Origin: Desulfosporosinus nitroreducens
GTDB taxonomy: Bacteria; Bacillota; Desulfitobacteriia; Desulfitobacteriales; Desulfitobacteriaceae
Direction of reading: 5' to 3'
DNA: 64,000 nt
Assembly (NCBI RefSeq): GCF_023897015.1
Contig: NZ_JAMHFY010000026.1
Location: 1-64,000, forward strand
Part shown: positions 1 through 64,000 of the stretch, piece by piece
How the letters are laid out: each line of letters begins with the position of its first letter
Position numbering within the stretch: the stretch's first letter is position 1
Notes under the pieces: generated by a model
Told to the model about the DNA's origin: nothing
The model's input: only the letters and a program-made list of their open reading frames with translations
Database searches by the model: none
Made by a program: the position numbers and the translations under genes

Positions 1-369
1 CAGGGCATCGAAGGAACGCAAGGTATCCAAGGAACTCAGGGTATCCAAGGAACGCAGGGCATCGAAGGAACGCAAGGCATCCAAGGAACTCAGGGTATCC
101 AAGGAACGCAGGGCATCGAAGGAACGCAGGGCATCCAAGGAACTCAGGGTATCCAAGGAACGCAGGGCATCGAAGGAACGCAGGGCATCCAAGGAACTCA
201 GGGTATCCAAGGAACGCAGGGCATCGAAGGAACGCAGGGCATCCAAGGAACTCAAGGTATCCAAGGAACTCAAGGTATCGAAGGAACGCAGGGTATCCAA
301 GGAACGCAGGGTATCCAAGGAACGCAAGGTATCCAAGGAACGCAAGGTATCCAAGGAACTCCGGGTTAA
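1..369 (+). CDS. Collagen-like Gly-X-Y repeat protein, 3' part only
   Basis: This is an open frame from the window edge to a TAA at 367-369, with no start visible. It reads as 20 consecutive 18-base units from base 4, each coding Gly-Ile-Glu/Gln-Gly-Thr-Gln, so every third residue is glycine, as in a collagen triple helix. Up to about base 255 the units are also arranged in a 54-base higher-order period (one Glu unit followed by two Gln units). Such proteins in spore formers (BclA family) form exosporium or spore-surface filaments and are often O-glycosylated on Thr, which fits the glycosyltransferase genes that follow. That role is an inference. The frame stops abruptly after the last repeat without a C-terminal domain; see the next entry. 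Confidence 0.8.
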   Translation, partial: QGIEGTQGIQGTQGIQGTQGIEGTQGIQGTQGIQGTQGIEGTQGIQGTQGIQGTQGIEGTQGIQGTQGIQGTQGIEGTQGIQGTQGIQGTQGIEGTQGIQGTQGIQGTQGIQGTQGIQGTPG

Positions 370-560
370 CCCTAGTAGATCCATCCACCCCCCTTACAGC
401 GTTGATCACCAGTAGTCAAGTAACTGGTCAAGCAATATTAACACTTGCAGCTTTGGATAGTATTAATTTCTTTGAGGGTGCCTCAAAAGACTGGTTGGGG
501 TACCCTCCCCTTTGTTTAATCGTAATTATTCGCAATCAGCCTACGCTTACGGTTGAGTAG
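366..560 (+). pseudogene. Probable C-terminal domain of the collagen-like gene, displaced by a frameshift
   Basis: A -1 shift at the end of the repeats (CCGGGTTA, 361-368) avoids the TAA and opens 64 further codons, ending in TAG at 558-560. The product begins Leu-Thr-Leu-Val-Asp-Pro-Ser and contains a hydrophobic stretch before the end. Collagen-like surface proteins normally carry a globular C-terminal trimerisation domain, so this is plausibly the lost tail. I cannot tell a real mutation from a sequencing error or a programmed event. No start codon or ribosome binding site supports separate translation. About 70 bases between this frame and the next gene hold nothing beyond that gene's ribosome binding site. 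Confidence 0.5.
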
Positions 561-629
561 ATAAGTCACTTGAAGTGAGATTGAGTTCGGAATATCTAAA
601 GTAATCCTTGTTATAAAGGAGATGAAAAA

Positions 630-1730
630 ATGGAGGATAAGGAAATAAGAATCAGTCTATGTATGATAGTCCGTAACGAAGAGAATACAATTGCAAGATG
701 TCTTGATTCCGTCAAAGGTATTCCTGATGAAATAGTAATTGTTGATACAGGTTCCTCAGATCGTACAAAAGAGATTGTCACAGAATACACTGACAAAATC
801 TTTGATTTTACTTGGATCGATGATTTTGCGGCTGCCCGCAATTTTGCTTTTAGCAAAGCAACCACGGATTATATCCTTTGGCTGGATGCAGATGATGTTT
901 TCGTAGATTCTGATCGTGAGCAGTTTCAGAAGCTGAAGAAAAGTTTAGATCCCTTAATAGATGTCGTCAATATGCCCTATCTTTTAGCATTCGACAAGTT
1001 TGGGGCAGTTACTTTTAGTTTAAGAAGAAATCGCTTGGTTAAACGAAGTAAGAACTTCCGTTGGATTGGGGCGGTTCACGAGTATTTGGAGGTGTACGGA
1101 CAGGTTTTAAACTCTGACATTTGTGTAACACACAAGGGGAAGAGCGGTGATGTTTCTGACCGCAACCTTAAAATATATGAGAAGCGTAAGGCTAAAGGGG
1201 AAGCATTTTCCCCACGAGATTTATATTATTACGCCAATGAACTGTTCGATCACCAGCTCAATAATCAGGCGATCGAATATTATCAGAAATTTTTAATGAC
1301 AGGGCAGGGATGGGTTGAGGATAAAATTTCAGCATGCGGAAAATTGGCGCATTGCTTTCAAAAGCTGGGCGAAAAAGACAAAGAACTAGAATCCACTTTA
1401 AAATCTTTTGAATATGCTAACCCGAGGGCTGAGTTTTGTTGTCACTTAGGACATTATTTTCTGCGTGCTGAGCAGTATGAACAGGGCGCATTTTGGTATA
1501 AACTGGCTACTCAATTAGAAAAACCTATTGATTCTTGGGGTCCCATGACTGAAGCCTGCTGGACCTGGTTACCCCATTTACAATTGTGTGTTTGCTACGA
1601 TAAATTAGGAAAATATGAACTGGCTTATGAGCATAATGAGCTAGCCAGGAAGTATCGACCCAAAGACCCCCAGGTTCTTCATAACAAGAAGTATTTGGAG
1701 GGTGTATTGGGATTATCATCTAGAGAGTGA
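630..1730 (+). CDS. GT2 glycosyltransferase with C-terminal TPR-like region
   Basis: The 366-residue protein has an N-terminal GT-A fold of glycosyltransferase family 2: the nucleotide-sugar strand ISLCMIVRNEENTIARCLD at about residues 8-26, DTGSSDRTKEI, and the metal-binding WLDADD near residue 85. From about residue 190 to the end it is helical and repeat-like, with motifs such as AIEYYQKFL, CGKLAHCFQKLGEKDKE and LQLCVCYDKLGKYELAYEHNELA typical of TPR units. This layout is known from SunS-like and other protein-glycosylating transferases, where the repeats bind the acceptor. The donor and acceptor are not known. The start follows AAAGGAG at good spacing. The next gene is a close paralog, and both follow a collagen-like gene, so surface protein glycosylation is likely. 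Confidence 0.88.
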   Translation: MEDKEIRISLCMIVRNEENTIARCLDSVKGIPDEIVIVDTGSSDRTKEIVTEYTDKIFDFTWIDDFAAARNFAFSKATTDYILWLDADDVFVDSDREQFQKLKKSLDPLIDVVNMPYLLAFDKFGAVTFSLRRNRLVKRSKNFRWIGAVHEYLEVYGQVLNSDICVTHKGKSGDVSDRNLKIYEKRKAKGEAFSPRDLYYYANELFDHQLNNQAIEYYQKFLMTGQGWVEDKISACGKLAHCFQKLGEKDKELESTLKSFEYANPRAEFCCHLGHYFLRAEQYEQGAFWYKLATQLEKPIDSWGPMTEACWTWLPHLQLCVCYDKLGKYELAYEHNELARKYRPKDPQVLHNKKYLEGVLGLSSRE

Positions 1731-1869
1731 ATCAGTTTTAGGCGGAGAGGTCTTTTGGCAAAAACCCGAGGGCAGCTATTTATTTTAAAGGTAAATGGGT
1801 TTCCATATTCTAACATGCTGAATACGATAGAGTATGGCTAAAACTTAGACTTTGAGGTGATTTGAAACG

Positions 1870-2988
1870 ATGGAGGATAATCCTATAACCATCAGTCTTT
1901 GCATGATTGTTCGTAATGAGGAAAACACCATTGCCAGATGTTTAGATTCGGTGAAAGGAATCCCGGATGAAATTATAATCGTTGATACCGGTTCGACTGA
2001 CAACACGAAAGAGATTGTACGTCTTTACACTGAGCAAATGTATGACTTTGAGTGGATCGATGATTTTGCAGCTGCTCGTAATTTTGCTTTTGATCAAGCA
2101 ACTATGGATTATATTCTATGGCTCGATGCTGATGATGTTTTATTAGAAGTGGATTCTCGGAAGTTTCTCGATCTGAAGGGGAACTTGGACACACTCATTG
2201 ACGCTGTAAATATGCCATATGTTCTAAAGCGCGATGAGTTCGGAGTAGTAACGTATAGTTTTGGGAGAAATCGCCTGGTCAAGCGGAGTAAAAACTTTCG
2301 CTGGATTGGAACAGTGCATGAATATATGAATGTGTATGGGCAGATTCTGAAGTCGGATATCTGTGTAACCCATACGGGTACGTTTAAAGTCAGCGACCGC
2401 AACTTGAAAATATTTGAGAAGAATCAGGCTAAAGGTATGCCCTTTTCTCCGCGAGATTTATATAATTATGGTAATGAATTATTTCATCATCAGTTTTATC
2501 ATCGCGCGATTGAAGTTTACCAAGAATTTTTAAACGCTGGACAAGGGTCGGTCGAGGATAAAATTTCAGCTTGTGCAAGGCTTACCGATTGCTTTCAGCA
2601 GTTAGGAGACAAGGCCAAAGAGCTGGAATGGAATTTGAAATCCTTCGAATATGCCAACCCAAGGGCTGAATTTTGCTGTCGCTTAGGGTTCTATTTCTTG
2701 CGTGCTGAGCAATATGAACAGGCAGCTTTTTGGTATGGTTTAGCTACTAAATTAGAAAAACCTGATACTAGGGGGCCCATGCTTGAGGCTTGCTGGACGT
2801 GGTTACCCCATTTACAGTTGTGTGTTTGCTACGATCGCTTAGGTAAGCAGGAGTTAGCCTATAAGCATAATGAAATTGCTAGAACGTTTCGTCCGGAAGA
2901 TCCTCAGATGATTCACAACAAGAAATATTTGGAGCGTACGTTTGGAATAAAGTCAATTGAAACGGAAGTCAGGGGGAATGAATTATGA
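1870..2988 (+). CDS. GT2 glycosyltransferase with TPR-like tail, paralog of the preceding gene
   Basis: This 372-residue protein has the same architecture as the gene at 630-1730 and is near-identical over many blocks (ISLCMIVRNEENTIARCLD, then DTGSTDNTKEI, WLDADDV, NRLVKRSKNFRWIG). The pair therefore arose by tandem duplication. Differences concentrate between residues 90 and 130 and in parts of the repeat region, which suggests altered donor or acceptor choice. The stop codon overlaps the start of the following gene in an ATGA, so the two are translationally coupled. The 139 bases upstream hold no other gene that I can see. Confidence 0.88.
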   Translation: MEDNPITISLCMIVRNEENTIARCLDSVKGIPDEIIIVDTGSTDNTKEIVRLYTEQMYDFEWIDDFAAARNFAFDQATMDYILWLDADDVLLEVDSRKFLDLKGNLDTLIDAVNMPYVLKRDEFGVVTYSFGRNRLVKRSKNFRWIGTVHEYMNVYGQILKSDICVTHTGTFKVSDRNLKIFEKNQAKGMPFSPRDLYNYGNELFHHQFYHRAIEVYQEFLNAGQGSVEDKISACARLTDCFQQLGDKAKELEWNLKSFEYANPRAEFCCRLGFYFLRAEQYEQAAFWYGLATKLEKPDTRGPMLEACWTWLPHLQLCVCYDRLGKQELAYKHNEIARTFRPEDPQMIHNKKYLERTFGIKSIETEVRGNEL

Positions 2989-4274
2989 GCGGAAATTCAA
3001 TCTACGGATATAATGCAATTATAAGAGAATATGCTGACTACCCGCCGGGGCTACGTCTATTATTTGCCGGTGAACACGGGTGGGGGGCTGCTACGGAACC
3101 TAATACTTGCGATTTGCTAACTCAAGAACCCCTAATGTTAGTTTTAAACAGAAGACGTCTACAAGGATGGAAAGAAAAAAGTAGTATTCCTGCAGTTATT
3201 ATTGGTGCCCCTTTTGTACACTATCGAAAATTAAGACTAATTGAGAAGGATATAGATGCTAATGGTACAGTAGCCTTTCCGACACATGCCACTGAGCTAA
3301 TGGACGCAGTATTCGATATAGATGAGTATTGTAAGCAGCTGAAAAGTCTCCCGAGCGAGTTTCATCCGATAACGATATGTTTACATGCTGATGATTTAGC
3401 AAGAAAGAAGGATGTAATATATAAAAAATACGGGTTTGATATAGTAACTGCCGGGCCAAAGTACGTGCCAGGATTCGAATTTGTACAAAAATTTTATGAA
3501 ATTCTTAGAACTCACAAATATGCAACGTCAAATCAAGTCGGCTCATATTCTTTTTATGCCGTAGAAATGAATATTCCCTTTTTCATCTTGGGGGAGCCAG
3601 TTGATATGCTTAATAGTGGAGATATAACTATGCCCCCTAAATATAGTATTTTAGATCACCCAATGGGTGTTTTTGCTACAGCAATGTTCCAGGGTCCTAC
3701 GCAAGTCATTAGTGAGGAGCAAAAGAAGTTTGTTGAAGAGGAACTTGGCGTCCATGATTGTCTGTCCGGTCCAGAACTAAGGCAATTGTTGTTAGAAAGC
3801 AATAATCGGGCGATTCAAGCATATCAAGAATTTTTGCAGACAGGACAGGGTAAGGTTGAAGAGAAAATTGCTACTTGTCGAAAACTGGTTAATTATTTTC
3901 AGAGTTCAGGAGAAAAGGACAAACTACTTCAATATATTTTAAAATCCTTTGAATATGCCATACCAAGGGCGGAGTATTGTTGTCAATTAGGTTATTATTT
4001 CCTGAATGCCAAGCAATATGAACAGGGGGTTTTCTGGTATAAATTAGCGACTCAGTTGGAAGAGCCTATAAGTAACTCGATGACCTATATATTGAATATA
4101 CAGTTGTGTGTTTGCTATGACCGCTTAGGCAAACCTGAGTTGGCCTATAAGCACAATGAGATAGCTAGAAATGCTTGTCCAGGAGATAGCCAGGTTTTGC
4201 ACAACAAGAAATATTTGGAGCGTATGTTGGGAATAGGATCTCCCGAAAAGAAAGAAATTGTTCAAGAGAAGTGA
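2985..4274 (+). CDS. Unknown N-terminal catalytic-like domain fused to the TPR-like tail of its neighbours
   Basis: The last ~150 of 429 residues (from about AIQAYQEFLQTGQGKVEEKI) match the C-terminal repeat module of the two upstream GT2 proteins, including ILKSFEYA, AKQYEQGVFWYKLATQLE and LQLCVCYDRLGKPELAYKHNE. The first ~270 residues are unrelated to GT2. They contain alternating strands and helices, PITICLHADD, GFDIVTAGP and GSYSFYAVEMNIPFFILGEP. This resembles GT-B fold capsule or polysialyltransferase-type enzymes, where a conserved Ser/Tyr region near an FF-LGEP turn binds the nucleotide, but I do not recognise a specific family. It overlaps the upstream gene by four bases (ATGA). The role in glycosylation is inferred from the shared tail and the operon. 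Confidence 0.75.
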   Translation: MSGNSIYGYNAIIREYADYPPGLRLLFAGEHGWGAATEPNTCDLLTQEPLMLVLNRRRLQGWKEKSSIPAVIIGAPFVHYRKLRLIEKDIDANGTVAFPTHATELMDAVFDIDEYCKQLKSLPSEFHPITICLHADDLARKKDVIYKKYGFDIVTAGPKYVPGFEFVQKFYEILRTHKYATSNQVGSYSFYAVEMNIPFFILGEPVDMLNSGDITMPPKYSILDHPMGVFATAMFQGPTQVISEEQKKFVEEELGVHDCLSGPELRQLLLESNNRAIQAYQEFLQTGQGKVEEKIATCRKLVNYFQSSGEKDKLLQYILKSFEYAIPRAEYCCQLGYYFLNAKQYEQGVFWYKLATQLEEPISNSMTYILNIQLCVCYDRLGKPELAYKHNEIARNACPGDSQVLHNKKYLERMLGIGSPEKKEIVQEK

Positions 4275-4321
4275 ATGGCATCAAAAACCAAATTGTCCGT
4301 TGTAGACATGTATACAATGAA

Positions 4322-4349
4322 AGAACCCGCATTTAAAAGTGCGGGTTCT
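4322..4349 (+). terminator. Hairpin after the TPR-glycosyltransferase operon
   Basis: A perfect 10-bp stem (AGAACCCGCA with TGCGGGTTCT) closes an 8-base loop about 50 bases after the stop codon at 4274. There is no clear T-run after it, so it may be a weak terminator or an mRNA-stabilising hairpin. Confidence 0.5.
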
Positions 4350-4411
4350 CAATTTGGAACCAGCTAGAGTTCTCACGAATACACTAGAAAAGATCCTTTT
4401 AAAGTACGAAA

Positions 4412-4519
4412 ATGTGGGAGGTGAATTATGGAGAGGAATATAACGCGCTAATTATAGGCGCGGGAAATATTGGAGCAGGTTTTGATAGGAGGGAACGTCT
4501 TTGCATAATCCTTTTTTAG
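4412..4519 (+). pseudogene. N-terminal remnant of a Gfo/Idh/MocA-type dehydrogenase
   Basis: An ATG at 4412 opens 35 codons that include YNALIIGAGNIGAGFDRRE, the classic first beta strand and Gly-rich dinucleotide loop of the Gfo/Idh/MocA oxidoreductases. The frame then runs into unrelated sequence and stops at 4519. The intact family member lies at 5051-6064 with the similar start YKAAVVGLGQIGLTYDFDP. This is therefore the leftover 5' end of a second dehydrogenase, replaced by the acetyltransferase gene that begins inside it at 4501. Confidence 0.6.
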
Positions 4520-5064
4520 TTGCTAACAGAATTTATATGCGTAGACTCGAAAAAGAAGATCTGGAAGGTAATTACTTTCAATGGCTCAATGATCAAACGA
4601 TTACTAAATGGATGCGGCATGGTGTGTTTCCCAATAGCTGTGAGTCAATGAACGCTTTTTATGAGAATCTGTCAGGAAGCAAGACGGATATTGTTCTAGC
4701 AATTGTATTGAAAGAACAGGACAGGCATATTGGCAATATTGGTCTGCATTCGATCAATTATGTGTTTCGTTCTGCCGATATTGGTATTATTCTTGGCGAG
4801 ACTGATTGCTGGGGTAAAGGGTACGCAGCTGAGGCTTTCTCAGCAATAGCAGACTATAGTTTTAAAAGGTTGAATTTGAACCGCATAGCTGCGGGAGTCG
4901 TGGATGAAAATATTGGCTCAATACGGGCGCTTGAAAAAACGGGCTATAAGAAAGAAGGTATTTTACGCCAGGCTTATTTCTGTGATGGGCAATATCATGA
5001 CTGTGTGAATTTAAGCTTATTGCATAGTGATTGGCTGGCAGGTAGAGCCCATGAGTCAATATAA
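4501..5064 (+). CDS. GNAT acetyltransferase, RimJ/RimL type
   Basis: The 187-residue protein is a single GNAT domain: RIYMRRLEKEDL at the N-terminus (strand 1), the acetyl-CoA loop region DCWGKGYAAEAFSAIADYSF around residues 100-120, then LNRIAAGVVDENIGSIRALEKTGYKKEGILRQ. Such enzymes in sugar clusters N-acetylate amino-sugar nucleotides, like PseH, which is the likely role here. The start is TTG at 4501, chosen because TAGGAGGGA lies 7 bases upstream and because the family begins about ten residues before the RxLEKEDL motif. It overlaps the next gene by 14 bases. Confidence 0.85.
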   Translation: MHNPFLVANRIYMRRLEKEDLEGNYFQWLNDQTITKWMRHGVFPNSCESMNAFYENLSGSKTDIVLAIVLKEQDRHIGNIGLHSINYVFRSADIGIILGETDCWGKGYAAEAFSAIADYSFKRLNLNRIAAGVVDENIGSIRALEKTGYKKEGILRQAYFCDGQYHDCVNLSLLHSDWLAGRAHESI

Positions 5065-6064
5065 AGCGGCAGTTGTCGGATTAGGGCAAATAGGCTTAAC
5101 GTATGATTTTGACCCTAAAAGGGAAAGCCCTGCTGCGCATGTTTCGGCTTATCATCTAAATCCGTGGGTTGAACTGGTTGCAGCGGCAGATATACGAATT
5201 GATCAGGGCCAGGCTTTGCACAAAATAGCACCGACATTACCATTTTACCAGAGTATGGAGGAACTTTTGAAAAATCATTCTCTAGATATTATCAGTGTAT
5301 GTACGCCACCTGCTCATCATTTGTCGGCCATTCAATATATTATGCAGAATACTGATACCCAAATTATTTTTTGTGAAAAACCTTTAGTTAGTAGTGTTGA
5401 TGAAGCAAATTTATTGAAACAACAACTCAAGGAAGGGAACTGCCTGCTGATTCCCAATCTTTCTCGTCGTTGGAATAGCGGGATGCAACGTGTTAAAACC
5501 CATATTGAAAATAGGCAATATGGTGAGCTACAAAAAATACACGTCAAATATACGAGGGGAATAAAGAATACGGGCTCGCATATTTTTGATTTGTTACATT
5601 GGTGGGGTGGACAAATTAGCGAAGTTCAGGCTCTTAAAAAAATAAAAACCTCTGCCGATTATGATGGTGATCCTTCCTATACGTTTGCGTTTCTAATCGA
5701 TAAAAACATCCTGGGATTTGCCGAAGCCTTTGATGATGAACAATACTATTTATTTGAAATAGATCTGTATTTTTCCAAAGGCAAGATAGAAATACGTAAT
5801 AGTGGTGATGACGTGTTGTATTACCGAGTAGGTGAACATCATCTTTACACTGGTTTTAAAAGTTTGTATTTAGAGCACTTTGAAAACCAACTTCTGTCAG
5901 AATCAAATTTAGGTAATGCTGTTAACCATCTAGTTAATATCCTCGATGATCTGGAATATCCCCTATGTACGGTAGAGCATGGTGTTTATCCTCTATATGT
6001 GGCGGAAACTTTAAAACGGTCATTTGACAATCATGGTTCTAAAGAGAGAGTGAGATTACAATGA
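5051..6064 (+). CDS. Gfo/Idh/MocA family sugar oxidoreductase
   Basis: At 337 residues this is a usual length for the family. The N-terminal Rossmann domain shows AAVVGLGQIGLTYDFDP, and SVCTPPAHHLSAIQY followed by FCEKPL gives the family's conserved EKP motif. The C-terminal alpha/beta domain has GSHIFDLLHWWGG, the usual substrate-side His motif. Members oxidise or reduce sugars or nucleotide sugars with NAD(P), commonly making a 3-keto sugar for an aminotransferase. The adjacent aminotransferase gene fits this. ATG 5051 was chosen over the in-frame start at 5027 because it begins just before the first strand and follows GGCAGG. It overlaps both neighbours, so co-translation is likely. Confidence 0.88.
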   Translation: MSQYKAAVVGLGQIGLTYDFDPKRESPAAHVSAYHLNPWVELVAAADIRIDQGQALHKIAPTLPFYQSMEELLKNHSLDIISVCTPPAHHLSAIQYIMQNTDTQIIFCEKPLVSSVDEANLLKQQLKEGNCLLIPNLSRRWNSGMQRVKTHIENRQYGELQKIHVKYTRGIKNTGSHIFDLLHWWGGQISEVQALKKIKTSADYDGDPSYTFAFLIDKNILGFAEAFDDEQYYLFEIDLYFSKGKIEIRNSGDDVLYYRVGEHHLYTGFKSLYLEHFENQLLSESNLGNAVNHLVNILDDLEYPLCTVEHGVYPLYVAETLKRSFDNHGSKERVRLQ

Positions 6065-7359
6065 ACAAATTGGCATTATGCGGTGGTATCCCTGTTAGAA
6101 AATCAGCTATTCCCTGGGCGAGTACCATGGGCGAAGAGGAAAAAGCCGCCGTTGTGAAGGTTATGGAATCTGGCAATCTCTCAGCCTTTTTGGGCCGGGC
6201 CGGGGAGCAATTTTTGGGCGGCCCCAGGATAAAAGAAATAGAGAAGATGTTTGCTGGCAAATTTGGGGCAAAGCATAGCATATCAGTCAACTCGGCTACG
6301 ACAGCCTTACATACGGCTCTGGCCGCCTGTGAGGTTGGTCCTGGAGATGAAGTGCTGGTTACTCCTTATTCAATGTCTGCCACGGCTAGCGCCATTTTAA
6401 TGAATAATGCAGTGCCGGTATTTGTAGATATTTGCTCAGAAACTTATAATCTGAATCCTAAAGAGATCGAAAAATGGCTGACCCCACAAACAAAAGCTAT
6501 TATGGTGACAAATTTATTTGGTTTGCCGGCTAATCTGCCTGAAATCATCAAAATTGCTAAACAGCATGGCCTATATGTGATTGAGGACAATGCTCAGTCG
6601 CCTGGCGCTACGATTGATGGGAAGCAGGCAGGAACTTTTGGTGATCTGGGTATATTCAGCCTGAACTATCACAAGGTTATTCATAGTGGTGAAGGCGGGA
6701 TTATATTAACGGATAGTGACAAGTTAGCCTATCGTTGCCAATTAATTCGCAACCATGGTGAAGTGGCTTTAGACGACCTCAATGACGACGATACAGTGGT
6801 TTTGGGATCCAATTATCGGATGACTGAATTACATGCTGCTATCGGGATAGAACAACTCAACAAACTAGATGGGTTTTTAATAAAACGACATGCTTTGGCG
6901 GACCAATTATCCAGAGGCTTAAAGCGTTTCTTAGGACTAGAGGGTGTAACCGTGTCTGAAGGGTATGAGCATTCCTACTATGTCTATCCAATTCAATTTA
7001 ACCAAGATATTTGGACGATAAAACGAGCTGTCTTTGCTGCAGCGATGAAAGCAGAGGGGTTTCCGTTAGGTGAAGGATATGTAAAACCCATCTATTTAAT
7101 GAAGCTATATCAGCATAAAAGAGTATACAATCAAACTCACTATCCATTTTCATTCATTGATCAGCCTGTTCAAAGTTACCAAAAAGGAATTTGTCCGGTA
7201 GCAGAAGAAATGTATGAAGAAAAACTCATTACGGCAGATGTGTGTCGCCTGCCCTATACGGCTGGGGATATTGAGGATTTTTTGACAGCCCTTGAAAAGG
7301 TTTGGCAAGGGAAAGAGGAATTGCGGGCCTATGAAAAAAATAATCTTACTTGCTCATGA
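6061..7359 (+). CDS. DegT/DnrJ/EryC1/StrS family sugar aminotransferase
   Basis: This 432-residue PLP enzyme transfers an amino group, usually from glutamate, to a keto sugar. The PLP-binding lysine is Lys205 in LNYHKVIHSGEGG. The family motifs NSATTALHTAL, VIEDNAQSPGA and LGSNYRMTELHAAIGIEQL are all present. It is somewhat longer than the typical 370-390 residues, with an extended C-terminus. It probably acts on the keto sugar made by the dehydrogenase just upstream, with which it overlaps by four bases (ATGA). The real product sugar is not known. Confidence 0.9.
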   Translation: MNKLALCGGIPVRKSAIPWASTMGEEEKAAVVKVMESGNLSAFLGRAGEQFLGGPRIKEIEKMFAGKFGAKHSISVNSATTALHTALAACEVGPGDEVLVTPYSMSATASAILMNNAVPVFVDICSETYNLNPKEIEKWLTPQTKAIMVTNLFGLPANLPEIIKIAKQHGLYVIEDNAQSPGATIDGKQAGTFGDLGIFSLNYHKVIHSGEGGIILTDSDKLAYRCQLIRNHGEVALDDLNDDDTVVLGSNYRMTELHAAIGIEQLNKLDGFLIKRHALADQLSRGLKRFLGLEGVTVSEGYEHSYYVYPIQFNQDIWTIKRAVFAAAMKAEGFPLGEGYVKPIYLMKLYQHKRVYNQTHYPFSFIDQPVQSYQKGICPVAEEMYEEKLITADVCRLPYTAGDIEDFLTALEKVWQGKEELRAYEKNNLTCS

Positions 7360-8335
7360 CCCAGGTGGGTATGATGCGCTTTTTTCGGTTGTAGAAAGAA
7401 TGCAACAGGAGTCTGTGCCGTTGGAATTCTATTGTATAGGGCCGGCGGCAAAACTGAATCCTAGCAATGCTGTTTCCGAATCACGGGTGGTGCAGGAAAT
7501 CCAATCGATGCTTCTGGAAAAGAAAATGTCGGGTCTAGTCACTGGGACAAGTTGGGGAAATAGGCTGGAATTAAAAGCTATCGCAGCCTGTAAAGAAGTC
7601 CAGATCCCGACGATCTCTATTTTAGATTATTGGTCCAATTATCAGGCACGGTTTAAAGATGATTTAGGCAAGTTTATCTATCCGGATACCTATATTGTGA
7701 TGGATGAACTTGCTGCGCAAGAGGCAAGGCAGGAAGGTGTACCATCAAATATTCTTAAAGTTCTGGGGCATCCTGGCTTAGATAAATACATCTTACAAAG
7801 AAAAAAAACAATGTTCTTTGGTAATAAAAAGAAACTATTATTTCTTTCCCAGCCCTTATCTGCTTTGTATGGCCAAGAATTAGGGTATACCGAGCAGCAA
7901 GTTCTGGAAGATTGCCTACTGGCGGTACAAGGAAACGACGATTATTCCCTAAGTGTAAAATTTCACCCTAAAGACGATCCTAATTGGAAAGGTCGCTATA
8001 CGGATATCTCAGAAGATGGCGCATTGTTAGATATTATGACCGAATATGATCTCATAATTGGTATGAATACCATGGGATTGTTGCATGCAGTACTGATGGG
8101 GATTCCGGCGATTAGCTATCAACCTAATTTACAGAAACCGGATTTGTGTATTACGAATAAACTTGGTTTCACAAGACTAATTAAGTCATATCAAGAGTTA
8201 GAATTTTTATTGAATACTCCTAAAGGGGAAGATCGTAAAAATATTTGCCTGCCGAAGAGCTTCATCTGGTTGGACGGACATTCAACAGACCGAGTCGTGG
8301 GATGTATCAAGGAGGTCTTGTTAGATGAACATTAA
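7331..8335 (+). CDS. GT-B-like protein of unknown specificity
   Basis: The 334-residue protein starts KKIILLAHDPGGYDALFSVV, a GT-B type first strand and glycine loop. It continues with KVLGHPGLDKYIL at mid-protein and a C-terminal half with SVKFHPKDDP and DLIIGMNTMGLLHAVLMGIP, resembling the nucleotide-binding half of UDP-GlcNAc 2-epimerase, PseG and capsule transferases. I do not recognise an exact family. In this cassette it sits where PseG sits in the pseudaminic acid cluster, so a nucleotide-sugar hydrolase or glycosyltransferase are both possible. ATG 7331 was chosen over the in-frame 7292 because it begins at the first strand and follows AAAGAGGA. It overlaps the aminotransferase gene by 29 bases. 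Confidence 0.65.
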   Translation: MKKIILLAHDPGGYDALFSVVERMQQESVPLEFYCIGPAAKLNPSNAVSESRVVQEIQSMLLEKKMSGLVTGTSWGNRLELKAIAACKEVQIPTISILDYWSNYQARFKDDLGKFIYPDTYIVMDELAAQEARQEGVPSNILKVLGHPGLDKYILQRKKTMFFGNKKKLLFLSQPLSALYGQELGYTEQQVLEDCLLAVQGNDDYSLSVKFHPKDDPNWKGRYTDISEDGALLDIMTEYDLIIGMNTMGLLHAVLMGIPAISYQPNLQKPDLCITNKLGFTRLIKSYQELEFLLNTPKGEDRKNICLPKSFIWLDGHSTDRVVGCIKEVLLDEH

Positions 8336-9062
8336 TGCTATAGTAGCTACACGTATGACATCATCCCGATTACCAGGCAAGGTACTCATGGATTTAGCAG
8401 GAAAGCCTGCTTTAGTCCGCTTAATTGAACGCTTAAAAAGATCAAACTATATAAGTCAAATCATAATTGCGACAACGACAAACCATACTGATGATGTAGT
8501 AGTGGAAACGGCACAATCTCAAGGGGTTTTGTCTTACCGGGGCAGCGAAGAAGATGTTTTGTTACGGACCGTAGAAGCAGCAGAAGCGAATGACACTGAT
8601 TTTATTGTCCAGATAACCAGTGACTGTCCGCTGATTGATAGTCAAACGATTGACCGAGTCATCGAGCGTATGCTGGAACATCCCTACCTTGATTATGTGG
8701 GAAACCAATTGGTCAGGACATTTCCACTCGGCTTTAGTGTGGAAGTTTTCCGGACGAAGGATTTGCGGCAGGTGGAACAGACAATCAATGACCCTGTCGT
8801 GCGCGAACATGTTTCCTTGTATTTTTATGAGCAGCCGGAAAGATACTATTTATCGAATGTGGAGGCTTCGCACTTTTTGCATCATCCAGAATACCGTTTA
8901 ACTCTTGATACGGAGGAAGACTATCATTTAATCAAAACTATTTATGAGACGCTGCATCCTGTCAAGCCTTCTTTTGATTTGTATGATATTATCCGTTATT
9001 TGCAGCAAAATGCCGGGGTGCGTTCTATGAATCAGCATGTACAGCAAAAGAGAGCTAGATAG
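8325..9062 (+). CDS. SpsF/PseF-like cytidylyltransferase
   Basis: The 245-residue protein has the nucleotidyltransferase signature AIVATRMTSSRLPGKVL (residues 5-21), followed by IIIATTTNHTDD, the substrate motif QITSDCPLID and YRLTLDTEEDYHLI. These are shared with SpsF of spore-coat polysaccharide synthesis and with PseF, which joins CMP to pseudaminic acid. It is clearly paralogous to the pseF gene at 12454. The start follows AAGGAGG at good spacing and overlaps the previous gene by 11 bases. The sugar activated here is unknown, and no NeuB-type synthase accompanies this cassette. Confidence 0.82.
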   Translation: MNINAIVATRMTSSRLPGKVLMDLAGKPALVRLIERLKRSNYISQIIIATTTNHTDDVVVETAQSQGVLSYRGSEEDVLLRTVEAAEANDTDFIVQITSDCPLIDSQTIDRVIERMLEHPYLDYVGNQLVRTFPLGFSVEVFRTKDLRQVEQTINDPVVREHVSLYFYEQPERYYLSNVEASHFLHHPEYRLTLDTEEDYHLIKTIYETLHPVKPSFDLYDIIRYLQQNAGVRSMNQHVQQKRAR

Positions 9063-9090
9063 ACAGGCAGTTTATAATTGTAAGCGTCAA

Positions 9091-9126
9091 TTGAGCCCTA
9101 ATCTGGAATTTCAGATTAGGGCTCAA
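9091..9126 (+). terminator. Strong hairpin ending the five-gene cassette
   Basis: A perfect 15-bp stem (TTGAGCCCTAATCTG with its complement) closes a six-base loop, starting 28 bases after the last stop codon. There is no long T-run, but the stem stability and position support termination. Confidence 0.7.
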
Positions 9127-9232
9127 TTAATGCTTGCGGTTCTCTGTTCCTTTGGCAGCTAACTTGATGTGAGAGCCCAAGCCTGTTTAACAATATTAAC
9201 ATTATTAGCAAGAGAAGAATTTAGAGATTTAT

Positions 9233-9310
9233 TGGTGGAGGTAAGTGGGATTGAACCGCCGACCTCCTGCTTGCAAGGCAGGTGCTCTCCAACAGCTGAG
9301 CTGCACTCCC
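9233..9310 (-). tRNA. Degenerate tRNA-Ala (anticodon TGC), probably a pseudo-tRNA
   Basis: The minus strand shows a tRNA cloverleaf: D arm GCTC...GAGC, anticodon arm CCTGC-CTTGCAA-GCAGG with anticodon TGC, T loop TTCAATC, and an encoded CCA end. The fold is damaged. The acceptor stem (GGGAGTG with TACCTCC) has an A-C mismatch and two G-U pairs, the T stem has a C-A mismatch, and position 8 is C instead of the nearly universal T. It therefore looks like a decayed tRNA-Ala copy. It lies opposite to the surrounding genes between two sugar cassettes, where a duplicated tRNA could mark an old insertion boundary. Confidence 0.65.
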
Positions 9311-11634
<2,324 letters not shown>

Positions 11635-11671
11635 TTCTTATTTGCTATGAATAAATTATGGAGGAGTATTC

Positions 11672-12295
11672 ATGAAAGAATACAAAACTGAGCAGGAAAT
11701 ATTTTGGACTGGTCAATTTGGTGATGAGTATATTAAGAGAAATGACAATGAAACACTCATTGCTAGTAATATAGCAATGTTTTCTAAAATACTAGATGGT
11801 ATTAATTATATTGAGTCAGTTATTGAATTTGGAGCTAATATCGGTTTGAATTTGAAAGCTATAAAAAGTCTTCTTCCAAAAATTGAACTATCTGCTATTG
11901 AAATTAATCAAAAAGCAGTATCAGAGTTGCAACAATTAGGGGAAATAATAAATATATATCATAAATCAATTCTAGATTTTATACCTGAATATAAGCGGGA
12001 TTTTGTTTTAATTAAAGGTGTCTTAATTCATTTAGATCCAACTTGTCTTCAAGATGTATACGATAAACTCTATCAGACAAGTAATCGCTATATTTGTATT
12101 GCAGAATATTATAACCCAGTTCCAGTAGAAGTTTCTTATCGAGGACATCAGGGAAAACTTTTTAAAAGGGATTATGCCGGAGAAATGCTCGATAAATTTA
12201 TGGATTTACGTTTAATAAAATACGGTTTTATCTATCATAGAGACCCTTCTTTTCCTCAAGGTGATATAACTTGGTTTCTATTGGAGAAAAAGTAA
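11672..12295 (+). CDS. Pseudaminic acid biosynthesis-associated SAM methyltransferase
   Basis: The 207-residue protein has the class I methyltransferase motif I as VIEFGANIGLNLKAI (about residues 50-65) and an acidic residue at the next strand (IELSAIEINQKA). The opening TEQEIFWTGQFGDEYIKRN is typical of the small methylase family found beside Pse genes in flagellin loci. It presumably methylates Pse or a precursor, but the position is not known. GGAGGAG lies 9 bases before the ATG. Base composition here is visibly more AT-rich than in neighbouring pseF and pseG. Confidence 0.85.
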   Translation: MKEYKTEQEIFWTGQFGDEYIKRNDNETLIASNIAMFSKILDGINYIESVIEFGANIGLNLKAIKSLLPKIELSAIEINQKAVSELQQLGEIINIYHKSILDFIPEYKRDFVLIKGVLIHLDPTCLQDVYDKLYQTSNRYICIAEYYNPVPVEVSYRGHQGKLFKRDYAGEMLDKFMDLRLIKYGFIYHRDPSFPQGDITWFLLEKK

Positions 12296-12321
12296 ATTAT
12301 GATAGTTTATCCAATCGTAAG

Positions 12322-12345
12322 ACTCCCACTTCTACAAGTGGGAGT
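12322..12345. other. Short perfect hairpin between the methylase gene and pseF
   Basis: A 10-bp perfect stem (ACTCCCACTT with AAGTGGGAGT) with a four-base loop lies 27 bases after the methylase stop. It could be a terminator, but no T-run follows. Similar hairpins mark ends of IS200/IS605-type elements; no other sign of such an element is present. Confidence 0.45.
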
Positions 12346-12453
12346 GGGCCCCCGTACTCTGCCTCAATATGTGAGTTAAAACTTTCGGCTTGTGTTTAAA
12401 TTCACAATGTTTTCAATGATAAACATTCGAAATTAAACGGGGAGTTTTTGAAG

Positions 12454-13188
12454 ATGAAGGTTGGAATTATTGTTCAGGCTCGGATGACCTCAACACGTTT
12501 ACCGGGAAAGGTGCTTTTGCCTGTGATGGGCAAACCACTTTTAGAGTATCAGATAGAAAGGCTGCGGCGGGTTCGTCGTGCGGACGATATTATCGTCGCG
12601 ACAACGACGAATGACAAGGATCAGCCGATTGTAGATTTAGCTGATAGGTTGGGTACTAAGGTCTTTCGAGGATCAGAAGAGGATGTGCTCTCTCGGTACT
12701 TCGGTGCGGCGAAGGAAAATGATTTAGATGTCGTTGTGCGTATCACTTCAGATTGTCCGCTTATTGATCCGGCGGTAGTTGACGATGTTATAGGTGCATA
12801 TTTAGAGAACGTGGAAAACTGTGACTATGTTTCAAATTGCCTGAATAGAACGTTTCCTAGAGGTATGGATACCGAGGTCTTCCCGTTCTGTCTCCTAGAA
12901 AAGGTTCATTTAGAAGTAGAAGAGCAGACATACCGTGAACACGTCACTCCGTATATCTATGAAGATGGCCAGAGATTTCGTCTATTGAACCTTGATTTTC
13001 AATGTGATGAAAGCCATCAACGGTGGACTGTAGACACTCTAGAGGACTTTAGGCTTATAGAGCATATCTTAGAAACACTATATCCGATAAATCCCTTATT
13101 CGAATTAGAAGATATCTTGGTTCTAATGAATGCCCATCCGAACTGGTTTGAGATCAATTCGCAAATTGAGCAGAAGAAGTTACGGTAG
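12454..13188 (+). CDS. pseF: CMP-pseudaminic acid cytidylyltransferase
   Basis: The 244-residue enzyme activates pseudaminic acid with CTP. It carries VGIIVQARMTSTRLPGKVLL at the N-terminus, where the Arg and Lys bind the CTP phosphates, then IIVATTTNDKD, RITSDCPLIDP and RWTVDTLEDFRLIE. ATG 12454 was chosen over the in-frame TTG at 12448 because CGGGGAG is nine bases upstream. It is clearly related to the SpsF-like gene at 8325, but is assigned pseF because it stands between the methylase and pseG in an otherwise complete pathway. Confidence 0.88.
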   Translation: MKVGIIVQARMTSTRLPGKVLLPVMGKPLLEYQIERLRRVRRADDIIVATTTNDKDQPIVDLADRLGTKVFRGSEEDVLSRYFGAAKENDLDVVVRITSDCPLIDPAVVDDVIGAYLENVENCDYVSNCLNRTFPRGMDTEVFPFCLLEKVHLEVEEQTYREHVTPYIYEDGQRFRLLNLDFQCDESHQRWTVDTLEDFRLIEHILETLYPINPLFELEDILVLMNAHPNWFEINSQIEQKKLR

Positions 13189-13217
13189 AATCTAGCATCA
13201 TATGAGAAAAAGAGCTG

Positions 13218-14327
13218 ATGATGTTGTTAATAGTTATCCGTGCAGATGCCTCGCAATTTATCGGCAGTGGACATATTATGCGCTGTCTGACGTTAGCAGC
13301 ACGATTGAGGGTGCAGGGTGCTGAAATAAGTTTCGTCTGCCAAGATCTCCCCGGTAATCTGTCCGAATATATTCGAAGTCAGGGTTATGAGGTGCATCTT
13401 CTTCCCGGTGATGAAGCCTGTGACCTATTATTGAAAAGACCTGAGCAAGCATGGCTGGAAACCGCGTGGAAATCAGATGCAGAGCAGACAATGGGAGTTC
13501 TAAAGAAGTATGGTAGAACGATTGATTGGTTAATCGTAGATCATTATGGTTTTGATCATCATTGGCAGTCGTGTTTGAGGGGGACAGTATGCCAAATTAT
13601 GGTGATTGATGATTTGGCCAACCGGCATCATGACTGTGATGTCTTGTTGGATCAGAATTACTACCACAATGCGGCGGATCGTTATCACGGATTGATTCCT
13701 AAGAACTGCTCTTTATTTCTTGGCCCCCACTATCTTTTGTTAAGAGATGAATTTTACAAAGCCCAGAAAGGCATGAGAATCAGGACGGGCGAGGTTTCCA
13801 ACATCCTCGTGTTTTATGGGGGAGCTGATACCACGAATGAGACTGAAAAGTGTCTGACAGGATTAAGTGATTACATCAGCTCAAAGTTAGAGATTAATGT
13901 GGTAACCGGTCAGTCTAATTCAAACAAAGAAAGAATCAAGCAAATTTGCTCTTCAAGGCAGAACCTATATTACCATTGTCAAGTTTTAAATATAGCTGAA
14001 CTTATGAACAAAGCGGACTTAGCCTATGGAGCGGGGGGCTCTACCACGTGGGAAAGGTGTTTTCTGGGTCTGCCTTCCATTGTAACTGTAACTGCGGTGA
14101 ACCAAATAGAAACAACTCAGGCAGTGTCTGATCTGGGTGCGATCTGGAATCTTGGGTGGTACGAGGAGGTAAATACTGCCTCGGTAGCTAGAGTTGCAAA
14201 GAGATTATTTATGGAACCCAGGAAAATAGTAGCCATGCAAGAAAGAGCTCTTAAGTTAATGGAAGTTAAAGGCTCCGCAGGTATTGAGCAGTTGGTCGAG
14301 CTTATATTTCAGGGAAGAGTGGATTAA
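13218..14327 (+). CDS. pseG: UDP-2,4-diacetamido-2,4,6-trideoxy-altropyranose hydrolase
   Basis: PseG removes UDP from the diacetamido sugar before condensation with PEP. The 369-residue GT-B protein starts VIRADASQFIGSGHIMRCLTLA, with the conserved G-x-G-H-x-x-R loop that holds the catalytic His. Later come DWLIVDHYGFD and the C-terminal NVVTGQSN and LAYGAGGSTTWERCFLGLP, the nucleotide-binding half. The ribosome binding site is weak (GAGAAAAAGAG), and ATG 13221 is an alternative start. It lies between pseF and pseH, as expected. Confidence 0.93.
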   Translation: MMLLIVIRADASQFIGSGHIMRCLTLAARLRVQGAEISFVCQDLPGNLSEYIRSQGYEVHLLPGDEACDLLLKRPEQAWLETAWKSDAEQTMGVLKKYGRTIDWLIVDHYGFDHHWQSCLRGTVCQIMVIDDLANRHHDCDVLLDQNYYHNAADRYHGLIPKNCSLFLGPHYLLLRDEFYKAQKGMRIRTGEVSNILVFYGGADTTNETEKCLTGLSDYISSKLEINVVTGQSNSNKERIKQICSSRQNLYYHCQVLNIAELMNKADLAYGAGGSTTWERCFLGLPSIVTVTAVNQIETTQAVSDLGAIWNLGWYEEVNTASVARVAKRLFMEPRKIVAMQERALKLMEVKGSAGIEQLVELIFQGRVD

Positions 14328-14386
14328 GCAAGGTGAATTTGAATTATTGAGGGGGATATTTTTTTAAGTAAAGGAGGCTGGAACAG

Positions 14387-14938
14387 ATGATCAAACTAGT
14401 TGAAATTAAAAAATCAGATTTGGAAACACTGATGCACTGGCGAATGCTACCTGAGGTAACAAAATATATGTTCACCGAACCCCAGTTAACTATGGAAATG
14501 CAAAGCAAATGGTTTGAGGCAATTAATACTGATCCAACCTGTAAACACTGGATCATTGAGCTGGAAAATACTAAGATTGGTACTGTAAATCTAACAAATA
14601 TTGATTTTCAAAATAGTCGGTGTTCGTGGGGATATTATATCGACCCCCTATTCAGGGGTCGGGGTTTTGGAAAACTTTTAGAGTATAACATCTTTGATTT
14701 TGTCTTCAATGAATTGGGACTAAATAAGCTAATGAGTGAAGTTCTGGATTTTAACGAAAGAGTCGTTAAAATCAAAGAAAAATGCGGATCCCAAATTGAA
14801 GGAGTATTGAGACAGCATATAAAAAAAAGTAACACTTATCACGATGTTGTGGTCATGGGGATATTAAGAGATGAGTGGTTGGAACGCAGAACAAAGATTG
14901 CCTACGATAAGATACACATAGAAAGAAGTATAAACTGA
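14387..14938 (+). CDS. pseH: UDP-4-amino-4,6-dideoxy-AltNAc N-acetyltransferase
   Basis: This is a GNAT enzyme of 183 residues. LRDEWLERR near the end and the acetyl-CoA region WGYYIDPLFRGRGFGKLLEY (around residues 83-102) are visible, followed by NKLMSEVLDFNERVVKIKEKCG. It acetylates N4 of the PseC product. AAAGGAGG precedes the ATG at ideal spacing. It is slightly longer than Campylobacter PseH but fits pathway and position. It is only distantly similar to the other GNAT genes of the window. Confidence 0.88.
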   Translation: MIKLVEIKKSDLETLMHWRMLPEVTKYMFTEPQLTMEMQSKWFEAINTDPTCKHWIIELENTKIGTVNLTNIDFQNSRCSWGYYIDPLFRGRGFGKLLEYNIFDFVFNELGLNKLMSEVLDFNERVVKIKEKCGSQIEGVLRQHIKKSNTYHDVVVMGILRDEWLERRTKIAYDKIHIERSIN

Positions 14939-15002
14939 ATTTGAAAGCTGAAATGCCTTGGTTTTAATGCTAGGGAGAAATATTAACTGAGGAGGTGTTC
15001 TG

Positions 15003-16052
15003 ATGTTATCTATAGGGACTGCTGGAAGAAGAATTGGAAAAGGATACAAACCCTTTATAATTGCTGAAATGTCTGGTAACCACAATCAGGATTTAGAGAG
15101 AGCTCTGGCAATTGTTGACGCTGCGGCTAAAGCAGGGGCCAATGCCTTAAAATTGCAAACATATACAGCAGATACCATGACTTTGGATATTGACAAGGGT
15201 GCGTTCCACATCGAGGACCCTGAGAGCCTTTGGCAGGGCAACTCTCTCTACAAACTTTATCAACAGGCGTATACACCTTGGGAATGGCATAAACCAATTT
15301 TTGATCGGTGTAAAGAACTAGGAGTCATTGGTTTTAGCACTCCATTTGATGCGACGGCTGTTGATTTCCTGGAATCGCTGGATGTACCTTGTTATAAGAT
15401 CGCATCCTTTGAGAATACGGATCTCCCCCTGATCCGTAAGGTGGCGTCTACCGGGAACCCGATGATTATTTCGGCAGGCATGGCAACAGTGGCCGAGCTG
15501 GATGAAACGGTTAGAGCGGCGAGGGAGAGTGGATGTCGGGATGTCATTTTATTAAAGTGCACAAGCACCTATCCCGCTACTTCGGATAATACGAATATTT
15601 TAACGATACCCCACATGCGGGAGCTGTTTGAGTGTGAGGTAGGATTATCGGACCACACAATGGGGCTTGGCGTCGCGGTAGCGAGTGTTGCTCTGGGTGC
15701 AACGATAATTGAGAAGCATTTTACCCTTTCTAGGGCCGACGGAGGCGTGGATTCCGCTTTCTCTATGGAACCAGCCGAGATGGGCCAATTGGTTAAGGAA
15801 ACTGAACGTGCCTGGCAGGCCCTAGGTAGAGTGGCTTACGGAGCAACTGAAAAAGAGAAAGCGTCATTGAAATATCGTCGATCCTTGTATATTGTGGAGG
15901 ACATGAAAGCTGGGGACACATTGACTCATGACAATTTAAAGGCGATAAGACCGGGTTTAGGCCTACCTACAAAGTATCTTGATGTTTTAATTGGTAAGCA
16001 GCTGAATCAAGATGTTTCAAAAGGGACACCTGCAAGCTGGGATATAGTTTGA
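15003..16052 (+). CDS. pseI: Pseudaminic acid synthase
   Basis: The 349-residue NeuB-family enzyme condenses 2,4-diacetamido-2,4,6-trideoxy-altrose with PEP. It shows FIIAEMSGNHNQDLERALA (metal-binding region), KLQTYTADTMTLD, GFSTPFDATAVDFLESL, GLSDHTMGLGVAVASVALGA in the barrel, and a C-terminal SAF domain (RRSLYIVEDMKAGDTL). AEMSGNHNQ is typical of PseI rather than sialic acid synthase. TGAGGAGG precedes the ATG. A decayed partial copy of its middle lies at 25617-25806. Confidence 0.94.
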   Translation: MLSIGTAGRRIGKGYKPFIIAEMSGNHNQDLERALAIVDAAAKAGANALKLQTYTADTMTLDIDKGAFHIEDPESLWQGNSLYKLYQQAYTPWEWHKPIFDRCKELGVIGFSTPFDATAVDFLESLDVPCYKIASFENTDLPLIRKVASTGNPMIISAGMATVAELDETVRAARESGCRDVILLKCTSTYPATSDNTNILTIPHMRELFECEVGLSDHTMGLGVAVASVALGATIIEKHFTLSRADGGVDSAFSMEPAEMGQLVKETERAWQALGRVAYGATEKEKASLKYRRSLYIVEDMKAGDTLTHDNLKAIRPGLGLPTKYLDVLIGKQLNQDVSKGTPASWDIV

Positions 16053-16385
16053 GGTGGAGGATGTAGTCTTGCCAAAAGGGGTCTGGACGTCGGGTTGATT
16101 CCGACCATCGTGTATTCGACAATGGTAATTATTGTGGGTAGATGATTTTTACATCCCGCCTAGGGTCTTCTTAGGCAGGATGATTTTTTATGTGGGATAG
16201 TATCTTGACTTGGCTTGGCGATTCAATGAAGAAATTCTGTCTAGGCATTCTTTTCAATTTTATAGAACTGCAATAAACCGTGTACATCCACTGACTTCAC
16301 TACATATATTGTTATCAGTCAAACACAGATAAAGTTCGCATGAGGACATTGTCTCGTGATAGTTCAGAGGCATGGGAGTGTTGAT
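16053..16385. other. Gap between pseI and rfbF
   Basis: Apart from the terminator at 16152-16189 I see no gene. A nine-codon frame right after pseI (TTG 16069) has no support. The part after the terminator is AT-rich and must hold the promoter of the CDP-sugar operon, but no clear -35/-10 pair stands out. Confidence 0.5.
16152..16189 (+). terminator. Intrinsic terminator after the pse operon
   Basis: An imperfect 11-bp stem (CATCC-C-GCCTA pairing TAGGC-A-GGATG, one C/A mismatch) is followed by ATTTTTT, the usual Rho-independent pattern, about 100 bases after pseI. Confidence 0.8.
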
Positions 16386-17156
16386 ATGAAAACAGTAATA
16401 CTCTGTGGGGGTCGGGGTACGCGTATGCGGGAGGAGACAGAATTTCGTCCCAAACCTTTGGTGGAAGTCGGTGATAAACCGATGATTTGGCACATTATGA
16501 AAATCTATTCGTATTATGGGTGTAATGATTTTATTTTGTGTGTCGGGTATAAAGGGCACATGATCAAACAGTATTTTATGGAAATGTACTGGAGGAATAA
16601 TGATTTTACACTCAGTACTTCCGGAGAAGACCCCGTAATATACCACACCAAGAACAACGAAAAATGGAAAGTAACCATTGTCGATACCGGTCTTGACACC
16701 CTGACGGGCGGCAGGATTAAGAGGATCCAGAACTACTTGGATGGCGAGGAATTTATGCTGACCTATGGCGATGGCCTGAGTAATGTCAATATCCATGAAC
16801 TTCTAGCCTTTCATAGAGCCAAAGGGAAAGTAGCCACGCTGACCGGCGTGCATCCCATATCCCCCTTCGGTGTGATGGATGTCCAAAATGAAATCGTGAC
16901 CTCCTTCAGAGAAAAACCGGTTCTTGAAGATATGGTGAACGGGGGTTATATGGTTTTGAATAAAAAGGTATTTGACTATATCCCGGAGGAAGACTGCGCT
17001 TTTGAACAGGAGCCCCTAAAAAGACTGGCGGCCGATGCTGAGCTTGCCGTATACAGGCATAATGATTTTTGGACGGCCGTCGACACCTATAAAGATGTGG
17101 AAAAAGTAAACCAGCTTTGGAAAAGAGAAGAGTCTGCCTGGAAACTATGGAATTAA
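16386..17156 (+). CDS. rfbF: Glucose-1-phosphate cytidylyltransferase
   Basis: The 256-residue enzyme makes CDP-glucose, the entry step to CDP-3,6-dideoxyhexoses. It starts KTVILCGGRGTRMREETEFRP, the sugar nucleotidyltransferase loop in its RfbF/DdhA form, followed by KPLVEVGDKPMIWHIMKIYS. FMLTYGDGLSNV supplies the metal Asp, and FWTAVDTYKDVEKVNQLW ends the fold. The length equals that of known RfbF. ATG 16386 was chosen over an upstream in-frame GTG because the family starts directly at MKTVIL and GGGAG precedes it. Confidence 0.95.
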   Translation: MKTVILCGGRGTRMREETEFRPKPLVEVGDKPMIWHIMKIYSYYGCNDFILCVGYKGHMIKQYFMEMYWRNNDFTLSTSGEDPVIYHTKNNEKWKVTIVDTGLDTLTGGRIKRIQNYLDGEEFMLTYGDGLSNVNIHELLAFHRAKGKVATLTGVHPISPFGVMDVQNEIVTSFREKPVLEDMVNGGYMVLNKKVFDYIPEEDCAFEQEPLKRLAADAELAVYRHNDFWTAVDTYKDVEKVNQLWKREESAWKLWN

Positions 17157-17192
17157 AAACAGGGAGAAGGGGTCAGGGTCCAGGCTAAAGGA

Positions 17193-18287
17193 GTGAGCAG
17201 GATAGAAAGGGACAGCATATTGGCGGAAGTTTTTCGAGGAAAAAATGTATTGGTTACGGGTCATACCGGCTTTAAAGGCTCATGGCTTTGTATCTGGCTT
17301 ATCCTGTTGGGAGCAAAGGTAACCGGATATGCGTTGGATCCTGCCCATACGGAAGATAATTTTGTCGTTACAGAACTTAAAGATAAAATGACAGATATTC
17401 GCGCCGATGTGCGAGATCTTATGGCTTTACAAAAAACCTTTGCCGAAGTCCGTCCGGAATTTGTCTTCCACTTAGCTGCTCAGCCGCTGGTCAGGTATTC
17501 TTATGAAAATCCCGTCGGGACCTATGCCACCAATGTCATGGGAACTTTGAACGTGTTAGAGTGCATCAGGCATTCTGACGTGACCAGGGTCGGAGTGATG
17601 ATTACCACGGATAAGTGCTACGAAAATAAAGAGCAGATTTGGGGTTACCGGGAAAACGATGCTTTGGGAGGATATGATCCTTACAGTGCGAGCAAAGGCT
17701 GTGCGGAAATTCTGACAGCCTCCTACCGAAATTCCTATCTGAACAGCAAGGAATATTCTCGGCATGGCAAGTCCATTGCCACAGCCCGGGCCGGTAATGT
17801 GATCGGTGGAGGGGACTGGGCGTTGGACAGGATCATTCCTGATGTCATCAGGGCCTTAAAAGAACACAGACCGGTCGAGGTCAGGAATCCCGAGGCGACT
17901 CGTCCCTGGCAGCACGTACTGGAGCCGCTGGGCGGCTATCTTAGCTTGGCGGCCAAAATGTATGACCACGGGGAAGATTACAGTGGTGCTTGGAACTTCG
18001 GTCCTGATTTCGACTCGGTTTGTCCGGTGAAAAACGTGGTTGAAGCTGTCATCGAGGCCTGGGGAAGCGGCACCTGGTGCAGCGCAGGGCAGGAAAATTC
18101 GCCCCATGAAGCCGGTCTTCTAAGCCTGGACTGTACGAAGGCCAAGACCTTGCTCGGCTGGAAGCCGAAGCTGAAGCTGAAAGAAGCTATTGGTTATACG
18201 GTAGAGTGGTACCAGTCGACTGAAGATAAATATGAACTGTGTGAAAATCAGATTGAGCGCTACGAGAGTGAGCTGAGGTCAAGATGA
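17193..18287 (+). CDS. rfbG: CDP-glucose 4,6-dehydratase
   Basis: This SDR enzyme of 364 residues turns CDP-glucose into CDP-4-keto-6-deoxyglucose. The NAD loop is VTGHTGFKGSWLCIWL, the substrate region HLAAQPLVRYSYENPVGTYATN is diagnostic of RfbG, and the active site is YDPYSASKGCAE. It starts at GTG 17193 behind AAAGGA. The stop overlaps the next start by four bases, so rfbG and the TPP enzyme are coupled. Confidence 0.95.
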   Translation: MSRIERDSILAEVFRGKNVLVTGHTGFKGSWLCIWLILLGAKVTGYALDPAHTEDNFVVTELKDKMTDIRADVRDLMALQKTFAEVRPEFVFHLAAQPLVRYSYENPVGTYATNVMGTLNVLECIRHSDVTRVGVMITTDKCYENKEQIWGYRENDALGGYDPYSASKGCAEILTASYRNSYLNSKEYSRHGKSIATARAGNVIGGGDWALDRIIPDVIRALKEHRPVEVRNPEATRPWQHVLEPLGGYLSLAAKMYDHGEDYSGAWNFGPDFDSVCPVKNVVEAVIEAWGSGTWCSAGQENSPHEAGLLSLDCTKAKTLLGWKPKLKLKEAIGYTVEWYQSTEDKYELCENQIERYESELRSR

Positions 18288-20029
18288 AGGTATCCGATTT
18301 TATAATAGATTATCTAGCGAAGTACGGGGTAAGGCATATCTTTGGCTACGCAGGCGGGGCGGTCACTCATCTTTTGGACTCCATCTATCAGAGCAGGGAT
18401 ATGAAATTTATTAGTGTTTACCACGAACAGGCGGCGGCTTTTGCTGCAGAAGGGTATGCGAGAATTAAAAATGATATCGGAGTTGCCCTGGCAACCAGCG
18501 GACCGGGTGCCACCAATCTGATTACAGGGATTGGAAGTGCATTCTTTGACTCGGTGCCCTGTCTTTATATCACAGGTCAGGTCAACACCTATGAATATAA
18601 GGGGGATTCCAGCGTTCGGCAAATGGGGTTTCAGGAAACCGATATTGTCAGTATCGTGGCCCCAATCACTAAATATGCTGCGCGGGTCAATGAGGCGAAA
18701 AGTATTCAATACGAGCTGCAAAAAGCTATCGCGATAGCCAATAGCTCACGCAAAGGCCCGGTATTGCTGGATATCCCTATGGACATTCAGAGAGCGGACA
18801 TCGATCCAGGCAGTCTAAGCGCCTATGAGGAAGAAAAAAGTGAACTTGTTCAAGAAGAACATGGGGATGGAGAATGGCTTAACGAAGTTATCACAACCCT
18901 GAATCATTCCCGGCGTCCGGTCATTCTGGCAGGAGGCGGGGTAAGGACGGCAGGGGCGGCAGAGCTTTTGGGAGAATTCGCTCAAAAAACCAATATCCCT
19001 GTTGTCTGCTCGCTCATGGGGCTGGATGTTGGTTATGACGATAATTTCTACGGACTGATTGGAGCCTATGGGAACCGGTGCGCCAACTATGCGCTGGCCA
19101 ACAGTGATCTCATCTTAGCTTTGGGCTCCAGGCTGGATACCCGTCAGACGGGAACCAATCTAAGCACATTCGCTCGGGAAGCCAAACTCATCAGAATCGA
19201 TATTGATGAACATGAACTGCAAAGACGGATTAAAAACGATGAGCTTTCCTTCAAGATGGATATAGCGGATTTTTTGAGCAGTGTAAATAAAGAAACGGAC
19301 CGTATTTCCCCGCCGGACCTCTCCTCATGGCACTCCATATTAAAGGGCTATCAGAAAAAGTACCCTTCCTATACCAAAGATGACCGGACAGATCCCAACA
19401 ACATTATGAAAAAGATTTCTGAGGCAACGAAAGAGGGCGACATTATCTGTTTAGATGTGGGACAAAACCAGATGTGGGCAGCGCAGTCGCTCGAATTAAA
19501 AGAAGGTCAGCGTCTCCTCTTGTCAGGGGGCATGGGAGCCATGGGGTTTTCTCTGCCGGTGGCCATCGGCGCCTACTATGCGAGTCCCGACCGGAATATC
19601 ATAGCCATTGCCGGTGACGGAGGCTTTCAAATGAATATTCAGGAATTGCAGCTCATTAAAAGGAACCAGTTACCCATTAAAATCATAATTATGAATAACA
19701 ACTGCTTGGGCATGATCCGGCATTTTCAGGAGATGTATTTTGAGGGTAGGTATGGAGGAACAATCATCGGCTACGAGGCCCCGGACTTTGGCGCCGTTGC
19801 CCGAGGCTATGGCATCGAGAGTATGGAGATTGAAAAGAATGGGGATCTTCGGAAAATTGAGAAGGCATTAAATTCGGATCAGCCTTTGCTTCTCTGTATT
19901 CATCTGCCCCAAACTACGTTTGTCTATCCTAAGCTGGAGGTGGGCAAACCGATTGAAGACCAGGAACCGCTCTTGGCCCGGGAAGAATTCTATAGCAACA
20001 TGCTCATAGCGCCCTTAGAGGAGAAATGA
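18284..20029 (+). CDS. Acetolactate synthase-like TPP enzyme, YerE-type candidate
   Basis: The 581-residue protein has the full thiamine diphosphate enzyme fold. The catalytic Glu48 lies in VYHEQAAAFAAEGYAR, GPGATNLITGIGSAFFDS follows, and the TPP/Mg motif is GDGGFQMNIQELQLIKRNQLP with its Asn-Asn partner. It resembles the acetolactate synthase large subunit, but no ilvN or other ilv gene is near. It lies in a CDP-dideoxyhexose operon, where the known Yersinia enzyme YerE uses pyruvate to add a two-carbon branch to CDP-3,6-dideoxy-4-keto-glucose. That role is inferred here from context. A plain biosynthetic acetolactate synthase is the alternative. Confidence 0.8.
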   Translation: MKVSDFIIDYLAKYGVRHIFGYAGGAVTHLLDSIYQSRDMKFISVYHEQAAAFAAEGYARIKNDIGVALATSGPGATNLITGIGSAFFDSVPCLYITGQVNTYEYKGDSSVRQMGFQETDIVSIVAPITKYAARVNEAKSIQYELQKAIAIANSSRKGPVLLDIPMDIQRADIDPGSLSAYEEEKSELVQEEHGDGEWLNEVITTLNHSRRPVILAGGGVRTAGAAELLGEFAQKTNIPVVCSLMGLDVGYDDNFYGLIGAYGNRCANYALANSDLILALGSRLDTRQTGTNLSTFAREAKLIRIDIDEHELQRRIKNDELSFKMDIADFLSSVNKETDRISPPDLSSWHSILKGYQKKYPSYTKDDRTDPNNIMKKISEATKEGDIICLDVGQNQMWAAQSLELKEGQRLLLSGGMGAMGFSLPVAIGAYYASPDRNIIAIAGDGGFQMNIQELQLIKRNQLPIKIIIMNNNCLGMIRHFQEMYFEGRYGGTIIGYEAPDFGAVARGYGIESMEIEKNGDLRKIEKALNSDQPLLLCIHLPQTTFVYPKLEVGKPIEDQEPLLAREEFYSNMLIAPLEEK

Positions 20030-20712
20030 AAATGAAAATGGAAGATTATGCCCTGTTTATTAAAGAAACTTTGGACCGCTATAAAGGCAAATACAAACAT
20101 GAGCCTTTAAAAAACCTTCCTGTTTATAATGACCAAACTGTCATCTGTGGTTATTTAAGACCCATCACCGAGGATTACAGAATTACTTTGCCGGGATGCA
20201 GCGCCCTGCTGGGAAAATGGCGAGAAGAGAATCCGGGTATTGCCACCGGGACGTTTCAGGTTACGCGCGAGCGGACGGAAAAATGGCTGGATGAGCACAT
20301 CATTGGCCGGGATGACAGAATTCTTTTTTTGATTGTAGCACTTGATGGGCAGTTCCTGGGGCATATCGGTTTCTCCAGCTTTGACTATCAGGAAAAGGCT
20401 TGTGAAGTGGATGCCGTACTTCGTGGGGTAAAAGACATTCAGCCAGGCCTGATGGGCTATGCTCTGAATTCTTTGATTTGCTGGGGACATAATGATTTGC
20501 AGCTTGAGAAAATAACCCTCAAGGTGTTCGCTGATAATACCCATGCCATTCAGTTTTATCAAAGATGCGGTTTTCAGGTCGTGCAATTAATTCCCCTGGT
20601 TAAAGTGGCACTACCCAGTGAGGAAAAATGGGAAATCCGTTCTCAGTTACAGGGGATAGTCGCGGAGAGATATTATACCGAGATGATCTATAAAGGAATG
20701 GGAGTTTTATGA
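20026..20712 (+). CDS. GNAT-family acetyltransferase
   Basis: The 228-residue protein starts within AGAGGAGAAATG, overlapping the TPP enzyme gene by four bases. It has an extra ~50-residue N-terminal stretch, then a RimJ-like GNAT core: FLIVALDGQFLGHIGFSSFDY, CEVDAVLRGVKDIQPGLMGYALNSLI in the acetyl-CoA region, and ITLKVFADNTHAIQFYQRCGF. The usual R/Q-x-x-G-x-G/A loop is altered (PGLMGYA), so catalysis is likely but not certain. It probably acetylates an amino group installed by one of the two aminotransferases downstream. Confidence 0.78.
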   Translation: MKMKMEDYALFIKETLDRYKGKYKHEPLKNLPVYNDQTVICGYLRPITEDYRITLPGCSALLGKWREENPGIATGTFQVTRERTEKWLDEHIIGRDDRILFLIVALDGQFLGHIGFSSFDYQEKACEVDAVLRGVKDIQPGLMGYALNSLICWGHNDLQLEKITLKVFADNTHAIQFYQRCGFQVVQLIPLVKVALPSEEKWEIRSQLQGIVAERYYTEMIYKGMGVL

Positions 20713-21869
20713 AGATTACAGCCAGCAACCGACTAAAAAACCTGATGAAGTCGGAAATCCGTATTATGTCCATCGAATGTGACAAGATGGGGGGCATCAA
20801 CCTCTCGCAGGGAATATGCGACCTACCACTGGCTCCGGCTTTATGTCAAAGTGCCCAAAAAGCCATGGAAGACGGGATCAATCATTACACCCGTTATGAT
20901 GGCTTGCCCGGCTTAAGGCAGGCCATCGCCGCCAAACTTTGGCAATATAATAAAATACAGGCCGATCCGGAGAAAAACATTATTGTGACCTGCGGTGCGA
21001 CCGGGGCTCTCTATGCCACCTGCCTGGCCTTGTTTAATCCGGGGGATGAGGTGATTTTGTTCGAGCCGTTTTATGGATACCATGAGTATACTCTGGCGGC
21101 TTTAGATATTGCCCCGGTTTACGTAAGGTTAGAGCCGCCTGCTTGGAAGGTGGATATGGAAAAATTAGAACAAGTGGTGACCAAGAGAACAAAAGGCCTG
21201 CTGATTAATACACCGGCCAATCCGTCGGGCAAGGTGTTTTCCAGGAGTGAGTTGGATTTACTGGCGGATTTTTGTCTGCGACACGACCTTTTCATCCTGA
21301 CGGATGAAATCTACGAATATATCGTTTATGACGGTTTAGAGCATATCAGTCCCGGCTCGCTGCAGGAGATTGCCGATCGGGTGATTACGATTTCAGGGTA
21401 TTCAAAAACCTTTAGCATTACAGGCTGGAGAATTGGCTACAGTGTGTGTGAGGAGGGGTTAAGCAATCTGATCGGTTGTGCCAGTGATCTGGTCTACGTA
21501 TGCGCTCCGGCTCCTTTGCAGGCAGGGACGGCAGAGGCCATCAGGGCTTTGCCTGGCAGTTTTTACAAAGATCTCGGCCAGGGATATAGCCTTAAAAGGA
21601 CGAAGCTATGTGCTGCGCTGGAGGAGGCGAAGTTAAAATCCTATCTGCCTCAGGGTGCGTATTATACCCTGGCTGATTGCAGTTTGGTTCCCGGACGAAC
21701 GAGTAAGGAAAAGGCGATGTATGTTCTGGCTAAGACAGGTGTGGCCGCTGTGCCAGGCAATGCCTTTTATCACGACGGCGGGGGAGAGAACCTGATGCGC
21801 TTTTGTTTCGCCAAAAGCGATGATGTTCTGGATGAAGCCTGTGAGAGATTAAGGGGGTTAAAACTATGA
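20709..21869 (+). CDS. Class I/II PLP aminotransferase
   Basis: This 386-residue fold-type I aminotransferase is of the aspartate-aminotransferase/MalY-like group. It shows INLSQGICDLPLAP, the PLP-contacting CGATGALYATCLALF, NTPANPSGKVFSR, and Lys233 in SGYSKTFSITGWRIGY with the substrate Arg nearby. Such enzymes usually act on amino acids, but members in sugar operons are known to aminate side chains or provide amino acids. Its link to the TPP enzyme suggests amination of a keto side chain, which is only inference. It overlaps both neighbours by four bases. Confidence 0.85.
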   Translation: MKITASNRLKNLMKSEIRIMSIECDKMGGINLSQGICDLPLAPALCQSAQKAMEDGINHYTRYDGLPGLRQAIAAKLWQYNKIQADPEKNIIVTCGATGALYATCLALFNPGDEVILFEPFYGYHEYTLAALDIAPVYVRLEPPAWKVDMEKLEQVVTKRTKGLLINTPANPSGKVFSRSELDLLADFCLRHDLFILTDEIYEYIVYDGLEHISPGSLQEIADRVITISGYSKTFSITGWRIGYSVCEEGLSNLIGCASDLVYVCAPAPLQAGTAEAIRALPGSFYKDLGQGYSLKRTKLCAALEEAKLKSYLPQGAYYTLADCSLVPGRTSKEKAMYVLAKTGVAAVPGNAFYHDGGGENLMRFCFAKSDDVLDEACERLRGLKL

Positions 21870-22975
21870 CGGAAACGAAGAAAAAAATCAGTTTCGCCGG
21901 GCCGTCCATTACGCAAAAAGAGATCGACTATGTCACTGATGCGGTGAAAAACGGCTGGTATGAAAATTATGACAGGCATACGCAAAGGTTAGAAGAAACT
22001 TTTGCCCAATATGTGGGCGCCAAATACGCTATTGCTACCCACTGCTGCACCCAGGCCCTGCACCTGGCCTGCGCGGCCATAGGCTTAAAACAGGGCGATG
22101 AGGTGATTGTAACGGATTTTAGCTGGGTGGCAACAGCCTATTGCATTTTCTATACAGGGGCCAAGTGTGTTTTTGTGGATATTGACCCTGACACCTGGAC
22201 CATTGATCCCGCCTGTATTCGAGCGGCAATTACACCGAAAACCAAGGCGATCATGCTCGTACACACCTTTGGGCACCCGGCGGCCATGGACGAAATCAGG
22301 GAGATTGCCAGGGAATATGAACTTCTGGTCATTGAGGACGCCGCGCCGGCGGTTGGGGCGGAGTACAAGGGTCGGAAGGTCGGGACTCTGGGAGATGTGG
22401 GTTGCTTTAGCTTTCAAGGCGCCAAAATGACGGTCAGCGGCGAGGGGGGTATCCTTGTCACTAATAATGAGGGCATTTACAACAAGGCCAAGCTGCTGGC
22501 CTCCATGGGCCGTACGGATTCCCAGGGGACTTTTTGGTCGGATATGTTGGGGTACCAGTACACCATGGGCAACCTAACTGCCGCCCTGGCTTTGGCGCAA
22601 ATGGAAAGAGTAGAAGAGCTATTGGCAAAAAAGAGAAAAATATTTAGCTGGTACGCCCAACGTCTGATCACTGTCCAAGGTCTTAAAATTATTACCGAGA
22701 AGCCAGATTGCAAAAGCACTTACTGCTACCCCTCAGTTTTATTGGAGGCGAGTATTTTAGCAGACCGGGATCAGGTGGTCAGTGAGCTGAAGAAACGGAA
22801 TATTCACAGCCGTCCCGGATTTCCCAGAATGAGCCGCTTTCCGGTATGTGAGGCAAGATTTGAAAACCCTGTGGCTGCCCTGGTGGAAAAGCGGGGAATA
22901 TCCCTGCCTTCGGCCGCTAATCTGGAGGAGTCGGATATTGATTACGTATGCCGAAGTATCCAAGAATTATTGTAA
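21866..22975 (+). CDS. DegT/DnrJ/EryC1/StrS sugar aminotransferase
   Basis: The 369-residue protein resembles perosamine synthase (RfbE/Per). It has ISFAGPSITQKEIDYVTDAV at the N-terminus, THCCTQALHLACAAIGL, VIEDAAPAVGAEYKG and the PLP Lys187 in FSFQGAKMTVSGEGG. The lysine marks a true aminotransferase, unlike the following rfbH, where it is His. It probably aminates the 4-keto position of a CDP-linked sugar. It starts four bases inside the previous gene. Confidence 0.88.
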   Translation: MTETKKKISFAGPSITQKEIDYVTDAVKNGWYENYDRHTQRLEETFAQYVGAKYAIATHCCTQALHLACAAIGLKQGDEVIVTDFSWVATAYCIFYTGAKCVFVDIDPDTWTIDPACIRAAITPKTKAIMLVHTFGHPAAMDEIREIAREYELLVIEDAAPAVGAEYKGRKVGTLGDVGCFSFQGAKMTVSGEGGILVTNNEGIYNKAKLLASMGRTDSQGTFWSDMLGYQYTMGNLTAALALAQMERVEELLAKKRKIFSWYAQRLITVQGLKIITEKPDCKSTYCYPSVLLEASILADRDQVVSELKKRNIHSRPGFPRMSRFPVCEARFENPVAALVEKRGISLPSAANLEESDIDYVCRSIQELL

Positions 22976-22992
22976 AGGGGGGGGGAGGTTCA

Positions 22993-24321
22993 ATGAGCGA
23001 AGCGGAGATGAGCAGAGAAGAAGTTGTCAGAAAGGAAATTCTGGCAGGAGTTGCTGAAATCTATGCCCTGCGGGAAGCGGAAAAAAAATTCATCCCCGGT
23101 ACGAGCAAAGTAAACTATGCGGGCAGGGTGTTTGATGAAAAAGAAATGCAGGCGGCCGTGGGCAGCATGCTGGACTTTTGGTTGACGCTGGGGGCTAAAG
23201 GAACCGAGTTTGTCGAGGATTTTTGTGATTTTCATGACCTCCGCTATGGATTGGTGACCAATTCTGGATCCTCGGCCAATCTCATTGCCCTCAGTGCCTT
23301 GTGCTCACCGGCTTTTGAAGGCAGGCTGCAAAAGGGTGATGAAGTGATTACCACGGCTTCTGCTTTCCCAACGACGGTCAATCCGATCCTGCAAAATTCC
23401 CTGATTCCGGTATTTATCGACATTGAGGCAGACACCTATAATATAGACGTCTCGAAAATCGAAGCAGCCATCTCCCCGAAAACCCGGGCGCTGATGTTTG
23501 CTCACACCTTGGGCAATCCGGCCCAAATGGATGTGATCATGGACATTGCCCGCAAAAACGGGCTGTTCGTGGTTGAGGATACCTGCGACGCGCTGGATTC
23601 AAGGTATGGGGGGCAGTTGTGCGGAACATTCGGCGATATCTCCACCTATAGCTTTTATGCTGCCCATCACATTACCATGGGGGAAGGCGGCGCACTGCTC
23701 ACCAATAACCTGTCCTTATACAGACAGGCTTTATCCATTCGGGATTGGGGCAGGGCATGCTTTTGTCGAACGGGAGAAGACAATCCTAATGGGGCCTGCG
23801 GACACCGCTTTGAGCAAAAATTTGCAGGATTGCCCGACGGGTATGACCATAAATATATCTACAGCAATATCGGTTACAATCTGAAGCCGCTGGATGTCCA
23901 GTGTGCCATTGGCATCGAGCAGCTAAAAAAGTTGCCGGAATTTACAAGCAAGAGGAGAGAAAACTTTAAGGTTCTTTATGAGGGGTTTCAGCAATACGCC
24001 GACTATTTTATCCTGCCCCGCACTTTGCCTAAGGCAGAGCCGTCCTGGTTCGCCCTGCCCATCACAGTCAAGGAAAACGCCGGTTTTACCCGCAAGGAAA
24101 TTGTAACCTATTTGGAATCCCGAAATATTGAGACACGAATGCTTTTTTCCGGCAATATCTTAAGGCATCCGGCCTATAAGAATATACCCTGCCGCATTGC
24201 TGGGGAACTGATCAACACTGAGCAAGTGATCCAGCGTACATTTTTTATCGGGGTGTACCCAGGACTAAATGATGAGAAGCTGGATTATATCAAACGTACG
24301 TTGGGAGGTTTTTTCTCATGA
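22993..24321 (+). CDS. rfbH: CDP-6-deoxy-4-keto-glucose 3-dehydratase (E1)
   Basis: This PMP and [2Fe-2S]-dependent enzyme of 442 residues removes the C3 hydroxyl of CDP-4-keto-6-deoxyglucose. The PLP lysine of the DegT fold is replaced by His225 in YAAHHITMGEGGAL, the signature of E1/RfbH. The iron-sulfur cysteines appear in RACFCRTGEDNPNGACGHRF. The N-terminus has FIPGTSKVNYAGRVFDEKEM, as in the family. ATG 22993 was chosen over the in-frame start at 22948, which lies inside the previous gene, because GGGGGAGG directly precedes it. The usual E3 reductase gene (rfbI/ddhD) is not in this window. Confidence 0.94.
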   Translation: MSEAEMSREEVVRKEILAGVAEIYALREAEKKFIPGTSKVNYAGRVFDEKEMQAAVGSMLDFWLTLGAKGTEFVEDFCDFHDLRYGLVTNSGSSANLIALSALCSPAFEGRLQKGDEVITTASAFPTTVNPILQNSLIPVFIDIEADTYNIDVSKIEAAISPKTRALMFAHTLGNPAQMDVIMDIARKNGLFVVEDTCDALDSRYGGQLCGTFGDISTYSFYAAHHITMGEGGALLTNNLSLYRQALSIRDWGRACFCRTGEDNPNGACGHRFEQKFAGLPDGYDHKYIYSNIGYNLKPLDVQCAIGIEQLKKLPEFTSKRRENFKVLYEGFQQYADYFILPRTLPKAEPSWFALPITVKENAGFTRKEIVTYLESRNIETRMLFSGNILRHPAYKNIPCRIAGELINTEQVIQRTFFIGVYPGLNDEKLDYIKRTLGGFFS

Positions 24322-25559
24322 CAGTGAATGAGCCATTAACAAAGAATTCTCCGTTGGTTAGTATTGTTGTGCTGGCCTATAACCATCTGGACTATACCAA
24401 GCTGTGCATTGAGAGCTTGTATCGCTACACCTCCCATATCGACTTCGAACTGATCACCATTAATAATGGATCCACAGACCAAACCAAAGAGTATTTCGAG
24501 GCCCTTCCCCATCAAAAGAAAATCAGTTTCGCCGAAAATATTGGCGTCGACAAAGCCATCAACCATGGCTTTAGAATGGCTGAGGGCAAATATACTGTCA
24601 ATGTAAGCAATGATTTAGTGTTAACCACCAACTGGCTGGATAATTTGCTGACCTGTGCAGAATCCGACGAAAAAATAGGGATGGTTGTCCCGGCCAGCAG
24701 TTATTCCTCCAACTGTCAGCAGCTGGACTTGGGGTATAAGAATTTGGCTGAAATGCAGGAGATGGCCAAGGCGCACAACGTGAGTTCCCCGCTAAAGTGG
24801 GAGGAGAGACTGCGTCTGATTACCTATACCTGCTTAATCAGGACAGATCTGCAAAAAGAATTTGGCGGTTTTGATGAAGATTTTAATCCGGGCGGTTTTG
24901 ATGATGACGCCCTTTGCTTTAAGGCAAGAAGGGCCGGGTATAAGCTCATTCTGGCCATGGATACCTTTGTCCATCACTTTGGTTCGGTCACCTTTCAGGA
25001 GGAATATGCTAAAAATAATATTTATGTAAAAAACAGAAAACTTTTTAACGATAAATTTGGAGTTGATGTCTGGAGTGTTTGCTTTATCGATTTTAATATT
25101 TTAAACTTGGCCTCATTGGATCTAAAAGATCCAACGGAAAGCGTAGACATCTTGGGGATAGGATTCTCTTGTGGAGCAACCTTGCTCCAGCTCAAAAACC
25201 TTCTGAGAAAAAAAGGTGTGTTGGATACCAACCTTTGGTATATTTCAGAGGGTTCGTACAATCTGGCGGACTTAAAAACAATCTGCGCAGGTTGTGCATC
25301 CGGTAGAAATCAACCTCTGACGGAGATCTATGCTGATAAAAGCTTTGACTATGTTATTGTCGAGAGCGATTCTCGCTATATCGACATAGAGATGTATTAT
25401 AAGTACCTGATGAGTCGCTTAAAAACCAATGGACAGATGATTTTTACGGCGTACAATGAGCAACTATATCAACAAATTTCCAACGCGGTTCAACCTGATA
25501 AGATCAGAGAAATCAGAAATATTAACAATTACTATCATTCCTTCGTGAAGGTCGGGTAA
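24318..25559 (+). CDS. GT2 glycosyltransferase with C-terminal methyltransferase-like domain
   Basis: Residues 12-250 of 413 are a GT-A domain: SIVVLAYNHLDYTKLCIESL, NNGSTDQTKEYF, VSNDLVLTTNWL and GGFDEDFNPGGFDDDALCFKARRAGY with the catalytic acid cluster. From about residue 270 a second alpha/beta domain begins (VDILGIGFSCGATLLQLKN, then SFDYVIVESDSRYIDIEMYY). It looks like a degenerate Rossmann methyltransferase without a clear SAM loop. The enzyme probably transfers the sugar made by the operon. It overlaps rfbH by four bases and is the last gene before a rearranged region. Confidence 0.82.
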   Translation: MTVNEPLTKNSPLVSIVVLAYNHLDYTKLCIESLYRYTSHIDFELITINNGSTDQTKEYFEALPHQKKISFAENIGVDKAINHGFRMAEGKYTVNVSNDLVLTTNWLDNLLTCAESDEKIGMVVPASSYSSNCQQLDLGYKNLAEMQEMAKAHNVSSPLKWEERLRLITYTCLIRTDLQKEFGGFDEDFNPGGFDDDALCFKARRAGYKLILAMDTFVHHFGSVTFQEEYAKNNIYVKNRKLFNDKFGVDVWSVCFIDFNILNLASLDLKDPTESVDILGIGFSCGATLLQLKNLLRKKGVLDTNLWYISEGSYNLADLKTICAGCASGRNQPLTEIYADKSFDYVIVESDSRYIDIEMYYKYLMSRLKTNGQMIFTAYNEQLYQQISNAVQPDKIREIRNINNYYHSFVKVG

Positions 25560-25616
25560 TTGGCGTAATACAAAAGAAAAACATTAGAGAAAAGAGATAA
25601 CTGAACAATGAAGACC

Positions 25617-25806
25617 GCTGGAGGTACCTTGTTATAAGATCACATCCTTTGAGAACACGGATCTCCCCCTGATACAAGCTGGTGTCTACAGGGAAACCTA
25701 TGATTATTTTGGGCATGGCAACAGTGGCCGAGCTGGATGAAACGGTTAGAGTGGCGAGGGAGAGTGGGTGTCCGGATGTCATTTTATTTAAGTGTACAAG
25801 AACCTC
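25617..25806 (+). pseudogene. Internal fragment of a second pseudaminic acid synthase gene
   Basis: About 190 bases match pseI positions 15377-15570 almost base for base over long blocks, for example ACGGATCTCCCCCTGAT and GCAACAGTGGCCGAGCTGG. Several small deletions break the frame. Both ends stop abruptly, and the flanking DNA is unrelated. It is a dead piece of a former pseI/neuB copy. Confidence 0.88.
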
Positions 25807-25850
25807 TAATCTCCTTACAACGAAGAAACTCATATTTTCAAATATTATTA

Positions 25851-25885
25851 AAAAAACGGGCCGAGCACTAATCTCAACCCCGTTT
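25851..25885 (-). terminator. Terminator of the hepT-mntA operon
   Basis: Read on the minus strand, a 7-bp stem (AAACGGG with CCCGTTT) is followed by a run of T, 18 bases after the hepT stop codon. Confidence 0.65.
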
Positions 25886-25902
25886 CTTTAATATTTTGTC
25901 TT

Positions 25903-26310
25903 TCACTTGATTGAAAGGATAAGCTGCCCAAATTTCAGGAGATCCGCTAGGTTCTTCTCGATAATTCCCTGTACAATTCCTAAGTTAACTGCCTGATAAT
26001 TGTGGACAGCGATATTACGGAATCCAACCATTGCTTTGAGATTCTGAGCGAGATGTTCGTCAACAATTCCAGCTTGCTGTAATAAATCAAAGGCCTCCCG
26101 ACTTGACTGGGGAATACCTAGACCCTCCGAAGCCACCAGATGCATTGCAAGATCAATGCCTGCTTCACAAGATCGTTGGATATTGAGTATGATGGAATCT
26201 TGCTTCGTATAATTCTCTAGGTTCAAAAAATTCCCCTGGTACTCTTCATGAATGCGACGAAGACAACGTTCGATAATCGCGACTTTATTGAAGGCAACAT
26301 CATCTACCAT
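25903..26310 (-). CDS. hepT: HepT-like ribonuclease toxin (DUF86)
   Basis: The 135-residue helical protein of the HEPN/DUF86 family has near its C-terminus the motif RNIAVHNY, the R-x4-H catalytic pair of HEPN RNases followed by the Tyr that the partner AMPylates. It would cut RNA unless held inactive. The start is the ATG that follows AGGAGGAGTGTTT, 63 bases inside the longest possible frame. It overlaps the end of the nucleotidyltransferase gene by 11 bases, the usual arrangement of this type of toxin-antitoxin module. Confidence 0.85.
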   Translation of the reverse strand: MVDDVAFNKVAIIERCLRRIHEEYQGNFLNLENYTKQDSIILNIQRSCEAGIDLAMHLVASEGLGIPQSSREAFDLLQQAGIVDEHLAQNLKAMVGFRNIAVHNYQAVNLGIVQGIIEKNLADLLKFGQLILSIK

Positions 26311-26710
26311 AAACACTCCTCCTGGCAGAAATATTCTTAAGGATTTCGGCTCTTTCTTCGTTAAGTAAGGCATATTCTTTGAGAGCCCGTATTTGAAATT
26401 CGGCCAGTTTCGTTGGGTCGTTAGAATAGATCACTTGACCTGAGCCAAGAATTTGTGCCTTGAAGACAGTGGATGCTTGCCTTAAATCGACTAAATCAAC
26501 TTCCCGGCCTACCTCTATAACTAGAGCCTGAGCTAAGAGATAAAGATCATATGACTTAACTTCTTTGGCGTTAATAAAGGCAATGTCAATATCGCTATCT
26601 TCCCGAAAATAACCCTTTACGGATGAACCAAAAAGAATTAAAGTATGGGGCTTTAATTCCTTAACAAGATAGTCTTTAACTTTATTTAACGTGTTATCAT
26701 CGATATTCAA
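26300..26710 (-). CDS. mntA: MntA-like nucleotidyltransferase antitoxin
   Basis: This 136-residue minimal nucleotidyltransferase has LILFGSSVKGYFREDSDID, the G-S-x(10)-D-x-D motif that binds ATP and metal. In known HepT/MntA systems it adds AMP to the toxin's tyrosine and so neutralises it. It is the first gene of a two-gene minus-strand operon. A TATAAT-like sequence lies about 65 bases upstream (around 26774-26779) as a possible promoter. Confidence 0.87.
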   Translation of the reverse strand: MNIDDNTLNKVKDYLVKELKPHTLILFGSSVKGYFREDSDIDIAFINAKEVKSYDLYLLAQALVIEVGREVDLVDLRQASTVFKAQILGSGQVIYSNDPTKLAEFQIRALKEYALLNEERAEILKNISARRSVYGR

Positions 26711-26849
26711 CCTAGCCCCTCCCTGAATTTGTCGATGGGTTTACGGTCTGATTTATTCCAAAATTTTCAATTTAATTATATCATAAAAATGAGCGATCTT
26801 CCACCTTAAGTAGGCAGAACATGCTTGAACAATGCTCCTCCAGTTTTAA

Positions 26850-26885
26850 AGCAGTTAAAAACTTACAAGTAAGTCTTTAACTGCT
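26850..26885. terminator. Long hairpin between mntA and the GT4 gene
   Basis: A nearly continuous 16-bp stem (AGCAGTTAAA + ACTTAC with complements, one internal mismatch) is followed on the plus strand by AATTTTT. It lies just past the end of the minus-strand glycosyltransferase gene and could end its transcription. Confidence 0.6.
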
Positions 26886-26901
26886 AATTTTTAAGTTTTA
26901 T

Positions 26902-27891
26902 CTACTTAACACTCATCAAGAAAGCTTCTACTTGATCTGCAGTGCGTTGCCAAGACCAAGCTTGGGCGAAAATATGGCCTGAGGCGGCTAACCGCTGACG
27001 TTCAGTATCCTGTGTCAATAGATAATAGATTGCTGAGTTTAGCTGATCAATGTCACTTGGGGGAACTAACAAACAGTTTTCACCGTTGCTAACGTAATCG
27101 CGATTTCCGCCACAATCTGTGGTCACTACAGCTGTACCGCAAGCCATTGCTTCAAGGGGTGGCAAGCCAAATGCTTCAAAGTAAGAGGTATAAACGAAGA
27201 CGTCTGCCTCTGCATAGAGCTGGGCTAGCTCGTGGTCTGTTGTCGAGGGTTTAACCCGACAAGGCACTGGGCTGGAAAATTGGGCACCCTCTGGAATGGA
27301 TACGGTTAACTCGAAATTAATCTGTTCCTTTAAACGGGTGACAGCTTTTAAAAAGTCTGAGCCGCCTTTCCACGTATACCCTAAAGTAGGGTCACGCATG
27401 ATGTAAAAAATCTTCTTGATACCCGTTTGCTCAGACGGTTTAGGATAAGGACGGAATGTCGAAGTATCTACTCCACCAGAGATAACCGTGCTTTGCAGAC
27501 CGGTTTGTTGGAATAGAAGCTGGCGGTGCCACTCCGATATCGACATGATTGGAGCGCCGATTAAATAAGTCTGTTTTGCTATTTCCGATTCGGGAACCCA
27601 AAGAGGCTCATATCCCAGACTTAAGCGTACTACCCGGCCTTTACGAGACTCGAATGCAGGCTTAACAGTTAAATAGAAATTTGGGATTATGAAATCAGCT
27701 GAAGGGATGGAGGAAGGGGTAAGTTCTTTTACTCGTCTCAGTTTGGCACGCAAGGGCCAGACTTGGAGGCCCTTTTCGGGAATAACGACTTCAATATCAT
27801 GTCCTTTATCAACAAGGGCATTAGCCAGGTGATAAATGAAACGCGCCCCGCCGCCCATTTCTAAACTAAGAACAGGAAACACGATCTTCAT
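26902..27891 (-). CDS. GT4-family glycosyltransferase
   Basis: The 329-residue GT-B enzyme starts KIVFPVLSLEMGGGARFIYHL with the glycine-rich acceptor loop. Its C-terminal half holds SYFEAFGLPPLEAMACGTAVV, the E-x7-E region that binds the nucleotide sugar, and TTDCGGNRDYV. It is clearly paralogous to the gene at 28680-29675. The donor and acceptor are unknown. It faces away from the small methyltransferase gene at 28028, with which it shares the divergent intergenic region. Confidence 0.88.
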   Translation of the reverse strand: MKIVFPVLSLEMGGGARFIYHLANALVDKGHDIEVVIPEKGLQVWPLRAKLRRVKELTPSSIPSADFIIPNFYLTVKPAFESRKGRVVRLSLGYEPLWVPESEIAKQTYLIGAPIMSISEWHRQLLFQQTGLQSTVISGGVDTSTFRPYPKPSEQTGIKKIFYIMRDPTLGYTWKGGSDFLKAVTRLKEQINFELTVSIPEGAQFSSPVPCRVKPSTTDHELAQLYAEADVFVYTSYFEAFGLPPLEAMACGTAVVTTDCGGNRDYVSNGENCLLVPPSDIDQLNSAIYYLLTQDTERQRLAASGHIFAQAWSWQRTADQVEAFLMSVK

Positions 27892-28027
27892 AGTTTGTCC
27901 TCCCTTTACTATACGGTACTACATATTATGCGATTGAGTAGGTGATTTGTGTGTCGGATGGTACTTTAAGGAAAATTTTGAATACCATAATAGAAAACAG
28001 AAATTAAGATGAAAGGATGTTAAGCCT

Positions 28028-28603
28028 GTGACAGTCAATGTCGTAAATCATAAGGATTTCCTTGATACAATTAATGAACTTCTGTCGGATTCTAATACGG
28101 TCCTAGACGTTGGTTGCGGAATAGGTGAGACCCTAGGGAAATTTCGTTGCCCGATCAAAATCGGAGTTGACGCTCATCGGCCCTACCTAGAGAATGCTGA
28201 TTTGAGTGAACAGTTCTTAAAAATAAATTTTACGGCAGAGCGCATTAGTGAATTATTTCTGCCTAAGTCGCTAGATAGTGTAACGTTGATTGATGTCATC
28301 GAGCATTTCGAGAAAGCGGTTGCTTGGGATGTCTTGCGCCAAGCTGAAGAGATTGCTACTAAAAGGGTTATTATTTTTACCCCAAGGGGTTTCTTCAAAC
28401 AGCTTGACGTAGATCATTATGGTTTAGGGGGAGAAAGCTTTCAGAGGCATCGATCAGGATGGGAGGTTGAGGATTTTCAGAAGCTTGGCTATAATATTGT
28501 AATTTTTAGTAAGTTCCATGATCAGAGTAACAAAGCGTTTGTGGAGGTATATGGTAAAAACGCTGAGCCTGTCGATGCCCTCTTAGCTTGGAAGGATTTT
28601 TAA
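28028..28603 (+). CDS. Class I SAM-dependent methyltransferase
   Basis: The 191-residue protein has motif I as VLDVGCGIGETLGKF (residues 22-36), an acidic motif II in KIGVDAHRPYLE, and SLDSVTLIDVIEHFEKA (motif IV region). This pattern is common in methyltransferases of polysaccharide loci. It starts at GTG 28028 with AAAGGATG upstream. It is placed alone on the plus strand between two minus-strand glycosyltransferase paralogs. The target is unknown. Confidence 0.82.
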   Translation: MTVNVVNHKDFLDTINELLSDSNTVLDVGCGIGETLGKFRCPIKIGVDAHRPYLENADLSEQFLKINFTAERISELFLPKSLDSVTLIDVIEHFEKAVAWDVLRQAEEIATKRVIIFTPRGFFKQLDVDHYGLGGESFQRHRSGWEVEDFQKLGYNIVIFSKFHDQSNKAFVEVYGKNAEPVDALLAWKDF

Positions 28604-28679
28604 ACAGAGGTTAGAGATCAGAGGCATGAGGTTCGAGAAAAGACCGAGAGCATATGGCTTCTGGTTATCTAAATGTGTT

Positions 28680-29675
28680 CTAGACGCGCGCTAGCTGAAA
28701 AAGTAAGGCTTCTAATTTATCGGCAGCGCGTCGCCATGTCCAAGACTGGACGTAGTGTAAGCCGGTATGGGCAAGTTGATTCCGTATTGTTTCCTGAGTT
28801 AAGAGATGAGCTAGTATAAGGGTTAGTTGTTGAGTATCGCTGGGGGGAACAAGTAAACAGTTCTCTCCATTTTTTGTATAATCTCGGTTACCCCCATTAT
28901 CCGTAGTTACGACTGCAGTCCCACAGGCCATCGCCTCTAAAGGGGGCATAGAAAAGGCTTCAAAGTAGGAGGTCGAAACAAAAATATCTGCCTGAGCATA
29001 GAATCGGGCCATCTCACTGTCCGATTGGGCATTCACTATCTCATAGGGCAGGGGCGCTGGGTAATTTGCCCCTTCCGGAGCTACAACCTGAATGTCAAAG
29101 GCAGGAACCAACTGAGTTAAGCGCTGGCAGGCCTCCCAAAAATCTTCGGTACCTTTCCAAGTATAGCCATGTTCCTTAGAACGAAGGATATAAGCTATTG
29201 ACAAACGTCCAGTAGAGAGAGACTTTTTGGGACTGGGACAAAAAACAGAGTGGTCAACCCCTCCAGGAATAATGGTGCTGTTTTTCCCAGTTTCTTGTAA
29301 AATTAATTGCCGATGCCATTCAGATATAGAAATGATCGGAACATCTATATGGTAAGAAGCTAAGGCTTTTTCCTTTTCTGGCACCCATAAAGGCTCATAT
29401 CCAAGGCTCAGTCGAACGACTCGGCCTTTTTTTGATGCCCACGCAGGAAAAACAGTGGGATAAAAATTTGGAAGTATGAAATCTGCAGGCGGTATTCTAT
29501 CAGGAGTAAGTTCTTTAACACGGGTAACCTGTGCTCGCAGGGGCCAAGAGACAGAGGCATTCTCAGGAAGCACAATTTCTACGCTGTGCCCTTTATCAAC
29601 CATTTCATTTGCTAACTGATAAATAAAGCGTGTCCCTCCTGTTTCCAAACTTACAACTGGAATAACTAGTTTCAT
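28680..29675 (-). CDS. GT4-family glycosyltransferase, paralog of 26902-27891
   Basis: At 331 residues it has the same architecture as its paralog: KLVIPVVSLETGGTRFIYQLA, RVVRLSLGYEPLWVPE (shared exactly), SYFEAFSMPPLEAMACGTAVV and GGNRDYTKNGENCLLVPPSD. The two differ most in the mid-region and around the donor pocket (AFGL versus AFSM). TGGAGGACAAATT lies before the ATG on the minus strand. A divergent promoter region separates it from the dehydrogenase gene at 29861. Confidence 0.88.
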   Translation of the reverse strand: MKLVIPVVSLETGGTRFIYQLANEMVDKGHSVEIVLPENASVSWPLRAQVTRVKELTPDRIPPADFILPNFYPTVFPAWASKKGRVVRLSLGYEPLWVPEKEKALASYHIDVPIISISEWHRQLILQETGKNSTIIPGGVDHSVFCPSPKKSLSTGRLSIAYILRSKEHGYTWKGTEDFWEACQRLTQLVPAFDIQVVAPEGANYPAPLPYEIVNAQSDSEMARFYAQADIFVSTSYFEAFSMPPLEAMACGTAVVTTDNGGNRDYTKNGENCLLVPPSDTQQLTLILAHLLTQETIRNQLAHTGLHYVQSWTWRRAADKLEALLFQLARV

Positions 29676-29860
29676 AATTTGTCCTCCATAAATTTATTGT
29701 CTTTTTAGTGTATGTCACACCCAGCAGCAAGGTTGCAAAATTTGATATCTAAATCGAATATTACAGGGATTATTTCTGTGAGATACATCCTCTGTTGTGT
29801 CAACAAGGAGTGGACTGCCATAACTTATAGTGATGATATTGGGGGAGGATGGATCCAATA

Positions 29861-30925
29861 ATGAAAATTTGTGTCGTAGGGTTGGGTAATATCGGGTTTA
29901 ATCTGTTCACCTATCTAGACCAAAAATTCTCTGGAGAGGTCATCGGGGTAGATGTGAATGAGAGTAGGGTTAACGAATTAAGACGTAAGGGTCATAGGGT
30001 GACCACTGATTATAGGGCTTTAACAGGGATTGATGTTTGGTTAATGGCTCCTTCCACTGGTAATCAAGGCCAAAATTTGTTTTCTGCCTTAGAGCATATG
30101 ATCATCTGTCCGGGTTCTTTGATCTCCATTGAATCGACATTACCTCCAGGTACCATGATGCGCATTAGAGAATTCTTGGAGAAAAGAGGATTTAAATTAG
30201 GAACAGATCTTTTTTTGATTCATGTTCCTCACCGGGTAATGTTTGGAGTAGACAAAACCGTTTGTGATACTCCAAGAGTTATGGGGGCCTTTACCAGAAC
30301 ATGCCTTGAAAAGGGGCGTGAGTTTTATAACCCATTGGTTCCCCTTCTGATTGAAGTTTCGGATGTTAGAGTGGTGGAATTATCTAAAGTGGTTGAGAAT
30401 GTAAAACGCTATGTTGATGTAGCTTTCGCCCAAGATATATATGGATATTGCGTTTCGAATGGAATGAGTTTTGACGATCTAAGAATGGCTGTCAATAGTA
30501 AGAACAACGTCGAACTTCTAACTACTGACTGGGGAATTGGAGGAGAGTGCCTGCCTAAAGATATGAGTTTCTTAAGAACGGTGTGTCCTTCAGCGTTGTT
30601 GGAAGGGGCAGAACAAGCGGATCAGGACTATCGGGAGCGAATCATTAAACAGGTGGGCACTGGCAAAGAAGTCTGGGTCCGAGGTTTGAGCTATAAAACA
30701 GGAGTCAAGGATCTTGCGCATAGCAGGGGGGTTGACCTGGTCAGAGCTTTGGAAGCGTCCGGTAATACTGTCAGGGTGGAAGATCCCTTATTTTCGTCGG
30801 ATGAGCTGAGTGCAGCAGGCTTTAATCCCATTAATGAGTTAGAGGCCAATCATGAAAACCAAAAAGAGGATCACCTACCAGCCAGGTTAATATTGGATCG
30901 GCAAAAGGCTTTAGAGATTAAATAA
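29861..30925 (+). CDS. UDP-glucose/GDP-mannose dehydrogenase family protein
   Basis: The 354-residue protein starts KICVVGLGNIGFNLFTYL (NAD loop), has IESTLPPGTM and the active-site Cys in GIGGECLPKDMSFL. The C-terminal domain shows VRGLSYKTGVKDLAHSRG, which fits the family's UDP-binding end. Members oxidise the C6 hydroxyl of a nucleotide sugar to a carboxylate. It is shorter than the usual 420-450 residues, mainly in the N-terminal domain, so the substrate may differ. ATG 29861 was preferred over ATG 29849, which lies too close to the GGGGGAGG site. Confidence 0.82.
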   Translation: MKICVVGLGNIGFNLFTYLDQKFSGEVIGVDVNESRVNELRRKGHRVTTDYRALTGIDVWLMAPSTGNQGQNLFSALEHMIICPGSLISIESTLPPGTMMRIREFLEKRGFKLGTDLFLIHVPHRVMFGVDKTVCDTPRVMGAFTRTCLEKGREFYNPLVPLLIEVSDVRVVELSKVVENVKRYVDVAFAQDIYGYCVSNGMSFDDLRMAVNSKNNVELLTTDWGIGGECLPKDMSFLRTVCPSALLEGAEQADQDYRERIIKQVGTGKEVWVRGLSYKTGVKDLAHSRGVDLVRALEASGNTVRVEDPLFSSDELSAAGFNPINELEANHENQKEDHLPARLILDRQKALEIK

Positions 30926-31003
30926 TAGGGGTCACAGGATCCGGAAGACCTGTAAGCATTATGATTCTTGCGTCTGTAAAAAAGTGGAAAAAGGAGCAAT
31001 GAC

Positions 31004-31930
31004 ATGGCTAAAATTTTGGTGACGGGCAGTAAAGGAACGTTAGGTACAAGATTAGTAGAAGTACTCCAATATCGGGGACACGATGTTTGGGAAGTCGATT
31101 TGCAACATCATATTGGGGAGAAATATATTAGGGCGGACATCTCTGAGTATCGCCAGTTGGAACGGGTATTTGATCAAAACTATGATTATGTTTTCCATTT
31201 GGCTGCTGAATTTGGCCGTATTAATGGAGAGCATTATTATGACACACTATGGAAAACGAATGTGATTGGAACACGCAACATTCTAGAATGGCAATTGAAG
31301 AAGGGCTTTAAATTAATTTTTACAAGTTCTTCAGAAATCTACGGGGAAGCAATGGAGCCCTTATTAACAGAAGATTTGCCACTAAAAAAGACAATCATTC
31401 AGCATAATGATTATGCGTTAACCAAGTGGGCAAACGAAGTGCAAGTGATCAACTTTGAAAAGAAGTACGAATCCCCTATTGTTAGACTGCGGTTATTCAA
31501 TGCCTATGGTCCTGGGGAATATTATCATTCCTACCGCAGTGTTGTTTGTCTCTTTATTTATCGAGCATTACAGGCAATCCCATATGATGTTTATGAAGGT
31601 TACTACCGTGTCTTTATGTATGTGGATGATCTAATTCCGACCATAGCTAATGTAGCTCATAACTTTAAACCTGGTGAGGTTTATAACGTTGGGGGGACGG
31701 AATATCGTAGTGTCAAAGATTTAAGTGATTTAGTACTCAAATATACGAAGGGTGACCCAAAATTGGTTAAATATCTCCCTGAAGATAAGCACAATACGGT
31801 CAGTAAGCGGCCAGATATCAGCAAAGCTAAAGAGGATCTGGCACATGGCCCTAAAGTGCTCCTAGAAGAAGGATTACCCAAAACCGTAGAGTGGATGAAG
31901 AAGATATATCCGATGGCTAACCGCCGCTAA
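31004..31930 (+). CDS. NAD-dependent nucleotide-sugar epimerase/dehydratase
   Basis: This 308-residue extended SDR starts KILVTGSKGTLGTRLVEVL (G-x-x-G-x-x-G loop), with FHLAAEFGRINGEHYYDT, SSSEIYGEAMEP and the catalytic Tyr-x-x-x-Lys in DYALTKWANE. It is close in style to GalE/UDP-glucuronate epimerase or decarboxylase enzymes. Following the UDP-sugar dehydrogenase, it may act on a UDP-hexuronate. Its last codons (YPMANRR) are part of a direct repeat that recurs about 100 bases downstream. Confidence 0.85.
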   Translation: MAKILVTGSKGTLGTRLVEVLQYRGHDVWEVDLQHHIGEKYIRADISEYRQLERVFDQNYDYVFHLAAEFGRINGEHYYDTLWKTNVIGTRNILEWQLKKGFKLIFTSSSEIYGEAMEPLLTEDLPLKKTIIQHNDYALTKWANEVQVINFEKKYESPIVRLRLFNAYGPGEYYHSYRSVVCLFIYRALQAIPYDVYEGYYRVFMYVDDLIPTIANVAHNFKPGEVYNVGGTEYRSVKDLSDLVLKYTKGDPKLVKYLPEDKHNTVSKRPDISKAKEDLAHGPKVLLEEGLPKTVEWMKKIYPMANRR

Positions 31931-32032
31931 GACTCCCGCAAGCGGATCGTTAAGTGGCGTTAAGCCCCTGGATAAGTTCAACTAAACTTAAAATAAAGTA
32001 AGTTTCCTATATCCGATGGCTAACCGCCACTA
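31905..32032 (+). repeat. Direct repeat of the 3' end of the epimerase gene
   Basis: The 25-base sequence beginning TATATCCGATGGCTAACC at 31905 recurs at 32008 with one change. The bases after each copy are also similar (GTTCAACTAAACTT versus GTTCACTAAACTTT, and AAAGTAAGTTTCC versus AAAGTAAGTTTTCC). The whole looks like a decayed ~104-base tandem duplication covering the stop codon and the terminator region. Confidence 0.8.
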
Positions 32033-32045
32033 GATAGTTCACTAA

Positions 32046-32078
32046 ACTTTGGATGGAGCAGGAAACTCCATCCAAAGT
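32046..32078 (+). terminator. Hairpin upstream of the GT2 gene
   Basis: A perfect 13-bp stem (ACTTTGGATGGAG with CTCCATCCAAAGT) with a seven-base loop is followed by AAGTTTT. It probably ends the dehydrogenase-epimerase transcript and lies in the second copy of the local duplication. Confidence 0.7.
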
Positions 32079-32110
32079 AAGTTTTCCATAATAAGGGAGG
32101 GAATCTGCTA

Positions 32111-32815
32111 ATGCTAACGCCAAAAGTTAGTGTCGTTATCCCCACGTACAATCACGCCCGATATCTTCCCTATGCTTTAGAAAGTGTCATTTATCAGAGT
32201 TATAAAAATCTTGAAGTGATAGTGATAGACGATGGATCCACAGATGGGACATCTGAAGTATTGAAGCCTTATCGCTCAAGAATCAACTATATTTATAAGG
32301 CAAATGGAGGAACGCCCAGCGCTTTAAATTTCGGTTTATCGGTGGCAACTGGCAAGTATATTTGCTGGTTAAGTGCCGACGACGGCTTTATAGGGGACAA
32401 AATTTCTAAACAAGTTAGACTGATGGAAAGTGATCCAGGATTAGGCTTTAGCTACACGAGCTTTATAGTCATCGATGCTAATGGTACAAAACAATATGAT
32501 GTGAATTCAGCTTTTTATCCCAATAAACAGGAAATGGTGACGAAGCTTATGGAGGGCTGCTTTATTAATGGATCTTCCGTAATGATGAGCAGCGCTGCGT
32601 TAAAGACTGTAGGGAATTTTGACGAAGGCCTGCCCCAAGCCCATGATTATGATTTGTGGTATCGATTCCTTCGTCATTACACTTGTGGATTTCTGGCGGA
32701 ACCTCTTTTGGCTTACCGCTGGCACGGTGAAAATATGAGCCTGCATCCTAATGAAGCATGTTCTATAATTGTTCAAAATAGAGCCAAAAGGTTATTCTCA
32801 GAGTGGTTAACTTAA
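32111..32815 (+). CDS. GT2-family glycosyltransferase
   Basis: The compact 234-residue GT-A enzyme has VSVVIPTYNHARYLPYALES, then VIDDGSTDGTSEVL and WLSADDGFIG (metal site). FDEGLPQAHDYDLWYRFLRH gives the acceptor-side acidic motif ED-like HDYDLW. It ends soon after the GT domain with no membrane segment, so it probably acts at the cytoplasmic face. GGGAGGG stands before the ATG. It is the last gene of the glycan region. Confidence 0.88.
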   Translation: MLTPKVSVVIPTYNHARYLPYALESVIYQSYKNLEVIVIDDGSTDGTSEVLKPYRSRINYIYKANGGTPSALNFGLSVATGKYICWLSADDGFIGDKISKQVRLMESDPGLGFSYTSFIVIDANGTKQYDVNSAFYPNKQEMVTKLMEGCFINGSSVMMSSAALKTVGNFDEGLPQAHDYDLWYRFLRHYTCGFLAEPLLAYRWHGENMSLHPNEACSIIVQNRAKRLFSEWLT

Positions 32816-32829
32816 TATCATTGGCAGTG

Positions 32830-32867
32830 GAATGATGGGGATCGGTATGATTCGCTTCCCATCATTC
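32830..32867 (+). terminator. Terminator after the GT2 gene
   Basis: A perfect 10-bp stem (GAATGATGGG with CCCATCATTC) is followed by TTCTTTAG, 15 bases after the stop codon. Between here and the next gene (to 33134) I see only the inverted repeat at 33070-33115. Confidence 0.65.
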
Positions 32868-33069
32868 TTCTTTAGTCCACAGATTTACATAAAGCAATAA
32901 TGATATTAAGAACAAAAAAGGGGACAGGTAAGTACATCAGTGAGACTGCCCAAAATACGTTCCCTTACATGTACTTTAAACATACACTATATAACTTGAA
33001 GATCATCTATTTGATTATTTATCGAAATGATAGTGTTAAAGAACTTCAGAACGTATAAGTATCCAGGCA

Positions 33070-33115
33070 GTAACTGAAGAGGATAATCCGCTTTAAAACT
33101 AGTATCCTCAGTTAC
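33070..33115 (+). promoter_or_regulatory. Inverted repeat in the leader of the beta-propeller gene
   Basis: GTAACTGA-AGA-GGATA pairs with TATCC-TCAGTTAC, a 13-bp stem with a three-base bulge. It ends four bases before the AAGGAGG ribosome binding site of the gene at 33135. It could affect translation or be an operator. No T-run follows. Confidence 0.4.
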
Positions 33116-33134
33116 CATAGTAAGGAGGCATATA

Positions 33135-34004
33135 ATGGTTTCGTTAACAACCGGATTGATTGAGAATATTGGAGTTTCCGGTGTGCGACCCTGTACGACG
33201 CTCATAGTGACAATTTCTAATACCAGCCTAGTAAGCGCTACTGTTCGAATAAGTGGTTATTATTGGACTGGAACGGATAAGAAAGAGTACGTTTTAGATT
33301 TAATAACTGTGGCGCCCGGAGAAGTTGCAATTAATAACTTTTACGCAAAATTTGATATTTTTGAATTCCAATTTATCTCTAACTCTGATTATGTGGAAAT
33401 CTCAGTTCGAGGGAAGAATGATGCTGGAGGCTTGACCGTAGTTTATAATACGTTGCCAGCCCAACTTTTTCCAATAGGTATGGAAGGAATAGCAACGGAA
33501 GAGTCGAAAATGACGATTCCCACCGCCCTTAACCGAGTTTACATTCTAAACTCTAGCAACAACAGTATCTCAGTTATTGACGGAATCTCCAATGCCTTCA
33601 TGGGTAATGTAATAATTGGTTCAGGGCCCTTCGGTGTAGGTGTTAATCCTGTAACGAACCGAATTTACGTGGCAAACTTTGGCAGCAATAATGTCTCAGT
33701 CATTGACGGGAACTCTAATAGGGTCATAACCACCGTTACTGTGGGTTCTAATCCGGTAGGTCTGGGTGTAAATCCTGCCACCAATAGGATATATGTAACG
33801 AATTGGGGTAGTAACAGTGTCTCAGTTATTGATGGATTGACCCATGTTGTTATTTCAACCATTATGGTAGGTGCATCTCCAGAAGGGGTGAATGTGAATT
33901 TAGCAACGAACCTAATCTATATCACAAACCATGGTAGCAACAATGTTTCAGTCATCGACGGAAGCAATAATGTGGTCAAAACTATCGTAAATCTTGGGAT
34001 CTAA
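33135..34004 (+). CDS. Short YVTN-type beta-propeller protein with novel N-terminal domain
   Basis: From about residue 125 to the end (289) the protein has about four repeats of the YVTN beta-propeller family, each near 42 residues, of the form NRIYVANFGSNNVSVIDG followed by TVTVGSNPVGLGVNP. A closed propeller normally needs about seven blades, so this is half a propeller unless it multimerises. The first ~115 residues are beta-rich and unrecognised. No signal peptide is seen, although such proteins are often surface proteins. AAGGAGG precedes the ATG. Confidence 0.8.
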   Translation: MVSLTTGLIENIGVSGVRPCTTLIVTISNTSLVSATVRISGYYWTGTDKKEYVLDLITVAPGEVAINNFYAKFDIFEFQFISNSDYVEISVRGKNDAGGLTVVYNTLPAQLFPIGMEGIATEESKMTIPTALNRVYILNSSNNSISVIDGISNAFMGNVIIGSGPFGVGVNPVTNRIYVANFGSNNVSVIDGNSNRVITTVTVGSNPVGLGVNPATNRIYVTNWGSNSVSVIDGLTHVVISTIMVGASPEGVNVNLATNLIYITNHGSNNVSVIDGSNNVVKTIVNLGI

Positions 34005-34013
34005 ACTGAGGAT

Positions 34014-34118
34014 TTGCATAGTAAAGGGCAAGAAAAACTTGTTTCGTCTATTGAGGAGTTAGATCCAAGCGAAAATGAGCGAAAAATAATGATTCATGAA
34101 ATACGATTAAAGAATTAA
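34014..34118 (+). pseudogene. Remnant of a sensor kinase N-terminal linker
   Basis: Directly after the beta-propeller stop, and in the same frame, 34 codons read LHSKGQEKLVSSIEELDPSE then NERKIMIHEIRLKN before TAA. This resembles the helical segment that precedes PAS domains in many histidine kinases (usually ending HELRVHQIELEMQNEEL). The frame stops exactly before the conserved continuation. It may be the broken start of a second kinase. A short translated peptide from TTG 34014 is less likely. Confidence 0.45.
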
Positions 34119-34209
34119 AGGTATTTAGACGAAGAATATCGAAATATCTAACCATATATAACTTTGTTTCCTTGTCATTATCTGCATCAATTATGGAGGT
34201 GCATTAACA

Positions 34210-37200
34210 TTGGAGTCTGATCACCAAGAAATGATGAATGAAACAATGGATACCTTAAGAACTCTCTTTAATATAATTGAAGACTATGTGTTTATTGTGG
34301 GCGAGTTTGGAGAAATTATTGAGGTAAATAAATCTGCAACGCAAAAATTAGGATACTCTGTTGAAGAATTACGTGGGGCAAACATTTTGCTCATTTATCC
34401 TCCCGAGCGACATGAGGAGGCTTTTAAAGCAGTTAAAGAAATGATGGAAGGAAGGCTATACAAAAATACGATCCCTCTTTTCACAAAAGAGGGCAAATAT
34501 ATTTTCGTAGAAACCCGCATATTCATTGGAAGATGGCTTGGCAAAAACGTAGCTTTTGGAATCTGCAAGGATATTTCCAGTTTGAAAAACCAACGGCGCT
34601 TTCTAAGTTCTATGATTGATGCAACTCCAGATCTGGTATTTTTTAAAGATACTAAAAGTGTGTTCTTGGGATGCAATGATGCTTTTTCCGATAAATGTAT
34701 CGGATTGAGTAAAGAAGAAATTATAGGCAAAACTGATATGGATTTTATTAAAGATAAAAGACTTGTTGAACTTTTCCATCAGAGAGATAAAGAAGTGTGT
34801 GAAACTGGAGAAATGAGGATTTACGAAGAGAGAATATCCATGGCGGATGGTACTTTTGCTGATGTTGAAACAGTAAAAACACCTTTTTATAATGAAAGCG
34901 GCAAAGTGGCAGGGCTTATAGGCATTGCTCGAGATATTACAGTAAGAAAAAGCGTAGAAAAGCAATTGAAGGTGCAAACGGAATATGCAGAAATGCTTTT
35001 AAATACTGTTCCAAGTGCGGTCTTTTCAGTTGATAACAATAAAAAGGTATTAAGTTGGAATAAATGGGCTGAACATTTAACCGGTTATTCACAGGGTGAA
35101 GTCGTTGGAAAAGGCTGTAGCTTGTTTGCTAATACCCCTTGTAATGAACAATGCGGATTATACTTGAAGGAACCAACAATTGGGAAGGTATGCACAATTA
35201 GAAATAAAAATGGGGAAACGAGATATATTTCTAAAAATGCGGCTCTTTTAAGAGATGAGACAGGGGAAGTCACAGGCGGGATTGAGTGTTTTGATGATAT
35301 CACTGATAGGATACAAATAGAGGAACAGCTTCGCGAAAGTGAGGAAAGATATTCTGCAATCGTGAACTGTGCTCCCGAGATAGTGGCAATATTCAAAATG
35401 GGAACGATCGTCTTTGTAAATGATGCAGGCTTGAGTGCTTCAGGCTACGAAAAAAATGAAGTAATAGGACATAATGTTGAGAAATTCATATCGAAAAATT
35501 CTAACGAGCTGATTTTAGCTAACATGAAGCGAAGGATACAAGGAGAAACAATTGGAGATTTCGAGATAGAATTTATCAATAAAACAGGTGCAGTTACCAA
35601 TCTAATCGTTAAAACATCGGCTATAACGTATGAAAATGAGTCGGCTGTTCTTGCTGTATTTATTGATATTACTGAAAGAAAGCATGTCGAAGAGGAGTTA
35701 AATAAAAAAGAAAAAATACTCTCTGCTGTTGCAATGTCTATCAAGGAGTTTTTGGACTGTAGTGATTATCTGGTTGCCGTAAAGAATTCCTTTGAATTGC
35801 TCGGTTCTGCTACACAGGTAGATAGAATTAATCTGTTTCAAAATACATTTGATCTGGCAGGGAATCAGTACACAAATCAAAAAGTTGAATGGCATTCAAG
35901 CCTGTGTGAGCCCCTGCTTAACAATTGGGACCTGCAAGGGATTCCATTTGCCAAGATAGATGGCTTTATAGAACCACTTATAAATGGAGAAGCCTATTTT
36001 GGAATCGTAAGAGAACTTAAGAATGACAGAACCCGAGAAGTTCTTGCGGCCAAGGGCATTTTATCGATAGCAGTAATTCCTATTTTTGTTAGAGGGGATT
36101 TCTGGGGATTTGTGGGTTTTGATGATTGCACATATGAAAGAAATTGGTCGGAGGCTGAATTTTCTGTATTAAGAGCTTTTGCAAATTCTTTGGAAAGAGC
36201 TGTCGAGAGAAGCATAATAAATGAAGAGTTGGAGAAGTCGAAAAAGGCTGCAGAGACAGCCAGTATTCTAAAAGGCCAGTTTCTTGCGAATATGTCCCAT
36301 GAAATCAGAACCCCTATGAATGGAATTATTGGTTTTATTGAACTTCTATTCAGGACGGATTTAACAAGAGAACAATGGGGATTCCTCGGGCAAATAAAAT
36401 CAGCTTCTGACGCACTGCTCCTGCTTATCAATGACATATTAGATTATTCTAAGATTGAAGCTGATAAGCTGGAACTGGAAAATATCCTGTTTGATATTCA
36501 TTCTCTAGTAGAAGGATCAGTGAACCTTTTTGTACCTAGAGCAAATGATAAAGGTATCCGAATCAATCTGTTCATCGCTTCAGATGTCCCGAAGGTACTA
36601 TACGGAGATCCGGGAAGATTGAGACAAGTTTTGAATAATTTAATAGGTAATGGTCTTAAATTTACAGAAGAAGGGGAAGTAAATGTCGAGCTTATCCTTG
36701 TAGAGGATAATGCACAAAATGTTAAGATCCAATTTCAAATTAGTGATACCGGGATAGGAATAGATAAAGAAGTATTGCCAAGACTTTTCACTATATTTTC
36801 CCAGGCTGATGCCTCAACAACCAGGAAATATGGAGGTACAGGTCTGGGGTTAGCAATTTCCCATCGAATTATTAATTTAATGAATGGAAAAATAAATGTA
36901 GATAGTGTTCTTGGAAAGGGTTCAACTTTTTATATAGAACTAGATTTAAAAAGATATAATCCACGGGGCATACTCAATTTGGACAATATGCAAATGATAA
37001 GAAGGGAGTTGCTTGAAACTGCTTTCAGTGGTTCTGGTTCGCAGGCACGATCTTTCGAAGACTGTTTAGACGAAAAGTATACTAAAGATATGACCAATAA
37101 ATCGGCATCAAAAGAACAATACAATGTTTTACTGGTAGAGGATACTCTAGCAAATCAAAAGTTGGCAACTGTTATGTTAAGGCAATTGGGCTATAATGCT

Positions 37201-37485
37201 GATCTGGCTGAGAATGGGCAGAAGGCAGTTGAGATGTGTAATATTAAAAAATACAATATAATTTTGATGGATTGCCAAATGCCATTAATGGATGGTTATG
37301 AAGCATCTTCCATAATAAAGAAAAATGAAGGGTTGAATAGAGAAACTGTAATTATTGCCATGACTGCTCATGCAATGGAGGGTGATCGTGATAAATGCAT
37401 TAATTCAGGGATGGATGATTATTTTAGCAAACCAATAAGTATGAATAAACTTGATAAAATGCTAAAAAAATGGCTAGGAGATTAG
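34210..37485 (+). CDS. Multi-PAS/GAF hybrid sensor histidine kinase
   Basis: This is a soluble 1091-residue kinase with no clear membrane segment. Order: four PAS domains (about residues 10-125, 130-250, 255-375 and 385-495), a GAF-like domain (about 510-665), a HisKA domain with His697 in NMSHEIRTPMNGIIGF, an HATPase domain with DTGIGIDKEVLPRLF and YGGTGLGLAISH, and a C-terminal receiver with phosphate acceptor Asp1021 in ILMDCQMPLMDGYE. It starts at TTG 34210 behind TGGAGGTG. The following gene is an Hpt protein, so phosphate likely passes His-Asp-His to a distant regulator. The ligand is unknown. Confidence 0.93.
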   Translation: MESDHQEMMNETMDTLRTLFNIIEDYVFIVGEFGEIIEVNKSATQKLGYSVEELRGANILLIYPPERHEEAFKAVKEMMEGRLYKNTIPLFTKEGKYIFVETRIFIGRWLGKNVAFGICKDISSLKNQRRFLSSMIDATPDLVFFKDTKSVFLGCNDAFSDKCIGLSKEEIIGKTDMDFIKDKRLVELFHQRDKEVCETGEMRIYEERISMADGTFADVETVKTPFYNESGKVAGLIGIARDITVRKSVEKQLKVQTEYAEMLLNTVPSAVFSVDNNKKVLSWNKWAEHLTGYSQGEVVGKGCSLFANTPCNEQCGLYLKEPTIGKVCTIRNKNGETRYISKNAALLRDETGEVTGGIECFDDITDRIQIEEQLRESEERYSAIVNCAPEIVAIFKMGTIVFVNDAGLSASGYEKNEVIGHNVEKFISKNSNELILANMKRRIQGETIGDFEIEFINKTGAVTNLIVKTSAITYENESAVLAVFIDITERKHVEEELNKKEKILSAVAMSIKEFLDCSDYLVAVKNSFELLGSATQVDRINLFQNTFDLAGNQYTNQKVEWHSSLCEPLLNNWDLQGIPFAKIDGFIEPLINGEAYFGIVRELKNDRTREVLAAKGILSIAVIPIFVRGDFWGFVGFDDCTYERNWSEAEFSVLRAFANSLERAVERSIINEELEKSKKAAETASILKGQFLANMSHEIRTPMNGIIGFIELLFRTDLTREQWGFLGQIKSASDALLLLINDILDYSKIEADKLELENILFDIHSLVEGSVNLFVPRANDKGIRINLFIASDVPKVLYGDPGRLRQVLNNLIGNGLKFTEEGEVNVELILVEDNAQNVKIQFQISDTGIGIDKEVLPRLFTIFSQADASTTRKYGGTGLGLAISHRIINLMNGKINVDSVLGKGSTFYIELDLKRYNPRGILNLDNMQMIRRELLETAFSGSGSQARSFEDCLDEKYTKDMTNKSASKEQYNVLLVEDTLANQKLATVMLRQLGYNADLAENGQKAVEMCNIKKYNIILMDCQMPLMDGYEASSIIKKNEGLNRETVIIAMTAHAMEGDRDKCINSGMDDYFSKPISMNKLDKMLKKWLGD

Positions 37486-37534
37486 TGCTGTTGGCACTTA
37501 ATAGGCATTTGACATTAGGGCTGTATAAATAGAG

Positions 37535-37900
37535 ATGAACAAAAGGGGTATTCAATTAATGAGGCAGAGAATAGTGGATATAGCCGGGTTTAAAGAAGAC
37601 CTCGGTCTGGATTTTGAGACGCTTAAGGAATTGTATATGATTTTCGCAGATGAGATAAAAAAGGAGAAAGAAGCAGTTAATAAACATTTAAGAGATGAAG
37701 AAGTTGGAGAACTTAGAAAAGCTGTACACAATATAAAAGGTATCGCCAGCAGTTATCGCACCCTGAATGTCTTCGAGAGTGCAAGGAACTTGGATGTTAA
37801 GTTAAAGCACCAGGACTTTGAAAACATTAACATTTATGTATCAGAACTGAATGAAGGAATAGATGAAGCAGTTAGGGAAATTGTCTCCTATTTTAAGTAA
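37535..37900 (+). CDS. Hpt-domain phosphotransfer protein
   Basis: The 121-residue four-helix protein has the histidine phosphotransfer motif LRKAVHNIKGIASSYR, with His65 as acceptor. It lies 50 bases after the hybrid kinase gene on the same strand and is its probable phosphorelay partner. No output regulator gene is next to it. In spore formers, such relays often feed Spo0F/Spo0A or chemotaxis-like outputs, but nothing in the sequence decides this. The start at 37535 has no strong ribosome binding site; an ATG at 37559 is possible. Confidence 0.85.
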   Translation: MNKRGIQLMRQRIVDIAGFKEDLGLDFETLKELYMIFADEIKKEKEAVNKHLRDEEVGELRKAVHNIKGIASSYRTLNVFESARNLDVKLKHQDFENINIYVSELNEGIDEAVREIVSYFK

Positions 37901-37959
37901 AACAGCTTTGGTTAAGACGTAATATATTCTTATAAAATTAAGTAAATAAAAATAATTAT

Positions 37960-38004
37960 AACGGCTTCTTAAAATAACCCGAAAGGTTATCTTAAGAAGC
38001 CGTT
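37960..38004 (+). terminator. Intrinsic terminator after the kinase-Hpt operon
   Basis: A ~19-bp stem (AACGGCTTCTTAA...ATAACC with its complement) closes on CGAAA and is followed by ATTTTAT. Confidence 0.85.
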
Positions 38005-38168
38005 ATTTTATGAAAACTAATATGATTTTTGATCTGCTTTTAGAAGAATTATTATGCCTTTAGCATTTTATTCAATGACCTATGGTACTGTAGAGGTGCT
38101 TTAGTCTCAGCTAGAATAAAGTAATAAAGCTAGAGCTAAACGAAATTTGAGAGAGGGTTGGTGATAAC

Positions 38169-38399
38169 ATGTCAAGCATTGAAGCATTAAGGTATAAGCT
38201 TTATTTAGCCTGGGAGAAAGGTGCTTCTCAAGAGATACTAAAAGCTAGTCAGGAGCTTGATGTGGAAATCGTAAAATATATGAAAAGCTCTTTAGCAGCC
38301 CAAAAACTAGTAAAACAGGATAAACATAAGATAACAGCATTTGATCAAGAAGGAAATGTGGACATGGCTGAAATGCCCGTAGACGAAAAATTGTATTGA
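38169..38399 (+). CDS. Spo0E-like aspartyl-phosphate phosphatase
   Basis: This small 76-residue two-helix protein has the family signature SQELD in ILKASQELDVEIVKYMK (residues 28-44), preceded by IEALRYKLYLAWEKG. Members dephosphorylate Spo0A~P and hold back sporulation, so the host is almost certainly an endospore former. It has its own leader, GAGAGAGGG ribosome binding site and downstream terminator. It is close to the phosphorelay kinase and Hpt genes, which may be functionally meaningful. Confidence 0.88.
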   Translation: MSSIEALRYKLYLAWEKGASQEILKASQELDVEIVKYMKSSLAAQKLVKQDKHKITAFDQEGNVDMAEMPVDEKLY

Positions 38400-38478
38400 G
38401 CGATAAAGATTCCGGGAAGTTCTAGCCAGGCATTAGTTTAGTAAGAACATAATATGTAAGCCTGAAACAAAAATAGTA

Positions 38479-38522
38479 GGGAGTGCCGCTGACTACTAGA
38501 AAAGTAGTTTTACGACACTCCC
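38479..38522. terminator. Shared bidirectional terminator
   Basis: GGGAGTG pairs with CACTCCC around an inner hairpin (ACTACT/AGTAGT), between the converging spo0E-like and CAP-protein genes. T-rich or A-rich flanks follow on both sides. Confidence 0.7.
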
Positions 38523-38530
38523 TTTATAAA

Positions 38531-39307
38531 TTACTGTTGTAAAAATTCCTGAACGTAAAGGTTTCCATAAGCGCTTCCGTAAGCTATTCCAACGCCCACA
38601 TGTGTAAAGCGGGGATCTAGGATATTAGCTTTATGACCCGGGCTTTGCATAAGTGCGGCCATTGAACTTGGCACGGATTTATTGCCGGAAATGTTTTCTC
38701 CAGCCCAACGTACTGTAATGCCTGCTTGCTGCATCATGGCCCAGGGGCTGCCGTAGGTTGGAGAGGTATGACTAAAGTAGTTGTTAACTTTCATATCGTT
38801 TGCCTTAGCTCTCCCCACAGCTGTTAAGCGTAGGTCTGCAATTACCGGATTTAAACCGGCGGCAATCCGTTCCTGATTGATCATGTCCACCATGAGTTGC
38901 TCGTCAGCCGTTAATGCTGAGACAGGAGGGATTGAGTTGCCTGTTTGATTAGTTGGAGGAACAGGTGCGGGAGCAGGAGTAGGAGTGGGAGTAACTGGAA
39001 CGGGGCTTATTTGTTGATAATTTTTTAAGGAAATAACATTTCCACTCTGGTTGGATTGTAACGTTCCAATATTGACATGCGTTGGGGATGAAACAGTTGG
39101 AGTCGGAGCTGGAGCCGGAGCTGGAGTTGGAGCCGGAGCCGGAACCGGAACCGGAGTAGTTAAAGGCGCAGAAGATTTCAGCGTAATAACGGAGCCTGAT
39201 AATTGACGAGGAGCGCCAATAATCAGAGCGGCTTGAACCGGTAAAGCTACCGTCGTCATCAGCACACCAATTTGAATTCCCATTAATACTTTTGCTGTTT
39301 TTTTCAA
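38531..39307 (-). CDS. Secreted CAP/SCP-domain protein
   Basis: The 258-residue protein has a signal peptide (about residues 1-26, KKTAKVLMGIQIGVLMTTVA... ending before ALI), a low-complexity Pro/Ala/Thr linker with two PAPTPAP-like runs, and a C-terminal CAP domain from about residue 130. The CAP domain shows MVDMINQERIAAGLNPV, NDMKVNNYFSHTSPTYG, GENISG and MQSPGHKANILDPRFTHVGVG. The same layout is found in YkwD-type proteins of spore formers, probably acting at the cell or spore envelope. It starts at TTG 39307 behind AGGAGG. Confidence 0.9.
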   Translation of the reverse strand: MKKTAKVLMGIQIGVLMTTVALPVQAALIIGAPRQLSGSVITLKSSAPLTTPVPVPAPAPTPAPAPAPTPTVSSPTHVNIGTLQSNQSGNVISLKNYQQISPVPVTPTPTPAPAPVPPTNQTGNSIPPVSALTADEQLMVDMINQERIAAGLNPVIADLRLTAVGRAKANDMKVNNYFSHTSPTYGSPWAMMQQAGITVRWAGENISGNKSVPSSMAALMQSPGHKANILDPRFTHVGVGIAYGSAYGNLYVQEFLQQ

Positions 39308-39557
39308 TTATGTACCTCCTTGTGCTTGTATATTCGAGACAACTGCAGTATACCATGTCAAGTTGCCTCCTGGAACTGGTATATTATAGAAGGGGCACCA
39401 GACCTTTTAAACTCTATTAATTTCCCTCGAGCAATAAAAAGCGCTATAATAAAACAGATACTAATTAGTAATTAATTATTTACGTAATTGATTTACATAA
39501 GTTAAACTCCCGTTCAAGGTTACTGGAATAAAGGAAAAGAAAGGGTGAAGTATAAGT

Positions 39558-40289
39558 ATGGCAAATGAGATGCTACTCATCTTTGCTCATCCTGACGATG
39601 AATCCTTTGCCTTAGGCGGAACGATTGCTAAATACGCCGAACAAGGGATAAGGATTACCCTAGTGGTTGCGACCAAAGGAGAGGCCGGTAAAGCGGCAGG
39701 GATTTGTAAACCGGAAGAACTCGGATTAGTTCGAGAGCAGGAACTTCGGCGTGCTGCAGAGGTCTTGGGGATCGCTGAGGTCATCTTTCTAGGATATAAA
39801 GATAAAGAAGTTCCACTCTCTCCGCCCCTGGAAATAGTAGAGAAGCTTGTTCGAGTTATACGTAAAATTCGTCCCCATGTTGTGATTACCTTTGGAGCAG
39901 ACGGTGCCTCGGGACACCGCGACCATCGGGCGATTCATTACTTTACGAAGGCTGCCATTCGACTGGCCAAAGAACTCATAGAGCCGGAATGGGGAACCCC
40001 GTATATTTTGCCTCGACTTTGCTATGTTCAGTCCGGATGGAGGCTTTCGGAGGATGTATTACAGGAAATTGACTATATTATCTCGATCGAACAATGGGCT
40101 GAGAAGAAAAAGAAAGCAATCATTGAGCATCGAACTCAACTGTTCTCTCAACAGAAATTTGAGGCAATGGATGAACGAATAAAGCAAAATTATTATAGCA
40201 GAGAGTATTTTCGATGTGATTTTAAATTAAGTGTCTTTCCTGGACGTGGTGAGGATATCCTTGCAGATTTGGAGAGGGTGGATTCTTAA
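39558..40289 (+). CDS. PIG-L/LmbE family deacetylase
   Basis: The 243-residue zinc hydrolase has the metal motif FAHPDDESFALGG (residues 10-22) and the second metal motif SGHRDHRAIHYF around residue 122. Family members deacetylate GlcNAc-linked metabolites such as GlcNAc-malate (bacillithiol synthesis, BshB) or GlcNAc-PI. Without a bshA/bshC neighbour the substrate stays open. It is adjacent, without a gap, to the DUF362 gene. The upstream 250 bases, divergent from the CAP gene, include a TATAAT near 39442 but no convincing -35. Confidence 0.88.
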   Translation: MANEMLLIFAHPDDESFALGGTIAKYAEQGIRITLVVATKGEAGKAAGICKPEELGLVREQELRRAAEVLGIAEVIFLGYKDKEVPLSPPLEIVEKLVRVIRKIRPHVVITFGADGASGHRDHRAIHYFTKAAIRLAKELIEPEWGTPYILPRLCYVQSGWRLSEDVLQEIDYIISIEQWAEKKKKAIIEHRTQLFSQQKFEAMDERIKQNYYSREYFRCDFKLSVFPGRGEDILADLERVDS

Positions 40290-41438
40290 GTGAAAGAAAA
40301 GGTAGTACTAAAATTTTGCCCAGACTATACAGCGGATGTAGAAAAGAGTTTGAGGGAAGGATTAACGGAATTGGGCGGAATGTCTACCTTTGTGAAGCCT
40401 GGGCAAAGAGTTTTGCTTAAAGTAAATCTTCTCATGAAAAAACGGCCAGAGGAAGCAGTCACAACCAACCCCAGCGTTGTTGAAGCCGTGGTTCGCCTTG
40501 TTCAGGAGGCGGGTGGGATACCTATTATAGGGGATAGCCCAGGCGGACCCTATACAGTAAATGCACTGCAAACGATCTATGCAAAATCGGGGCTGCGTGA
40601 GGTTGCAGAGCGGACTGGCGCAATTCTAAACGAAGATATTGGGCAAACAACGATCCAATATCCAGAAGGAAAAATCATTAAAAGCTTAACTGTTACAAAC
40701 TGCGTCTTAAATGCGGATGTAGTTATCCCTGTCTCAAAGCTTAAAACACATGCCATGATGACCTTCACAGGTGCAGTTAAAGTTCTGTTCGGAGTAATAC
40801 CTGGACTTTTAAAAGCTGAATATCATCTAAAGATGTTTAAAATCACAGATTTTGCAGATCTCCTGGCAGACATTGCTACTTGGGTAAATCCGGCCTTAAG
40901 TATTATGGATGGGATTGTGGGGATGGAAGGGGATGGACCATCATCAGGTAAACCACGAAATATCGGAGCGCTGATTATGAGTACTGACCCTTTCGCCTTA
41001 GATGTTGTAGCTTCAGATCTAATTGGCTTAAAGCCTGAAAAGGTTCCCACGCTGATGGTAGCACGTGCACGAGGTTTTACAAGCCGACTCAATGAATTGG
41101 AATTGAAAGGGGATCCGCGTTCTCTTTGGCGAATTGAAAATTTTCTAATCCCTAAAGCAGTATCCACTAATTTTCTGGATATGGTCCCTCTGCCGCAAAG
41201 TGTAAAGACTTTTGCAATTAACCGTGTACGCCCTCTTCCGATGTTTGAGCACGATAAGTGTGCAGGGTGCAGAGACTGTGTCAATAATTGTCCGCCGAAA
41301 GCATTGAAAATGAATGAGAATCAGCGGCCTGTGGTTGATTTACAAGCTTGCATACGCTGTTTTTGCTGTCAGGAACTTTGTCCACATCATGCAGTAAAGC
41401 TCTTTAAACCCTGGCTGGGGAGAAAACTTCTAAAGTAA
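40290..41438 (+). CDS. DUF362 protein with two 4Fe-4S clusters
   Basis: The 382-residue protein has an N-terminal DUF362 domain ([21 protein letters not shown], then [12 protein letters not shown] and [22 protein letters not shown]). Its C-terminal ferredoxin domain holds two cysteine sets, [12 protein letters not shown] and [12 protein letters not shown]. Such proteins are common in anaerobes. Their reaction is not known, but electron transfer is certain to be involved. The start is GTG 40290, directly after the previous stop codon, so it is probably coupled to the PIG-L gene. Confidence 0.85.
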
Positions 41439-41517
41439 ATGCCGGGGTATGCTAATACTAGATTATCGAACTTGAATTAGATTAAGAAGTATGTATTTGG
41501 GCGGAGGGTGTTAATAA

Positions 41518-42543
41518 ATGGCAGAAAGTGCTCTAGTAATTGATGTGGGATCAGGCACCCAGGATATTCTTATCTATCAGCCGGGGAAGAATCTGGAAAA
41601 CTGTCCGAAGTTTATTGTTCCCAGTCGGACCCAAATTGTAGCAGCCCAGATTCGCAAAGCTACGGATCGAGGAGAGGGAATCTTTCTGCATGGGCATTTG
41701 ATGGGTGGAGGGGCAAGCTCTGCGGCACTGAAAAAGCATGTAGGTGCAGGTCTCAAGGCTTATGCAACTGCTCAGGCGGCAGTGACCTTTAATGACAATC
41801 TGGCTATAGCGGAGGGAATGGGAATCGTGCTTTGCGAAGAAGCGCCAGAATCGGCAACTCCTATTTGGCTGGGAGATGTTGACACATCCTCTTTGCGACA
41901 AGCGCTTGAAGCATTCAGTCTTAACTATCCATTAAAGGCAGCGGTTGCAGTCCAAGATCATGGATTTAGCATATCCGAGAGTAATCGAACTCTTCGGTTT
42001 CGACTTTGGGAAGAGTTCGTTATGCAGGGGGGAGACTTGCGAAAGCTAGTTTTCACTCAGGATATTCCAGAGGTATATACCAGAATGCGTGCAGTTCGAG
42101 AGATTATCCCGGAGGCAGTCCTGACAGATACCGGGACAGCGGCGCTCTTGGGAATCATGGCTGATCACTATGTGAAACCTCACTTGGATCAAGGAATCTT
42201 AGCTGTTAATATAGGAAATTCACATACTCTTGCCGCCGCTATTCGAGGTGAACGGGTGTATGGAATATTCGAACAACACACTAGTATGCTCAATCCAGAA
42301 TCTCTTGCTCATCTCATTAGACAATTTCAATTAACTGAATTAACCAATGCTGAGATCTATGAGCAAGGAGGGCATGGGGCGACCATTCATCCTGAAATGA
42401 GCCCAGGCTGGGATTTTGTTGTGGTTACCGGCCCCAGAAGAAGTATGGCAAAATCCCTTCACTGGTATGAAGCGGCACCCTATGGGGATATGATGTTAAC
42501 GGGGTGTTTTGGAATTCTAGCTGGCATGGGAATCACTGAGTAA
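41518..42543 (+). CDS. DUF1786 protein
   Basis: The 341-residue protein starts ALVIDVGSGTQDILIY, an ASKHA-like phosphate loop, and continues with IFLHGHLMGGGASSAALKKHV and ILAVNIGNSHTLAAAI. It matches what I know as the DUF1786 family, sometimes annotated as pyruvate formate-lyase activating enzyme-related, with no proven function. GGCGGAGGG precedes the ATG. It stands between the DUF362 gene and cdaA, all on the same strand, but with an 80-100-base gap at each side. Confidence 0.78.
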   Translation: MAESALVIDVGSGTQDILIYQPGKNLENCPKFIVPSRTQIVAAQIRKATDRGEGIFLHGHLMGGGASSAALKKHVGAGLKAYATAQAAVTFNDNLAIAEGMGIVLCEEAPESATPIWLGDVDTSSLRQALEAFSLNYPLKAAVAVQDHGFSISESNRTLRFRLWEEFVMQGGDLRKLVFTQDIPEVYTRMRAVREIIPEAVLTDTGTAALLGIMADHYVKPHLDQGILAVNIGNSHTLAAAIRGERVYGIFEQHTSMLNPESLAHLIRQFQLTELTNAEIYEQGGHGATIHPEMSPGWDFVVVTGPRRSMAKSLHWYEAAPYGDMMLTGCFGILAGMGITE

Positions 42544-42648
42544 AAAAAATTTTAAAAGGGCAAGGACTTTTTACACAAATGGAGAATTTAACAGAGAGAG
42601 TAAACACTCTCTTTCGCAGATTTGAGACATTAGAAACGGGGGAGGACC

Positions 42649-43461
42649 ATGGCCGAATTCTTATCACAATTTCGTAATTTTGGACTGCGTAGCGCTATTG
42701 ATATCATTGTTGTGGCAGTGGTCTTCTACCAGTTTTATATGCTCATTAAACGCACGCGTGCTGTTCAGTTGGTTAAGGGAGTAATGGTCCTTTTAGTCGT
42801 GTTCTTGCTGGCGAAATTTTTTCAGCTAACAAGCATCACTTGGTTGTTAGATAAACTCATTCAGATGTTTGTCATAGCCATTCCTGTCGTTTTTCAGCCC
42901 GAACTAAGAAAGGCTTTAGAGCAATTGGGACGAGGAAGATTTTTTACTCGTCATCCCTCAGCACCTGGCGTGGATACCTTAGAACAAGTCGTAGAGGAAT
43001 TAGTGCGTTGTACACAAGTCCTTTCCAAGAATCGGATTGGGGCTTTGATTGTGCTTGAACGTCAAACAGGAGTTCAAGATTTTGTTGAAACGGGAATTAA
43101 GATTGATGGCATGGTATCATCTGAGTTTTTAGTTAATATCTTCATTCCGAACACTCCGCTCCATGATGGGGCAGTGATTATTCGGCGGGATCGTGTGGCC
43201 GCTGCGGGGTGTTTTCTCCCATTATCTGAAAATCCCAATATCAACAAGGAATTGGGAACACGTCACAGAGCGGCATTGGGGTTGACAGAAATTACGGACT
43301 CCTTGGCTCTCGTTGTCTCGGAGGAAACCGGGGCTATATCGATTGGGATAGATGGTGCCTTGACTCGTTTCACAGATGAAAAAACATTGCAGGAATTATT
43401 GCTGAGGGAACTCGATGTAAAAACTATCTCATCATCAGTCATTCCATTTTGGAGGTGGTAG
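42649..43461 (+). CDS. cdaA: Membrane diadenylate cyclase
   Basis: CdaA makes the second messenger c-di-AMP. The 270-residue protein has N-terminal membrane segments (about residues 12-32, 38-56 and 60-78) and a DAC domain with the catalytic DGAVIIRRDRVAAAGCFLPL and GTRHRAALGLTE (the DGA and RHR motifs). Lysine-rich and aromatic residues at the end (IPFWRW) are usual. It is followed at once by cdaR, then glmM, the conserved Firmicute order linking c-di-AMP to wall precursor supply. GGGGGAGG is just before the ATG. Confidence 0.96.
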   Translation: MAEFLSQFRNFGLRSAIDIIVVAVVFYQFYMLIKRTRAVQLVKGVMVLLVVFLLAKFFQLTSITWLLDKLIQMFVIAIPVVFQPELRKALEQLGRGRFFTRHPSAPGVDTLEQVVEELVRCTQVLSKNRIGALIVLERQTGVQDFVETGIKIDGMVSSEFLVNIFIPNTPLHDGAVIIRRDRVAAAGCFLPLSENPNINKELGTRHRAALGLTEITDSLALVVSEETGAISIGIDGALTRFTDEKTLQELLLRELDVKTISSSVIPFWRW

Positions 43462-43463
43462 CC

Positions 43464-44705
43464 ATGCTGGAGATATTTCGGCGAAACCTCGGCGTCAAGG
43501 TGGTTTCGTTCTTATTTGCAATCATATTTTGGTTATTTGTGCTTAACCAAGAAACACCTGATAAGCTACTCCCTGAGCAGACTCTGACTATTCCGCTTGT
43601 AGTCAGCGGATTGAATCAAGATATGGTTGTTATGACCCAGCTTCCTTTAGTTCTTGTTCGTTTTCAAGGGATTAATCCCAGTGCTAATATTAAAAATATC
43701 TATGCGGTGGTTGATCTTTCCGACGGAGTACCTGGGGAAAGTACTTATGGCATTAAAGTAAATGCGCCCCAAGGAACTAATGTCGTTGACCTTCAACCAG
43801 CCAGTATTAAATTAAAGCTAGATTCTGTCCAAGAGAAGACGGTTCCAGTTCAAGCCATTATTTCCGGTACCCCTGCGACTGATTATCAAGTGGGCAACCT
43901 GATTATTAAACCTTCGGCAGTCAATGTACGCGGACCCAGTTCTATGGTGGGTACTCTAGACAAAGTGATTGTGGAAGTAAGTGTAACAGGAGCTAATGAG
44001 ACGGTTCAGGTTTCTCGACCAGTAAGTTTTCGAGATAAAGAGGGTAAGCCAATTTTTGGACCGAACCCGGGCTTGGATATTTTAAGTGCCTATCCGAGCA
44101 GTGTGGATGTGATTGCTCCAATCATAGCGAGGGAACTTTCTTCAAAGATGATTCCGTTGAAAGTTACCAGCACTGGGACACCGGCCCCAGGAATGGAACT
44201 TCGGGAGTTAGTCCCTTCTCCGGCCAGTGTACAAGTTTTAGGTACTCCTCAAGCTTTAAAAGAATTTGACTCAGTGAATATTGGGCCGGTAAACATTACT
44301 AATCTAGCAGAAAATAAAACATTTCAGATTCCAATCGAGCAAGTAACGTTACCGGCGGGAGTTTCCTTTTTGAGCGGGACAACCTTGAGTGTTATTGCTC
44401 AGATTAGCCCCGGACCCATTCGAAAGAGTATTTCGCAGGTTGCGGTTAAAATTCATAATATAGGAGAAGGACTAGAGCTAGAACAGCCTATTCCTCCTGT
44501 TGATATTGTTATTGAAGGCCTTTCTGAGAGCGTAAAAGATGTAAAAGCAGACCAGATCCAGCTTTGGGTAGATGCCTCTGGTCAGGCAGCCGGCAGTTAT
44601 AAAGAGGTTAAAGTTTTCTGGCAGCTCCCTCCGGGAGTAACAATGCCCACCACACCGCAAGTGAACTATAACCTTAAAGCTGTTTTGGAAAAAGAGCCAG
44701 AGTGA
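43464..44705 (+). CDS. cdaR: CdaA regulatory protein with YbbR repeats
   Basis: The 413-residue protein has one N-terminal membrane anchor (residues about 10-30, KVVSFLFAIIFWLFVLNQE) and four extracellular YbbR domains, each with the turn VRGPSSMV or VLGTPQAL type and a preceding P-S/A-x-V. CdaR binds CdaA and tunes its activity. ATG 43464 was chosen over the in-frame 43449 because GGAGGTGG lies seven bases before it; the earlier start would overlap cdaA. It is coupled to cdaA. Confidence 0.94.
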   Translation: MLEIFRRNLGVKVVSFLFAIIFWLFVLNQETPDKLLPEQTLTIPLVVSGLNQDMVVMTQLPLVLVRFQGINPSANIKNIYAVVDLSDGVPGESTYGIKVNAPQGTNVVDLQPASIKLKLDSVQEKTVPVQAIISGTPATDYQVGNLIIKPSAVNVRGPSSMVGTLDKVIVEVSVTGANETVQVSRPVSFRDKEGKPIFGPNPGLDILSAYPSSVDVIAPIIARELSSKMIPLKVTSTGTPAPGMELRELVPSPASVQVLGTPQALKEFDSVNIGPVNITNLAENKTFQIPIEQVTLPAGVSFLSGTTLSVIAQISPGPIRKSISQVAVKIHNIGEGLELEQPIPPVDIVIEGLSESVKDVKADQIQLWVDASGQAAGSYKEVKVFWQLPPGVTMPTTPQVNYNLKAVLEKEPE

Positions 44706-44739
44706 ATTGTTCAGCTAAAGCTGATGTTGGAAGCAGAGT

Positions 44740-46395
44740 ATGCAGAGTAAGGAACTCCTTCCTATGGTGGGAGTCTTGGGAGTGGACAAATACGTGGATT
44801 TAGTGTGGTCGAATTTGAGAATCCCTGTAGAAGAGGATGTCTTCTTAACGACTATGATGGCTCGCAAGCTAAAAGTACCAGAGCATAGTATAAGCGGTCT
44901 TCGTTTCCTGCGGCGTTCCTTGGATGCTCGTAAAAAGCCTCATCTTGTTTTCGTCTATACGATTCAATTCTCGCTTGAGGTACCTAGAACTGAGGGGAAT
45001 CGAATTTTAGCGCGGGTTACAGGATTAAAGGAAGCGCCTATTGAGGTTCCCGTTATATGGACTAGGCCCACTAATAGTCTAATTCATCGTCCTGTAGTGA
45101 TTGGCGCTGGACCGGCAGGATATTTTGCTGCCTTAACCTTAGCTCGGAGGGGATATGCTCCGCTTGTACTGGAACGGGGTGACTCAGTCGAGGAACGAAC
45201 ACTCAAAGTTAGGGAATTTTGGGAGACAGGGAAGTTAGATACGGAGAGCAATGTACAGTTCGGGGAAGGCGGGGCCGGGACATTCTCGGATGGAAAGCTC
45301 ACAACACGAATTCAAGATCGACGGATTTCGGATGTTTTAGAGACCTTCGTCAAGCATGGAGCCCCTTCCGAGATTCTATATTTAGCCAAGCCGCACGTTG
45401 GGACAGACATACTTAAAGATGTGGTCAAAAGACTTCGGCAGGAAATTGTGTCTTTGGGTGGAGAGGTTCGTTTTCGGGCTAAAGTAACTGGATTACAGAC
45501 CTCGTTAGGCCGTCTAAGAAAGATTATCGTCAACGGAGAAGAGGAAATTCCTGCCGAAGCGGTCATACTTGCTATTGGGCACAGTGCCAGGGATGTTTAC
45601 AAATACTTATTCGACATGAACCTTACTTTGGAAAAGAAATCATTTGCTATTGGTTTGCGGGTTGAACACCCGCAGTCGCTTATAAATCTGTCCCAGTATG
45701 GAGTTGAGGAACACCCGCATCTTGGACCAGCAGACTATCAGCTGACGTATAAGGATGTGCGAACAGGCCGAGGGGCTTATGCTTTTTGTATGTGCCCAGG
45801 AGGAAAGGTTGTGGCAGCTGCTTCTGAAGAGGGAGGGGTTGTTACGAACGGTATGAGCGACTATGCTCGGGATACGAAGATTGCCAACAGTGCCATAGTT
45901 GTAACTGTTGGAGCGGATGATTTACCCACTGCACATCCGCTAGCTGGTCTGGAATTCCAAAGATCATGGGAACATAAGGCGTTTATTGCAGGCGGGTCAA
46001 GTTACATGGCTCCAGCTCAACGAGTTATAGACTTTTTGGATCGGCGTATCACAAATAGTTTTGATTTGATACCTACTTATTCACCAGGCGTTGTATCGTA
46101 TAATCTACATGAAGTGCTGCCGGATGCTGTCGGAGATGTGTTAGAACGAGCGCTTCGAGTTTTCAATGGGCAAATAAAAGGATTTACTGGAGAGAAGGCG
46201 ACTCTAACCGGGACCGAGACAAGAACCAGCTCTCCCATCCGAATTGTAAGAAATGCTCAGGGGGAATCCTTAAACCTAGCAGGGCTATATCCAGCAGGTG
46301 AAGGAGCGGGATATGCCGGGGGAATTACAAGTGCTGCCGTAGATGGGATAAGAATCGCCGAATTTCTTATGGCGCAATTTGCTCCTATAGAGTAA
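44740..46395 (+). CDS. NAD(P)/FAD-dependent oxidoreductase
   Basis: The 551-residue flavoprotein has an N-terminal ~100-residue domain, then the FAD loop PVVIGAGPAGYFAALTLARRG (about residue 118), SNVQFGEGGAGTFSDGKLTT, EAVILAIGHSARDVY and the C-terminal GLYPAGEGAGYAGGITSAAVDG. This is the widespread uncharacterised family related to thiazole and HI0933-like proteins, often found between cdaR and glmM in Clostridia. The biochemical role is not known. It lies 35 bases after cdaR and probably shares its transcript. Confidence 0.88.
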   Translation: MQSKELLPMVGVLGVDKYVDLVWSNLRIPVEEDVFLTTMMARKLKVPEHSISGLRFLRRSLDARKKPHLVFVYTIQFSLEVPRTEGNRILARVTGLKEAPIEVPVIWTRPTNSLIHRPVVIGAGPAGYFAALTLARRGYAPLVLERGDSVEERTLKVREFWETGKLDTESNVQFGEGGAGTFSDGKLTTRIQDRRISDVLETFVKHGAPSEILYLAKPHVGTDILKDVVKRLRQEIVSLGGEVRFRAKVTGLQTSLGRLRKIIVNGEEEIPAEAVILAIGHSARDVYKYLFDMNLTLEKKSFAIGLRVEHPQSLINLSQYGVEEHPHLGPADYQLTYKDVRTGRGAYAFCMCPGGKVVAAASEEGGVVTNGMSDYARDTKIANSAIVVTVGADDLPTAHPLAGLEFQRSWEHKAFIAGGSSYMAPAQRVIDFLDRRITNSFDLIPTYSPGVVSYNLHEVLPDAVGDVLERALRVFNGQIKGFTGEKATLTGTETRTSSPIRIVRNAQGESLNLAGLYPAGEGAGYAGGITSAAVDGIRIAEFLMAQFAPIE

Positions 46396-46494
46396 ACTAA
46401 TGTAGTTGACTTTGATCATTAAGAATAACGATGTTGAAGATTAAGAACATTTTGCAAGAATAGTAATACACTAGATAGGAAGGGAGGGAACGAT

Positions 46495-47832
46495 TTGGAT
46501 CGACTCTTTGGAACTGATGGGGTGCGTGGTGTGGCGAACAGCCAGCTGACCCCCGATCTCGCTTTTCGGCTTGGTCAAGCCGGCGCTTATGTACTTAGCA
46601 AGGAGCATCCACACCCCCGAATCATAATCGGTAAAGATACCCGGATCTCTGGAGATATGCTGGAAGCGGCACTTATCTCTGGAATTTGCTCTGTTGGAGC
46701 GGATGTTTTGCGGGTAGGGGTATTACCAACGCCTGGAATCGCCCTCTTAACGCGTACTCTTGATGTTAGTGCCGGCGTCGTAATTTCGGCGTCCCATAAT
46801 CCTGTACAAGATAACGGAATTAAGTTTTTTGATTCAACAGGGTATAAATTGCCAGATGCTGTCGAAGATGAGATTGAAAGAATCGTAGTAAGTACAGAAA
46901 AGCCTTGGCAGACCCCGATTGGTGGGGAGATCGGACGGGTCATTGATGTAACCGATGCCGAATCGCGTTATAAAGATTTTCTTAAGTCGACTGTCGGGCG
47001 TCTGGATGGGATTAAAGTTGTTTTAGATTGTGCCAATGGAGCAGCATCGTTTGTCGGTCCCAAAGTATTACAAGAGGTTGGGGTTGAGGTAATCTCTATT
47101 TGTAATACACCCGATGGAGTAAATATTAATGCAGATTGTGGTTCAACACATCCGGAAAGGTTACAAAAGGCAGTTCTGGAACACAGTGCAGATCTTGGAT
47201 TAGCAATGGATGGAGATGCCGACCGCCTCATTGTGGTAGATGAACAAGGAACTATCTTAGACGGGGATTTCATCATACTAATTTGTGCCTTAGCCCAAAA
47301 ATCGAAGGGGAAATTAGCTCAGAATGCAGTCGTTGTTACCGTCATGAGCAACTTAGGCTTACATCTTGCCCTAAAAGGGGCAGGAATCCAAATCTATGAG
47401 ACACAAGTGGGTGACCGCTATGTCATGGAAGAATTAATCAGAACCGGTGCCCAGCTCGGCGGAGAGCAGTCTGGTCATATAATTTTCCTCGACAGCAACA
47501 CGACCGGGGATGGATTATTGACTGCCCTTCAGTTGTTATCTGTGATCAAGGAACGACAACTTCCGCTATCCATGCTCGCTTCTCAAATGCAACGCTTACC
47601 TCAGGTTCTCCTCAATGCTAGAGTTCAACATAAGGAACGTTTGATGAAAGATGCCAGAGTGCTTGCCAAAGTACATGAGGCTGAAGAAATACTCAACGGT
47701 CAAGGCAGAGTATTAGTTCGCCCCTCTGGAACAGAGTCTCTTATTCGAGTAATGGTTGAAGGTCCGGACCAACAAAAGTTAAAAGAATTAGCCCAAGAGG
47801 TTATTGACACTATTATGCAATGTGATGAATAA
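46495..47832 (+). CDS. glmM: Phosphoglucosamine mutase
   Basis: GlmM interconverts glucosamine-6-phosphate and glucosamine-1-phosphate for UDP-GlcNAc synthesis. The 445-residue protein has the standard order: [12 protein letters not shown] at the N-terminus, the phosphoserine loop [18 protein letters not shown] near residue 101, the metal loop [23 protein letters not shown] (sugar loop) and [16 protein letters not shown] (phosphate loop). It starts at TTG 46495 behind AAGGGAGGG. c-di-AMP regulation of GlmM through CdaA/CdaR is known in other Firmicutes. Confidence 0.97.
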
Positions 47833-47870
47833 AATACCAGTAGATAACTTTTGGATTTAGCTTATAATTA

Positions 47871-47922
47871 TTCATGTGCCTTTTTTAGTTAAGCATTATT
47901 AGCTTAATGGGAGGCACATGAA
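47871..47922 (+). terminator. Two-tier hairpin after glmM
   Basis: TTCATGTGCC pairs with GGCACATGAA, enclosing a second hairpin (TTAAGC/GCTTAA). A T-run lies in the left arm, not after the stem. It is a probable end of the glmM transcript, about 38 bases after the stop. Confidence 0.55.
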
Positions 47923-48039
47923 CTAACCAGTTCTCAATATTATCTCAGGCCGAACGATTAATAGGAAAGAAGGTGATGCTATACGTAATAGATAGTAAGG
48001 ATGCTTTTTGGATGGACAGTTGAATCAGTCAGGCAATAA

Positions 48040-48196
48040 TATAAGCGCCAGGACCTTAGCGGTTATTTATTTAAGGTCGACGAGGAAGAGGGTTATCGAA
48101 TGATTCGGCGGATCCCTCTCGGTGGCTTGTCACCGTAAAGCTTGCTTAAAACCGAAGAGTAATTTTCGGGACAAAGGCTAAGCTGACAAGACAAGG
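48040..48196 (+). ncRNA. glmS ribozyme: glmS ribozyme
   Basis: The conserved core is directly readable: AGCGCC after the cleavage point (between 48044 and 48045), the P2 stem GACCTTA...TTAAGGTC, ACGAGG, then GTTATCGAATGATTCGGCGG with CCCTC/CGG pairings, and the P3/P4 part (AGCTT...AAGCT around ACCGAA/TTTCGG). The ribozyme cuts its own RNA when bound to glucosamine-6-phosphate and so lowers glmS expression. It lies about 270 bases before the glmS start, with an apparent terminator between them. The 3' boundary is approximate. Confidence 0.95.
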
Positions 48197-48252
48197 GGAA
48201 GATGTGTTCAATTTGATCCCCCTTGCTTGTGTTGTCTAGAATCTGAATCAAC

Positions 48253-48289
48253 AAAGCCGTCCACTTTGGCCGGCTTTTATTATTTTTTA
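48253..48289 (+). terminator. Intrinsic terminator between ribozyme and glmS
   Basis: AAAGCCG pairs with CGGCTTT over an 11-base loop and is followed by TATTATTTTTT. A CAAGGGG/CCCCTTG pairing just upstream (48191-48224) could form an additional structure. Whether this region acts as an attenuator is not known. The 180 bases from here to glmS are AT-rich with no other feature than GAGAGGGG before the start. Confidence 0.7.
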
Positions 48290-48466
48290 GAGCAAAGGGA
48301 AGATTCCTAAGTTTCAGGTTAAATTATGAGTAACGTTGCAGGGTAAATGTTTTGTTTTTAGAGCTTTATGTAAAAGAAGCGTTTTAAAAGAAAAATCTTA
48401 AATTTTGCACATAAAGAGGACAAAGATATTAGGTACTAATATTTAGATTGAGAGGGGTAAACACAT

Positions 48467-50290
48467 ATGTGTGGTATCGTCGGATATATTGGAAATCAGG
48501 TTGCTATTCCCATTTTAGTGGACGGTTTGAAGAAATTAGAGTATAGAGGGTATGATTCAGCAGGGGTAGCCGTCTTAGATTGTGATAAAATCGTCGTTTC
48601 TAAAAGTGTAGGGAAGCTAGTGGCCTTAGAAGAAGAACTCGGACAGGTTTATTCCCAATCTTGCATTGGGATTGGACACACTCGGTGGGCGACTCATGGT
48701 CGACCTTCCCAGGTCAATGCTCACCCTCATTGCGATTGCAATAAGGATTTTGTGGTAGTGCACAATGGAATTATCGAAAATTACTTGGAATTAAAAGATA
48801 TGCTCATTGAAAAAGGGCATATCTTTGCCTCGGAAACTGATACAGAGGTTTTGGCCCACTTACTTGAAGACTACTATGAAGGAGACTTTGAGGGAGCTGT
48901 GCGCAAGGTTCTAAAGACGATCCGCGGGTCCTATGCAATGGTCGTTTTAAGACGCCAGGACCCGGATAAGCTGGTGGCTGCCCGCAAAGACAGTCCCATG
49001 GTGGTCGGGCTCGGAGACGGAGAGTTTTTTGTAGCTAGCGATATCACAGCGATTTTAAACTATACTCGTAAAGTCTATATTTTAGATGATGGTGAAATGG
49101 TAGTTATTACAGAAGATGGTGTTACGGTATCAGACTTCGAAGGGAACTCTCGTACGAAAGAAGTCTACGACGTAAAGTGGGATGCAGTGGCTGCTGAGAA
49201 GGGCGGATATGAGCACTTCATGCTCAAGGAAATCCATGAACAACCTAAAGCCCTAAAAGACACGATGTTAGGACGCTTGGAAGAAGATAAGGTTATTCTT
49301 CAGGAAGTAGATTTAACGCTTGAAGAATTAGCCCAAATTAATAAGGTTTATATCGTCGCTTGCGGTACAGCCTGGCATGCAGGATTGGTTGGTAAGACCT
49401 TGATAGAACGGTGGGCACATCTGCCTGTTGAAGTAGATATTGCTTCTGAATTTCGCTATCGTTCCCCCCTTGTAGATAAGCATACCCTAGTTGTGGTCGT
49501 GAGCCAGTCTGGAGAAACAGCCGATACCTTAGCGGCTCTGCGTGAAGCTAAAAACCGCGGTGCACGTGTAGTTGCGGTCACGAACGTGGTAGGCAGCACA
49601 GTATCCCGTGAAGCTCATGATGTGATCTTTACTTGGGCCGGTCCAGAGATCGCAGTAGCTTCGACGAAAGCCTACACAACCCAGTTGGAAGGAATGGTTT
49701 TACTTGGACTCTATCTCGCTCAGGTCAAAGGAACGTTGCCCTCTGAGAAGATCGGGGAGATTATCACTGCTCTGAAGAAGATTCCAGCTCAGGTTCAGGA
49801 GCTTTTGAATCAGGCTGGTCTAATTGAAGAATTAGCTAAGTCGTTTGCTAAAGTAGAAAATACCTTCTTCATTGGTCGTTCATTAGACTGGGCCGTCGCC
49901 ATGGAAGGATCTCTAAAACTGAAGGAAATCTCCTATATCCACGCCGAAGCTTATGCGGCAGGCGAGTTGAAACACGGCACATTAGCCTTGATCACGGAGA
50001 ATACACCCGTTATTGCGTTAGCGACCCAACGAGATGTGTTTGAAAAGACCATTTCCAATGTCAAAGAAGTTAAAGCACGGGATGCTAAAGTGATCGGACT
50101 AACCTATGAAGGAAACACCAGCATGGCAAAATCTGTTGATCATGTGATCTATATTCCGGAGACCATGGATGAGCTTTCGCCGATTCTCACAGTCATCCCC
50201 CTACAACTTTTATCGTACTATGTATCCGTTGCCAGAGGGTGCGATGTCGATAAGCCGAGAAATTTAGCGAAGAGCGTGACGGTGGAGTAG
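48467..50290 (+). CDS. glmS: Glutamine-fructose-6-phosphate aminotransferase
   Basis: GlmS makes glucosamine-6-phosphate from fructose-6-phosphate and glutamine. The 607-residue protein has the N-terminal nucleophile Cys2 in MCGIVGYIGNQ, GHTRWATHGRPS of the glutaminase domain, and two SIS domains with ACGTAWHAGLVGK, VSQSGETADTLAAL and the C-terminal DKPRNLAKSVTVE. All are diagnostic. It is the target of the ribozyme upstream and follows glmM. Confidence 0.98.
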   Translation: MCGIVGYIGNQVAIPILVDGLKKLEYRGYDSAGVAVLDCDKIVVSKSVGKLVALEEELGQVYSQSCIGIGHTRWATHGRPSQVNAHPHCDCNKDFVVVHNGIIENYLELKDMLIEKGHIFASETDTEVLAHLLEDYYEGDFEGAVRKVLKTIRGSYAMVVLRRQDPDKLVAARKDSPMVVGLGDGEFFVASDITAILNYTRKVYILDDGEMVVITEDGVTVSDFEGNSRTKEVYDVKWDAVAAEKGGYEHFMLKEIHEQPKALKDTMLGRLEEDKVILQEVDLTLEELAQINKVYIVACGTAWHAGLVGKTLIERWAHLPVEVDIASEFRYRSPLVDKHTLVVVVSQSGETADTLAALREAKNRGARVVAVTNVVGSTVSREAHDVIFTWAGPEIAVASTKAYTTQLEGMVLLGLYLAQVKGTLPSEKIGEIITALKKIPAQVQELLNQAGLIEELAKSFAKVENTFFIGRSLDWAVAMEGSLKLKEISYIHAEAYAAGELKHGTLALITENTPVIALATQRDVFEKTISNVKEVKARDAKVIGLTYEGNTSMAKSVDHVIYIPETMDELSPILTVIPLQLLSYYVSVARGCDVDKPRNLAKSVTVE

Positions 50291-50495
50291 GGTTTTGTTG
50301 GGTTATATTGGGTGTTGTTATGGTCCGAAAAAATACTGGTACTAGTAAAAAAATACTGTATACAAAATAAATGTTGTAACTGGATGATAAATACTGTAAC
50401 TAAAATTATGAATAAATATGCACCTGGAATGTGAGAAATCAAAAAGTTTGAGAAAAACGTCGAATAGTTTAATAAAGTAATAAGGTCATATAATA

Positions 50496-50537
50496 AGACG
50501 CTTACCCCTTAAGATTAAATTAAAGGGTAAGCGTCTC
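50496..50537. terminator. Bidirectional terminator between glmS and the DUF2178 gene
   Basis: AGACGCTTACCC pairs perfectly with GGGTAAGCGTCT, extended inside by TTAA/TTAA with one mismatch. It lies between converging genes. The ~200 bases after glmS before it are AT-rich with no gene. Confidence 0.75.
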
Positions 50538-50546
50538 AATATATAG

Positions 50547-51005
50547 TTAAGTGCGTTTATCATGATAAATATTAGCACCTATAGAAGCAATAACCATAAT
50601 AGAAGGCACAATTGCCACTCCTACAAAAATCCCTAGTAAGCCATTATATATTGTTGCATCCGTTAAGCCATTATATTTTATGACTCCTATGGCAACCATC
50701 GATAACGCAGTCAGTACAAGAAATAAATTAAGGGTGATTTTAAAAGCACTGCTTTCAGCCTTGAGGGTAACAAATTTTCTTCTTTCATCGGCATTCTGCT
50801 CATCTTCTTTAGTACGTTTACTATCCAGACCTCTATATACCTGACTGACACCGAATAGTACACATAAAATAGTGAAGAAGATACTTTTAACATTGCTTAC
50901 GGTATTCAAATCATGCGGATCATTTATCAAAAGTATAATATAAGCAACTGCTATTAGCAGGAAGGATACACCACTCCAAAAGCCTTTTTTATTATATATT
51001 TTCAT
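50547..51005 (-). CDS. DUF2178-like integral membrane protein
   Basis: The 152-residue protein has four hydrophobic segments (about residues 10-28, 42-58, 90-110 and 118-142). Between the second and third is a charged loop with KRTKEDEQNADERRKFVTLK, where the D-E-R followed by KAESSAF is typical of DUF2178/YozG-partner proteins. No function is established. The gene follows its XRE regulator with a 14-base overlap, a pairing seen repeatedly in Firmicutes. Confidence 0.75.
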   Translation of the reverse strand: MKIYNKKGFWSGVSFLLIAVAYIILLINDPHDLNTVSNVKSIFFTILCVLFGVSQVYRGLDSKRTKEDEQNADERRKFVTLKAESSAFKITLNLFLVLTALSMVAIGVIKYNGLTDATIYNGLLGIFVGVAIVPSIMVIASIGANIYHDKRT

Positions 51006-51207
51006 TTTTTAGATTTTCCTCCAAGCTATATAATGTTTCAATCGTAGTATTAAAAACTAAAGCGATTTTATATGCCAACATTATAGATGGATTGTACTTT
51101 TCTTTTTCAAGTGAAATAATAGTTCTATTTGAAACGAAAACCAAATCAGCCAATTGTTGTTGTGTCATATTTTTGCTAATTCGAAACTCCTTAATTTTAT
51201 TTTTCAA
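50992..51207 (-). CDS. XRE-family small transcriptional regulator
   Basis: The 71-residue protein is a single helix-turn-helix domain: IKEFRISKNMTQQQLADLVF, VSNRTIISLEKEKYNPSI, ALVFNTTIETLYS. It belongs to the short YozG/PlcR-like regulators that control a downstream membrane protein. It probably regulates itself. A 28-base palindrome lies 25 bases upstream of its start. Confidence 0.9.
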   Translation of the reverse strand: MKNKIKEFRISKNMTQQQLADLVFVSNRTIISLEKEKYNPSIMLAYKIALVFNTTIETLYSLEENLKNENI

Positions 51208-51231
51208 CGATTTACCAACTTTCTATAATAT

Positions 51232-51259
51232 GAAGTATGTTTCACGTGAAGTACACTTC
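51232..51259. promoter_or_regulatory. 28-base palindrome, possible XRE operator or parS-like site
   Basis: The dyad is centred at 51245/51246 with core TTCACGTGAA and outer arms GAAGT/ACTTC. The central 16 bases match the bacterial parS consensus (TGTTTCACGTGAAACA) at 14 positions. It lies just upstream of the XRE gene, so it may instead be that protein's operator. Confidence 0.55.
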
Positions 51260-51509
51260 GCATTATAATTGTAAACATAATATATTGTCAAGAGAATTGC
51301 TCTTGTCCAGCTTAATTAAATCTTTGAATTGGGTCCAAGGTTAACATATTTGCATGGAGTTCTAATATTGTCCCGCTCCTCTAGATTAATCCGGATATTA
51401 AGATTATAAGCTTTGACAAACTGGGTAAACATAGGTATTAGTCTACAACTTTCTTTTATGGTATATTATGTTAAGTTTATTCGCCTTGAGGTCAAAAAGG
51501 ATGATTATA

Positions 51510-52328
51510 ATGGATACACTTTTATTTGGCATATCTGGTCTTCCGTTAGGAAACGGTTTCACCAAATTTAGTTATGCTAGTGGGATAGACTATGCTAAGT
51601 CAATAGGGCTTGATGCAATGGAGCTCCTTTTTGTCAGAAACGTTAATATTACGGATAACAATAAGGGCCTTATATTACAAGCCAAGTTAAAAAATAATTT
51701 TTATTTATCAGCACATGGCTCCCACTACATAAATTTAAATGCCAATGAATCGGTAAGACAGGAACAATCCATAGAAAGGATTTTAAAGGCTCTGGAAGGT
51801 CTGTCCAAAGTTGGAGGGAGGAGTCTAATCTTTCATCCAGGCTTTTACTTGGGAGACTCCAAAGAGGATGCGTATAATACCATAAGAGACAATTTATTAC
51901 GCCTTCCCCTAACCGGGGTAGATTATAGATTAGAGACAACTGGAAAGGGAACGCAATTCGGCACACTTGAGGAACTAGTGTCTTTGTGTAAAGAAATTAG
52001 CTCGTGTAAACTATGTATTGATTTTTCACACATACACGCTAGATACAACGGCAAACTAAAAGGGTTTAATGATTTTGCGATAATACTTCAGTATGTTTTT
52101 GATGAACTTGGAAAATCGGCTTTGGAAGACTTGCATATTCATATGGGAGGCGTAAATTACAATGAAAAAGGTGAGCGGAACCATCTACCGTTGTTAGAAA
52201 GTGACTTCAATTATGTGGATTGCCTGAAGGCTATAAAGTACTTTAACGTAGAAGGTTGCATAATAGCTGAAGGTCCTATGGTGGAAAAAGATGCACTGTT
52301 ACTAAAAGAAACCTTCGAAAGGCTTTGA
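51510..52328 (+). CDS. Endonuclease IV-like TIM-barrel protein
   Basis: The 272-residue protein belongs to the AP endonuclease family 2 / xylose isomerase-like barrel. Motifs such as SAHGSHYINLNANES, LIFHPGFYLGDS, CIDFSHIHARYNG, HIHMGG and EGPMVEKDALLL carry the expected metal ligands (His, His, Glu, Asp, His, His). It may repair abasic sites like Nfo, but sequence alone cannot exclude a sugar isomerase role. ATG 51510 was chosen over the earlier in-frame starts at 51468 and 51501 because AAAAGG is nine bases before it. Confidence 0.78.
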   Translation: MDTLLFGISGLPLGNGFTKFSYASGIDYAKSIGLDAMELLFVRNVNITDNNKGLILQAKLKNNFYLSAHGSHYINLNANESVRQEQSIERILKALEGLSKVGGRSLIFHPGFYLGDSKEDAYNTIRDNLLRLPLTGVDYRLETTGKGTQFGTLEELVSLCKEISSCKLCIDFSHIHARYNGKLKGFNDFAIILQYVFDELGKSALEDLHIHMGGVNYNEKGERNHLPLLESDFNYVDCLKAIKYFNVEGCIIAEGPMVEKDALLLKETFERL

Positions 52329-52351
52329 TTGTTGGTTCCGTCGCACGTTGG

Positions 52352-52382
52352 TGGACGAATGTTCTGAGGAAACTTTTTGTTT
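52352..52382 (+). repeat. Direct repeat, left copy
   Basis: TGGACG plus ATGTTCTGAGGAAACTTTTT and GTTT recur at 54108-54139, the 24-base part being identical. The two copies bracket the amino acid permease gene. The rest of the gap between 52329 and 52621 holds nothing else I recognise. Confidence 0.8.
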
Positions 52383-52621
52383 AGGGGGTCGCACTTTTGC
52401 GCAGAATATACAATTGAGTGTAGAGATCGAAGGGTTTGCGGATTTGTCGCTGAGAATGACTGGGAATTCTAAGAATGTTTGAAACTAGTTTGGTTATGAA
52501 AGACGCTTTCGATATAAATGATTCAAGACTAGCATTTATTTTTTTGAGACTTTATGTTACAGTAATTAAATTGCAAATATAATTTTTTCCTACAAAATAT
52601 TTGGTGATGAGGAGATTAATT

Positions 52622-53974
52622 ATGGAAAACGGACTAGAAAAAAAGTACGGCCTTATGACTGCTATAGCGATGGTCATTGGTATTGTAATCGGCAGCGGTG
52701 TATTTTTTAAAGCAGAGAAGGTTCTAACCGCTACCGGTGGCAATCTTCCACAGGGTATCTTGGCCTGGATCATCGGCGGAATAATAATGATTGTCTGTGC
52801 CTATGTTTTTGCAACCCTGGCCACTAGATATGAGAAAGTGAATGGTGTTGTTGACTACGCTGAAGCTGCTCTTGGCGGTAAGTACGCTTATTTTATTGGT
52901 TGGTTCATGGCAGCTATCTATTACCCAACTCTAACCTCTGTACTTGCATGGGTCTCTGCCAGATACACGTGTGTTTTGCTAGGATGGGATATAGTAGGGG
53001 CTGAAGCGATGGCCATTTCTGGCTTTTATCTGGTTGGAAGCTTTGCATTAAATGCTCTTTCTCCAAAGCTTGCTGGTAAGTTCCAGGTATCCACTACCAT
53101 GATTAAGATTGTACCTCTTGCACTGATGGCAGTTGTAGGGATAATCGTAGGTCTCGGAAACGGCATTTTGGTTAGTAACTTCACTAGTGGTGTCATTGCT
53201 AATGTGACTAGCGACTACCCGCTGTTTACTGCTGTTGTTGCTACCGCTTTCGCATATGAAGGCTGGATTATTGCAACTAGTATTAATGCTGAATTAAAGG
53301 ATGCAAAGAAAAATCTCCCTCGGGCACTTACCTTTGGGACAATGTTCGTGGCTTTGATTTACATCCTGTATTACACAGGACTTGCCGGGGCTGTTAGTAA
53401 CAGCGTTATGATGCAAGGTGGCGAAGCGGGAGCAAAGCTGGCATTTTCCACTGTATTCTCTAACATAGGAGGTACAGTTCTCTTCGTATTTGTTGTAATT
53501 TCTTGCTTAGGAACTTTGAATGGTTTGATGATGGGCTGCACCCGCGGTTTCTACTCTTTGGCGGCTAGAGATATGGGTCCTGAACCAAAAGTTTTTAAAT
53601 GCATCGACGTAAACACCAATATGCCGACTAACTCCTCAATTTTAGGGCTTCTGCTAAGCGGCGTTTGGCTGTTGTACTTCTTCGGTTCAAATCTGACACC
53701 TGTTCCTTGGTTTGGCCCGTTTAGTTTTGATAGTTCTGAACTGCCCATTGTTACCATCTATGCCATGTATATTCCCATTTTCATTATGATGATGGTTAAA
53801 GAAAAGTCTCTCAACTTTTTTAAACGTTTCCTCATGCCGTCATTTGCGATCTGCGCCTGTGTCTTCATGGTGATTGCTGCATTCTATGCTCATAGCAAGG
53901 CAGTGTGGTTCTACCTTATTATTTTCATCGTTATTATGGCTATTGGGATGATTATAAACCCTAAAAAGAAATAA
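52622..53974 (+). CDS. APC-family amino acid permease
   Basis: The 450-residue membrane protein has about 12 hydrophobic helices. It opens with GLMTAIAMVIGIVIGSGVFF, the conserved APC helix 1 with unwound G-S-G, and has the helix 6 region ATAFAYEGWIIATSINAELK. It should import an amino acid with H+ or by exchange; the substrate is unknown. ATG 52622 was chosen over an in-frame start at 52601, which would overlap the GAGGAG ribosome binding site. It is flanked by direct repeats. Confidence 0.92.
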   Translation: MENGLEKKYGLMTAIAMVIGIVIGSGVFFKAEKVLTATGGNLPQGILAWIIGGIIMIVCAYVFATLATRYEKVNGVVDYAEAALGGKYAYFIGWFMAAIYYPTLTSVLAWVSARYTCVLLGWDIVGAEAMAISGFYLVGSFALNALSPKLAGKFQVSTTMIKIVPLALMAVVGIIVGLGNGILVSNFTSGVIANVTSDYPLFTAVVATAFAYEGWIIATSINAELKDAKKNLPRALTFGTMFVALIYILYYTGLAGAVSNSVMMQGGEAGAKLAFSTVFSNIGGTVLFVFVVISCLGTLNGLMMGCTRGFYSLAARDMGPEPKVFKCIDVNTNMPTNSSILGLLLSGVWLLYFFGSNLTPVPWFGPFSFDSSELPIVTIYAMYIPIFIMMMVKEKSLNFFKRFLMPSFAICACVFMVIAAFYAHSKAVWFYLIIFIVIMAIGMIINPKKK

Positions 53975-53976
53975 AG

Positions 53977-54013
53977 TTGTAACATCTAAAGAGTTTCTTT
54001 CCAGATGTTACAA
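53977..54013 (+). terminator. Hairpin after the permease gene
   Basis: A perfect 11-bp stem (TTGTAACATCT with AGATGTTACAA) lies immediately after the stop codon, without a T-run. The rest of the 400-base gap to 54380 holds only the right repeat copy (54108-54139) and AT-rich sequence. Confidence 0.5.
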
Positions 54014-54107
54014 TCGTGAATGTTATCGCCTTCATTTCAAGGGATTGAATATGGAGGAGATAACACAGTAATATTTTTAGTACGGTATAGTGTCTTTTAT
54101 GTTTCCT

Positions 54108-54139
54108 TGGACGGTATGTTCTGAGGAAACTTTTTGTTT
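54108..54139 (+). repeat. Direct repeat, right copy
   Basis: This is the second copy of the repeat described at 52352-52382, in the same orientation, lying 134 bases after the permease stop. The flanking bases differ between copies. Confidence 0.8.
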
Positions 54140-54380
54140 GAAGAAAAACGTTTCTTTCCCTAGGCGGGGAAAGGAAGAGGGCTGGGGGTTCTTTCAAAGT
54201 CACAGGTCTTTATAGAAGCAGCACTTGAAATCTCCCTGATATTTGTATAGATTTACAAGTAGAAGGGAAAATGGCAATGTAGAAACTGTTTGCACGTTTG
54301 CATTAAGGCAAGGTTTGTGAATTTCAATACAGTAAAAAGCAGACAATGCGGTCGAAAGAAAATGATTGTTGGAGGTATTC

Positions 54381-55178
54381 ATGACTGGTGTTTGGTATTT
54401 TCGGGATAGTGAATTTCCTGATATAGAAATAAAATCTTGTAGTAATTCAGTTCATTCTTCTAAAAAACATGCTCATGAGGAGCTTTCAATAGGTTTGGTT
54501 GAAAAAGGGATTAGCGTAAATGAGTACCAGGGCCAAATGTTTGAAGTAAGTCCGGGTTATCTGATTATAATTCCTCCGGAAGTCATTCATAAGTGTTCAC
54601 CTCGGAGTTATGGGTGTTGGCAATTTAAGATGTTATACATACGTCCCTCATGGCTAAAGGCAGCGTTCGGCTTACAGACCATAGATTATATCTCAACGGT
54701 AAAACTGTTGGATAAGAATAATTTGAAGCAAACTACAAATCTGTTTCGAATATTACTAAGTAAGTTGCCAACGATACAGAAAGAAAGTTGTCTAATTCGT
54801 GAGTTGCCCAGACTGCTTAGTTTTGGATTTCTCCTTGAAGGGGACCAAGAATCCTTCGATAATCACAACATTAGGGCGCTTAAACTCTCCCGTGAGTATA
54901 TGGAAGACAATTATTTAGACAGAATCACTCTGGACAACTTGGCCAACGTCTCTGGACTAAGTAAATATCATCTTATAAGACTGTTCAACAAAATATGTGG
55001 TATCTCTCCACATGGATATTTAACGATGTTGCGAATTAATCACGCCAAAAAGGAGTTGCATAAAAACATTTCTATTGCTGAAGTAGCGGCTAAAGCAGGA
55101 TTTTATGATCAGAGCCATTTTTCTAAAACATTCAAACAATACTTAGGTATTACACCGGATTATTATAGAAGAGCTTAA
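54381..55178 (+). CDS. AraC-family transcriptional regulator
   Basis: The 265-residue protein has an N-terminal cupin-like ligand domain (HAHEELSIGLVEKG, IIIPPEVIHKCSP) and a C-terminal double helix-turn-helix (NLANVSGLSKYHLIRLFNK, ISIAEVAAKAGFYDQSHFSK) ending in LGITPDYYRRA, the usual AraC signature. ATG 54381 is preceded by GGAGGT at five bases. It probably controls the DMT transporter gene next to it. Confidence 0.93.
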   Translation: MTGVWYFRDSEFPDIEIKSCSNSVHSSKKHAHEELSIGLVEKGISVNEYQGQMFEVSPGYLIIIPPEVIHKCSPRSYGCWQFKMLYIRPSWLKAAFGLQTIDYISTVKLLDKNNLKQTTNLFRILLSKLPTIQKESCLIRELPRLLSFGFLLEGDQESFDNHNIRALKLSREYMEDNYLDRITLDNLANVSGLSKYHLIRLFNKICGISPHGYLTMLRINHAKKELHKNISIAEVAAKAGFYDQSHFSKTFKQYLGITPDYYRRA

Positions 55179-55259
55179 GTATAACCTTGGAACAATTTTT
55201 TCCTATATTTTTTCTTTTACAGGCCGTAAAATATGACAAAACGGCTAGGAGGACAGCAG

Positions 55260-56198
55260 ATGAGCGGAAGGACGTTGTACGGGCACCTGATTGCGTTGCT
55301 TACAGTATCTATCTGGGGAACAACCTTTGTTTTTACAAAAATTTTACTAGATGATTCAACCCCAGTTGAAATACTATTCTATCGATTTCTAATAGGGTAT
55401 TGCGCACTATTTTTGCTTTACCCGAGGACCCACAAGACAAAAGGACTGAAAGAAGAACTATTGTTTTTTGGATTGGGACTATCAGGAGTTTCATTATATT
55501 TTCTATTAGAAAACACAGCTTTGCAATTCACACTAGCTGCCAATGTAGGGCTTCTATCAGGGACAGTACCTATTCTAACGGCAATTGTGTCGCATTTTTT
55601 TACAACTGATGAAAGGTTCAGCAGAAAGCTCGTTTGGGGTTTCTTAGTGGCCTTCGCTGGAACGGCCATGGTAATTTTTAACGCTCAGGTTATATTGAAT
55701 TTAAATCCCTTGGGAGATTTCCTGGCACTGATGGCACCATTAGCTTGGGCTTTCTATTCAATTTTGTTAAAGAAAGTAGACCATTGTTATAATCCTATTT
55801 TCGTAACCAGAAAGACGTTTTTTTATGGACTTCTAACAGTGATTCCAATCATGATTTTTCAAGATGCGAATTTTATGCCGGAGAAAATAGTTTCCCTTCA
55901 GTTTGGTTTAAACATTGGATTCCTCGGCCTGATCGCATCAGCGCTATGTTTTGTTACCTGGAACAGAGCTGTTGAGATAATTGGTACAATAAAGGCCAGT
56001 AATTATATCTATCTAGTTCCTCTGATCTCAATGGTCACTTCGATTCTCGTATTAAATGAAAAGGTTACAAATTTGGCAGTGGCGGGTGGTTTCTTGATTC
56101 TCACCGGTGTATACATATCTGAACACGGTTTTAAAGCAGAATGGTTACATAAGCTTGTGGTGAAAAAAACAGATGATCTATCAAAGCAATCTCAGTAA
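55260..56198 (+). CDS. EamA/DMT-family transporter
   Basis: The 312-residue protein has ten predicted membrane helices in two EamA repeats. The first begins HLIALLTVSIWGTTFVFTKI and the second LNPLGDFLALMAPLAWAFYS, each with the W-G/A-x-x-F/Y pattern. Such carriers export amino acids, metabolites or drugs. ATG 55260 was chosen because AGGAGGACAGCAG lies before it; the in-frame ATG at 55233 has no such site. It pairs with the AraC gene. Confidence 0.9.
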   Translation: MSGRTLYGHLIALLTVSIWGTTFVFTKILLDDSTPVEILFYRFLIGYCALFLLYPRTHKTKGLKEELLFFGLGLSGVSLYFLLENTALQFTLAANVGLLSGTVPILTAIVSHFFTTDERFSRKLVWGFLVAFAGTAMVIFNAQVILNLNPLGDFLALMAPLAWAFYSILLKKVDHCYNPIFVTRKTFFYGLLTVIPIMIFQDANFMPEKIVSLQFGLNIGFLGLIASALCFVTWNRAVEIIGTIKASNYIYLVPLISMVTSILVLNEKVTNLAVAGGFLILTGVYISEHGFKAEWLHKLVVKKTDDLSKQSQ

Positions 56199-56348
56199 AA
56201 TGGGGGAAGCAGATCTAGAAAATGGAATTCAGTCGGTCAGCCTATTATCAGGAACAGCAATTTTGTTGATATAATGTTAGCGGAACAGATACATCTGACT
56301 GGTGTACTCACGGAAGTTCTGTATGGAATATCGAAACGGACAAATATG

Positions 56349-56768
56349 CTAATTTTGATAATCGTCTCTGACTTTTGGGGAACCAAAAATTCTAATGGCA
56401 GACTCCTCCCTCTTCAGGGTCTCTTCAATATGTTGTATTTCCTCTATCTGTTGCTTATAGATAGAGACATCCTCTAAAGAAACCATGCGTTTAGTAAATT
56501 CAACCTGTTCTTCACTAAGACGAATGCGGATAACATCCGGAGGTTCATTTTGTTCAGGGGCAGCCGAAACAGGGAGTTTCTTCTCTATTACGAGCTCCTC
56601 GTATTCTACAGTCAAAGTAAAGATTTTTTCCTCGGTCAAGGATTCCCTATAAATCTTGACTTCTCCTGTTTGCAGCCACTTTTTTGCTAGAACAAGCTGT
56701 TCTTCTTTAAGCTGCAGCGTCACATCGATAGTGGGGCTTTCTCTATCAACTGGTATATTCATTGCCAT
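56349..56768 (-). CDS. DUF2382 (YsnF/AvaK) domain stress-type protein, second of a pair
   Basis: The 139-residue protein is a DUF2382 domain with two half-repeats of the form QLKEEQLVLAKKWLQTGEVKIY, and RIRLSEEQVEFTKRMVSLED. It resembles its neighbour at 56850 and the general-stress YsnF protein. ATG 56768 was chosen because GGAGAG is six bases upstream and because the longer frame would start inside the terminator of the neighbouring gene. The function is unknown. Confidence 0.82.
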   Translation of the reverse strand: MAMNIPVDRESPTIDVTLQLKEEQLVLAKKWLQTGEVKIYRESLTEEKIFTLTVEYEELVIEKKLPVSAAPEQNEPPDVIRIRLSEEQVEFTKRMVSLEDVSIYKQQIEEIQHIEETLKREESAIRIFGSPKVRDDYQN

Positions 56769-56790
56769 ATCTTTCTCTCCAATCATTGAG

Positions 56791-56831
56791 AAACACCTCA
56801 CCAATCACGGATGAGAATTGGTGAGGTGTTT
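56791..56831 (-). terminator. Hairpin between the two DUF2382 genes
   Basis: A perfect 15-bp stem (AAACACCTCACCAAT with its complement) and 11-base loop, with T on both sides. It lies directly between the two minus-strand genes and probably attenuates read-through from the first to the second. Confidence 0.85.
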
Positions 56832-56849
56832 TCAACTTTATTTTAATGA

Positions 56850-57326
56850 TTAATGGTATTGTTGATCGGATACATTATCAACGACATCGGGGTTGCCAAA
56901 TTCTTTGATCCGAGCTTCCTCTCGTTTAAGGGTCTCATCTATATGCTTTGTCTCTTCGATATCATGTTTATGCGCTATGACTTCCCCTGTTATTACAGTA
57001 CGTTTACCTACATCAACTTTCTCTTGACTGACAGGAATTCGAATGGTTTCTTCGGCGGTTATAGGTGAATCACTCTGTTCATTGTTTAAGGTTCTTCTTT
57101 CAATCACTATTTCTTCACGTAATACAGGTACATCCACGATTTTTTGTTCCTCAATAATTTCTTTACCAAACTCTACTTCACCTGTTTGCACTCTACTTTT
57201 GCTAATATCAAGCTCCTCTTGACGGAGAAGAAGCTTTGCTTCCTCAGTCCTTGTTTCGTTCTCATTAACTTCGTTTTTCAGATCTTTCGCATCGTCGTTT
57301 CCAAAAATATCGTCCAATATACCCAT
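56850..57326 (-). CDS. DUF2382 (YsnF/AvaK) domain stress-type protein, first of a pair
   Basis: The 158-residue protein opens GILDDIFGNDDAKDLKNEVN, a charged leader. It has repeated units LLRQEELDISKSRVQTGEVEFGKE and IPVSQEKVDVGKRTVITGEV with HKHDIEETKHIDETLKREE. The repeats are typical of DUF2382. AAGGAGG lies before the ATG. It is upstream of the shorter copy and separated from it by a terminator. Confidence 0.85.
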   Translation of the reverse strand: MGILDDIFGNDDAKDLKNEVNENETRTEEAKLLLRQEELDISKSRVQTGEVEFGKEIIEEQKIVDVPVLREEIVIERRTLNNEQSDSPITAEETIRIPVSQEKVDVGKRTVITGEVIAHKHDIEETKHIDETLKREEARIKEFGNPDVVDNVSDQQYH

Positions 57327-57473
57327 TTGTTAAATACCTCCTTCTTTCTATCCATTTATATAATACCCTTCAGAAAAGTCTATTATCCGAGTAATGTGGA
57401 ATCAGTTGCTATACTTGCATTTGTTTTAGATCAATGAGGTTAAAAAAGAAAATTACAGCATAATGAGATATCC

Positions 57474-57612
57474 ATGCCTTATAATAGAACAAACAAATAT
57501 CCGTCCCGCTTGGTTTATCGAGATGTACAAATAGGAGAATGATATCGTTTGTATATGTAACGGAAAAGGAGTATCGCTAGAGTTAGGGGAAAATATTACG
57601 TTGATCGTTTAG
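57474..57612 (+). pseudogene. Possible small gene broken by a one-base shift
   Basis: ATG 57474 opens 22 codons (starting PYNRTNKYPSRLVYRDVQI) to a TGA at 57540. A single-base shift at ATAGGAGAATG continues with ENDIVCICNGKGVSLELGE before TAG at 57610. The joined 45-residue product looks protein-like. No homologue is known to me, so this is weak. Confidence 0.3.
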
Positions 57613-57675
57613 GTTGGATTACCATGTATCATATAAGGGAACTGGTCATCGGATCATTGGAGGATGAATGATTTT

Positions 57676-57699
57676 GACGCTGAATGAGCGTCTTTTTTT
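57676..57699 (+). terminator. Intrinsic terminator with T-run
   Basis: GACGCT pairs with AGCGTC over five bases, directly followed by TTTTTTT. It ends a plus-strand transcript that crosses the broken frame upstream. Confidence 0.75.
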
Positions 57700-57828
57700 A
57701 TTCTTGCATAATCTATAGAGGAATTCAGGAATGTATGAAGAATCATTCGAGTGAGTGGTAAATCTTGGCTGGCTTTTCATGTTCAACTTAGACTTAATCA
57801 AGTCGAGCGGAGAAGGGGGAACTTATTT

Positions 57829-58041
57829 ATGGTTTGGCTCAATGTTGATAGACCAACTAAGAAGTGTACCTTACACATGAATAGTAGTTGTACCTACTTA
57901 CTAAAGAAAAGTGAGACCGACAATAAAGGAATTGGAAACATGAAACGAGACGGCGGATGGTTGAGTTTTGCTGATCCAAAACTGGCAAAATTATATCATC
58001 AAATTAATTTGCCTGAGTATGAATTCATTGACCATTGTTAA
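57829..58041 (+). CDS. Small conserved-looking protein of unknown function
   Basis: The 70-residue protein reads MVWLNVDRPTKKCTLHMNSS, with two cysteines, and ends LAKLYHQINLPEYEFIDHC with another. RDGGWLSF sits in the middle. I recall similar short proteins in Firmicutes without function. ATG 57829 was preferred over a longer frame from 57751 because GAAGGGGGA precedes it and because the protein-like composition starts there. A terminator follows at once. Confidence 0.6.
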   Translation: MVWLNVDRPTKKCTLHMNSSCTYLLKKSETDNKGIGNMKRDGGWLSFADPKLAKLYHQINLPEYEFIDHC

Positions 58042-58047
58042 ACAAAA

Positions 58048-58074
58048 CAACCCTCCACAAAAAATGGAGGGTTG
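58048..58074. terminator. Hairpin after the 70-residue protein gene
   Basis: CAACCCTCCA pairs perfectly with TGGAGGGTTG over a seven-base A-rich loop, six bases after the stop. It also lies downstream of the minus-strand small ORF at 58104-58181. Confidence 0.75.
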
Positions 58075-58103
58075 GGTATTTGTAGCATAGAAAAGGTCTC
58101 CGA

Positions 58104-58181
58104 TTAGAATACAATGCCCATTGCAATAAGCATAAGAATTGAAATAACTATGATACCAATACCAGCACAACATATTAACAT
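58104..58181 (-). CDS. 25-residue hydrophobic peptide
   Basis: An ATG at 58181 with AAAGGAGG seven bases upstream opens 25 codons. The peptide starts LICCAGIGIIVISILMLIA and is almost wholly hydrophobic with two adjacent cysteines, so it should be a single membrane helix. Small membrane peptides of this type are common in spore formers (YjcZ-like and others), but I do not recognise this one. It has its own hairpin downstream. Confidence 0.6.
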   Translation of the reverse strand: MLICCAGIGIIVISILMLIAMGIVF

Positions 58182-58325
58182 CGGTACATCCTCCTTTTCC
58201 AGTATATTACATAATATTCCTTGCCTCCTTACTTGACACAAAATGGAAAAGAGGGAATAACGGCAAAATAAACCATCAAAATCTGACCATGTCTGATTTT
58301 GATGGTAATTAAGGCCAAGGTGTTG

Positions 58326-58894
58326 CTAGCGACTGTAGCGACCTTGGTAACCTGGGAAGTTGTGTAATTCTTTGGTGTTAAGGAGTCTAAACCCCATTCT
58401 AGTCCAGAATCCACGAGCCTCAGCAACAGATCCGAGAACGATGTATTTGAAGCCCAAATCACTAGCAAAATCTTTAAGCCATTTGATGCAGAAAGTTCCA
58501 ATCCCCTTTCTTATAAGATGCGAAGGTAATGTTAACAAGTCGACATAAATGCCTTGTTTAGCGTTGCAAAAATGAAACCAGAATTGAGTAAAGTCTTCTT
58601 TGTTTCGATCATCTAAAACCACAATATCAGTCCCGTAATGCATTAGAACGAATTGAAGTTCGTAGTTTATATTTAAAGTGTCTTTTAAAGATTCTACCTT
58701 AAGTCGAGCGTTCTCGTAGAACAAAAGCATGTCAGGCTCTCTCGACTTATGCGCTGGCGGCTCATAAACGAAAATCCCACTATCTTTTGGATCGTTGAGA
58801 AAGCAATAATCTGAGAACGTTAATTCATTTACCCCATGCTTGTTTTCAGGAGATTTGATTCTTCTTCACAAACATCATAATTCTTGAACAACAT
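58326..58894 (-). pseudogene. GNAT acetyltransferase gene with a frameshift near its start
   Basis: From 58730 down to 58326 an open frame codes the GNAT core: VLMHYGTDIVVLD, LTLPSHLIRKGIGTFCIKWL (acetyl-CoA loop R-K-G-I-G), LGSVAEARGFWTRMGFRLL. The same frame is open upstream to about 58875 (RIKSPENKHGVNELTFSDY...). The only good start, ATG 58894 with GAGAGGAG, is in another frame that ends after 22 codons. A single base change near 58860-58872 would join them into ~189 residues. Either the gene is broken or a sequencing error is present. Confidence 0.65.
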
Positions 58895-59068
58895 ATAATC
58901 ACTCCTCTCAAGTGTAAGAATCTTTTTGTTATATCATATGAAAGATATATAGTGCGTAACAGAATATTTAGATAATTATTTGCCGTACAACATACTTTTT
59001 TTTGGATTGATTCTATTGAAAATTGCCAACCTGCAGGTTTATTGGGTAAACGTTATGCTATAATGAGT

Positions 59069-59112
59069 AACTAAAAAGAGCTACCCAGAGGGCGGCTCTC
59101 ATTTAGTTTTAA
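59069..59112 (+). terminator. Hairpin upstream of the ketopantoate reductase gene
   Basis: AACTAAA...AGAGC pairs with GCTCT...TTTAGTT and is followed by TTTAA. A TATAAT lies at 59059-59064, so this could be a leader attenuator as well as a terminator. The remaining gap (58895-59223) shows no gene. Confidence 0.55.
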
Positions 59113-59223
59113 TCTGAATCTTGTGTCACTTTTAGCATTTGCTTGCTTAAGAGCAATTGAATTAAGAGCAGAATGTCTTAGGGGCATAAGACACTTATAA
59201 AAGGCAAGGGGCGAGCTTGGAAG

Positions 59224-60141
59224 ATGACGATCAAAACAGTTTCGATTATAGGCTTAGGTGCTTTAGGAATAATGTTTGCAAAGCATTTTTCCGGTAATTT
59301 AACCAAAAATGATGTTCGTGTTATTGCAAATCAAAGACGCATTCAGAAATATGAGAAGAATGGCATCTTTTGTAATGGTGAGCGTTATGATTTTAATTAT
59401 GTTTTACCTGAAAGCAAGCAAAAGCCTGTAGACTTATTGATCTTCTGTGTGAAATTCAATCAATTACAGCAAGCGATTGAGGACACGAGGCATCAAGTGG
59501 GAGAGCATACAATCATTCTTTCGGCACTTAATGGAATTTCTAGTGAAGAAATTATTGGAAAAACATTTGGAATGGAAAAAATACTTTATTGCGTTGCCCA
59601 AGGGATGGATGCAGTAAAAATTGAAAACAAGTTGACATATAAGAACATGGGAATGATATGCTTCGGAGAAAAAGAGAATACGGTCTGGTCTGAGAAAGTA
59701 ACAACTGTCGCAGAGTTTTTCAATATTATTGATTTTCCTTATGAGGTGCCGAAAAATATGAATCATCGTTTGTGGGGGAAATTCATGTTAAATACAGGAG
59801 TTAATCAGACAGTAGCAGTGTTTTCAACAAATTATGGCGGTATTCAAGTAGCGGGTGAGCCTAGGAATGTTATGATAGCTGCAATGAGGGAAGTTATCGC
59901 CCTCTCTTGCAAGGTTGGTATAAATTTAGATGAATCAGATTTAACGTATTGGTTAAATGTTCTAGCCAACTTAAATCCTCTGGGGATGCCGTCTATGCGT
60001 CAAGATATGGCAGTAAACACTAAAACTGAGGTAGAGCTTTTTTCAGGAACAGTTATCGAATTGGGACGGCAATATCATGTACCAACACCAATAAATGATT
60101 GGCTGTATCATAAAGTACACGAGATGGAAAAGGACTTTTAG
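59224..60141 (+). CDS. panE: 2-dehydropantoate 2-reductase
   Basis: The 305-residue enzyme reduces ketopantoate to pantoate with NADPH in the CoA pathway. The N-terminal nucleotide loop is IIGLGALGIMFAKHF, the middle has ILSALNGISSEEII, and the C-terminal helical domain has NHRLWGKFMLNTGVNQTVA with the catalytic Lys and an Asn, then GMPSMRQDMAVNTKTEVELF. ApbA/PanE-family proteins sometimes have other substrates. No panB/panC is nearby, so the name is by family. Confidence 0.82.
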   Translation: MTIKTVSIIGLGALGIMFAKHFSGNLTKNDVRVIANQRRIQKYEKNGIFCNGERYDFNYVLPESKQKPVDLLIFCVKFNQLQQAIEDTRHQVGEHTIILSALNGISSEEIIGKTFGMEKILYCVAQGMDAVKIENKLTYKNMGMICFGEKENTVWSEKVTTVAEFFNIIDFPYEVPKNMNHRLWGKFMLNTGVNQTVAVFSTNYGGIQVAGEPRNVMIAAMREVIALSCKVGINLDESDLTYWLNVLANLNPLGMPSMRQDMAVNTKTEVELFSGTVIELGRQYHVPTPINDWLYHKVHEMEKDF

Positions 60142-60159
60142 AGAATCAAGATATTCTAA

Positions 60160-60315
60160 TGGGATGTCCCGCTTGAGATACATGGCACAAATTTCAGTTT
60201 GAGACTAAAAATTTGTGTTGATAATAAAAGAGATTTCTTTGTCAGAATACTAGAAGCCTACGATATTCCCAAAGATAAGCTGGAAGTAAAATTCCGACTG
60301 GCAGAACGGAAATAG
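60160..60315 (+). other. Orphan open frame, probably a gene remnant
   Basis: A 51-codon frame without a start runs to TAG at 60313-60315. It codes LEIHGTNFSLRLKICVDNKR, then FFVRILEAYDIPKDKLEVKF and RLAERK. The composition looks like a real protein end, but I do not recognise the family. The frame is closed upstream by a TAA at 60157. Confidence 0.35.
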
Positions 60316-60348
60316 CTTGCAATATGAGCACGAGGTTGCTTAGCTACC

Positions 60349-60681
60349 GTGAAGGAATACTTAGGGCAAAGTGCTTTGATCAATCTTGCGGTTGCCACAA
60401 TGGTTTTAGGATATAGCATCCTGTTGCATCACATTTTTGATGTATTAGAGGCGCGATTTGCATTAATTAGATATATAAATCAAAGGCAACCGCTGGATGG
60501 ATTAGCGGTTGCCTTTGATTTATATTTGCAAAATACTTACGACTACTATACTAAATATATTAACTCTCCTGTCTCCCAAAAAAAGGGTATACGTCGCTCG
60601 TTAAATACAGGTTTAGCTATCGGCGGAGTTATAGCACTTGTAGGGATATGGTTTTTTTTGATGATTACGCTAACTCCTTAA
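60349..60681 (+). CDS. Small membrane protein of unknown function
   Basis: The 110-residue protein starts at GTG 60349. It has one hydrophobic segment near the N-terminus (ALINLAVATMVLGYSILLHHI), a polar centre with RYINQRQPLDGLAVAFDLYL, and one near the C-terminus (LNTGLAIGGVIALVGIWFFL). It has no recognised domain. The ribosome binding site is weak. A long terminator follows 43 bases after the stop. Confidence 0.55.
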   Translation: MKEYLGQSALINLAVATMVLGYSILLHHIFDVLEARFALIRYINQRQPLDGLAVAFDLYLQNTYDYYTKYINSPVSQKKGIRRSLNTGLAIGGVIALVGIWFFLMITLTP

Positions 60682-60724
60682 TTGGAAGTGCTATTTAAAG
60701 AGTTTTTGCTTATCCACTAAAAAT

Positions 60725-60779
60725 AATCACACAAATAATATATCGATTGAACATTAACCGATATATTATTTGTGTGATT
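60725..60779. terminator. Perfect 21-bp hairpin between convergent genes
   Basis: AATCACACAAATAATATATC plus G pairs perfectly with its complement across a 13-base loop. It serves both the plus-strand gene at 60349 and the minus-strand gene at 60787. Confidence 0.85.
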
Positions 60780-60786
60780 TACGATT

Positions 60787-61173
60787 CTATCCTTTGCTCT
60801 TCTGTAATTCGCTAAGACGATTATTAAAATAGGTTTTGACTTGCTCAACATATTCCGATTTTAGGGAGAATTTACTGAAGTAACAACTAAAATCCCTATC
60901 TAAGCCGTAAGTTCCAGACTCAACCCATTCCTCATCAAGTGTACAGGTCGCTTTAATCTGATCGTACAAATAGCTAGAGCCTGAGAATGTTTCAAAGAGA
61001 TTATTCAACTCGTTATCTATCTGTGGATGCGGTAGAATAAGATTAAAAGGCTTTTTATAGTTGCCATATTTATATGTACCTTCTTCTTCCCAGACAAAAG
61101 GTTTTTCGCAAGATTCCAAGATAGCTTGACAGGTTTTAATCATTCCTTCTTTATCTTCAATCTCTAAGGACAT
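60787..61173 (-). CDS. Acidic soluble protein of unknown function
   Basis: The 128-residue protein is acidic, without membrane segments. It contains KTCQAILESCEKPFVWEEEG, NELNNLFETFSGSSYLYDQI and aromatic-rich WVESGTYGLDRDFSCYF. I do not recognise the family. AGAGGTG precedes the ATG on the minus strand. It could be an immunity-type or cytosolic accessory protein, but nothing here decides it. Confidence 0.6.
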   Translation of the reverse strand: MSLEIEDKEGMIKTCQAILESCEKPFVWEEEGTYKYGNYKKPFNLILPHPQIDNELNNLFETFSGSSYLYDQIKATCTLDEEWVESGTYGLDRDFSCYFSKFSLKSEYVEQVKTYFNNRLSELQKSKG

Positions 61174-61406
61174 TTTTTAACACCTCTGAAATGGTTTTTG
61201 TTTATTATACTATGATATAGTGAAAAAATGAACTTTATGGTTTATTATGAAAGTTTTCAATAGGAAGAATGTTTAAGGCAAGGGGCAGTTCAATAATGAG
61301 ACGGCTATTTGGAGATTTTTTGTGATGACAATCATTGCTAGTCTTGTATAAAAAAACTATACTGAAGAATGTAGTTCTTAGGCAAAAAGCAAAAGGAGAA
61401 TATGAT

Positions 61407-62435
61407 ATGAGTATGAAGTTCATTAAACGAATACCTACTGCCGATGAAATAATAGAGGAGATACCTTTACCAAATCACATTAAAGATATAAAAGAAACCA
61501 GGGATAAGGATATAAGGAATATTCTCGAGAATAAGGATGAAAGGTTTATCCTTATAATAGGCCCATGTTCAGCAGATAATGAAGATTCTGTCTGCGAATA
61601 TATTGGGAAGCTTGCCCAAGTTCAGGAACAAGTAAAAGATTCGATTTTGATTATACCTCGAATCTATACAAATAAGCCTCGAACGACAGGTGAAGGTTAT
61701 AAAGGCATGGCGCACCAACCAGACCCAAGCAAAAAACCAGATTTATTTGAGGGTATAAAAGCGATAAGAAAAATGCATTTAAGAGCATTATCTGCCTATC
61801 ACATGCCTGCAGCCGATGAAATGCTCTATCCGGAAAATTATACCTATCTTGCAGACGTTTTGGGGTATATTGCCATAGGTGCTCGTTCGGTAGAAAATCA
61901 GCAACACAGGCTAGCTGTAAGTGGAGTTGACGCACCTGTTGGTATGAAAAATCCTACCAGCGGCGACCTGTCTGTAATGTTAAATTCTATAATAGCAGCC
62001 CAGCAGGGCCATACTTTTACATATTCCGGATGGGAAGTTGAAACCACAGGCAATCAGCTTACTCATGCAATCTTAAGAGGCGCAGTCGATTCTAATGGTA
62101 GAAATATTCCAAATTACCATTATGAAGATTTAATTCGTATTGCTCAAGACTATGAAAAACTCCAACTTTTAAATCCGTCAATTATTGTTGATACAAACCA
62201 TGCGAATTCTATGAAATGTTATTCAGAACAGCCTAGAATAGCAAGAGAGGTTTTGATGAGTAGGAAATATGACACTCTGCTTAAGAAAATGATCAAAGGC
62301 CTCATGATTGAAAGCTATCTAGAAGAAGGTAAGCAAGGTATTGGTGAAAATATTTATGGAAAATCAATAACAGATGCCTGCCTTGGATGGGAGAGCACAG
62401 AAAAATTAATCTACAATATTGCTGAAAATATTTAG
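61407..62435 (+). CDS. aroF: 3-deoxy-7-phosphoheptulonate (DAHP) synthase, type I
   Basis: The first shikimate enzyme condenses PEP and erythrose-4-phosphate. The 342-residue protein has IIGPCSADNEDSVCEYI (metal and PEP site), PRIYTNKPRTTGEGYKGMAH, IGARSVENQQHR, GMKNPTSGDLSVML and DTNHANSMKCY with the metal-binding His. It is of the AroFGH type usual in enteric bacteria, rather than the AroA(Q) type most Firmicutes have. ATG 61407 was chosen because AAGGAG is nine bases before it; an in-frame extension to 61335 lacks such a site. Confidence 0.94.
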   Translation: MSMKFIKRIPTADEIIEEIPLPNHIKDIKETRDKDIRNILENKDERFILIIGPCSADNEDSVCEYIGKLAQVQEQVKDSILIIPRIYTNKPRTTGEGYKGMAHQPDPSKKPDLFEGIKAIRKMHLRALSAYHMPAADEMLYPENYTYLADVLGYIAIGARSVENQQHRLAVSGVDAPVGMKNPTSGDLSVMLNSIIAAQQGHTFTYSGWEVETTGNQLTHAILRGAVDSNGRNIPNYHYEDLIRIAQDYEKLQLLNPSIIVDTNHANSMKCYSEQPRIAREVLMSRKYDTLLKKMIKGLMIESYLEEGKQGIGENIYGKSITDACLGWESTEKLIYNIAENI

Positions 62436-62454
62436 ATTCAATTAATCGTCGTTT

Positions 62455-62496
62455 AAATTAATAGCCTGTATCTCTATGGATACAGGCTATTAATTT
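62455..62496. terminator. Perfect 18-bp terminator between aroF and cphA
   Basis: AAATTAATAGCCTGTATC pairs perfectly with its complement over a six-base loop, followed by ATTTT on the plus strand. It lies between converging genes and overlaps the cphA stop codon. Confidence 0.88.
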
Positions 62497-64000
62497 ATTT
62501 TGCAGACAGAGCTTGGAATTTAACCTCATCAAGTTTACGTCTCATTATTTCAACAAGAGGTTCAGACTGCTCAAAGAAGACAATTACAATATCCTCAGGC
62601 TCTGCAAGATCTAAGGCTGCTTTGAAGGCCTCCGTCTCCTCTGAAATCTTTCTGATGTTCATACTGTTAAACTTTGACGTCAGGACTCCCTTTTCTAAAA
62701 GATCTGCCACCTCACCTTTAGCCCTGCCTCTTTTCTCCGCATCTTCTTTTATAAAAATATAATCAAAGTTGTTGCCGGCACATCGACCAACTTCAAATAT
62801 ATCAATGTCCGATCTATCTCCCGGTACTCCAATAACACCTATAAGTTTATGGTGTTGTATATGCTTCAGTCCATCTAAAACGCAATTATAACCATCTTTA
62901 TTATGTCCATAGTCCAATATGACCCTTTTATTATTGACAAAATACATATTAAATCTTCCAGGATTTTGATTGCAGTAAAATGACATCAAACCCTGTCTAA
63001 TAATATTAGAATCAATACCAAGTCCTATAGCGGTTGCACAGGCAGCCATAGCATTTTCAATGTTATATTTGAGGATGCCTTTTAACGTAATTCCAATATT
63101 ATTGACGTCGATTAACGTTTCACTCTTAAAACCCTTCTGGATTATTAAATCGCCTTCATCAATATAGACTCCATATCCACCGTTTCTCATATTTGCTTGC
63201 AGGACTTCATTAACCTTATTGTTAGAAAAGATAATAAGGTTACTTTTAAAGCGGTTTAAGACACTTATACTCACTTTATCATCCCCATTAATAACAACAT
63301 AGCCATCTTCTTTAACTGCTTCTCCTACCAACGCTTTGACTTTTGCCAAATCTTCCATGGTTTCTACTTCATCTATCCCAAGGTGATCTCGAGTTATGTT
63401 TGTAATAACCCCGACATCTGCAACATCATAGGCCAATCCACCTCTTATTATTCCTCCTCGGGCAGTTTCCAGGACTGCTGCATCGATATCCTTATTCATT
63501 AGGACAGCTAAAGCGCTCTTGGGACCGGTTGTGTCACCTTTAAAGATACATTTCCCGTCAATATAAATTCCATCCGTTGTAGTCATTCCAACAGTATATC
63601 CAGCAATTGCAAGTATGTGCGCAATAAGTCTGGTGGTGGTGGTTTTCCCATTGGTGCCTGTTATTGCTACTAATGGAGTTTTTTCATATCCATCCTTAAA
63701 TAACTTATCAACTATATGTCCTGCAACATTGCGTTTTGTTCCACTATACGGATTATGATGCATTCTGATACCAGGTGCAGCATTTATTTCAATAATTGCC
63801 CCACCTTCATTGAGAGGTTTACTAATATCTTGACACAGCAAATCTATACCACAAATATCTAGTCCAATTGCACTTGCAGATCTCTTGCAATATTCAATAT
63901 TCTCACTACATATTGATTCAGTATAATCTATAGAAAACCCACCCGTTGATAAATTTGCATTATCTTTTAGATTTAGGGTCTCATCTTGAGGAAGAATAGA
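62495..64000 (-). CDS. cphA: Cyanophycin synthetase, C-terminal part (runs off the window)
   Basis: The minus-strand frame is open to the window edge (501 codons), so the start lies beyond 64000. The first ~100 visible residues end the ATP-grasp domain (DICGIDLLCQDISKPL, GGAIIEINAAPGIRMH). The rest is the Mur-ligase-like domain: VAITGTNGKTTTTRLIAHIL (ATP loop), GDTTGPKSALAVLMN, ETARGGIIRGGLAYDVAD, NITRDHLGIDEVETMEDLA. CphA adds Asp and Arg alternately to build the storage polymer. No cphB is in view. A CphA-like protein without the polymerising activity cannot be excluded from this part. Confidence 0.9.
   Translation of the reverse strand, partial: SILPQDETLNLKDNANLSTGGFSIDYTESICSENIEYCKRSASAIGLDICGIDLLCQDISKPLNEGGAIIEINAAPGIRMHHNPYSGTKRNVAGHIVDKLFKDGYEKTPLVAITGTNGKTTTTRLIAHILAIAGYTVGMTTTDGIYIDGKCIFKGDTTGPKSALAVLMNKDIDAAVLETARGGIIRGGLAYDVADVGVITNITRDHLGIDEVETMEDLAKVKALVGEAVKEDGYVVINGDDKVSISVLNRFKSNLIIFSNNKVNEVLQANMRNGGYGVYIDEGDLIIQKGFKSETLIDVNNIGITLKGILKYNIENAMAACATAIGLGIDSNIIRQGLMSFYCNQNPGRFNMYFVNNKRVILDYGHNKDGYNCVLDGLKHIQHHKLIGVIGVPGDRSDIDIFEVGRCAGNNFDYIFIKEDAEKRGRAKGEVADLLEKGVLTSKFNSMNIRKISEETEAFKAALDLAEPEDIVIVFFEQSEPLVEIMRRKLDEVKFQALSAK

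Follow-up and report, generated by a model that had tools for sequence, protein, structure and literature searches.

A recurring five-gene cassette in Desulfosporosinus nitroreducens as a predicted add-on to bacterial nonulosonate pathways

Introduction

Flagella, S-layers and spores are decorated with nonulosonates (NulOs), or sialic-acid-like sugars, the diversity of which has been read largely from gene clusters. The pseudaminic acid pathway comprises PseB, PseC, PseH, PseG, PseI and PseF. In the KdnA/KdnB system of Shewanella, which tailors Kdo to 8-amino-Kdo, an ulosonate is oxidised by KdnB, an iron alcohol dehydrogenase, transaminated by KdnA, which aminates free Kdo, and then CMP-activated. 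The 3-amino-sugar pairs WlbA/WbpE and GnnA/GnnB combine a Gfo/Idh dehydrogenase (WlbA being a UDP-GlcNAcA 3-dehydrogenase) with a DegT aminotransferase, act on UDP-sugars and need no cytidylyltransferase. The Bacillus subtilis sps operon for CMP-legionaminic acid brings together DegT, GNAT, SpsF-type cytidylyltransferase and GT-B-type proteins (PMC7439481), and in the group III flagellar glycosylation island of Aeromonas, genes for Gfo/Idh, GNAT and PLP-dependent transferase proteins stand next to pse genes, with no function given (PMC7874193).

The cassette described here occupies positions 4501-9062 of the window (the whole stretch of 64,000 nucleotides analysed). It has the enzyme classes of the pseudaminic acid pathway, adjoins an operon for it, and in nine relatives carries a true PseF in its cytidylyltransferase slot; however, its GNAT, DegT and SpsF-type enzymes score below the PseH (49.8 bits, cut-off 93.1), PseC (223.9, cut-off 423.5) and PseF equivalog models (26.8, cut-off 205.7), a Gfo/Idh enzyme is added, and its GT-B protein is not PseG. 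Unlike the cassette, the sps operon has its own NeuB (SpsE) and a PseG-like SpsG, and lacks Gfo/Idh. The cassette DegT resembles KdnA, whereas its companion dehydrogenase is Gfo/Idh rather than an iron-dependent KdnB, and the Kdo8N system contains neither a GNAT nor a dedicated transferase. The WlbA/WbpE and GnnA/GnnB pairs share the Gfo/Idh and DegT combination, but differ in the substrate and cytidylyltransferase respects noted above. The Aeromonas island is likened to the cassette by gene types. The GT-B protein resembles the BFO_1060-family GT, the GT38 polysialyltransferase, KpsC and TarL in its GT-B fold and predicted (K/R)XHP-type cytidine-nucleotide site, although it scores far under the curated BFO_1060 and polysialyltransferase cut-offs.

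Organisation of the cassette and the adjoining operon

Five consecutive plus-strand ORFs were confirmed, as called in the initial annotation (Table 1), with overlaps of 14, 4, 29 and 11 bp in gene order. The Gfo gene likely starts at ATG 5051 and not GTG 5027, a small correction, and the GT-B gene at ATG 7331. Promoter and terminator scans gave no signal better than that of shuffled sequences. The GNAT was placed outside the clade containing the PseH of the window. Neither a NeuB nor a UDP-sugar dehydratase is encoded within 4501-9062, as had been noted, and 419 bp separate the cassette from a complete operon for pseudaminate (pseB, C, F, G, H, I), the PseB of which is kept beside the cassette in both congeners (94-95%).

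Table 1. Features of the cassette and of the neighbouring pseudaminate operon.
Feature	Position	Strand	Evidence
GNAT N-acetyltransferase, distinct from PseH	4501..5064	+	TTG start behind AGGAGG; PF13302 2.8e-27
Gfo/Idh/MocA dehydrogenase	5051..6064	+	PF01408 4.9e-15, over cut-off
DegT-family PLP aminotransferase	6061..7359	+	PF01041 6e-87
GT-B-fold protein, probable CMP-sugar glycosyltransferase (predicted)	7331..8335	+	No Pfam match; model, motif
SpsF-type cytidylyltransferase of the cassette	8325..9062	+	CTP_transf_3 PF02348 4.3e-31
PseB, UDP-GlcNAc 4,6-dehydratase (inverting), first gene of partner operon	9482..10474	+	TIGR03589 564 bits, cut-off 408
PseC aminotransferase	10471..11634	+	TIGR03588 549 bits, cut-off 424
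Pse-associated methylase	11672..12295	+	TIGR03587 296 bits, cut-off 112
Second SpsF-type cytidylyltransferase, PseF slot	12448..13188	+	PF02348 9e-31; tree
PseG hydrolase	13218..14327	+	TIGR03590 316 bits, cut-off 154
PseH acetyltransferase	14387..14938	+	TIGR03585 130 bits, cut-off 93
PseI, NeuB-family pseudaminate synthase	15003..16052	+	TIGR03586 506 bits, cut-off 340

Recurrence and linkage to nonulosonate synthases

The same five genes are found in two congeners at 80-97% identity, and copies of the cassette occur across Desulfosporosinus, Pelotomaculum, Sporomusa, Paenibacillus, Syntrophomonas and Lachnospiraceae as well as in several unrelated phyla. Its range spans archaea in addition to Bacillota and other phyla of bacteria; on these grounds a chance arrangement is ruled out. 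A NeuB-family synthase lies less than 10 kb away (0-8.1 kb) at 28 of 35 related loci, and a strong NeuB is present in all 18 cassette genomes tested, against 72/249 (29%) for Bacillota. In Pelotomaculum, Sporomusa and Paenibacillus, cassette and nonulosonate genes are 4-16 bp apart and evidently form a single operon. The lack of NeuB, which the initial annotation took for a property of the cassette itself, is thus mostly an effect of the boundary drawn around five genes. The gene-order comparison it had proposed placed a synthase beside most relatives, which comes close to overturning its view, although these genes do not belong to a characterised pathway.

Its suggestion that the cassette relies on the adjoining operon for a synthase or dehydratase proved sound, but not for PseI in particular. 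D. fructosivorans carries a cassette 89-97% identical beside a different NulO operon with another NeuB, and lacks PseI; a tie to pseudaminate only was therefore rejected, and the partner synthase need not be PseI. A few short-contig loci (L027, L039) have no NeuB nearby, and five loci hold the GT-B gene without gfo and without a cassette-type DegT. In the scan of the order, the DegT subfamily and the GT-B gene occurred in exactly the same 3/74 genomes, the former only alongside the GT-B protein, a co-occurrence which rests on that scan because no more than four candidates per genome were scored when the DegT profile was run across the phylum. Most cassette loci already contain a complete Pse set. 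Together, the cassette appears to be a recurring, uncharacterised add-on to bacterial nonulosonate pathways, with the synthase normally encoded next door.

The cytidylyltransferases add to this picture. Among loci with a single one, a true PseF was recognised in 9 of the 11 PseF-like enzymes tested, and PseF directly precedes or overlaps gfo in several loci (L024, L025, L027, L028, L034, L044). In loci with two, the tree places the cassette copies in a clade of their own (96/88), apart from the PseF-slot copies, as would be expected if a different ulosonate were activated.

Dehydrogenase and aminotransferase

The Gfo protein shows the Rossmann domain, EKP lysine and catalytic histidine of Gfo/Idh/MocA enzymes, with E108, K109, P110 and H176 invariant in 27 relatives and the usual Asp of the DXXXH motif replaced by N, H or S. 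The best structural match of its model (pLDDT 96) was WlbA (Z 32.5). Also matched were RgNanOx and YjhC (Z 28.9 and 29.1), Gfo/Idh enzymes which act on a NulO, in the case of RgNanOx via C4 oxidation (PMC7535918). It reached 44.3 of 450 bits against the UDP-GlcNAc 3-dehydrogenase equivalog and 63.7 of 355 bits against that of inositol dehydrogenase. The top sequence relatives were inositol dehydrogenases for Gfo and inosose aminotransferases for DegT, which aligned near full-length with KdnA at 260 bits, as compared with 198 bits for WbpE. The closest DegT structure was PDB 8gyh, for which a literature search turned up no paper.

The GT-B protein

No Pfam family was matched by the GT-B protein, bearing out the remark that its family was unfamiliar. 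Its model (pLDDT 91.7) shares the UDP-GlcNAc 2-epimerase/NeuC fold (Foldseek E 1e-12; VIA Z 20.7, 309 aligned, rmsd 3.8), and the closest folds are UDP-binding epimerases, with MurG nearly tied (Z 19.5). The comparison with PseG and UDP-GlcNAc 2-epimerase suggested earlier holds for the GT-B fold class but not for the catalytic signatures, and both identities were rejected. None of the epimerase motifs GTRPE, GDT, HVEAG, PEE and HRREN is conserved in an alignment with the genome's own epimerase, and the R-x-D and GHxMRC signature, invariant in 12 PseG, is absent from the GT-B proteins, which have DPGG at the N-terminus. The PseG equivalog search gave no match; homology to PseG is distant (hhalign 94.6%, E 6.5e-8). 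A phage or plasmid origin was also considered, and no match was found; a 27% match in G319 lies in an unrelated context (L012).

The (K/R)XHP motif is present in 33/34 GT-B relatives and, among controls, absent in three epimerases and found in 1/12 PseG, as a single copy near the C-terminus. Sialyl- and Kdo-transferases share this motif, the proline of which packs against the cytosine when bound (PMC12887879), and its presence suggests that the GT-B protein is a CMP-sugar (cytidine-nucleotide-using) transferase. Profile matches include TarL, KpsC and SiaD, and weak family links connect it to the BFO_1060 GT, polysialyltransferase and CDP-glycerol transferase; polysialyltransferase PF07388 was matched by 18/34 members (best 9.8e-5), although members scanned singly fell under the 23.3-bit cut-off. 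Literature on Shewanella sfm and Tannerella glycosylation offered no direct match, and no tie of BFO_1060 to a tested gene was found in the literature.

Proposed function and alternatives

It is tentatively proposed, with confidence somewhat short of even, that the cassette serves as an add-on to NulO biosynthesis, in which a NulO is tailored, activated and then transferred. The gene content, recurrence, NeuB/PseF linkage, GT-B fold and motif behind this scheme are shown by the sequences; the catalytic steps, all of them, as well as C4 as the site and the nature of the acceptor, we infer as follows. The nine-carbon acid would come from the neighbouring operon, through PseB to PseI here and another NeuB in D. 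fructosivorans. Gfo/Idh would oxidise one hydroxyl on the free NulO. C4 is the favoured position: no other ring hydroxyl is free, all NulOs share it, and it corresponds to pyranose C3, the usual oxidation site for the family. DegT would convert the ketone to an amine, GNAT would acetylate it, the SpsF-type enzyme, whose place a true PseF takes in some relatives, would couple the product to CMP, and the GT-B protein would use the CMP-sugar to glycosylate an acceptor that is probably a glycan on a surface protein. The NeuB linkage, PseF in the slot, the separate SpsF clade, (K/R)XHP, the cytidine-transferase profile matches, the DegT/GT-B co-occurrence, the closeness of DegT to KdnA over WbpE and the likeness to RgNanOx and YjhC count for this scheme. 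Against it stand WlbA as best Gfo match, which may fit a nucleotide-sugar substrate equally well, the epimerase folds closest to the GT-B protein, the five loci without gfo and cassette-type DegT, and the near-identical cassette beside a different NulO operon in D. fructosivorans, given which the substrate would need to be something that the two NulOs share. The more specific claim that a natural 4-amino-4-deoxy nonulosonate (e.g. a 4,5,7-triacetamido Pse-like acid) is made and transferred through an undescribed GT-B transferase family is doubtful. We know of no natural 4-amino NulO, which counts against C4 amination. Literature on amino-modified NulOs yielded nothing matching.

The main rival, somewhat unlikely, has Gfo, DegT and GNAT making a second sugar, either a nucleotide-bound 3-acetamido hexosamine or a free amino-cyclitol, which the GT-B protein joins to the NulO, as donor or acceptor. 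Gfo/DegT pairs of this kind make 3-amino sugars, with GnnA/GnnB or WlbA/WbpE acting on UDP-GlcNAc or UDP-GlcNAcA as precedent; the WlbA-like Gfo structure, the inositol- and inosose-related sequences and the cassette's tolerance of a change of NulO agree with it. It leaves, however, no task for the cassette's own cytidylyltransferase, DegT matches WbpE less well than KdnA, and (K/R)XHP favours a donor carrying a cytidine nucleotide, with which an amino sugar as acceptor would still be compatible. Quite improbable is a second, diverged set of the Pse/Leg kind. In it, GNAT, DegT, GT-B and SpsF would stand in for PseH, PseC, PseG and PseF and, with PseB and PseI borrowed, yield a second 5,7-diacetamido NulO. 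The enzyme classes, the distant PseG homology and the retention of PseB beside the cassette fit such a set, but all four enzymes fall below the Pse equivalog cut-offs, the PseG motif is missing, Gfo is left without a task and most loci already have the complete pathway. The alternative in the initial annotation, an amino sugar activated with CMP or CDP and made independently of any NulO, draws on the five genes lacking NeuB and on the few short contigs; the NeuB and PseF counts given above disfavour it, and it is considered very improbable.

Implications

On the proposed tailoring scheme, the recurrent NeuB-linked dehydrogenase/aminotransferase/transferase module predicts an undescribed modified NulO, and the GT-B protein may serve as a specific gene marker for organisms in which to seek it. 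If the C4 reading is true, 4-amino sialic-acid-like sugars, to our knowledge so far known from synthetic chemistry only, would be made in nature, and the cassette enzymes would be of use in synthesising glycans.

A conserved cassette adjoining a pseudaminate operon

The five open reading frames described in the initial annotation are present in the window, and the genes for the GNAT, Gfo/Idh (Gfo), DegT, GT-B and SpsF-type (SpsF1) proteins overlap by 14, 4, 29 and 11 bp, with the Gfo start set at ATG 5051. Pfam and NCBIfam assigned the first, second, third and fifth products to the GNAT, Gfo/Idh/MocA, DegT and CTP_transf_3 cytidylyltransferase families, and no Pfam family was found for the fourth. 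On the 3' side lies a complete pseudaminate (Pse) operon encoding PseB, PseC, a Pse methylase, an SpsF-type enzyme in the PseF slot, PseG, PseH and PseI, most of which exceed curated cut-offs. SpsF1 and pseB are 419 bp apart, and no convincing terminator was seen in this gap. The window is of a Desulfosporosinus-type genome, and the D. fructosivorans cassette is 89-97% identical to that of the window.

Features of the window and of related loci
Feature	Location	Strand	Remark
End of collagen-like protein (QGIQGT repeats)	window 1-380	+	incomplete, runs off contig start
Two GT2 plus TPR proteins	window 630-1730, 1870-2988		after collagen-like protein
429-aa protein, GT-B-looking N-terminal part and C-terminal TPR part	window 2985-4274		
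Five-gene cassette	window 4501-9062	+	
GT-B gene	window 7331-8335	+	fourth cassette gene
Pse operon	window 9482-16052		PseI at 15003-16052
CDP-hexose cluster: RfbF-, RfbG-, RfbH-like proteins	window 16356-24321		
TPP-dependent acetolactate-synthase-like enzyme	window 18284-20029		in CDP-hexose cluster
Collagen Pfam match	L015 (D. fructosivorans) 3114-4175		place equivalent to window collagen-like gene
Near-identical cassette and altered operon	L015 7171-18258		pseB 95%
Small formyltransferase-family proteins (PF00551)	L024 251-844, L028 12023-12598		Lachnospiraceae cassette loci
Second NeuB (not PseI) of the genome	G000:C55:219707-224662		adjoins epimerase and aminotransferase

Distribution and link to nonulosonate synthesis

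The GT-B gene occurs in 3/74 genomes of the order, exactly the three that carry the DegT subfamily, and in a handful among 398 genomes of the phylum. Searching 84,980 species with an alignment of five members gave 35 loci, from Bacillota (Desulfosporosinus, Pelotomaculum, Sporomusa, Paenibacillus, Lachnospiraceae, Selenomonadaceae, Syntrophomonas and others), Neisseriaceae and other proteobacteria, Planctomycetota, Vampirovibrionales, Babeliales, candidate phyla and archaea. Of the 34 loci whose GT-B gene is full-length, 29 also have Gfo and a cassette-type DegT no more than 4 kb from it. Gene orders vary by lineage (GNAT-Gfo-DegT-GTB-SpsF; SpsF-Gfo-GTB-DegT-GNAT; PseF-Gfo-DegT-GTB), so that the gene set is conserved rather than one fixed string. 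The module is real and conserved, and none of the papers searched characterises it. In five loci from marine gammaproteobacteria and a Vampirovibrio (L036, L038, L040, L041, L043), the GT-B gene adjoins NeuB, but gfo and the cassette DegT are missing; in their place the gammaproteobacterial four carry a gene of class III aminotransferase type, confirmed by Pfam for L036 alone. Cassette parts also occur in very small candidate-phylum genomes, Babeliales and archaea (L029, L032, L037, L044, L047, L048), pointing to wide horizontal transfer.

The apparent lack of a nonulosonate synthase proved to be a boundary effect: a NeuB-family gene lies 0-8.1 kb from the GT-B gene in 28/35 fetched loci, the other seven being on short contigs or near a contig end (the L039 contig is 22 kb). 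A strong NeuB was found in all 18 cassette genomes tested, against a background of 72/249 Bacillota, and only 4-16 bp separate the cassette from pseB in Pelotomaculum, Sporomusa and Paenibacillus. The window, L017, L018, L026, L029, L042 and L046 have a true PseI as the synthase, unlike L015, L030, L034 and L047, and no PseI over the cut-off was found anywhere in the D. fructosivorans genome; the cassette is therefore tied to nonulosonate synthesis and not to one nonulosonate. In L015, the rest of the Pse operon is swapped for an RmlD-like reductase and a different NeuB, GNAT and cytidylyltransferase. The second NeuB of the window's genome probably belongs to another nonulosonate cluster, and the formyltransferase-family proteins of L024 and L028 possibly N-formylate the nonulosonate, replacing PseH.

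Two cytidylyltransferases are encoded in thirteen loci, the window among them, and one in the others. The cassette enzymes of these thirteen and those of two further loci, where just one cytidylyltransferase is seen near a contig end, form a supported clade of 15 (96/88), apart from the PseF-slot copies. Among single-cytidylyltransferase loci, 9/11 PseF-like enzymes tested passed the PseF equivalog cut-off, and the single gene lies directly 5' of, or overlaps, gfo in L024, L025, L027, L028, L034 and L044. The cassette's nucleotide step is therefore, in every case where it can be assigned, a CMP-nonulosonate step.

Predicted function of the cassette enzymes

The AlphaFold model of the GT-B protein (pLDDT 91.7, pTM 0.88) has a GT-B fold, with UDP-GlcNAc 2-epimerases as top Foldseek matches and VIA Z scores of 20.7 for WecB-type epimerases, 19.5 for MurG, 19.0 for NeuC and 17.1 for TarL. 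The epimerase motifs are missing, as is the PseG signature, though hhalign detects distant homology to PseG. Profile searches retrieved TarL, an epimerase, CapG, KpsC and SiaD. Family scans of 34 members matched the BFO_1060 glycosyltransferase (24/34), polysialyltransferase (18/34), Epimerase_2 (16/34) and CDP-glycerol transferase (6/34) families; scanned singly, window-type proteins fell under cut-off and a few distant members exceeded that for CDP-glycerol transferase. A (K/R)XHP motif is present in 33/34; sialyltransferases and retaining Kdo transferases have this motif in common, and in them its proline packs against the cytosine when CMP is bound (PMC12887879). On this evidence, a glycosyltransferase with a predicted CMP-sugar donor is the most likely identity of the protein.

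Gfo retains the EKP lysine and catalytic histidine, with Asn, His or Ser where DXXXH usually has aspartate. Its model best matches WlbA (Z 32.5), with levoglucosan and glucuronide 3-dehydrogenases close, and scores Z 28.9 against RgNanOx and 29.1 against YjhC. The position mostly oxidised by the Gfo/Idh/MocA family is the pyranose C3 hydroxyl. Its counterpart in a nonulosonate, where C2 is anomeric, would be C4, which bears the sole free ring hydroxyl. RgNanOx, itself of this family, oxidises C4 of a sialic acid (PMC7535918). The DegT profile is nearest to 8gyh, inosose aminotransferases, perosamine synthetase and KdnA, with WbpE more distant; KdnA, which aminates free Kdo, offers a functional precedent.

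We tentatively favour, at somewhat under even chances, a cassette that would tailor, activate and transfer an amino-modified nonulosonate, each catalytic step being predicted. That a separate 3-amino sugar is made and then joined to the nonulosonate is ranked below tailoring, as the less likely reading. Under tailoring, Gfo oxidation should precede CMP coupling, because a C4 ketone would favour CMP loss. Because the C4 hydroxyl arises in the NeuB reaction, every nonulosonate has it, which would account for a near-identical cassette serving different nonulosonate operons.

Neighbouring loci and a possible glycan target

The N-terminal part of the 429-aa protein had no family match in Pfam, NCBIfam or PHROGs; the protein's C-terminal TPR part is shared with the GT2 proteins. 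The CDP-hexose cluster suggests a branched-chain, yersiniose-type CDP-3,6-dideoxy sugar. Sporomusa, Pelotomaculum and Paenibacillus have a Maf near the cassette, whereas none was found near that of the window. In the window, a BclA-like spore-surface protein, and not flagellin, may be what receives the glycan.
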